Virus record (IMG/VR): IMGVR_UViG_3300025151_000237
Span: 1 to 27,081 of that record
DNA length: 27,081 nt
Strand: one strand, 5' to 3'
Source of the DNA: a virus
The notes under the pieces are model-generated. The model worked only from the letters and a program-made list of their open reading frames with translations. It made no database searches and was not told the DNA's origin. This document shows positions 1 through 27,081 of this stretch, piece after piece. Both the position numbers and the translations under genes were made by a program. How positions within the stretch are numbered: position 1 is the stretch's first letter; the number at the start of each line of letters is the position of its first letter.

Positions 1-588
1 CTGCGATTGCATCTCATCATTGTATGTGTAACCTCTCCAGTTTGCTCTTGTTCCATAACGTTCACAAAGTTTCATGTACATCATGGCCAGTTGGTTGGTC
101 ATCTTTCCATGGTCCACTGAGAAGTGTCCATTGCTCATTCCGCCTACCCAGTGTGATTTGCCCACACACACGGGTTTGCCTTTTTTATCCAGTTTGTAAT
201 GTTGGAAAGGAGGGAAATTTACTTTGGCGTGGTGATCAGCAGTTTGCTTTGGATTCTTTTTCCTTTCGCTGTCCATGGGCACATGATCAAACATCATTAC
301 ACGGAAAACAAGATCTGTTTTGTCTATTTTACGCGGAGACACAGTGTAGTCTACTAATTTTATTTTTTTCTTGCCTTCTGCTTTGGCCATTTCCCAGGCA
401 TCTTGTGTCAGCCTTTTGGCCTTGTTTTTCTTGGCCTCGGCTATTGTTCTTATATTGATCTTTTTTAGATTGGGCACGATTATGTCGTATTGTGCATCGT
501 CGGGTGTCACATACGAACAATAGGTGTTTTTACTGGCATGTATTTGGGCCAGCAGATCTCGGTTGTTTAGGTATTTCACTCTTTTCAT
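1..588 (-). CDS. Leftward gene, 5' part only; putative gp55-like late sigma-related protein
   Basis: A leftward frame starts with ATG at 588-586 and stays open for 196 codons to the window edge, so the stop codon is not in view. The protein begins MKRVKYLNNRDLL, is rich in Lys and Arg between residues 45 and 75, and has VNFPPFQHYKL, VGKSHW, VDHGKMTNQLAMMYMKLCE and NWRGYTYNDEM near the visible end. The last part, a helical segment followed by a GYTYxxEM motif, resembles the conserved helix of T4 gp55, the sigma-like factor that reads TATAAATA late promoters; such proteins continue with a region that ends in an FAYYT-like motif, which would lie outside the window. The gene diverges from the tail operon, which fits an early or middle regulator beside late genes. 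A weak GAGAG lies just upstream of the start. The coding status is strong; the sigma assignment is by memory of family motifs and is moderate. Confidence 0.72.
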   Translation of the reverse strand, partial: MKRVKYLNNRDLLAQIHASKNTYCSYVTPDDAQYDIIVPNLKKINIRTIAEAKKNKAKRLTQDAWEMAKAEGKKKIKLVDYTVSPRKIDKTDLVFRVMMFDHVPMDSERKKNPKQTADHHAKVNFPPFQHYKLDKKGKPVCVGKSHWVGGMSNGHFSVDHGKMTNQLAMMYMKLCERYGTRANWRGYTYNDEMQSQ

Positions 589-726
589 AATTATCTCTCA
601 ATGTCGCTAAAGTGACCACAAACAGGTCTGTTGAATCGTGCCGTATGGGTAATAAAGTGCGCCTAGAATAATGCCTATAAATATAGTTAAAGTATACAAA
701 ATTTTACAAAGGAAAGCAACCATATA
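589..726. other. Divergent intergenic region
   Basis: This is the only gap longer than 50 bases in the window. It separates the leftward sigma-like gene from the rightward tail operon. It contains an exact late promoter box and a purine-rich ribosome site for gp48 on the right side. I see no convincing sigma70-type promoter for the leftward gene and no terminator hairpin. Confidence 0.7.
676..683 (+). promoter_or_regulatory. T4-type late promoter for the gp48 operon
   Basis: Exact match to the T4 late consensus TATAAATA. In T4 this box lies at about -13 to -6, which would put the transcript start near 689 and leave a leader of about 38 bases before gp48. A purine-rich AAAGGAAAG at 708-716 can serve as the ribosome site in that leader. 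The context (divergent gap, upstream of a run of tail genes) fits a late promoter. Confidence 0.8.
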
Positions 727-1551
727 ATGGCATTCGGACAAATAGGAAAAATAGTTAAGAACGTGGCCGGCGGCGCCTTAAACAGGACATTGGCGAGACT
801 GACTGGTGCTGGTATTTCCACCGACAGCAGAATAGCACAGGCGAGGGCCAGATGGTCGGGCAGGAACGACAAAAAAGACTGGCGTGTAAGACTACAGATA
901 CCAAACGCCGCTAATGAGGTGTACAATACACTGCTGGCCAACAATGCACTGATGGAACCCTTGGTCCCATCACGTGGTATATTCTGGCCGTTGACCCCGG
1001 CAGTTGTAATAACACACACTGCGTCATACAATCCACTGTCCCAGACTCATAGCAACTACCCGTTCCAGGCATATCAGAATTCACAGGTGGATGGATACAA
1101 CATCATAGGCGAGTTCCCGGTCCAGTCCGCGGAGGACGCCAAGCACTGGGTGGCAACTGTTAACTTTCTCCGTACAGTGACAAAAATGTTTTTCGGCAAG
1201 GAACAGAATCTCAAAGGCAATCCACCACCGATCCTGCACATGTCAGGTTACGGTGACCACATGTTTAACAAGGTTCCAGTAGTGGTCAACACATTCAACG
1301 TGGAACTAAGGCCAGGCATTGACTACATTTCAACAAAACAAGATCAAGGCGGACAGTACCGTGAAGCAAACATAGTCGATGAGGTGGCTCTGACCACAGG
1401 TGAAGAGCAGTCCTGGGCTCCCACACTGTCTAACATATCAGTGCTGGTGACACCGATCTACTCTAGAGAGTCCATCAAACGATTTTCTTTATCTGAATTT
1501 GCTAGAGGCGAACTTAACGGCAAGGGCGAAGGAGAGATAGGATTCATCTAA
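727..1551 (+). CDS. 48: Baseplate tail-tube cap protein, gp48-like
   Basis: Predicted to cap the central baseplate and act as the platform from which the tail tube polymerises. The 274-residue protein has the features of marine phage gp48 proteins: a basic N-terminus with STDSRIAQARARW, a DWRVRLQIP strand, GIFWPLTPAVVI, the YNPLSQTHSNYPFQAYQNS segment around residues 100-118, HWVATVNFLRTVTKMFF, and a C-terminal VPVVVNTFNVEL followed by PIYSRESIKRFSL. T4 gp48 is longer (about 364 residues), but the shorter form is usual for this marine group. The start at 727 follows AAAGGAAAG with about ten bases of spacing. The stop TAA shares its last A with the ATG of the next gene, so gp53 is translationally coupled. 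T4 also has a related cap protein gp54; a separate gp54 is not visible here, and this protein could combine both roles. The family assignment is good. Confidence 0.82.
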   Translation: MAFGQIGKIVKNVAGGALNRTLARLTGAGISTDSRIAQARARWSGRNDKKDWRVRLQIPNAANEVYNTLLANNALMEPLVPSRGIFWPLTPAVVITHTASYNPLSQTHSNYPFQAYQNSQVDGYNIIGEFPVQSAEDAKHWVATVNFLRTVTKMFFGKEQNLKGNPPPILHMSGYGDHMFNKVPVVVNTFNVELRPGIDYISTKQDQGGQYREANIVDEVALTTGEEQSWAPTLSNISVLVTPIYSRESIKRFSLSEFARGELNGKGEGEIGFI

Positions 1552-1850
1552 TGGCCAAGTATTCATCTACATCACCGTACTTTGCCACACCACAGAATGA
1601 AGTGAACCTGGAGACATTGGTCCCGAGGACGATCACTGCCGAACTTGATGACACAACTTACACAATCGAAAGGACCTATGCTTACAGGCCAGACCTGTTG
1701 GCGTTTGACCTGTATGGCACGCCTAGACTGTGGTGGGTGTTTGCACAGCGTAATCCAGATCAGATAGAGGACCCCATATATGATTTCAAACCAGGAGTAA
1801 CCATACAGTTGCCAAAACAGAGCAACATCAACGCAGACCTAGGAATATAA
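1551..1850 (+). CDS. 53: Baseplate wedge protein, short gp53-like (LysM-like)
   Basis: A 99-residue protein whose core, PDLLAFDLYGTPRLWWVFA followed by RNPDQIEDPIYDFKPG and VTIQLP, is the typical gp53 or LysM-like tail motif (Ala-x-x-x-Tyr-Gly, Trp-Trp, Asn-Pro, Pro-Gly, hydrophobic-Pro). In T4, gp53 closes the wedges around the hub during baseplate assembly. T4 gp53 is about 196 residues, so this version is close to the bare domain. It overlaps the gp48 stop by one base and is followed after one base by the hub gene, so all three are likely made from one message. The assignment rests on motif and position, which agree. Confidence 0.8.
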   Translation: MAKYSSTSPYFATPQNEVNLETLVPRTITAELDDTTYTIERTYAYRPDLLAFDLYGTPRLWWVFAQRNPDQIEDPIYDFKPGVTIQLPKQSNINADLGI

Positions 1851-1851
1851 C

Positions 1852-4101
1852 ATGGTGCTGAGTGCTAATAAAGAAGCGTATTTAGGTAGGAAGAACAATT
1901 CTTTCGAACAGCCAAACCCATTACACAGATTCGCGACCTACAATGCACTTTTTACTATCAGCGGAGTCACCGAAAAAGAAATGCGTGACGGAAGTTACCT
2001 AACCAATCCTGTAAGGAACGTGATCGCAAGAAGTTCAGGTATCGGCGCAGAGAGACTGGACGCCGCAAACTCGATAAATGCCCAGAGAGGTGTGTTTAAT
2101 GACATAGAAGATAGCCTAATTAGGAACACCGCTGGAAGAGGAGGAGGGGCCGGAGAGGCCAGAGACCGTGTCAGTGGTATTGTGGAGAATTACAGCGATA
2201 CTCTAGAAATTTTAAGACGTAATCATGATGTGTTTATTGAAAATGTCAACATACTTTCAACAATAGCACCCAACACAGAGAGAAATTTATCTAACTTTAC
2301 AAAGATGGAGTTCGAGATACACGAGCCTTATTCGATAACCTTGATAGAAAAAATCAGGTCAGCCACTTTCCTGAGCGGCTTCCTGGATTATCAAGATGCT
2401 CCTCTGCTGTTGACCATCGAGTTTAGAGGATTCGATGAGAACGGTAAGCCACTTAAAAGTGGCCTATCAGAGACCAGGAAGATACCAATTCTGATAGCCA
2501 GAGTAGAATTTGATGTCGACGCGGGTGGTGCCAGGTACAGCATCGTGGCCGTGCCATACTCCGATGTGCCTTTCGATGACCGATTCAAGGTGTTACGTAG
2601 CAGGGTCGACTTGACCTTACCAGGAGGAATACACAGTTACACAGACTGGAAGAAAAAATTTGAAAAAGAGCTGTCGGACCAGATGCAACAGGAGATCGAC
2701 GAAGGCGTCAGGCAGTACCCTGACAAGTACAGAATAGAAGTGGATGACAAACTGCTTTTCAGTAAAGAACTGCGAAGTTACGCATTCTCCCAAAAGTCAT
2801 TATATGGTGGGGCGCCAGTCAGCGACAGAGACGATTACATATTGGCCAACACAGAAGGAGGTCTAAGCAACGAATATTCAGTGGGAAGTGACTACACTCA
2901 GACCGCTGACTCTGGTACAACTATAACCAAGGCCCTGGAAGACTGGATGAGAAATCAAGTCGGTTTTTTTGACCTGGCACAGGATTTCTGGAGAGCATAT
3001 CTTACCATGGCCGAATATGAACTTCCTAATGGCGAAAAGGAAAGAACAAAGTTTATCAGAGATCTTTTGACAAACAAAGATAAGGAACAAGAACTGTCAG
3101 CAGTGTTACTCAAAAACCAATATGTTCCGTGGTTCAAGATCAAGACCACGATATTTACTGACACCTCCAAACTGGACTCCGTGACCAAGATGCACCCCAA
3201 GGAGATAGTCTACAAGGCAATACCCTATAAGATCCATGTGCTCAAATTACTGTCTGCGGGCCTAAGCGTGGGCAAAGTCAGTTGGGACAAGTTGGTAAGG
3301 AAAAATTATGATTTCATTTACACAGGTGACAACATCGACGTCCAGAATCTGAGAATAAACTATAAGACTGCGTATTACATGAGGAATGTGCGTGGTGATG
3401 ACAAGACGGAAAATGAGTCAGGCGTGGCAAAGGTGACTCAAAACCTTTCCAAACTTGTATTTGGTGAGGAGACCTACCCCGAGCCTACGTTGCCACTGAG
3501 GTCTTATCCAAGCAACGTAAAGGGCAGGTCAACCGTTGAGAAATTCAAGGCAGGTGGCAACAAGGCCCAGGAGTTCTTTGACTATCTGACCAATCCGATT
3601 GCTGATATGATGACCATAGAACTGGACATACTCGGAGATCCGCAGTATATCTGTCAGGACGTGCTGTCTAGTCTTATAAGGTTGAATGAAGAGAAGACGG
3701 AACAGGTGATAAAGACAGTCAGCGACTACGACTCACAGTTTGGCAGTTTCAATGGTGACCAATTCATGACCCTGATCAACATCAGATACAGATTACCAGC
3801 GGACATTGACGAAAGAAAAGAAGGCACCATGTTCTCGGGGACACAGAAATTCAGAGACGAGAACCTTTTCTTCAACGGAGTGTACCAAGTGGTCAAGGTG
3901 GATTCAAAATTCAACCAAGGACAGTTCACGCAGACGCTGACCTGTGTGAGGATGAACAACCAACAGGGCCAGGGCCTTGCACCAAACGTGCTTTCAAGTT
4001 CACTTGGCAAGTATTTCCAGGAGGACGAAAAAGGCGATATTGACGTGAAGGACGCATTTGAAATTGGAGACGATTTAACTGGACCAGGAGTAATTCCGTA
4101 G
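1852..4101 (+). CDS. Large baseplate hub protein, gp27-like
   Basis: This 749-residue protein sits directly before the spike gene, where a tail hub is expected. Its C-terminus has the pattern of hub domains of the gp27/gpD type: FNGVYQVVKVDSKFNQGQF then TQTLTCVRM (about residues 672-703), preceded by a GDPQYI-like strand and a long acidic loop. An N-terminal half contains EIHEPYSITLIEKIRSA and LLLTIEFRGFDENG (residues 145-200), again a beta-domain signature. T4 gp27 is only about 391 residues, so roughly half of this protein has no T4 counterpart, including a GRGGGAGEA glycine run near residue 100 and an acidic helical stretch around 260-300. Its likely role is a trimeric hub that joins tail tube, wedges and spike. 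The ATG at 1852 follows AGGA of the preceding gene. I am fairly sure that it is structural, less sure of the exact gp27 equivalence. Confidence 0.65.
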   Translation: MVLSANKEAYLGRKNNSFEQPNPLHRFATYNALFTISGVTEKEMRDGSYLTNPVRNVIARSSGIGAERLDAANSINAQRGVFNDIEDSLIRNTAGRGGGAGEARDRVSGIVENYSDTLEILRRNHDVFIENVNILSTIAPNTERNLSNFTKMEFEIHEPYSITLIEKIRSATFLSGFLDYQDAPLLLTIEFRGFDENGKPLKSGLSETRKIPILIARVEFDVDAGGARYSIVAVPYSDVPFDDRFKVLRSRVDLTLPGGIHSYTDWKKKFEKELSDQMQQEIDEGVRQYPDKYRIEVDDKLLFSKELRSYAFSQKSLYGGAPVSDRDDYILANTEGGLSNEYSVGSDYTQTADSGTTITKALEDWMRNQVGFFDLAQDFWRAYLTMAEYELPNGEKERTKFIRDLLTNKDKEQELSAVLLKNQYVPWFKIKTTIFTDTSKLDSVTKMHPKEIVYKAIPYKIHVLKLLSAGLSVGKVSWDKLVRKNYDFIYTGDNIDVQNLRINYKTAYYMRNVRGDDKTENESGVAKVTQNLSKLVFGEETYPEPTLPLRSYPSNVKGRSTVEKFKAGGNKAQEFFDYLTNPIADMMTIELDILGDPQYICQDVLSSLIRLNEEKTEQVIKTVSDYDSQFGSFNGDQFMTLINIRYRLPADIDERKEGTMFSGTQKFRDENLFFNGVYQVVKVDSKFNQGQFTQTLTCVRMNNQQGQGLAPNVLSSSLGKYFQEDEKGDIDVKDAFEIGDDLTGPGVIP

Positions 4102-4113
4102 ATAAATTAAATT

Positions 4114-6558
4114 ATGTCATACAAAGATAGCAGAGGATTCACAGATACACAGGACAACCAGAAGGACTTCAGCGAGAAGTACATAGACAACAACAGTGGG
4201 CCGTTCCTGGCAACTGTGAAGGAGACAGTCGATCCGGCGCGGATGGGAAGATTGGGAGTAAACATACCAGCACTGACCAACACCAAAAAACCAACCCTAG
4301 AACAGTTGACATGGTGTCAGTACCTGCCACCATTCTATGGAATCACACCGTTGGCAGGGGTCAACGGACAGGATCCGTACGGATACAAGTCCAGCCAGAC
4401 CAGTTACGGCATGTGGGCGATACCACCCGACATAGACACCACTGTGTTGGTGATTTTTGCCAAGGGCGACGGCGGAAGTCCAACAGCGTTTTGGATAGGT
4501 TGTGTGCAGGAACCACTGATGAACCAGCAGGTACCAGGTTATGGTTCGACCACGGAAACGGCCATGCCTGCGTCGGGAGGTGACTTCTCACAGAGCAAAC
4601 AGGAAGTTTATGGCACCGATGCTGTACCGGCCGGAGAAAAAAATCGTAAGACCACCGAGGTAGCAGTACAGTTTGCACAGCAAAAATATCCCATCAATGA
4701 AAGACTCGCGGAGCAACTGACAGGGCAAGGACTGATCAAAGATCCAGTGAGGGGAACAACCACCAGTTCCGCACGTAGGGAATCACCCAGTGCTGTTTTC
4801 GGAATAAGCACCCCTGGAAGGATCGCTCCAGATTCGGCAGAGCCACGTATCAATGTGGATGGCTCACCGGTCAGGGTAAACAGGGAAAGTGGACACAGTT
4901 TCGTGATGGACGACGGCGCCGCGGATGGCTCAAGCCAACTAACAAGATTAAGAACTGCATCTGGACACCAGATACTGATGCATGACACTGATGGTTCGAT
5001 TTACATTGCCAACGGATCTGGAAACGCCTACATAGAGATGCAAAGCAGTGGAAGGATTGATGTATACTCGGGGGTGGGTGGCATCAATCTGAGAACAGAA
5101 GGAGATTTCAATCTTCACTCAGATTCAAACATTAACATGCACGCCAACGGACAGGTAAGGATGAGTGCGGCGGGCGAAATGATTCATTCTGCAGATGCCA
5201 TTATTAATGTTGGAGACAAGGCGATCCTTAGCAGTTCGCCTAAGGGCTCCATTAGAGATTACGGAAGGGACGGGATATCTTCGTTCACCGATGGCACACA
5301 ATTACATGGTTCGCTAGGCCAGTTCCATCTGGCAGGACAAGAAGTCCATTTCAATTCAACCAACGCCAGCGAGTTGTGGGGTCCAAAATGGATGACTAAA
5401 GAGAAGGTAGGAATGCAGTTGCGAGAAGAAGGCGACGTGGAACTGTCTCAGAAAGGCATAAGGCCTCTTGAATCATTTACAAGAAAGACAAAAACCACCG
5501 TGCATAGATTTGTGACACACGAGCCTATGTTTAGGGCCAGCGTGATTGGAAACGATGGAATCATACCTATCGACAGTGACGACAAAAAACAGTGGAGCAA
5601 GTTATCAAGGACACCTGGCACAGCAGAGTTCATTAACATGCAGAACAGGATCAGTGGCAACAGTTCGATCCGTGACGCACAATATCAAGCGGACGCCCTA
5701 GAATATGTAAAACAAAAAATGGGCAAGAGCACAAATGCCACAAAGGCCAAAAAATTACTGACTGATTTTGGACAAAAATACAATGACATATATGGCATTA
5801 CAAAAAAAGTCAATCTCCCTTTCGACATCAAGGACAGTATTTCTGAGAAACTGAAAGGAATTGACTTTAACACATCAACCAATGATCTTACTAGCACGTT
5901 GACCACCCAAGTCATCGATAAATTTAGTGGCAAGTCCACAGAGTTATTCAAGGACAATGTTTTTGTAAACAGCGCCGGCGATCTGTTTTCTATTGGAAAT
6001 AGCATCTCTGGTATGACAGGAAGTGTAGACATTTTAAATAAAAGCCTTAACACGTTAGATGGCCTTACAGGCAACATATCGTCAATTAAGAATATAGAAA
6101 ATAGTCTGGCCAATTTGAATAGCGTCACACAGACATTCTCCAGCGTGGTTGGGGGTAAAGTGGTTGGACTTAACCAAGTGAAAAAATTAGCGACAAAGGC
6201 TGGATTGTTTAATGCCAGGGAGGCCGCAATAGGTGGAGAAGGGTTTTTCAAAAATGTTGGAGGCAACTTGGTCGAAAAAATCGGTTCATTTGATTTTGGA
6301 AAGGTATCACAAGCGGTTGGAAAATTTTTCAAAGGTGGTGGATTCAAATTCAGTGATGCGAGACTGAAGGAGCAAGTCAGGTTAATTGGAAAATCACCAG
6401 CAGGAATCAACATATATTCATTTAAATATAAACAACTGCCCGGCAGGTACATTGGCGTGATGGCACAGGAAGTACCGTGGGCAAGGCGTATGACAGACAC
6501 CGGTTACTACGCTGTGGATTATAGCAAGGTGGATGTGAAATTTAGGAGGTTACATTAA
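4114..6558 (+). CDS. 5: Gp5-like central spike with C-terminal peptidase S74 chaperone domain
   Basis: An 814-residue protein that should form the trimeric membrane-piercing spike below the hub. Residues 27-145 look like the gp5/VgrG OB-fold (ATVKETVDPARMGRLGVNIP, YGMWAIPPDIDTTVLVIF, FWIGCV). Residues about 259-384 form a beta-helix-like needle with repeated alternating strands (SIYIANGSGNAYIEM, GRIDVYSGVGGINLR, DSNINMHANGQVRM). Unlike T4 gp5, I see no lysozyme domain between them. Residues 385-746 are an extra region that becomes AT-rich, Lys-rich and helical after about residue 530. Residues 747-814 are a peptidase S74 (intramolecular chaperone) domain with SDARLK, YSFKY, GVMAQEV and GYYAVDYSKV. 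The ATG lies 12 bases after the hub stop with no clear Shine-Dalgarno sequence, and a TAG-ATAAATT stretch there resembles a degenerate late promoter. The gp25 start overlaps the stop. Spike identity is strong; the function of the insert is unknown. Confidence 0.8.
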   Translation: MSYKDSRGFTDTQDNQKDFSEKYIDNNSGPFLATVKETVDPARMGRLGVNIPALTNTKKPTLEQLTWCQYLPPFYGITPLAGVNGQDPYGYKSSQTSYGMWAIPPDIDTTVLVIFAKGDGGSPTAFWIGCVQEPLMNQQVPGYGSTTETAMPASGGDFSQSKQEVYGTDAVPAGEKNRKTTEVAVQFAQQKYPINERLAEQLTGQGLIKDPVRGTTTSSARRESPSAVFGISTPGRIAPDSAEPRINVDGSPVRVNRESGHSFVMDDGAADGSSQLTRLRTASGHQILMHDTDGSIYIANGSGNAYIEMQSSGRIDVYSGVGGINLRTEGDFNLHSDSNINMHANGQVRMSAAGEMIHSADAIINVGDKAILSSSPKGSIRDYGRDGISSFTDGTQLHGSLGQFHLAGQEVHFNSTNASELWGPKWMTKEKVGMQLREEGDVELSQKGIRPLESFTRKTKTTVHRFVTHEPMFRASVIGNDGIIPIDSDDKKQWSKLSRTPGTAEFINMQNRISGNSSIRDAQYQADALEYVKQKMGKSTNATKAKKLLTDFGQKYNDIYGITKKVNLPFDIKDSISEKLKGIDFNTSTNDLTSTLTTQVIDKFSGKSTELFKDNVFVNSAGDLFSIGNSISGMTGSVDILNKSLNTLDGLTGNISSIKNIENSLANLNSVTQTFSSVVGGKVVGLNQVKKLATKAGLFNAREAAIGGEGFFKNVGGNLVEKIGSFDFGKVSQAVGKFFKGGGFKFSDARLKEQVRLIGKSPAGINIYSFKYKQLPGRYIGVMAQEVPWARRMTDTGYYAVDYSKVDVKFRRLH
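6352..6555 (+). other. Peptidase S74 / endosialidase-type intramolecular chaperone domain in the spike
   Basis: Residues 747-814 of the spike protein. S74 domains trimerise, help a beta-stranded fibre fold, and then cut themselves off using a Ser-Lys pair five residues apart; here Ser747 and Lys752 in SDARLK have exactly that spacing. Downstream motifs (GINIYSFKYK, GVMAQEV, GYYAVDYSKV) match the family core. Cleavage would release about 68 residues. The domain is the last thing in the protein, as usual for this family. Confidence 0.85.
6544..6550 (+). promoter_or_regulatory. Strong Shine-Dalgarno site for gp25
   Basis: AGGAGGT lies seven bases before the gp25 ATG at 6558, inside the last codons of the spike gene. 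It is the strongest ribosome site in the window and stands out because several other late genes here have weak or no recognisable site. It suggests gp25 is made at a high, independently initiated rate although its start overlaps the spike stop. Confidence 0.8.
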
Positions 6559-6974
6559 TGGCGTACGGTGATGGTGGATCAGGAAGCGGACTAACAAATA
6601 AATCAGTCACGTTCAAAGGTTTCAGTTCTAGAGCCAATAGGCAAAATTTCAAACTGTATGATTTTGAGGTTGCGAAACAGGATTTGATAAACAGGTTAAG
6701 CATTCGTAAAGGAGAAAGGGTCGAAAATCCTGAATTCGGCACCATAATATATGATGCAATATTTGAACCATTTACCGAAGAATTGAAAGATGCCATAGTA
6801 GAAGATGTGACTGCCAACCTAAATGCAGATCCAAGGATATCAACACAAGACATTTTAGTCAGTGAAGCAGACAAAGGAATAGCAATACAGGCCACAATAA
6901 CCTATGTACCACTGAATATCACCGAAAAACTTCGTTTTAATTTCGATGAAAACTCATTATTGCGTCTATCTTAA
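6558..6974 (+). CDS. 25: Baseplate wedge protein gp25 (GPW/gp25 family)
   Basis: A 138-residue protein with the standard gp25 features: a short Gly/Ser-rich N-terminus, DFEVAKQDLINRLSIRKGER, the VENPEFGTIIYD motif near residues 54-66, FEPFTEELKDAIVEDV, and a C-terminal beta sheet ending in a single predicted amphipathic strand. T4 gp25 is 132 residues, so the length is normal. gp25 is part of the wedge core with gp6 and gp53 and lies next to the sheath start. In T4 gene 25 is away from gene 6; here 5-25-6 are contiguous, a common arrangement outside T4 itself. After its stop comes a 42-base gap with a late promoter. Confidence 0.92.
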   Translation: MAYGDGGSGSGLTNKSVTFKGFSSRANRQNFKLYDFEVAKQDLINRLSIRKGERVENPEFGTIIYDAIFEPFTEELKDAIVEDVTANLNADPRISTQDILVSEADKGIAIQATITYVPLNITEKLRFNFDENSLLRLS

Positions 6975-6994
6975 TATACGCATATTTCCTAACA

Positions 6995-7002
6995 TATAAA
7001 TA
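6995..7002 (+). promoter_or_regulatory. T4-type late promoter before gp6
   Basis: Second exact TATAAATA, in the 42-base gap between gp25 and gp6. By T4 spacing the transcript would start near 7008, only about nine bases before the gp6 ATG at 7017, inside a palindrome. No Shine-Dalgarno sequence fits in such a leader. Confidence 0.72.
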
Positions 7003-7020
7003 CCGTTGTATATACAATGG
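7003..7020. repeat. Palindrome spanning the gp6 start codon
   Basis: Bases 7006-7017, TTGTATATACAA, are a perfect 12-base palindrome; with one G-T position it extends to 18 bases (7003-7020). It covers the expected transcript start and the A of the gp6 ATG. It could be an operator or a start-occluding hairpin, or chance in AT-rich DNA. Confidence 0.6.
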
Positions 7021-10000
7021 CCACAACAGATAGACAAAACAGATTACTAGTAGCAGAAGATTGGAGAAAGATCTATCAGGCTTTTCAGCAGGCTGATTTT
7101 AAGTCCTATGATTTTGAGACGCTACGAAGAACAATGGTGGCATATCTCAAGGAGAACTACCCAGATGATTTCAATGACTTTGTTGAAAGTTCAGAGTACG
7201 TTGCACTTATAGATCTTATTGCGTACATTTCGCAGGCACTTTCATTCAGAGTAGACCTTAACGCTAGGGAAAATTTTCTTGAAACAGCAGAAAGAAGGAA
7301 CTCGGTGTTGCGACTTGCGAGGTTGATCAACTACAATGCCAAAAGAAATCAACCTGCAACGGGATTACTGAAGATAGATTCAATTTCAACAACACAAGAT
7401 GTGCTAGACAGTACAGGCACTAACCTAGCAAATTCCACTATAATTTGGAATGATTCTGCAAACTCAAATTATAGAGAACAGTTTACCGCAGTGCTAAACG
7501 CCGCCAACCAATCAGGACAACTCTTCGGCAAACCGAGGGAGTCGGGTAAGATAGGTGGTATAGACACAGAAGTATACACATTGAGTTCGAACCAATTAGA
7601 CCTACCAATATATGCATTTCAAACAGCAGTTGGAGGCACAAATAGAGCATTCGAAATTGTGCCAAGCACAATCAATGACTCTGATAGCATTTACGAGTCG
7701 GCACCAGTGCCAGGCACAGGACTTACATACGTTTACAGATCAGACGGATCAGGTGACAGTAGCAACAACACAGGATTCTTCTTCCTGTTCAAGCAAGGTA
7801 CAATGCAGAATGAAGAATTCACTGTGAATACATCTATAACAAATTATATACAAAACCTTCCAACGCCAAACATCAACGACACAGATGTTTATCTTTACAA
7901 GTTAGATCAGTTCGGACAGTTGGCAGAGTTATGGACAAAAGTTCCATCGCTATCTGGGAACAATGCCATATACAATTCACTGTCCAAATCAGAAAGAAAC
8001 ACTTACAATGTGGTCACAAAGGCCAATGATACAGTTGACCTTGTGTTCGGTGACGGAAACTTTTCGAACATACCATTGGGAAGTTTTAGAACATATTACA
8101 GGACCAGTGACAACGCCAAGTTCGCTTTACAACCTGCGGACATGCAAGGTATTCAATTATCAGTCCCTTACACAGACGCCAATGGTGCACAACAGACATT
8201 GAGTATTAGCGTGAGCTTGAAGTCAAGTGTTTACAATTCAGCGGCCACGGAATCAAACGACTCCATAAAAGAAAAGGCCGCACAAGTTTATTATTCCCAG
8301 AACAGGATGATAACTGCGGAGGACTATCAAGTTGTGCCATTGTCAGCGTCACAGGAGATAGTAAAAGTTAGATCTGTAAACAGATCTGCATCAGGGATAT
8401 CAAGGGCAAAAGAAATACTTGACCCAACAGGTGCATACTCAAACGTGAGTGTGTTTGCCGACGACGGTATTTTGTACAGAGAAGAATCTTTACAGCAGTT
8501 TACGTTTACATTTAACAATAGAAGCAACATACAGAACACCATTGACACCGATGTAGAATCAAGACTAAAAGAGGCATACGCAAGGCAGTTCTATTACTTC
8601 AAATATGGAACAAAAGATACAAGCACACTTTCAGCAACTTGGAACTCCACCACAACATCGACAAACACCAACACCGGTTATTTCACATCAGGTGGTGCTT
8701 TGGTAATTGGCGATTTTGCAACTTCTAATCTTAAGTTTGCAAAAACCGGAGCATTGATTAAATTTACTTCTCCTGACACAAGGAAGTTTTTGAATGGTTC
8801 GCTAGTCGCGTCCACCACTGATAACTCAGAGGATAGGTTATGGGCAAAGATAGGAGATGTGGTACTTGATGGTGCCAATGGAGGCGTAGGAAACTTGGAA
8901 TCAGGTGCGGGTCCTGTAACTCTTAACAATGTTGTGCCACAAGGCGCAGTTGTAAAAGCAATCATCCCTAACTTCACAACTTCATTCTCAGCAACTTTAG
9001 AAGCAGACTTGATAGACAGAATAGAGGCGTACGAAGAATTTGGCCTAAGATATGATGTTGACTCGGAAACATGGAAAGTGATTACTTCAACAAACCTAAG
9101 CACCAGCACTACCTTTGCACTTAATAATGCAGGATCAACAGCAGGAACAAATGCAGATGCTAGTTGGTGGTTTAAATTTACCAATGATGGAAACACCTAC
9201 ACAGTGCAGTACAGAAGATTGGATTACGTGTTTGAATCAGAATCACAAAACAAATTCCACTACGATCTCCAGGAAAAAATTTATGATTATACCACAGGAA
9301 AAACTGTAAAAGATTCTGTAAAAATTTTGAAAACAAACAACATTGTGTCTACTAGTGCCAGTGTAGGTTACCCATTGCAATGGCAGGTTGTCGATGTGGT
9401 GACAGAAGCAGATGGCTTCCAAGATAATAGGAAAGTTAAAGTCGGATTTTTTGACGATGACGATGACGGTGTGGTAGATAACCCAGAATTATTTGACATC
9501 TATGTTGAACCAACATTGTCAGAGTCAACAAAATTTGTTTTCTTTGAAGAGTACGACTCATACGATAACATCAAAAGATTCAGACCATACGCGGCAACAA
9601 ATTTTGTAGTCACTGAAAACGAATCAGATATAGACCTAAACACGGCAACCTATACAAACAACCAACTGTTTTATTTTTACGCTGAGGATGAGGATGTTAT
9701 CAAGAAATACGATTCGACCACAAATACACTTTCAACAACCACAGAATATATCGCTAGAAGAGGCAGAAGCAATATCAGTTTCCAATACAAACATCATGCA
9801 GGCCAGGAAACAAGAATTGATCCTAGTGTTTCAAACATTGTTGATGTTTATATCTTAGAAAGGACATACGACAATCTATTCAGGATATGGTTGCAAGATG
9901 GTGGCACGAAGCCGAGCGTGTCAACAGCAGACCAATTAAGAATATCTTACTCAGGCACCCTTAACCCTTTGAAATCACTATCGGATCAAATCATTTACCA

Positions 10001-10505
10001 TCCAGTGAAATATAAAATACTATTTGGAAAAAATTCTGCTGAACAGTTACAAGCAACATTTAAAGTTGTAAAAAATTCAAAGACAAATGTTTCAGATGCT
10101 GTCATCAAAACTAGGGTTATTGCCGCTATAAACGAATTTTTTGCTTTAGACAACTGGGATTTTGGTGATACATTTTATTTTACGGAACTAGCCGCATACA
10201 TTCACAATGAACTTGCACCAGACCTTTTGACAGCAGTCATTGTGCCAAATCAATCAGGACAGAGTTTTGGGTCTCTGTTCCAGATCAATTCCGCGGCAGA
10301 CGAAATTTTCATCAGTGGGGCCACCGTTGATGATGTGTCAATAATTACAGCACTTGGAGCCAACCAATTGGTGGCATCAGGGACTGTGGTGACATCAACA
10401 TCATCTACCACTTCTAACACGACGACAGGTTCAGCAGTGTCAGGCTCTACTACATCAGGTTCGGGATCAACATCGAGCACCGGCAGTAGTGGAGCAGGAT
10501 ACTAA
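7017..10505 (+). CDS. 6: Baseplate wedge protein gp6 (J-like), enlarged
   Basis: gp6 forms the dodecameric ring that joins baseplate wedges. The N-terminus has the gp6 signature: DRQNRLLVAEDWRKIYQAF, DFETLRRTMVAYLKENYP, FNDFVESSEYVALIDLIAY, and ARENFLETAERRNSVLRLA (residues 3-105). The C-terminal core is also typical: a KYKILFGKNS-like strand near residue 1000, AVIKTRVIAAINEFFALDNW, FGDTFYFTELAAYIHNE and LFQINSAADEIFISGA (to about 1110). T4 gp6 is 660 residues; the extra length lies mainly between about 540 and 980, and includes an acidic DDDDDGVVDNPELFD loop near 813 that looks like a metal-binding loop. The last 36 residues are almost only Ser, Thr and Gly and end in GAGY. The start is fixed by the conserved N-terminus; a late promoter lies just upstream. 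The stop overlaps the ATG of the giant gene (TACTAATGG), so the two are coupled. Confidence 0.9.
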   Translation: MATTDRQNRLLVAEDWRKIYQAFQQADFKSYDFETLRRTMVAYLKENYPDDFNDFVESSEYVALIDLIAYISQALSFRVDLNARENFLETAERRNSVLRLARLINYNAKRNQPATGLLKIDSISTTQDVLDSTGTNLANSTIIWNDSANSNYREQFTAVLNAANQSGQLFGKPRESGKIGGIDTEVYTLSSNQLDLPIYAFQTAVGGTNRAFEIVPSTINDSDSIYESAPVPGTGLTYVYRSDGSGDSSNNTGFFFLFKQGTMQNEEFTVNTSITNYIQNLPTPNINDTDVYLYKLDQFGQLAELWTKVPSLSGNNAIYNSLSKSERNTYNVVTKANDTVDLVFGDGNFSNIPLGSFRTYYRTSDNAKFALQPADMQGIQLSVPYTDANGAQQTLSISVSLKSSVYNSAATESNDSIKEKAAQVYYSQNRMITAEDYQVVPLSASQEIVKVRSVNRSASGISRAKEILDPTGAYSNVSVFADDGILYREESLQQFTFTFNNRSNIQNTIDTDVESRLKEAYARQFYYFKYGTKDTSTLSATWNSTTTSTNTNTGYFTSGGALVIGDFATSNLKFAKTGALIKFTSPDTRKFLNGSLVASTTDNSEDRLWAKIGDVVLDGANGGVGNLESGAGPVTLNNVVPQGAVVKAIIPNFTTSFSATLEADLIDRIEAYEEFGLRYDVDSETWKVITSTNLSTSTTFALNNAGSTAGTNADASWWFKFTNDGNTYTVQYRRLDYVFESESQNKFHYDLQEKIYDYTTGKTVKDSVKILKTNNIVSTSASVGYPLQWQVVDVVTEADGFQDNRKVKVGFFDDDDDGVVDNPELFDIYVEPTLSESTKFVFFEEYDSYDNIKRFRPYAATNFVVTENESDIDLNTATYTNNQLFYFYAEDEDVIKKYDSTTNTLSTTTEYIARRGRSNISFQYKHHAGQETRIDPSVSNIVDVYILERTYDNLFRIWLQDGGTKPSVSTADQLRISYSGTLNPLKSLSDQIIYHPVKYKILFGKNSAEQLQATFKVVKNSKTNVSDAVIKTRVIAAINEFFALDNWDFGDTFYFTELAAYIHNELAPDLLTAVIVPNQSGQSFGSLFQINSAADEIFISGATVDDVSIITALGANQLVASGTVVTSTSSTTSNTTTGSAVSGSTTSGSGSTSSTGSSGAGY

Positions 10506-10510
10506 TGGCA
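10495..10510 (+). repeat. Stop-start coupling box, copy 1
   Basis: CAGGATACTAATGGCA, which encodes the C-terminal Gly-Tyr of gp6, its TAA stop, and the ATG of the giant gene overlapping by one base. AGGA supplies a ribosome site five bases before the ATG. An identical 16-base copy occurs at 24126-24141. Confidence 0.7.
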
Positions 10511-13500
10511 GACAATCCAACCAACGCACTAACAAATAACGAAGTTGTAAAACAAGGAAGCAACGAGTACAGAAGGACTGTGCAACATCTACCAGCGTTC
10601 TATAGGACAGATACCAATCAGCGGTTCTTATCCAGCACTTTGGACGCTTTGGTTCAAAAAGGAAATCTTGAAAGGCTGGATGGTTACATAGGTAGGCAAG
10701 ATGCTTACACTAGAGCTGTCACTGACAGATACCTTCCGGCGACTAGCAGAGATAGATTTGCATATCAATTAGAACCTATTGTCACCTACACAGACAAGGA
10801 TACCACATCGGTCAATCCAGAAGATCAAGTAAAGTTTACAGGAAGTTACGATGATTACATAAACCAAATAAAATATTTTGGTGCAAAAACAAACAATCAT
10901 GACCGGTTAAACAAGCAAACAATTTACAGTTGGAACCCTGCTATTGATTACGATAAACTAATCAATTACAGAGAATATTACTGGATGCCAAATGGTCCAG
11001 GATCTTTAGAAATCGATTCAGTAGGCCCTTCGGCGGTTATAGAATACAGTGTGTCAAATCTCGCCAAAGGTGCATACAATTTTACCCATAGGGAAAATGA
11101 AAATAATCCAATACTTACGCTGTATAGAGGTAACACATACAAATTTGATGTGAATGCAAAGGGTCATCCTTTCTGGATCATGACAGAACCTTATAAGGCG
11201 AAGGTGGCCGCTGATGGATCCACGTCTACTATTTTCAGCACTGGAGTTACAAATAATGGAGCAGATTATGGCACGGTTACATTTACCGTACCCACATCAG
11301 GTGCGCCTGACACTTTATATTATCAATGTGGAAATCATGATGCCATGTATGGAATACTACAAATCAAAGATATATCAAGCACGACAGCGATCAATGTTGA
11401 AGATGACATTGTAGGAGCAAAGAATTACAGTCTTAGGACGCTTGATTTGTCTAATGGAATGAAGGTGAAATTTCCTACTAGTCTGGTTGCCTCGGATTAT
11501 CAAAACAAAGAATATTATGTTGAAGGGGTTGGAGAAGCAATTACTTTGACGGATGTTGAAGATCTCATAACGCCTGGAAGTTATGCTACCGAAACCACTA
11601 TATTATACGATCAAGTCGCCTACGATACAAGGCCTTATGCAAAGTCTTATTACACGCCCGATAAGAAAGATTACATAACAATCAAAAGAGATTCACAGGA
11701 CAGAAATGCTTGGTCGAGATATAATCGATGGTTCCATAGGTCTGTCATCGAAGAGACTGCAAAGATAAATGGACACACGCCAGTGCTCGCCGAAGATGAC
11801 AGGGCGAAGAGACCTATTATCGAATTTGATTCTGGACTAGCACTTTACAATCATGGAACAGTGGCAAAGAAATCAGTAACCCTATATGATACTGTTACTA
11901 CAGATGCTTTCAGTAATGTGGTCAAACAAACTGGATACATCGTTGATGGACTTGCTCTCGCAGACGGAATGCGTGTTGTCTTTGCCGCAGATACAGACCC
12001 GATCGTAAAAAATAAGATATATGATGTCAACTTTGTCACAGCAGGGGATTCTACACAGGTTATAAATTTGACAGAGGCATCTGACGCCAGCCCAAGCAAT
12101 GATGATTCAATATTCATTGAATTTGGAACGGCTAATCAAGGTAAAACTTTCCGATATGATTCGACCACAGAATCATTTGTAGAGGCTCAAGAAAAAGAAG
12201 ATGTCAATCAGGAACCATTGTTTGCAATGTTTGATGAGTCGCACGTTTCATTTGATGACGCAACGACTTATCCAAATTCAACTTTCAGCGGTGCCAAAGT
12301 GTTCTCATTTGCCACGTCTGATTCAGCAACCACTGACACGGTTCTTGGCATGAAGGTCAAGTATAAAACTATTAACAACGTAGGAGACATTGTCTTTGAA
12401 TCAGATCAAACTTCGGGTTCATTCACTTACAAAAGTGGTAACACAACGGTCACTAAAAAATTAGCAGAAGGGCATTTGCATTATACTACAAGTAGGGCTA
12501 CCCACAATTCAAAGACGTCTTGGATAAAAAGACCTTTAGAAAGCAAACAGCGTGTGATAAGAACATTTGTTGTTGACGAAACAGAAAAAAAATTATTTCC
12601 TATAGATTTTTACAAAGATTCCGCAGAACTTACAGATCTCGAAGTTTCGGTTGTTGTCAACGGCACTAGGAAGACTCTGGGCGTGGATTATACTCTTGAA
12701 AATGGAACTAAAAACAAATTTGTTAAATTCTCCAAGGATCTCACAGTAGATGACCAGGTAAGGATAGCAGGATATAGTAGCGCCGACAAAATCGAAACTA
12801 AAGGAATATACGAAATACCTGAAAATCTATCAACAAATAGCCTCAATGTGCAGTTAGGTACGTTTACGTTTGGACAAATTCTAAATCATGTGAGAGACAT
12901 ATTTGATAAAAATCAAGACCTTACAGGATCAATACCTGGTGTATCTAACCTCAGGGACAAACCAGATGCAAGACTGAAAGGTGGTAGCATACATCAACAC
13001 GAAGGATCTTTGTTGCCTGCAATATTTAATTTGATAGATCAAGATGCCAATTTTGTTACAGCGGTGGATTATGTTTCTAAGGAATATGAAAAATGGTACA
13101 ATTCATTTTTGACCCATGCCACGGGCACAGCATATGAAGGCATTGCCACAGACCGGGTGGACGAAATCATTACGTCTATCACAACAGGTAGAAACAGTTC
13201 GTTTCCTTTCTATTATGAAGACATGTTAGGCTGGGGAGAAAATGTTTCCACTAGATCATATACAGTTATGGGATCATCTCAGACCGATTACGCTCTCGAT
13301 TCACAGTACAGCACAACAGAATTAAGCAACAGAGCGGTTTACGTTTACCTAAATGATGTGCAATTAATACTAGGCACTGATTACACTTTTAGCACAGCAG
13401 ATGACTCAGTGAACATCACGAAGTCTTTGGTGGAAGGAGATAAAATTGTAATCAAAGATTACGCTGACACAACAGGAAGTTACATGCCACCGTCTCCCAC

Positions 13501-16500
13501 TAAACTTGGAATGTATCCTAAGTATACGCCAGAAAAGTTTACAGACACAACTTATATCACTGACACCGAAGTGATTAGAAGGCATGATGGTTCAATAATA
13601 AAAGCATACGGAGACGAACGTGATGACTTGATCTTAGAACTTGAAAAAAGGATCTACAATAATATTAAAGTAAGTTACGATTCTGATTTGATAAAATTGA
13701 ATGATGTAATGCCTAGTGTTTTTTACTCCACAGATTATTCTTTATCGGAAATAGATGCTGTTATGGGGCCAGATTTTTATCAGTGGGCAGGTAGGAATAA
13801 TGTGCAGTATATCAATAATACTAGTTTCAGCGAAGGTTCTCCATTCACGTACAATTATGCAGGTAGCACAGACAGGATTACAGGTGCAAAATTACCTGGA
13901 TATTGGAGAGGCATTTACAAATATTTTTATGACACAGATGCGCCTCACGTGAGACCATGGGAGATGTTCGGTCATTCTGAAAAACCAACAGACTGGGAGG
14001 ACACGTACGGGGCCGCTCCATACACTTCGGGCAATGATGTCTTATGGAACGCCATAGCCTCTGAGCCAGGAAGACAAGGGAAGCCTGATATAAGCAGTTA
14101 TCTACCAGTAGATGCATCGGGAAATTTATTAGATCCACTTGCGGCTGGATTGGTGAATAACTTTGATATTCCAGGAAGACAGAGTGGTTGGAAGTTTGGT
14201 GACCAAGCACCGGCCGAAACTGCATGGAGAAGGTCTAGTGCATATCCATTTACAGTAATTAAAACACTGGCGCTGACAAAACCAGCAAAATTCTTTTCAA
14301 ACTTTTTTGATCCATCAAGGTTGTCAACAAATGTGTCTGGGAATCAAATATCAACGGACACAGGTGTAAGAATGACGCTTGAAAATGCGAAATATCACTT
14401 GGAAACTGAAACAAATACCGCAACTGGGGTCACTACAAGATATCAAACAGCAGGATATCAACCTTTAATCATTAATCATCTAGTCTCTAAAAATCTTGAT
14501 AGCAAAACTTTTTATTATGACAAAATGAAAAATCTTTCAGTGCAGTTAGGTTACAAATTAGGAGGATTTACAGATAAAGACAACATAAAAGTTTTGACAG
14601 ACAGCGTGTCACCAGGATCAACATCAGGATCTAAATTTATTCCTGATGAAAACTATAAGATATTATTCAGAACTTCTAATCCAGTAGAAAGTTTTTATTA
14701 CTCAGGTGTGCTGATAGAGAAGAACACAGATACCACTACAAAGACTGATGGGTCAACGGTTACAAATGTGGGCGGGTTCAAGGTGCTAGGATATAGCACA
14801 GTTAAGCCATATTTCAACTTCAACTATCCTGTAAAGACATCAACAGAAACAGCAGTTCAAGTAGGTGGTTCAACAGCAGTTAAACGGTATTCTGCCTTTC
14901 AAGAGACAACACAAACTATTCCATACGGTTATGTTTTAGACACAATACAAGATGTTGCTGACTTTTTGTTTGGCTACGGACATTGGCTCGAAAGTCAAGG
15001 ATTCCGTTTCAATAAATTTTCAAAAGAATTGAAAGAAACACTAAATTGGCAAAATGCTGTACAAGAATTTTTATTTTGGACCACGCAGGAGTGGGCTCCA
15101 GGATCAGCAGTGACAGTTTCTCCAGCCGCTGACGGTTTTGAATTAGACACTAACAACAGCATAGTTGGAAAACTGAGAAACCTAGCAGGTGATTATTCAA
15201 TATTAGATGCAGGCGGCCGGAAAATAGACATTAGAGAGTTATCAACAAAAAGAATAGGTAAGACATTTGAACTAGGAATCAAGTCAGACTCGGTTGGCCT
15301 ATACAACATAGCACTCAACACAGTCCAGAAAGAACACCTACTGTTATTTGATAACACTACTGTTTTTTCAGACATAATTTATGAACCAAGTACAGGTTTC
15401 AGGCAACAAAGGTTAAAGTTGGTTGGTTGGAAGACCGGAGGCTGGAATGGAGATTATTACGCACCAGGTTTTGTTTTCGACGCGGCCCAAGTCACACAAT
15501 GGATTGCAAATACAGATTACAAGATAGGCGATAGCATTGAATACCAAGGCAAGTTTTATGTTGCCAAAATTAATCATAATTCGGGTGCTAAATTTATAAC
15601 AGAAAACTGGAAATTAAAAAATAATAAACCACTGCCACAATTAATACCAAACTTCGATTACAAAATATCACAGTTTAACGATTTTTATAACTTGGAGACA
15701 AATAATTTTGATGAGTCGCAACAACAATTGGCTCAGAGATTGATAGGTTACCAGTCTAGAGATTATCTTGAAAATCTTTTCGTAAACGACGTATCACAAT
15801 ATAAATTTTATCAAGGGTATATTAGAGAGAAAGGAACTCAAAACGCAATAGACAAAATATTGAAAGCCAAGTATGAGGGCGAAGACATATCTCTTGATTT
15901 ATATCCAGAATGGATGATTAGGACAGGAAATTTTGGAAACATGGACTCTGTGGAGAATGTTCAAATTATTTTGAAAGATAATGAAATTAAAGCAAATCCA
16001 CAAAGCATAGAATTGACAGATGTATTATCGGATACAGTCGAGTATCCAAGGTCACAGGCAGTAGATAAGTCCGAACTATACTACGCACCAGTTGAATACA
16101 CCGCATCTACTACATTCAAGAAAGTTGATTACAGTAAGGCAGGGTTTGATAGAGAAAATACACAGGTTTTTAAAACTGCTGGTTATCCACAACTTCAACA
16201 AGTTCAACACACGGCATTTGACATAGAAGACATTTTAAATCTTGACATGAACCGGATCACTGCTAATGATTTAATATGGGTGGCAAATAAGAGTAACAGA
16301 GATTGGGACGTGTTTAGGTTAACAAACAGTGGAATAAAAATTGCAGATCTGACACTTATAAATGACGGCACACAGTTACAGGTCACATTTACAGGTTCGC
16401 ATAATCTATCAGCAGGTTCAACAACCACGGAAGCAGATTTCTTTGGCATCTCAAACAGTGAGGAATCAACACTTAATGGAGTGTACCAGGTAGTTGCAGT

Positions 16501-19500
16501 GCCTGACCATAAAACAGTCACAATAGATTTTGACGGCAACACGGCATTCATACCAACTCTTGCAGATGGCTCAACTGCAGACAGTTTCGGAAACGTGTAT
16601 AAATTTGTTTCTGTAAGACTGTCATCAATGGATAACGTAAATGATCTGTTGAACCATGACGATTATGTTGACAAGAATGATGCCATAGAACACCCGGGTG
16701 ATAAAGTTTTTGCTGATAGCGACAGTTCAGGTTTATGGCGAGTGTACGAGAAACAGGATCCATACACCAGCCGAATACGACTTTCTCCTGACAGCACGAC
16801 TGCAAATCAAAATTTTGGATTCAGGATCGTTGCAAGGAACGACGGAAGGACAGTGATAGCATCCGCTCCAGGAAAAGGACAAGGTGAGGTACACTTCCTG
16901 TTTAGATCACAAGCAACAGCAGGAGACGAGCTACTTGCACAGTCGGTTGGCACAATGACGGACAATGACGACAACACCAGCAGGCTAGGTGAATCATTGT
17001 CGATGAGTACAGACGAGAACTTTGTTGTTGCTGGAGCACCGTTTACTAACACAATCGGGGCAGACGGAAGCACGAGACAATTGAACGCTGGCTTGATAAA
17101 AGTCTATCTTTGGGATCCATCAACATTCAAATACGGATTGCTTAACACATTGAATCCCCCAACAGATGGCTCGTCGGCCAACGAAAACTTAAATTTTGGA
17201 TTTGCTCATAAAATATCTGAGCCTACTTTAGCATCAACTAGAACCACTGGTCAGAAATACTTGTTCGTATCGGCTCCTGGACATGACAGCAACACTGGAA
17301 GAGTGTATTTTTATACTTGGGGAATAGGAGCAGATGGTTCTACATACGACACATGGACACAGGACTACACAATTGAAGCACCAGATGGAGGATCAGGACA
17401 ACGTTTCGGACACAGACTCACAGCGAATGACAATGGTGATATTCTTGCTGTTAGTTCTCAAGCACCTGGCAATGCAGGAAAAGTTGAAATATTTGTAAGG
17501 ACAGGCGCAAGTAATGATGGAAGCACCAAAAATGCCTTTACATTGGTTCAGACTATAACAGGAGTTGCAAGTGATGGATCATCCCTAAACACTGCTTTTG
17601 GAGAGTCCTTGGCAATGAGCAAGGATGGAACAACACTGATCATAGGTGCGCCAGGAGTTGATGGTACAGATAATCCAGATTCAGGTGCAGTCTACTATTA
17701 CAAATGGAACGCTGATGGTTCTACAAACACATACACATTACAACAGACTATAAGTGCTCCAAGCACTAGCACCAACATGAAATTTGGAACTAGTCTGGAC
17801 ATCAACAACGACGGAACAAGGCTTGTGATGGGAGCAGAAAAATTTGCCAATCCTAGAGAAATGAAGTTTGACTTGGGTGAAACAACTTTTGATCTACAGG
17901 ACACTTCAATAGTAGATAGTAACACCGAATCAGGTGGAGCATTCACGGCCACTATGTATAATTCAAAATTTGTGGTAGATGATACACTGATATCAGACAA
18001 TGTATCCTCAAATGATGATTTTGGACGTGGGGTGTGCATAATAGACAACTCAGTTTTTGTTGGTGCACCGGAAGACGACGGAAACACTGCATCTGATGGT
18101 AGCACAAAAATAGAGAATGATGGCACTGTGGCATGTTATGACCTTACCGTAAATGGACAATATTCATGGAAAAATATAGTGACAGAAACTGCATTGATAG
18201 ACACTGACAAATTAGGCAAAGTATTTGATTTCAGCAGAAGTTCCAAACAGATTAGAGGATTTTATGATCTCTACGATCCTGTAAAAGGAAGAATATTAGG
18301 TGTGGCTGACAGGGAGATACACATCAAAACAACTTGGGATCCTGCGGTGTACAATGTTGGAACAAAGTCAAACACTCAAACTCCATGGGCTGAAAACCAC
18401 ATTGGCGAAGTGTGGTGGGATCTTTCCACGGTCAAGTGGCTTTGGTATGAACAAGACACACAAGAGTATAAAGTAAACACCTGGGGTAAAACTTTTCCTG
18501 GGTCAAACATAGATGTATATGAATGGGTAGAATCAAGGTTACTCCCTAGTGAATGGAACTCCAGATCAGGCACGCAACAAGGAGCGTCAGAAGGCATATC
18601 AGGTACAGCACTATATGGCGACAACTCCAATTACACAGAGATCAAAAGATACGATTCGAAGGTAGACCAATTTGTTTCTACATATTACTATTGGGTAAAA
18701 AACAAAGCAACACTTCCAGCAAACAGTGTCAAGGACAGGAAAAACACTGTGGCTTTCGTGGCCAACTTGATTAGAAATCCTGGTCAGTTTGATGTGCAAT
18801 ATTACTCTGTGACAGATACGAATAAGTTCATTGTAAACAACGTTAAAGGTCTGGTAAACAGCGACATCGTATTGAATATGGACATACGTAACAACACCTT
18901 TGAGGGTGACGCTCATAGTGTTTGGAAATTGGTCAGAGAGGGTGACAAAGATTTCAAACCAACAGCACAGATAGAATCTCGTTGGTGGGATTCTCTGATA
19001 GGTAAAACTTCAGCAGGTGATATTGTGCCAGACACATCTCTGCCTGTAAATGAAAGATACGGCAACAGACTTAGACCGAGGCAAAGTTGGTATGTTGACA
19101 GATATAGTGCCTTGAAAGAAATCATTGATTACGCAAACAGCGTATTGAAGAAAAATCAACTAGTTGGACAAATCAATCTAACAAATCTAGATTCGAAAGA
19201 TCCAGAACCTACGGCACAAAGTCTGGAATGGGACGCATCAGTAGACACTTATGCTGAATTGACATACGTGAATACAGCCGATCTTTCAGGTACAGTAAAC
19301 TATCTTGTGAAAGCAGATGAAACGGCTAATAACTATTGGGCTATCTATCAATGGGCCGGAACAGAATGGTCTAGAACAAAGTTACAGACATATAATACTT
19401 CTGCATATTGGAGTTATACTGATTGGTATAAAACCGATGGCAGTATGGTTCATGACGAAAATACTCCTGTGGACAAACAGGTAAAATTCGAATACGAATT

Positions 19501-22500
19501 GGATACCTTAGATATTGCAATAGGAAAACATGTGAAAGTTACAAATGCTGACACAGGTGGATGGAAGTTATTCATGAAAACTGCAACAGGTTTTGAAAAC
19601 ATCGGCACTGAGAATGGCACTATTAGATTATCAACAAAACTTTATGACTATTCGCAAGACGCTACAGGTTTTGCCGGTGAAGACACATTTGATGATAACT
19701 TTTTTGATCAAGAACCAAGCACCGAGACAAGGAAAGTTCTTACAGCGTTACGAGATGATCTATTCATAAATGATCTCGCAATAGAGTACAACACCTTGTT
19801 CTTCACAGGTCTTAGAAAAGTCCTTTCGGAACAGACTTATGTGGACTGGATGTTTAAAACATCTTTCATCAATGCCAAAAATAGTGTTAGGCAACTAGAT
19901 CAAAGAAAAACATATACTACAGGTACGGATTCGTGGATTGAAAGTTATATTAATGAGGTCAAACCTTTTCATACCAAACTGCGTGAATATAGACTAGGTT
20001 ACGATAAGACCGAAACGCAGGACGGTATATTCTCGGATTTTGATAATCCAACTTTTTATGATGCATCGACAGGCAAGATTAGAAGTCTAAATGTTGATTT
20101 AGACACAGCCAAGTTGACAGAATATCCCCATCAGATGTGGTATGACTATCATAAAAAATATGTTAAATCAATAACAATAACAGCAGGCGGATCTGGTTAT
20201 GAAGTTGCCCCATCGGTTACAATACTGGGAGGCACAGTCGGCTCTACAGGGCCTTTCCAGATACAGGCAACAAGTTCATCTGGTGCAACAAGTGGACAGT
20301 TTGGATATTATTATCCTCTGTTTACAAGTCAGAAACAGGCTGAAATATATGACTCACAAAACAGTGGATCGGGCACAACCAAATCCTACACTTTTGATGG
20401 ATATGCGGGGAACTTCTATGGGCCAAGTGCTTCAACAAGTGAGGCTCAATCTAACAAATCAGGATCGTTCAAAATGTATGTCACTCCAGCATCAACTGGT
20501 GCGACTGCAACTGCCATAATACAAAATGGTGCGGTGACAAAAATAAATGTGACAAGTGTAGGTGCTAATTACACCGCAACACCTACTGTGGTTTTAACAG
20601 GCGGAAAGACCGACGGGACAACACCCACTGACACTGCCAAAGCATATGCAAATTTAGAAAACGATTTAGTAAGAGATTTTGATACCACTATCAAATTTGA
20701 CAGGGTGTCAAGCACTTCTCGTGTGGTTGACTGGGCGGCATCTACAAGTTACGCATACAATGATTTGTTAAGATATAAAAACCAATTGTACAAAGTCACA
20801 AACGCCTTTACATCATCTACAGATTTTGATGACAACATAGGCAAGGTGTACAAGGTCTATGGCAACGAGACAGGACTTACAGCCGCGGACAGGACCAAAG
20901 GTTTCTACACTCCAGGTGCAGGTATGCCAGGTAACGAACTAGATCAGGTAATGACTGGTGTTGACTATGGTGGCACTATGGTAACTGGCCTGTTGTTTAC
21001 TCAAGAAGCAGGTTGGGACAAGGCTGGATGGTATGATTTTCCATGGGATAATTATGGTGGGTCTAGGATAAAGGCTTTTAGGGCGGATGGATCCACAGCG
21101 GTATATACTTTTGACACTGCGCCTGCAACAACAGATGTATTTCAAGTCTATATCACACATGGCGACAGCACTAGGAGAAAACTTTCAGATGTCATAAGAG
21201 GTGATGGTTCCACAACGGCATTTACAATTAGTGAAACTGCAGACTCAAATGCCTTAGTTGAATTCATTCCTTTCGATGATGATGGTGTTTTAACACCTAC
21301 GGATGATAGGACACTGGATTCTATAATCAAAGGTGGATTGTTTACATCGGCCTTAGGACACGCTCCAAGCGATATTGTTTTAGAAGGAGACGCTTTTGTT
21401 TCTCCGGATACAAGTTATGCTCCTGAGGAGGTGTTGCCTGGACAATTATTTGACACAGTCGACATCAAAGTTTACACTTCACCTGAATCTGGAGTGCCGT
21501 TCATTAGTGAATTAAATTATTTGGGAGACGGCACAACTACTACTTTTGCAATAGGTGATTTTCCAGGAACTTTAGGATCAGTGACAGTGGCGGTGGACGG
21601 CGTTGTTCAAAAAGGAAGTGCGTTAGATTCAACAATTTCCGATTACACAATTGACGTGGCTAATAAACAAATAGTGTTTGACACTGCACCTGCCAACCAC
21701 AGTGTGATCTCAACCAAAGTCTTTGCTATTTCTGGAGAAAATTATAGAGTCTTAAACACATTCACAGGAGATGGATCTACAAGGGCGTTTTTGACTAGCA
21801 CAAGGGGAGAATTCAATTTAGATTCAACTACATCAGACATCTATGTCACAGTTGACGGAGTACCAACAAATGCTTACGTGACATCTACATTGGCAAACAC
21901 AATTACTGTTACTTTCAATACGGCTCCTGCCGCAAACACTTTCATACAGATAGCCGGATTCAACAAATCAACAACATCCACAAGAAGTTTTGCCAGTGTA
22001 AGGAACGAAGCAATAACATATGATGGATCAACAAATAGATATAGTTTGACATATCCTGCTGGATCCATAGGACCGTTTTCAGGACTTACCATAGTTGAAG
22101 TCAACGGCAGAGTGTTGAGAGGACCAGACAACACTTATTATGTAGGTGACGGTAGTACATACACCTATGGCGTAGTGTCAGGACTAGGCGACGACTCAAC
22201 AGTAGACCCTGCTAAAACTATTTCTTCAGCGTCACAGGTTGAAGTTTTTGTCAATGGCATTAAGAAAAATTTAAACACGGACTACACAGTTGATATTAGT
22301 AATCAAAATGTAAATTTTGTTACATCAGCAGTGCCTTCCGCAACAGATGTTATCTCCATATCGACACTGGTAGATAATCAATATTTTGTGGACGGCGGAG
22401 CCGATGCGGACTTGGTGTTGGTTCCAGGCGCAATCACCAGTCCATACTCGCTATCGTCTGGAGACAAAATTTCAGTAACAACTTTCAACAATGCACTAGG

Positions 22501-23401
22501 CATGAAGCAGAGAAGAGAAGTTCTTGAAGGAAGACCGAGCGGTATATTCAAGTTAAGATTTGACACTTTGAATGCTGGATACACTTTTGTTTGGTTGAAC
22601 GGTGAACAATTAGTACAGGGAAGTGATTACACGGTGAGTGGAAGCACAATAACAGTAAACGGAAAAACAATAACATCTTCGGACAGGTTAGATGTCATGT
22701 ATTTTGCTGTTGACTCGGCAGTCAGTGCCACAGGTTTTAGGATATTCAAAGACATGCTTAATAGAACATTCTACAAGAGGATAAGCAAGACAGCCACTAC
22801 AAAATTAGTTGAAGACATGACCGAGGGAACATCTACTATAACAGTTGCAAATGGAACGGTGTTAAGCGAGCCAAACATTACGGCAAACGTTCCAGGAGTT
22901 GTGTTTGTTGACAAAGAAAGAATTGAATATTTTACTAAAGCAGGTAACACGTTAGGACAACTAAGACGTGGTACACTGGGAACAGGAATTAAGGAGCATG
23001 GATCAGGCACTGAAGTGGTAGATGCGTCTGGTACTCAAACCATCCCTTATGCGGACACAGTGCATACCAACACTTTCACAGGTGACGGTAGCACAGTTGT
23101 GTTTGCACTATCACAAGCACCATCCAACGCTAGTGAGTTAGACATATTCATTGGTGGCCAACGATTGTTGCTCACTAGCGAGGATGGATCAACAATAAAT
23201 TACTCTGTTGACGGAAGCACTACTGCGGTGACATTAAGCACTGCTCCTGCTTCAGGAACGCAGGTCAAAATATTACACAAGAAAGGACAGGTCTGGTACA
23301 CAGCGAAAGATGGTAATCCTGCGGATGGCCAAGGATTACAGGCTTCAACCACACAACAGGCTAAATTCATTGCTAATGAGCCTACAAACGCACCTGAATA
23401 A
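10505..23401 (+). CDS. Giant modular baseplate/fibre protein (4298 residues) at the gp7 position
   Basis: One uninterrupted frame of 4298 codons, about half the window. Modules in order: an N-terminal domain with LPAFYRTDTNQRFLSSTLDA and LERLDGYIGR (29-65); a cupredoxin-like domain (about 188-289); two isolated beta repeats with NGxxxxxGxDYT (about 683-762 and 916-989); a chitin-binding-like module (1666-1706); a stretch reminiscent of T4 gp7 (about 1710-1811); a seven-bladed FG-GAP-like propeller (about 2100-2545); a Trp-rich part (WWDLSTVKWLWYEQ, about 2640-3100); Gly-rich GSGY repeats (3222-3367); a second chitin-binding-like module (3410-3446); and a C-terminal array of GDGST repeats (3525-4262). 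No signal peptide or membrane segment. It follows gp6 with stop-start overlap, where T4 has gene 7 (1032 residues), so it is probably a wedge or peripheral baseplate protein expanded into a host-contact structure. No break or frameshift is visible. The gene is certain; its exact role is inferred. Confidence 0.85.
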   Translation: MADNPTNALTNNEVVKQGSNEYRRTVQHLPAFYRTDTNQRFLSSTLDALVQKGNLERLDGYIGRQDAYTRAVTDRYLPATSRDRFAYQLEPIVTYTDKDTTSVNPEDQVKFTGSYDDYINQIKYFGAKTNNHDRLNKQTIYSWNPAIDYDKLINYREYYWMPNGPGSLEIDSVGPSAVIEYSVSNLAKGAYNFTHRENENNPILTLYRGNTYKFDVNAKGHPFWIMTEPYKAKVAADGSTSTIFSTGVTNNGADYGTVTFTVPTSGAPDTLYYQCGNHDAMYGILQIKDISSTTAINVEDDIVGAKNYSLRTLDLSNGMKVKFPTSLVASDYQNKEYYVEGVGEAITLTDVEDLITPGSYATETTILYDQVAYDTRPYAKSYYTPDKKDYITIKRDSQDRNAWSRYNRWFHRSVIEETAKINGHTPVLAEDDRAKRPIIEFDSGLALYNHGTVAKKSVTLYDTVTTDAFSNVVKQTGYIVDGLALADGMRVVFAADTDPIVKNKIYDVNFVTAGDSTQVINLTEASDASPSNDDSIFIEFGTANQGKTFRYDSTTESFVEAQEKEDVNQEPLFAMFDESHVSFDDATTYPNSTFSGAKVFSFATSDSATTDTVLGMKVKYKTINNVGDIVFESDQTSGSFTYKSGNTTVTKKLAEGHLHYTTSRATHNSKTSWIKRPLESKQRVIRTFVVDETEKKLFPIDFYKDSAELTDLEVSVVVNGTRKTLGVDYTLENGTKNKFVKFSKDLTVDDQVRIAGYSSADKIETKGIYEIPENLSTNSLNVQLGTFTFGQILNHVRDIFDKNQDLTGSIPGVSNLRDKPDARLKGGSIHQHEGSLLPAIFNLIDQDANFVTAVDYVSKEYEKWYNSFLTHATGTAYEGIATDRVDEIITSITTGRNSSFPFYYEDMLGWGENVSTRSYTVMGSSQTDYALDSQYSTTELSNRAVYVYLNDVQLILGTDYTFSTADDSVNITKSLVEGDKIVIKDYADTTGSYMPPSPTKLGMYPKYTPEKFTDTTYITDTEVIRRHDGSIIKAYGDERDDLILELEKRIYNNIKVSYDSDLIKLNDVMPSVFYSTDYSLSEIDAVMGPDFYQWAGRNNVQYINNTSFSEGSPFTYNYAGSTDRITGAKLPGYWRGIYKYFYDTDAPHVRPWEMFGHSEKPTDWEDTYGAAPYTSGNDVLWNAIASEPGRQGKPDISSYLPVDASGNLLDPLAAGLVNNFDIPGRQSGWKFGDQAPAETAWRRSSAYPFTVIKTLALTKPAKFFSNFFDPSRLSTNVSGNQISTDTGVRMTLENAKYHLETETNTATGVTTRYQTAGYQPLIINHLVSKNLDSKTFYYDKMKNLSVQLGYKLGGFTDKDNIKVLTDSVSPGSTSGSKFIPDENYKILFRTSNPVESFYYSGVLIEKNTDTTTKTDGSTVTNVGGFKVLGYSTVKPYFNFNYPVKTSTETAVQVGGSTAVKRYSAFQETTQTIPYGYVLDTIQDVADFLFGYGHWLESQGFRFNKFSKELKETLNWQNAVQEFLFWTTQEWAPGSAVTVSPAADGFELDTNNSIVGKLRNLAGDYSILDAGGRKIDIRELSTKRIGKTFELGIKSDSVGLYNIALNTVQKEHLLLFDNTTVFSDIIYEPSTGFRQQRLKLVGWKTGGWNGDYYAPGFVFDAAQVTQWIANTDYKIGDSIEYQGKFYVAKINHNSGAKFITENWKLKNNKPLPQLIPNFDYKISQFNDFYNLETNNFDESQQQLAQRLIGYQSRDYLENLFVNDVSQYKFYQGYIREKGTQNAIDKILKAKYEGEDISLDLYPEWMIRTGNFGNMDSVENVQIILKDNEIKANPQSIELTDVLSDTVEYPRSQAVDKSELYYAPVEYTASTTFKKVDYSKAGFDRENTQVFKTAGYPQLQQVQHTAFDIEDILNLDMNRITANDLIWVANKSNRDWDVFRLTNSGIKIADLTLINDGTQLQVTFTGSHNLSAGSTTTEADFFGISNSEESTLNGVYQVVAVPDHKTVTIDFDGNTAFIPTLADGSTADSFGNVYKFVSVRLSSMDNVNDLLNHDDYVDKNDAIEHPGDKVFADSDSSGLWRVYEKQDPYTSRIRLSPDSTTANQNFGFRIVARNDGRTVIASAPGKGQGEVHFLFRSQATAGDELLAQSVGTMTDNDDNTSRLGESLSMSTDENFVVAGAPFTNTIGADGSTRQLNAGLIKVYLWDPSTFKYGLLNTLNPPTDGSSANENLNFGFAHKISEPTLASTRTTGQKYLFVSAPGHDSNTGRVYFYTWGIGADGSTYDTWTQDYTIEAPDGGSGQRFGHRLTANDNGDILAVSSQAPGNAGKVEIFVRTGASNDGSTKNAFTLVQTITGVASDGSSLNTAFGESLAMSKDGTTLIIGAPGVDGTDNPDSGAVYYYKWNADGSTNTYTLQQTISAPSTSTNMKFGTSLDINNDGTRLVMGAEKFANPREMKFDLGETTFDLQDTSIVDSNTESGGAFTATMYNSKFVVDDTLISDNVSSNDDFGRGVCIIDNSVFVGAPEDDGNTASDGSTKIENDGTVACYDLTVNGQYSWKNIVTETALIDTDKLGKVFDFSRSSKQIRGFYDLYDPVKGRILGVADREIHIKTTWDPAVYNVGTKSNTQTPWAENHIGEVWWDLSTVKWLWYEQDTQEYKVNTWGKTFPGSNIDVYEWVESRLLPSEWNSRSGTQQGASEGISGTALYGDNSNYTEIKRYDSKVDQFVSTYYYWVKNKATLPANSVKDRKNTVAFVANLIRNPGQFDVQYYSVTDTNKFIVNNVKGLVNSDIVLNMDIRNNTFEGDAHSVWKLVREGDKDFKPTAQIESRWWDSLIGKTSAGDIVPDTSLPVNERYGNRLRPRQSWYVDRYSALKEIIDYANSVLKKNQLVGQINLTNLDSKDPEPTAQSLEWDASVDTYAELTYVNTADLSGTVNYLVKADETANNYWAIYQWAGTEWSRTKLQTYNTSAYWSYTDWYKTDGSMVHDENTPVDKQVKFEYELDTLDIAIGKHVKVTNADTGGWKLFMKTATGFENIGTENGTIRLSTKLYDYSQDATGFAGEDTFDDNFFDQEPSTETRKVLTALRDDLFINDLAIEYNTLFFTGLRKVLSEQTYVDWMFKTSFINAKNSVRQLDQRKTYTTGTDSWIESYINEVKPFHTKLREYRLGYDKTETQDGIFSDFDNPTFYDASTGKIRSLNVDLDTAKLTEYPHQMWYDYHKKYVKSITITAGGSGYEVAPSVTILGGTVGSTGPFQIQATSSSGATSGQFGYYYPLFTSQKQAEIYDSQNSGSGTTKSYTFDGYAGNFYGPSASTSEAQSNKSGSFKMYVTPASTGATATAIIQNGAVTKINVTSVGANYTATPTVVLTGGKTDGTTPTDTAKAYANLENDLVRDFDTTIKFDRVSSTSRVVDWAASTSYAYNDLLRYKNQLYKVTNAFTSSTDFDDNIGKVYKVYGNETGLTAADRTKGFYTPGAGMPGNELDQVMTGVDYGGTMVTGLLFTQEAGWDKAGWYDFPWDNYGGSRIKAFRADGSTAVYTFDTAPATTDVFQVYITHGDSTRRKLSDVIRGDGSTTAFTISETADSNALVEFIPFDDDGVLTPTDDRTLDSIIKGGLFTSALGHAPSDIVLEGDAFVSPDTSYAPEEVLPGQLFDTVDIKVYTSPESGVPFISELNYLGDGTTTTFAIGDFPGTLGSVTVAVDGVVQKGSALDSTISDYTIDVANKQIVFDTAPANHSVISTKVFAISGENYRVLNTFTGDGSTRAFLTSTRGEFNLDSTTSDIYVTVDGVPTNAYVTSTLANTITVTFNTAPAANTFIQIAGFNKSTTSTRSFASVRNEAITYDGSTNRYSLTYPAGSIGPFSGLTIVEVNGRVLRGPDNTYYVGDGSTYTYGVVSGLGDDSTVDPAKTISSASQVEVFVNGIKKNLNTDYTVDISNQNVNFVTSAVPSATDVISISTLVDNQYFVDGGADADLVLVPGAITSPYSLSSGDKISVTTFNNALGMKQRREVLEGRPSGIFKLRFDTLNAGYTFVWLNGEQLVQGSDYTVSGSTITVNGKTITSSDRLDVMYFAVDSAVSATGFRIFKDMLNRTFYKRISKTATTKLVEDMTEGTSTITVANGTVLSEPNITANVPGVVFVDKERIEYFTKAGNTLGQLRRGTLGTGIKEHGSGTEVVDASGTQTIPYADTVHTNTFTGDGSTVVFALSQAPSNASELDIFIGGQRLLLTSEDGSTINYSVDGSTTAVTLSTAPASGTQVKILHKKGQVWYTAKDGNPADGQGLQASTTQQAKFIANEPTNAPE
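11066..11370 (+). other. Cupredoxin-like domain with complete type 1 copper ligand set
   Basis: Residues about 188-289 of the giant protein. The pattern LYRGNTYKFDVNAKGHPFWI, a central TVTFTVP strand and LYYQCGNHDAMYGILQI is that of a cupredoxin. The four ligands of a type 1 copper site are present: His221 in GHPF, Cys275, His278 and Met281 in CGNHDAM. The Cys-x2-His-x2-Met spacing equals that of amicyanin. Similar CxxHxxM segments occur in other marine phage structural proteins, by my recollection. Metal binding itself is inferred. Confidence 0.75.
15500..15625 (+). other. Chitin-binding (CBM5/12)-like module 1
   Basis: Residues 1666-1706 of the giant protein: W-x3-TDYKIGDSIEYQGKFYVAK, a spacer, then ENWKL. 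The order Trp, Tyr-x-x-Gly-Asp, Tyr-x-Gly-x-x-Tyr, Trp is that of small CBM5/12 modules, which bind chitin or related glycans through exposed aromatics. It is short, and such modules also serve as plain structural inserts in phage fibres. Confidence 0.55.
15631..15935 (+). other. Gp7-like segment of the giant protein
   Basis: Residues about 1710-1811. The segment LIPNFDYKISQFNDFY, RDYLENLF, then YKFYQGYIREKGTQNAIDKI and ISLDLYPEWMIR resembles, from memory, the C-terminal half of T4 gp7 (an aromatic-Phe-Tyr, Lys-Gly, helix pattern before a strand). It matches the gene position after gp6. Support is moderate because it is a by-eye comparison. Confidence 0.4.
16800..18140 (+). other. Seven-bladed FG-GAP-type beta-propeller
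   Basis: Residues about 2100-2545 of the giant protein. Seven repeats each start with an FG-like motif: F2104 (FGFRIV), L2161 (LGESLS), F2231 (FGFAHK), F2301 (FGHRLT), F2365 (FGESLA), F2427 (FGTSLD) and F2506 (FGRGVC), spaced 57-79 residues apart. Most continue with a DG-type turn, a hydrophobic strand and (I/V)GAP, as in IIGAPG and VVAGAP. Seven units is the normal number for an integrin-alpha-like propeller. The last gap is longer and holds an extra insert. Confidence 0.82.
20168..20606 (+). other. Two Gly-rich GSGY-type repeats
   Basis: Residues 3222-3244 (ITITAGGSGYEVAPSVTILG) and 3347-3367 (INVTSVGANYTATPTVVLTG) are two copies of a beta repeat with a Gly/Asn-Tyr turn and a Pro-x-Val strand. 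Such repeats are frequent in phage tail proteins. They flank a Ser/Gly-rich stretch. Confidence 0.65.
20732..20842 (+). other. Chitin-binding (CBM5/12)-like module 2
   Basis: Residues 3410-3446 of the giant protein: WAASTSYAYNDLLRYKNQLYK followed by an acidic-Ser stretch. It shares the Trp, Tyr-x3-Asp, Tyr-x-x-x-Leu-Tyr pattern with module 1 but the closing Trp is not evident, so it is the weaker of the two. Confidence 0.45.
21076..23290 (+). other. C-terminal array of GDGST beta repeats
   Basis: Residues about 3525-4262 of the giant protein. Repeats have the form GDGSTxxFxL, a loop, VxVDGVxQ, xDYTxD, a strand, and (T/S)APA with a final strand. GDGST-like starts are at about 21084, 21200, 21529 (GDGT), 21768, 22020, 22145 and 23083. 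A tail-protein segment ERIEYFTKAGNTLGQL...RGTLGTG lies within it near residue 4140. Two further single units with NGxxxxxGxDYT occur far upstream (about 12552-12790 and 13250-13470). Confidence 0.75.
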
Positions 23402-23404
23402 ATA
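23397..23404 (+). promoter_or_regulatory. Late promoter variant before the 241-residue protein
   Basis: AATAAATA, one mismatch (first base) from TATAAATA. It contains the TAA stop of the giant gene and lies 14 bases before the next ATG. By T4 spacing the transcript would begin about one base before that ATG, so any message from it would be nearly leaderless. Confidence 0.45.
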
Positions 23405-23410
23405 CACTAG

Positions 23411-24136
23411 ATGACACAGGACAATAAACCAATAGAATCAAAAGAAGAGAATAAGAAGCCTCAAGATAATACAGGTGTTATGATGACAGGGCACATCAAA
23501 ATTTTCGATCCAGAAACAGGCGAAGTGATCGTTGATAAAAGAAACGCTATACACTATGAAAACATGTCTCAGGCACTTGCCAATTCATTGGCGAATAAAT
23601 CAACAGGATTTGTCCACGAGATGGCTTTTGGAAACGGTGGTACTTCAGTAGACCCAACTGGCATAATCACATATTTGACACCAAATTCAACAGGCACAAA
23701 TGCCACATTGTACAACCAAACATATTACAAAGTTATAGATGATAACTCTGCAACGAACAAAGACACCACACGAAACAAAATGGAAATTAGACACACCGCT
23801 GGCAACAAGTACACTGATATAGTGTGCACCTGCACTTTGGACTATGGAGAGCCAACAGGACAAGCGGCCTTTGACAACACAACAAACTTCAATGGTGATT
23901 TCGTGTTTGATGAACTAGGATTAAAAAGTTGGGAAGGCACAGAGAACGGATCAACAAACAAATTGCTCACACACGTTATTTTTCACCCTGTACAAAAATC
24001 TTTGAACAGGTTAATACAAATAGATTATACACTTAGAATACAAAGTTTAACCACTTTCACCGAAACAAGTTCAACTGCATTGTCTACTTCAAACACTGTA
24101 AGTGGAACTACTTCAGGTGGTAACACAGGATACTAA
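23411..24136 (+). CDS. Conserved marine T4-like phage structural protein, function unknown
   Basis: A 241-residue protein. Its first 20 residues are charged and Pro/Lys-rich. Residues about 22-90 (VMMTGHIKIFDPETGEVIVD, NAIHYENMSQALANSLANK, MAFGNGGTSVDPTGIITYL) are a pattern that I recall from virion proteins of marine T4-like phages next to tail-fibre genes, with no known function. The middle is beta-rich, with FDELGLKSW near residue 175, and the tail of about 20 residues is mostly Ser, Thr and Gly and ends in NTGY, like the tail of gp6. A plausible role is a fibre-attachment or baseplate-periphery protein. It starts nine bases after the giant gene with no Shine-Dalgarno sequence, and its stop overlaps the next start. 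Confidence 0.75.
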   Translation: MTQDNKPIESKEENKKPQDNTGVMMTGHIKIFDPETGEVIVDKRNAIHYENMSQALANSLANKSTGFVHEMAFGNGGTSVDPTGIITYLTPNSTGTNATLYNQTYYKVIDDNSATNKDTTRNKMEIRHTAGNKYTDIVCTCTLDYGEPTGQAAFDNTTNFNGDFVFDELGLKSWEGTENGSTNKLLTHVIFHPVQKSLNRLIQIDYTLRIQSLTTFTETSSTALSTSNTVSGTTSGGNTGY

Positions 24137-24141
24137 TGGCA
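24126..24141 (+). repeat. Stop-start coupling box, copy 2
   Basis: CAGGATACTAATGGCA, identical to 10495-10510. It encodes a terminal Gly-Tyr, the stop, and the overlapping ATG of the next fibre gene, with AGGA as ribosome site. Confidence 0.7.
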
Positions 24142-25632
24142 TACACTGTAAACAAGACTAATAGTTCATCGTCCCCGAACTCATACACAGTTCAGGATGG
24201 CGTTTTAAATGATCAAACAGATCTAAAGTTTATCGGAAAAGGGTATGCTGGGTATGGCGAAGTAATTGCGGAAAACTTTTTACACTTGTTAGAAAATTTC
24301 TCCAACCCGTCGGCACCATCAAAACCCATCACAGGGCAGTTATGGTGGGACGAAACTAATTCTAAATTACAAGTGTACAATGGCACAGCATTTCAAACAG
24401 CAGGTGGTAGTGCACCTTACCAGTCCACAGCACCCTCTGGTTTAGCACAAGGTGATATTTGGATCGATTCTGATACAGGACAACTTTATTTCTACAACGG
24501 TTCTGCTTCAGTGTTGGTGGGACCACCAAGTGCTACAGGAACAACCAGTGGTTTTACTTTTGACAGTATATTAGATTCGAGCGACGCAACACAAAACATA
24601 ACAAAATTGTTCAATGACGGTAACCTGATTGCAATCATATCGGAGGACACCTTTACACCGAAAGTTTCACTTTCAGGATTTGCTTCAATCAAAAAAGGTA
24701 TAACTCTCACCACTGCAATAGCAGACACGAAGTTTCAAGGCACAGCCACTGACGCTGACGCACTGGGTGGAGTTGCCGCGGCAAACTACCTAAGGTCAAA
24801 TGCAGATGACACAGCGACAGGAATAATTTCAATTGCTAACGATGGTGGACTTGTGGTCGGTGCTGACGCTGATATCACCCTGACAGTTGATTCTTCAGGA
24901 GGAATAATCTCGAACACGGTTGCAAACACAGACATCACATTCAAGGTTAACGACGCGGGAGTTACAACAACTGTCATGACAATTGATGGTTCAGAATCAA
25001 GGGTCGGTATTGGAACAACAACGCCTAGCACAAAATTAGATATTTCAGGAACAACAACTTCTACAGCATTTGCAGGACCACTCACAGGAAATGTAACAGG
25101 AAACTTGTCAAGTTCAGGTGCCAACACAATGGGCACTTTGACAATGGGTGGCACACTTACGACAAAAGGAATACTACCAGACACAACAACAAGTTATGAT
25201 ATAGGGTCAACTACTAAGAAGTACAACGTTGTATATGCCAAAGCAACTTCGGCCCAATACGCTGACTTGGCTGAGGTTTATGAATCAGATTCAGAGTACC
25301 CGATCGGCACAGTAATGATATTTGGTGGCGAAAAGGAAGTAACCCAATCTACTATTTCTAATGACACAAGAGTGGCAGGCGTAATAAGTGAGAACCCAGC
25401 ATACTTAATGAACAATGATTCACCAGGACAGGCAGTTGCACTTGTAGGAAAGGTCAAGTGCAGGGTACAAGGAGTTGTCTCAAAAGGTGATCTTTTAACT
25501 ACATGTGGAACTAATCCTGGATGTGCCCAAAAGGCAATAAGTCCAGTCATAGGTTCAGTTGTAGGAAAAGCAATGGAAAACAAGGATGATGCGGGAGAAA
25601 GTGTCATTTTAATAAGCGTAGGAAGACTATAA
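24136..25632 (+). CDS. Tail-fibre-like protein A
   Basis: A 498-residue protein. The N-terminal 135 residues contain LKFIGKGYAGYGEVIAENFL and two copies of a G-x-(L/I)-W-x-D ... L-x-(V/F)-Y-N-G motif (GQLWWDETNSKLQVYNG and GDIWIDSDTGQLYFYNG). The middle is a Thr/Ser/Gly-rich stalk with GTATDADALGG, ANYLRSNADDTATG and a VGIGTTTPSTKLDISG segment of the kind found before fibre tips. The C-terminal part (about 375-498) has YADLAEVYES, YPIGTVMIFGG, RVAGVISENPAYLMN, VALVGKVKCRVQG and VILISVGRL, a module common at the ends of phage fibres; it contains three Cys residues (one in VKCRV, two in TTCGTNPGC). It is paralogous to the next protein in the first 200 residues. Likely a trimeric fibre; receptor unknown. 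Confidence 0.78.
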   Translation: MAYTVNKTNSSSSPNSYTVQDGVLNDQTDLKFIGKGYAGYGEVIAENFLHLLENFSNPSAPSKPITGQLWWDETNSKLQVYNGTAFQTAGGSAPYQSTAPSGLAQGDIWIDSDTGQLYFYNGSASVLVGPPSATGTTSGFTFDSILDSSDATQNITKLFNDGNLIAIISEDTFTPKVSLSGFASIKKGITLTTAIADTKFQGTATDADALGGVAAANYLRSNADDTATGIISIANDGGLVVGADADITLTVDSSGGIISNTVANTDITFKVNDAGVTTTVMTIDGSESRVGIGTTTPSTKLDISGTTTSTAFAGPLTGNVTGNLSSSGANTMGTLTMGGTLTTKGILPDTTTSYDIGSTTKKYNVVYAKATSAQYADLAEVYESDSEYPIGTVMIFGGEKEVTQSTISNDTRVAGVISENPAYLMNNDSPGQAVALVGKVKCRVQGVVSKGDLLTTCGTNPGCAQKAISPVIGSVVGKAMENKDDAGESVILISVGRL

Positions 25633-25635
25633 ATA
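25628..25635 (+). promoter_or_regulatory. T4-type late promoter before tail-fibre-like protein B
   Basis: Third exact TATAAATA. The TAA stop of fibre protein A (25630-25632) is inside the box. The next ATG is 15 bases from the box start, so a transcript starting at the T4 distance (near 25641) would have a leader of about two bases. Confidence 0.65.
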
Positions 25636-25642
25636 CAGGTAT

Positions 25643-27076
25643 ATGGCGTACACAATTAACAAAACAGACGGAACAGTAGTTGCTACAATCACAGACGGCA
25701 CTTCGGATAACACAACAAGTTTAACATTATTTGGAAAAAGTTTTTCAGGATTTGGTGAAGGTTTAAATGAAAACCTTGTAAAACTACTTGAAAACTCATC
25801 TTCAACATCGGCACCTTCAGCACCTTTAAAAGGTGAACTCTGGTTCGATACTAGTGTTAACCAATTGAAAGTATATGATGGAACCAGTTTTAAACCAACA
25901 GGTGGTTCAAAGGCGCAGGCAAGTGCACCTACATCACCTTCACAGGGTGACCTATGGTTAGACACAGACGATGATCAACTTTACGTTTACACAGGTTCAG
26001 CGTTTCAACTGGTAGGTCCGGTTTACACATCGGGACAAACATTGTCAGGATGGAAGATCGAGACACTTGCAAGTTCAGGTGGTAACAAAGTGGTTTCCTC
26101 TATGTATGCAGGTAACACAAGAGTAGCAATACTTTCAAAAGAAGATTTTACACCAACCGTAACACAGACAGGATTTGCGGCAATTAAAGCAGGTATAACA
26201 CTGAACAGCACATTAGGTGCAGTGTTCGATGGAACGAACACACAGGCGGCCAGCATTGATGTGTCAGGCACATCTAACACTTCTGCCACATTGATAGCAG
26301 GTGGTAATTTTTTACGGGCGGATGCGGCAGACACGTCTACAGGACAACTGACGCTTGACACAGACTCAGGTATAAGGATTGGTGATTCACAGGAATTGAC
26401 AATATCTGTATCAAGCAATGATGTTACTGTGGCACAAACGGCACAGGACAAGGATCTTAAATTCACAGTCAATGATGGTGGAGTAACAAAAACTCCTTTA
26501 CAATTGACAGGTGCAGATGGTGGAGTAGACATCACTGGTGATGTAACAGTCACTGGAAATTTAACTGTAAGTGGCGAGTTTGATAAAAGTGGAAGTGTTA
26601 TCAATCTTGTAGATGACGCATTCATAAAACTGAATTCAGGAAACGGTGAAGCAGATTCAGGGTTAATCATCGAAACAGGAGACACAGACGATGCTAGATT
26701 CTTTTATGATGTCTCTGAAAACCACTTTACTGCAGGAGAAGGCGGTACATATTCACAGGTGATAAGATTAGCGGATGCAGTTGCAGACGGCAATGCCAAC
26801 AAAGAAAAAGTCTTAAAAACAACAGCGGCAGGTTTATTAACAGTAACTAACATAAATTTAGCGGCAGTTGGTTCAGACATCACATCATCATCAAGTACAT
26901 CAAGCACTTCGGTTCCAACCACAGGACAGGTGACTAAATCATTAAAACTTTGGGGTGGATCTACAATCTCAGATGACAGCAGTAACAGTATCGCAGGAAA
27001 CAGATACGTTGAGACTTCAGCACCAACATCTGGACAAGGTTCAAACGGAGATCTTTGGTTCGTAAGGGAGTCGTAA
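25643..27076 (+). CDS. Tail-fibre-like protein B, paralogue of A
   Basis: A 477-residue protein that ends with TAA five bases before the window edge, so it is complete. The N-terminus (MAYTINKTDG, LTLFGKSFSGFGEGLNENLV, GELWFDTSVNQLKVYDG, GDLWLDTDDDQLYVYTG) parallels protein A, and both share a FTP-x-V...TGFA(A/S)IKAGITL segment. The middle is a stalk rich in Thr, Ser, Gly and Asp, with GDVTVTGNLTVSGEFDKSG. The C-terminus lacks the DLAEVY module of A and instead ends in APTSGQGSNGDLWFVRES, an ending that I recall from other marine phage fibre proteins. A and B could be two parts of one fibre or alternatives for different receptors. A late promoter lies just upstream. Confidence 0.75.
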   Translation: MAYTINKTDGTVVATITDGTSDNTTSLTLFGKSFSGFGEGLNENLVKLLENSSSTSAPSAPLKGELWFDTSVNQLKVYDGTSFKPTGGSKAQASAPTSPSQGDLWLDTDDDQLYVYTGSAFQLVGPVYTSGQTLSGWKIETLASSGGNKVVSSMYAGNTRVAILSKEDFTPTVTQTGFAAIKAGITLNSTLGAVFDGTNTQAASIDVSGTSNTSATLIAGGNFLRADAADTSTGQLTLDTDSGIRIGDSQELTISVSSNDVTVAQTAQDKDLKFTVNDGGVTKTPLQLTGADGGVDITGDVTVTGNLTVSGEFDKSGSVINLVDDAFIKLNSGNGEADSGLIIETGDTDDARFFYDVSENHFTAGEGGTYSQVIRLADAVADGNANKEKVLKTTAAGLLTVTNINLAAVGSDITSSSSTSSTSVPTTGQVTKSLKLWGGSTISDDSSNSIAGNRYVETSAPTSGQGSNGDLWFVRES

Positions 27077-27081
27077 TCCCA

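Follow-up and report, generated by a model that had tools for sequence, protein, structure and literature searches.

In the window analysed here, a linear IMG/VR fragment of 27,081 bases, a single open reading frame of 12.9 kb lies among genes for T4-type baseplate components, which raises the question of what a 4298-residue protein does at this position. A sequence-only reading had proposed a baseplate protein extended into a large host-sensing device, combining a gp7-like stretch with an electron-transfer-type fold, a propeller, glycan-binding-like modules and repeat arrays. The giant gene and its neighbours are:

1551–1850, + strand: small baseplate wedge subunit, gp53-type by position (phrog_7145)
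4114–6558, + strand: gp5-type hub with lysozyme (phrog_13211)
6558–6974, + strand: gp25-type baseplate wedge subunit (phrog_261, phrog_43)
7017–10505, + strand: gp6-type baseplate wedge subunit, 1162 aa (phrog_10646, E 3e-288)
10505–23401, + strand: giant virion protein gene of the phrog_10938 family, ATG start, 4298 aa
23411–24136, + strand: 241-aa protein, very conserved (phrog_11259)
24136–25632, + strand: 498-aa protein with T4 gp10 C-terminal domain (hhalign 97.6%, p 4e-12)
25643–27076, + strand: 477-aa mosaic fibre-like protein (PHROG profile and identities among relatives)

The gene order of the window is thus gp53, gp5-lysozyme, gp25, gp6, giant, the 241-aa protein, gp10-like and fibre-like, and the giant's first base doubles as the final base of the gp6-type gene (one-base overlap). 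The gp6-type protein aligned with T4 gp6 (hhalign probability 68%, p 4.7e-5), and the gp10 C-terminal domain of the 498-aa protein was also recovered by hmmsearch (6e-15). The gp25–gp6–giant order recurs in Cassandra, Phosso, 121Q, CBB, phAPEC6, RaK2 and K64-1, and the gp6–giant order in Atu_ph07 and the Vibrio phage; indeed, the giant directly follows gp6 in every annotated relative examined. This synteny agrees with the baseplate position that had been proposed. Among the neighbours, the 241-aa protein is 89–96% identical in relatives, exceeding gp6 and gp25 there. A 749-aa virion protein (1852–4101), encoded between the gp53-type and gp5-type genes, has a median identity of 30% and is a candidate for rapid evolution beside very conserved wedge genes.

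The giant falls in phrog_10938, a family already known from jumbo phages but uncharacterised, whose 3324-position profile (labelled 'virion structural protein') matched the whole protein in five stretches in a PHROG profile search (E=0, 1155.8 bits). We set aside the PHROG label 'head and packaging', which is a default category. Family members include 121Q gp582, phAPEC6 gp245, CBB_236, RaK2 ORF070w, the PA5oct group and Atu_ph07 gp180. They share with the giant the slot after gp6, a single giant gene and two conserved cores (A and B, below) at ∼25–35% identity, whereas the isolate proteins differ in length (3323–4555 aa) and FG-GAP was not found in them by Pfam scan. We identified phAPEC6 gp245 and CBB_236 as orthologues of the giant from their gene records. 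Both are reported from virions by mass spectrometry in the available sections of the respective papers (phAPEC6 gp245: 381.88 kDa, 17 unique peptides, 7.6% coverage, PMC7247149; CBB_236: 21 peptides, 7.72%, PMC5259590), and those sections give no function for the orthologue. Detection of these orthologues in particles supports a virion location for relatives of the giant, as the sequence-only reading had expected. The main text of the RaK2 paper makes no mention of ORF070w, and the annotation of phage EJP2 labels its orthologue a D-alanyl-D-alanine carboxypeptidase. Searches of the giant against the PDB by phmmer and hmmsearch returned no match, and NCBIfam gave no useful match.

Within the giant, we distinguished the following regions:

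10505–16144, + strand: conserved core A, aa 1–1880, common to all jumbo-phage orthologues, inserts aside
15497–15592, + strand: CBM5/12 (chitin-binding type 3-like) module 1, aa 1665–1696 (Pfam PF02839)
16865–18244, boundaries approximate, + strand: FG-GAP beta-propeller region, ∼aa 2121–2580 (Pfam PF14312)
18272–20194, + strand: conserved core B, aa 2590–3230, holding EVKPFHTKLR (alignment of relatives)
20165–20722, + strand: glycine-rich GxGYxxxP repeats, ∼aa 3221–3406, also present in the S-ShM2 giant
20723–20839, + strand: probable second CBM5/12 module, ∼aa 3407–3445 (second Pfam stretch; position read off the sequence)
21062–23329, + strand: C-terminal beta modules with GDGSTxxF starts, ∼aa 3520–4275 (sequence repeats)

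Alignment with eight jumbo phages showed conserved stretches at ∼aa 1–200, 330–1880 and 2590–3230, with inserts between them and a diverged C-terminal quarter. AlphaFold models of aa 1–720 and aa 1000–1900 each reached a pLDDT of 80. In agreement with the proposed propeller and glycan-binding-like modules, Pfam matches exceeded the curated cut-offs for FG-GAP_2 (4e-14, 52.9 bits against 23, two stretches) and for CBM5/12 (1.6e-9, 38.1 bits against 26.2, two stretches); CBM5/12 module 1 matched chitin-binding domains in Foldseek with probability 1.0, yet with E of 0.11–0.15. None of the eight isolate orthologues aligns across the module at aa 1665, an insert by comparison with them; five of the eight have a CBM5/12 somewhere. 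The propeller region was unaligned or very diverged in most of the eight, and a Pfam scan of nine giants found FG-GAP in one (the window protein only) and CBM5/12 in six. Among wider metagenomic relatives, models of the clade's cupredoxin (described below) and CBM each matched most giants, and the propeller model matched 65/65 close and 15/57 distant giants. The repeat arrays of the earlier reading hold at the protein level (GxGYxxxP repeats and DGSTxxF beta modules); at the DNA level, no tandem repeats were found.

We consider it reasonably probable that the giant is an oversized baseplate wedge scaffold that stands in for gp7/gp8 and is decorated with binding modules. The phage would be a marine, T4-related jumbo-type phage in which the giant takes the place of T4 gp7, and probably of gp8 too, a proposal made because of its position and because complete relatives carry no other recognisable gp7/gp8. 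Cores aa 1–1880 and 2590–3230 would probably build a wedge arm against gp6 and gp25, and this arm probably extends outwards, towards the gp10-like protein and the fibre of the adjacent genes. The lineage appears to have added further domains, some inserted in these cores and some following them: a propeller, beta-repeat modules, two CBM5/12 modules and a cupredoxin whose putative type-1 copper site is intact. Their probable role is to bulk out the periphery and to contact glycan or partner subunits with low specificity. We infer this wedge role together with the contacts and copy number of the giant.

The closest competitor to a wedge scaffold standing in for gp7/gp8 is that the giant is a true T4 gp7 homologue, unrecognisably diverged, with a core split by insertions and running from the N-terminus to a KGT helix segment:

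15806–15904, + strand: KGT helix segment, aa 1768–1800, resembling the T4 gp7 KGT segment (aligned by eye)

The T4 gp7 gene follows gp6, as the giant does in the window, and the KGT segment of the giant (FYQGYIREKGTQNAIDKILKAKYEGE) resembles that of T4 (FYSTKGIEASYKFLFKVLYNEE), the stretch near aa 1776 being the best of ∼56 windows against gp7 KGT; however, its p of ∼0.02 is uncorrected for the number of windows. The giant is four times longer than T4 gp7, the baseplate wedge initiator; sequence homology between the two was undetectable, and the tested parts gave no match in fold. Profile–profile comparison with six gp7 sequences by hhalign gave a best whole-piece probability of 3.3%, compared with controls of 68% for gp6 against gp6 and 97.6% for the gp10-like neighbour. 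As the gp6 control reached only 68%, remote wedge homology lies near the limit of this method. A PDB profile search with the giant returned no gp7, and gp7 was absent among the best 50 Foldseek matches listed for aa 1–720 and aa 1000–1900; the latter region matched small chitin-binding domains and otherwise only its own family (BFVD). Weak hhalign matches (27%) linked the giant to the repeats of T4 gp10, the real gp10-like gene being 24136–25632.

T4-family profiles found no gp7 and no credible gp8 in eight complete giant-carrying genomes (the controls, T4 and K571, were found), an absence that concerns detectable homology in these eight relatives only, the window genome itself being a fragment. 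Six IMG/VR contigs searched for gp7 gave no match, a result that carries no weight either way. In cyanophage S-ShM2, the KGT segment of the gp7 profile falls inside a 6198-aa protein encoded after gp6 (E 2e-5), which counts for the wedge scaffold standing in for gp7 and also for descent from gp7, as that giant matches the same gp7 segment. Like the window giant, this protein (ORF 093) is a giant structural protein directly after gp6 with GxGYxxxP repeats; unlike it, its core is not recognisably homologous, its gp7 KGT segment is clearer and it is without DGST (see below). In the S-ShM2 record (L175:11319-29915), where this structural ORF directly follows gp6, a separate gene further on is the one annotated as gp7 (573 aa). 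Of the gp7-like stretch proposed earlier, the gene slot and the short KGT motif stand, and neither homology (by hhalign and PDB profile) nor a gp7 fold was detected in the tested regions. The giant probably replaces gp7; common descent is possible, at chances that we place somewhat below even.

A second alternative to the wedge scaffold is that the giant serves primarily in host recognition, its CBM5/12 modules, propeller and repeats binding host glycans and setting host range. CBM5/12 and FG-GAP modules are indeed present, and in Foldseek a small CBM5/12-like domain also hits phage 7-7-1 fibres and the receptor-binding portion of the Milano baseplate, albeit with E >0.2. However, these modules are conserved, being 73–82% identical across the close clade without hypervariability or swapping, whereas the fibre-like protein (25643–27076) drops to 35–41% identity or partial matches and the gp10-like protein (24136–25632) is partly mosaic. 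Segments of the giant have median identities of 73–84% among close relatives, nearly those of gp6 (85%) and gp25 (89%). At the sequence level, this variation is that of a scaffold beside a variable fibre rather than of a host-range determinant, the mosaicism of 25643–27076 being what a receptor-binding fibre would be expected to show, and we judge a primary role in host recognition distinctly unlikely. The proposed host-sensing device is thus weakly supported, by the presence of the glycan-binding modules and the propeller, and is opposed by their near-gp6 conservation. Glycan binding by CBM5/12 is possible, CBM5/12 and the propeller leave room for host contact, and conservation alone is possibly compatible with binding of a conserved ligand.

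The 12.9-kb gene is real, as had been read from the sequence. Internal stops are absent from 10505–23401, and its length is far beyond chance. Although megablast against phage records gave no match, a search with the first 1000 residues of the giant identified 224 IMG/VR contigs that encode a close relative, and the 21 complete single-frame relatives are each ∼4270–4330 aa. Compared with three relatives, third codon positions differ by 48–60% and second positions by 7–20% in all nine segments of the giant, demonstrating protein-level constraint on every segment. The orthologue is a single gene in Cassandra (3857 aa), Phosso (4555), 121Q (3323) and SCTP-2 (3807), and likewise in CBB, phAPEC6, Atu_ph07, a Vibrio phage and RaK2. 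That the frame is an assembly artefact or a fusion of separate genes is vanishingly improbable, and an artefact is ruled out by independent assemblies: breaks are confined to four isolated records (L021, L030, K64-1 RefSeq and SD-1_S14), whereas the frame is unbroken over the available sequence (to the gene or contig end) in 78 of the best 80 of the 224 relatives, as in many isolates. The broken records look like local errors because RaK2, sister of K64-1, has the whole gene, and we judged the fragmentation in K64-1 RefSeq and SD-1_S14 to reflect local frame breaks or gene-calling and no genuine split. In K64-1 RefSeq (L177), the annotation replaces the first part of the giant with numerous tiny ORFs lying on both strands.

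A short motif, DGST, is strongly enriched in the giant, with 16 copies against 0.25 expected from composition; shuffled sequences gave ≤5 copies of any tetrapeptide. The relaxed form DG[ST][ST] occurs 21 times (1.0 expected), at sites spanning 11213–23221 of the window. The copies are encoded by differing codons. Part of them lie in repeated modules (propeller loops and C-terminal GDGSTxxF units) and are therefore non-independent; others fall within the cupredoxin and at 1415, 2021 and 2531. DGST columns are 94–97% conserved, compared with 60–75% just outside. The motif occurs at 3.06 per 1000 aa in clade giants, compared with 0.07 in the shorter ORFs that these loci encode; several of those ORFs are pieces of a giant. 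DGST is rare in neighbouring proteins and in distant homologues of the giant. It could reflect a preferred beta turn, or serve in modification or docking; our literature search found no paper joining DGST and phage.

The electron-transfer-type fold of the sequence-only reading proved to be a cupredoxin, as given by AlphaFold and Foldseek:

11036–11368, + strand: cupredoxin domain, aa 178–288 (Foldseek and phrog_677 profile)
11165–11167, + strand: H221, putative type-1 copper ligand, invariant in 21 complete relatives
11327–11347, + strand: C275-x2-H278-x2-M281, putative type-1 copper ligands, invariant in 21 complete relatives

The model of aa 1–720 (51-sequence alignment, mean pLDDT 80) has a pLDDT of ∼90 over most of the cupredoxin, which matched rusticyanin, plastocyanin and pseudoazurin in Foldseek (E from 1.5e-5, probability 1.0). 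As phmmer of the cupredoxin alone against the PDB gave chance matches only, the fold claim rests on the model. Amicyanin has the ligand pattern H + C-x2-H-x2-M, and the giant's domain resembles rusticyanin, plastocyanin and amicyanin in fold and in this pattern. H221, C275, H278 and M281 fit an apparently complete, putative type-1 copper site; the whole giant has only three cysteines, C275 among them. The ligand set HCHM is kept in 101 aligned related ORFs, with Met replacing the first His in one. Type-1 cupredoxins are soluble electron carriers, whereas this domain, with its putative copper site, is part of a virion protein.

The cupredoxin region also matched the C-terminal part of phrog_677 (E 4e-18), the gp9-type baseplate wedge tail fibre connector of cyanophages, which ends in a cupredoxin module with the same four ligands; this connector is a small protein with only the cupredoxin module in common with the giant. 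The module is present in 322 phage records, nearly all cyanophages, and all four ligands occur in the four cyanophages examined (Bellamy, S-ShM2 gp9, P-SSM2 and the podovirus P-SCSP2). In six of the eight jumbo-phage orthologues, most of the cupredoxin region does not align. Distant giants keep the domain (E ∼1e-5 to 1e-19) and have mostly lost the Cys, second His and Met; cupredoxins without copper ligands are seen, for example, in L166 and L147 (module around aa 186–300; also L069, L099 and other loci). Their sequences suggest that the metal site was lost or gained, and these giants offer a natural contrast between a metal site and the mere fold. We infer that the site in the giant may be metal-loaded. 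It is tempting but rather unlikely that, beyond a structural relic, a copper-loaded baseplate cupredoxin is used in infection by the marine clade and many cyanophages, for example as a cell-surface redox sensor or metal bait.

Few proteins of its phages exceed the giant in size, and marine viral metagenomes contain it in abundance, on hundreds of contigs. New in this analysis are the copper-site module and the DGST motif: the giant carries an apparently complete cupredoxin common to marine cyanophage baseplate and tail proteins, and our literature search found no paper joining cupredoxin, phage and baseplate. Related precedents are iron in phage tail fibres (PMC11705849) and the disulfide-locked baseplate of phage Milano (PMC10811340). 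The giant marks a rebuilding of the T4-type baseplate in jumbo phages, in which one protein occupies the slot and gp7/gp8 are unrecognisable. The putative copper site, which cyanomyoviruses share with cyanopodoviruses and which more distant giants have lost while retaining the domain, places a possible metal centre in a baseplate module and raises the question of metal or redox chemistry at phage attachment.
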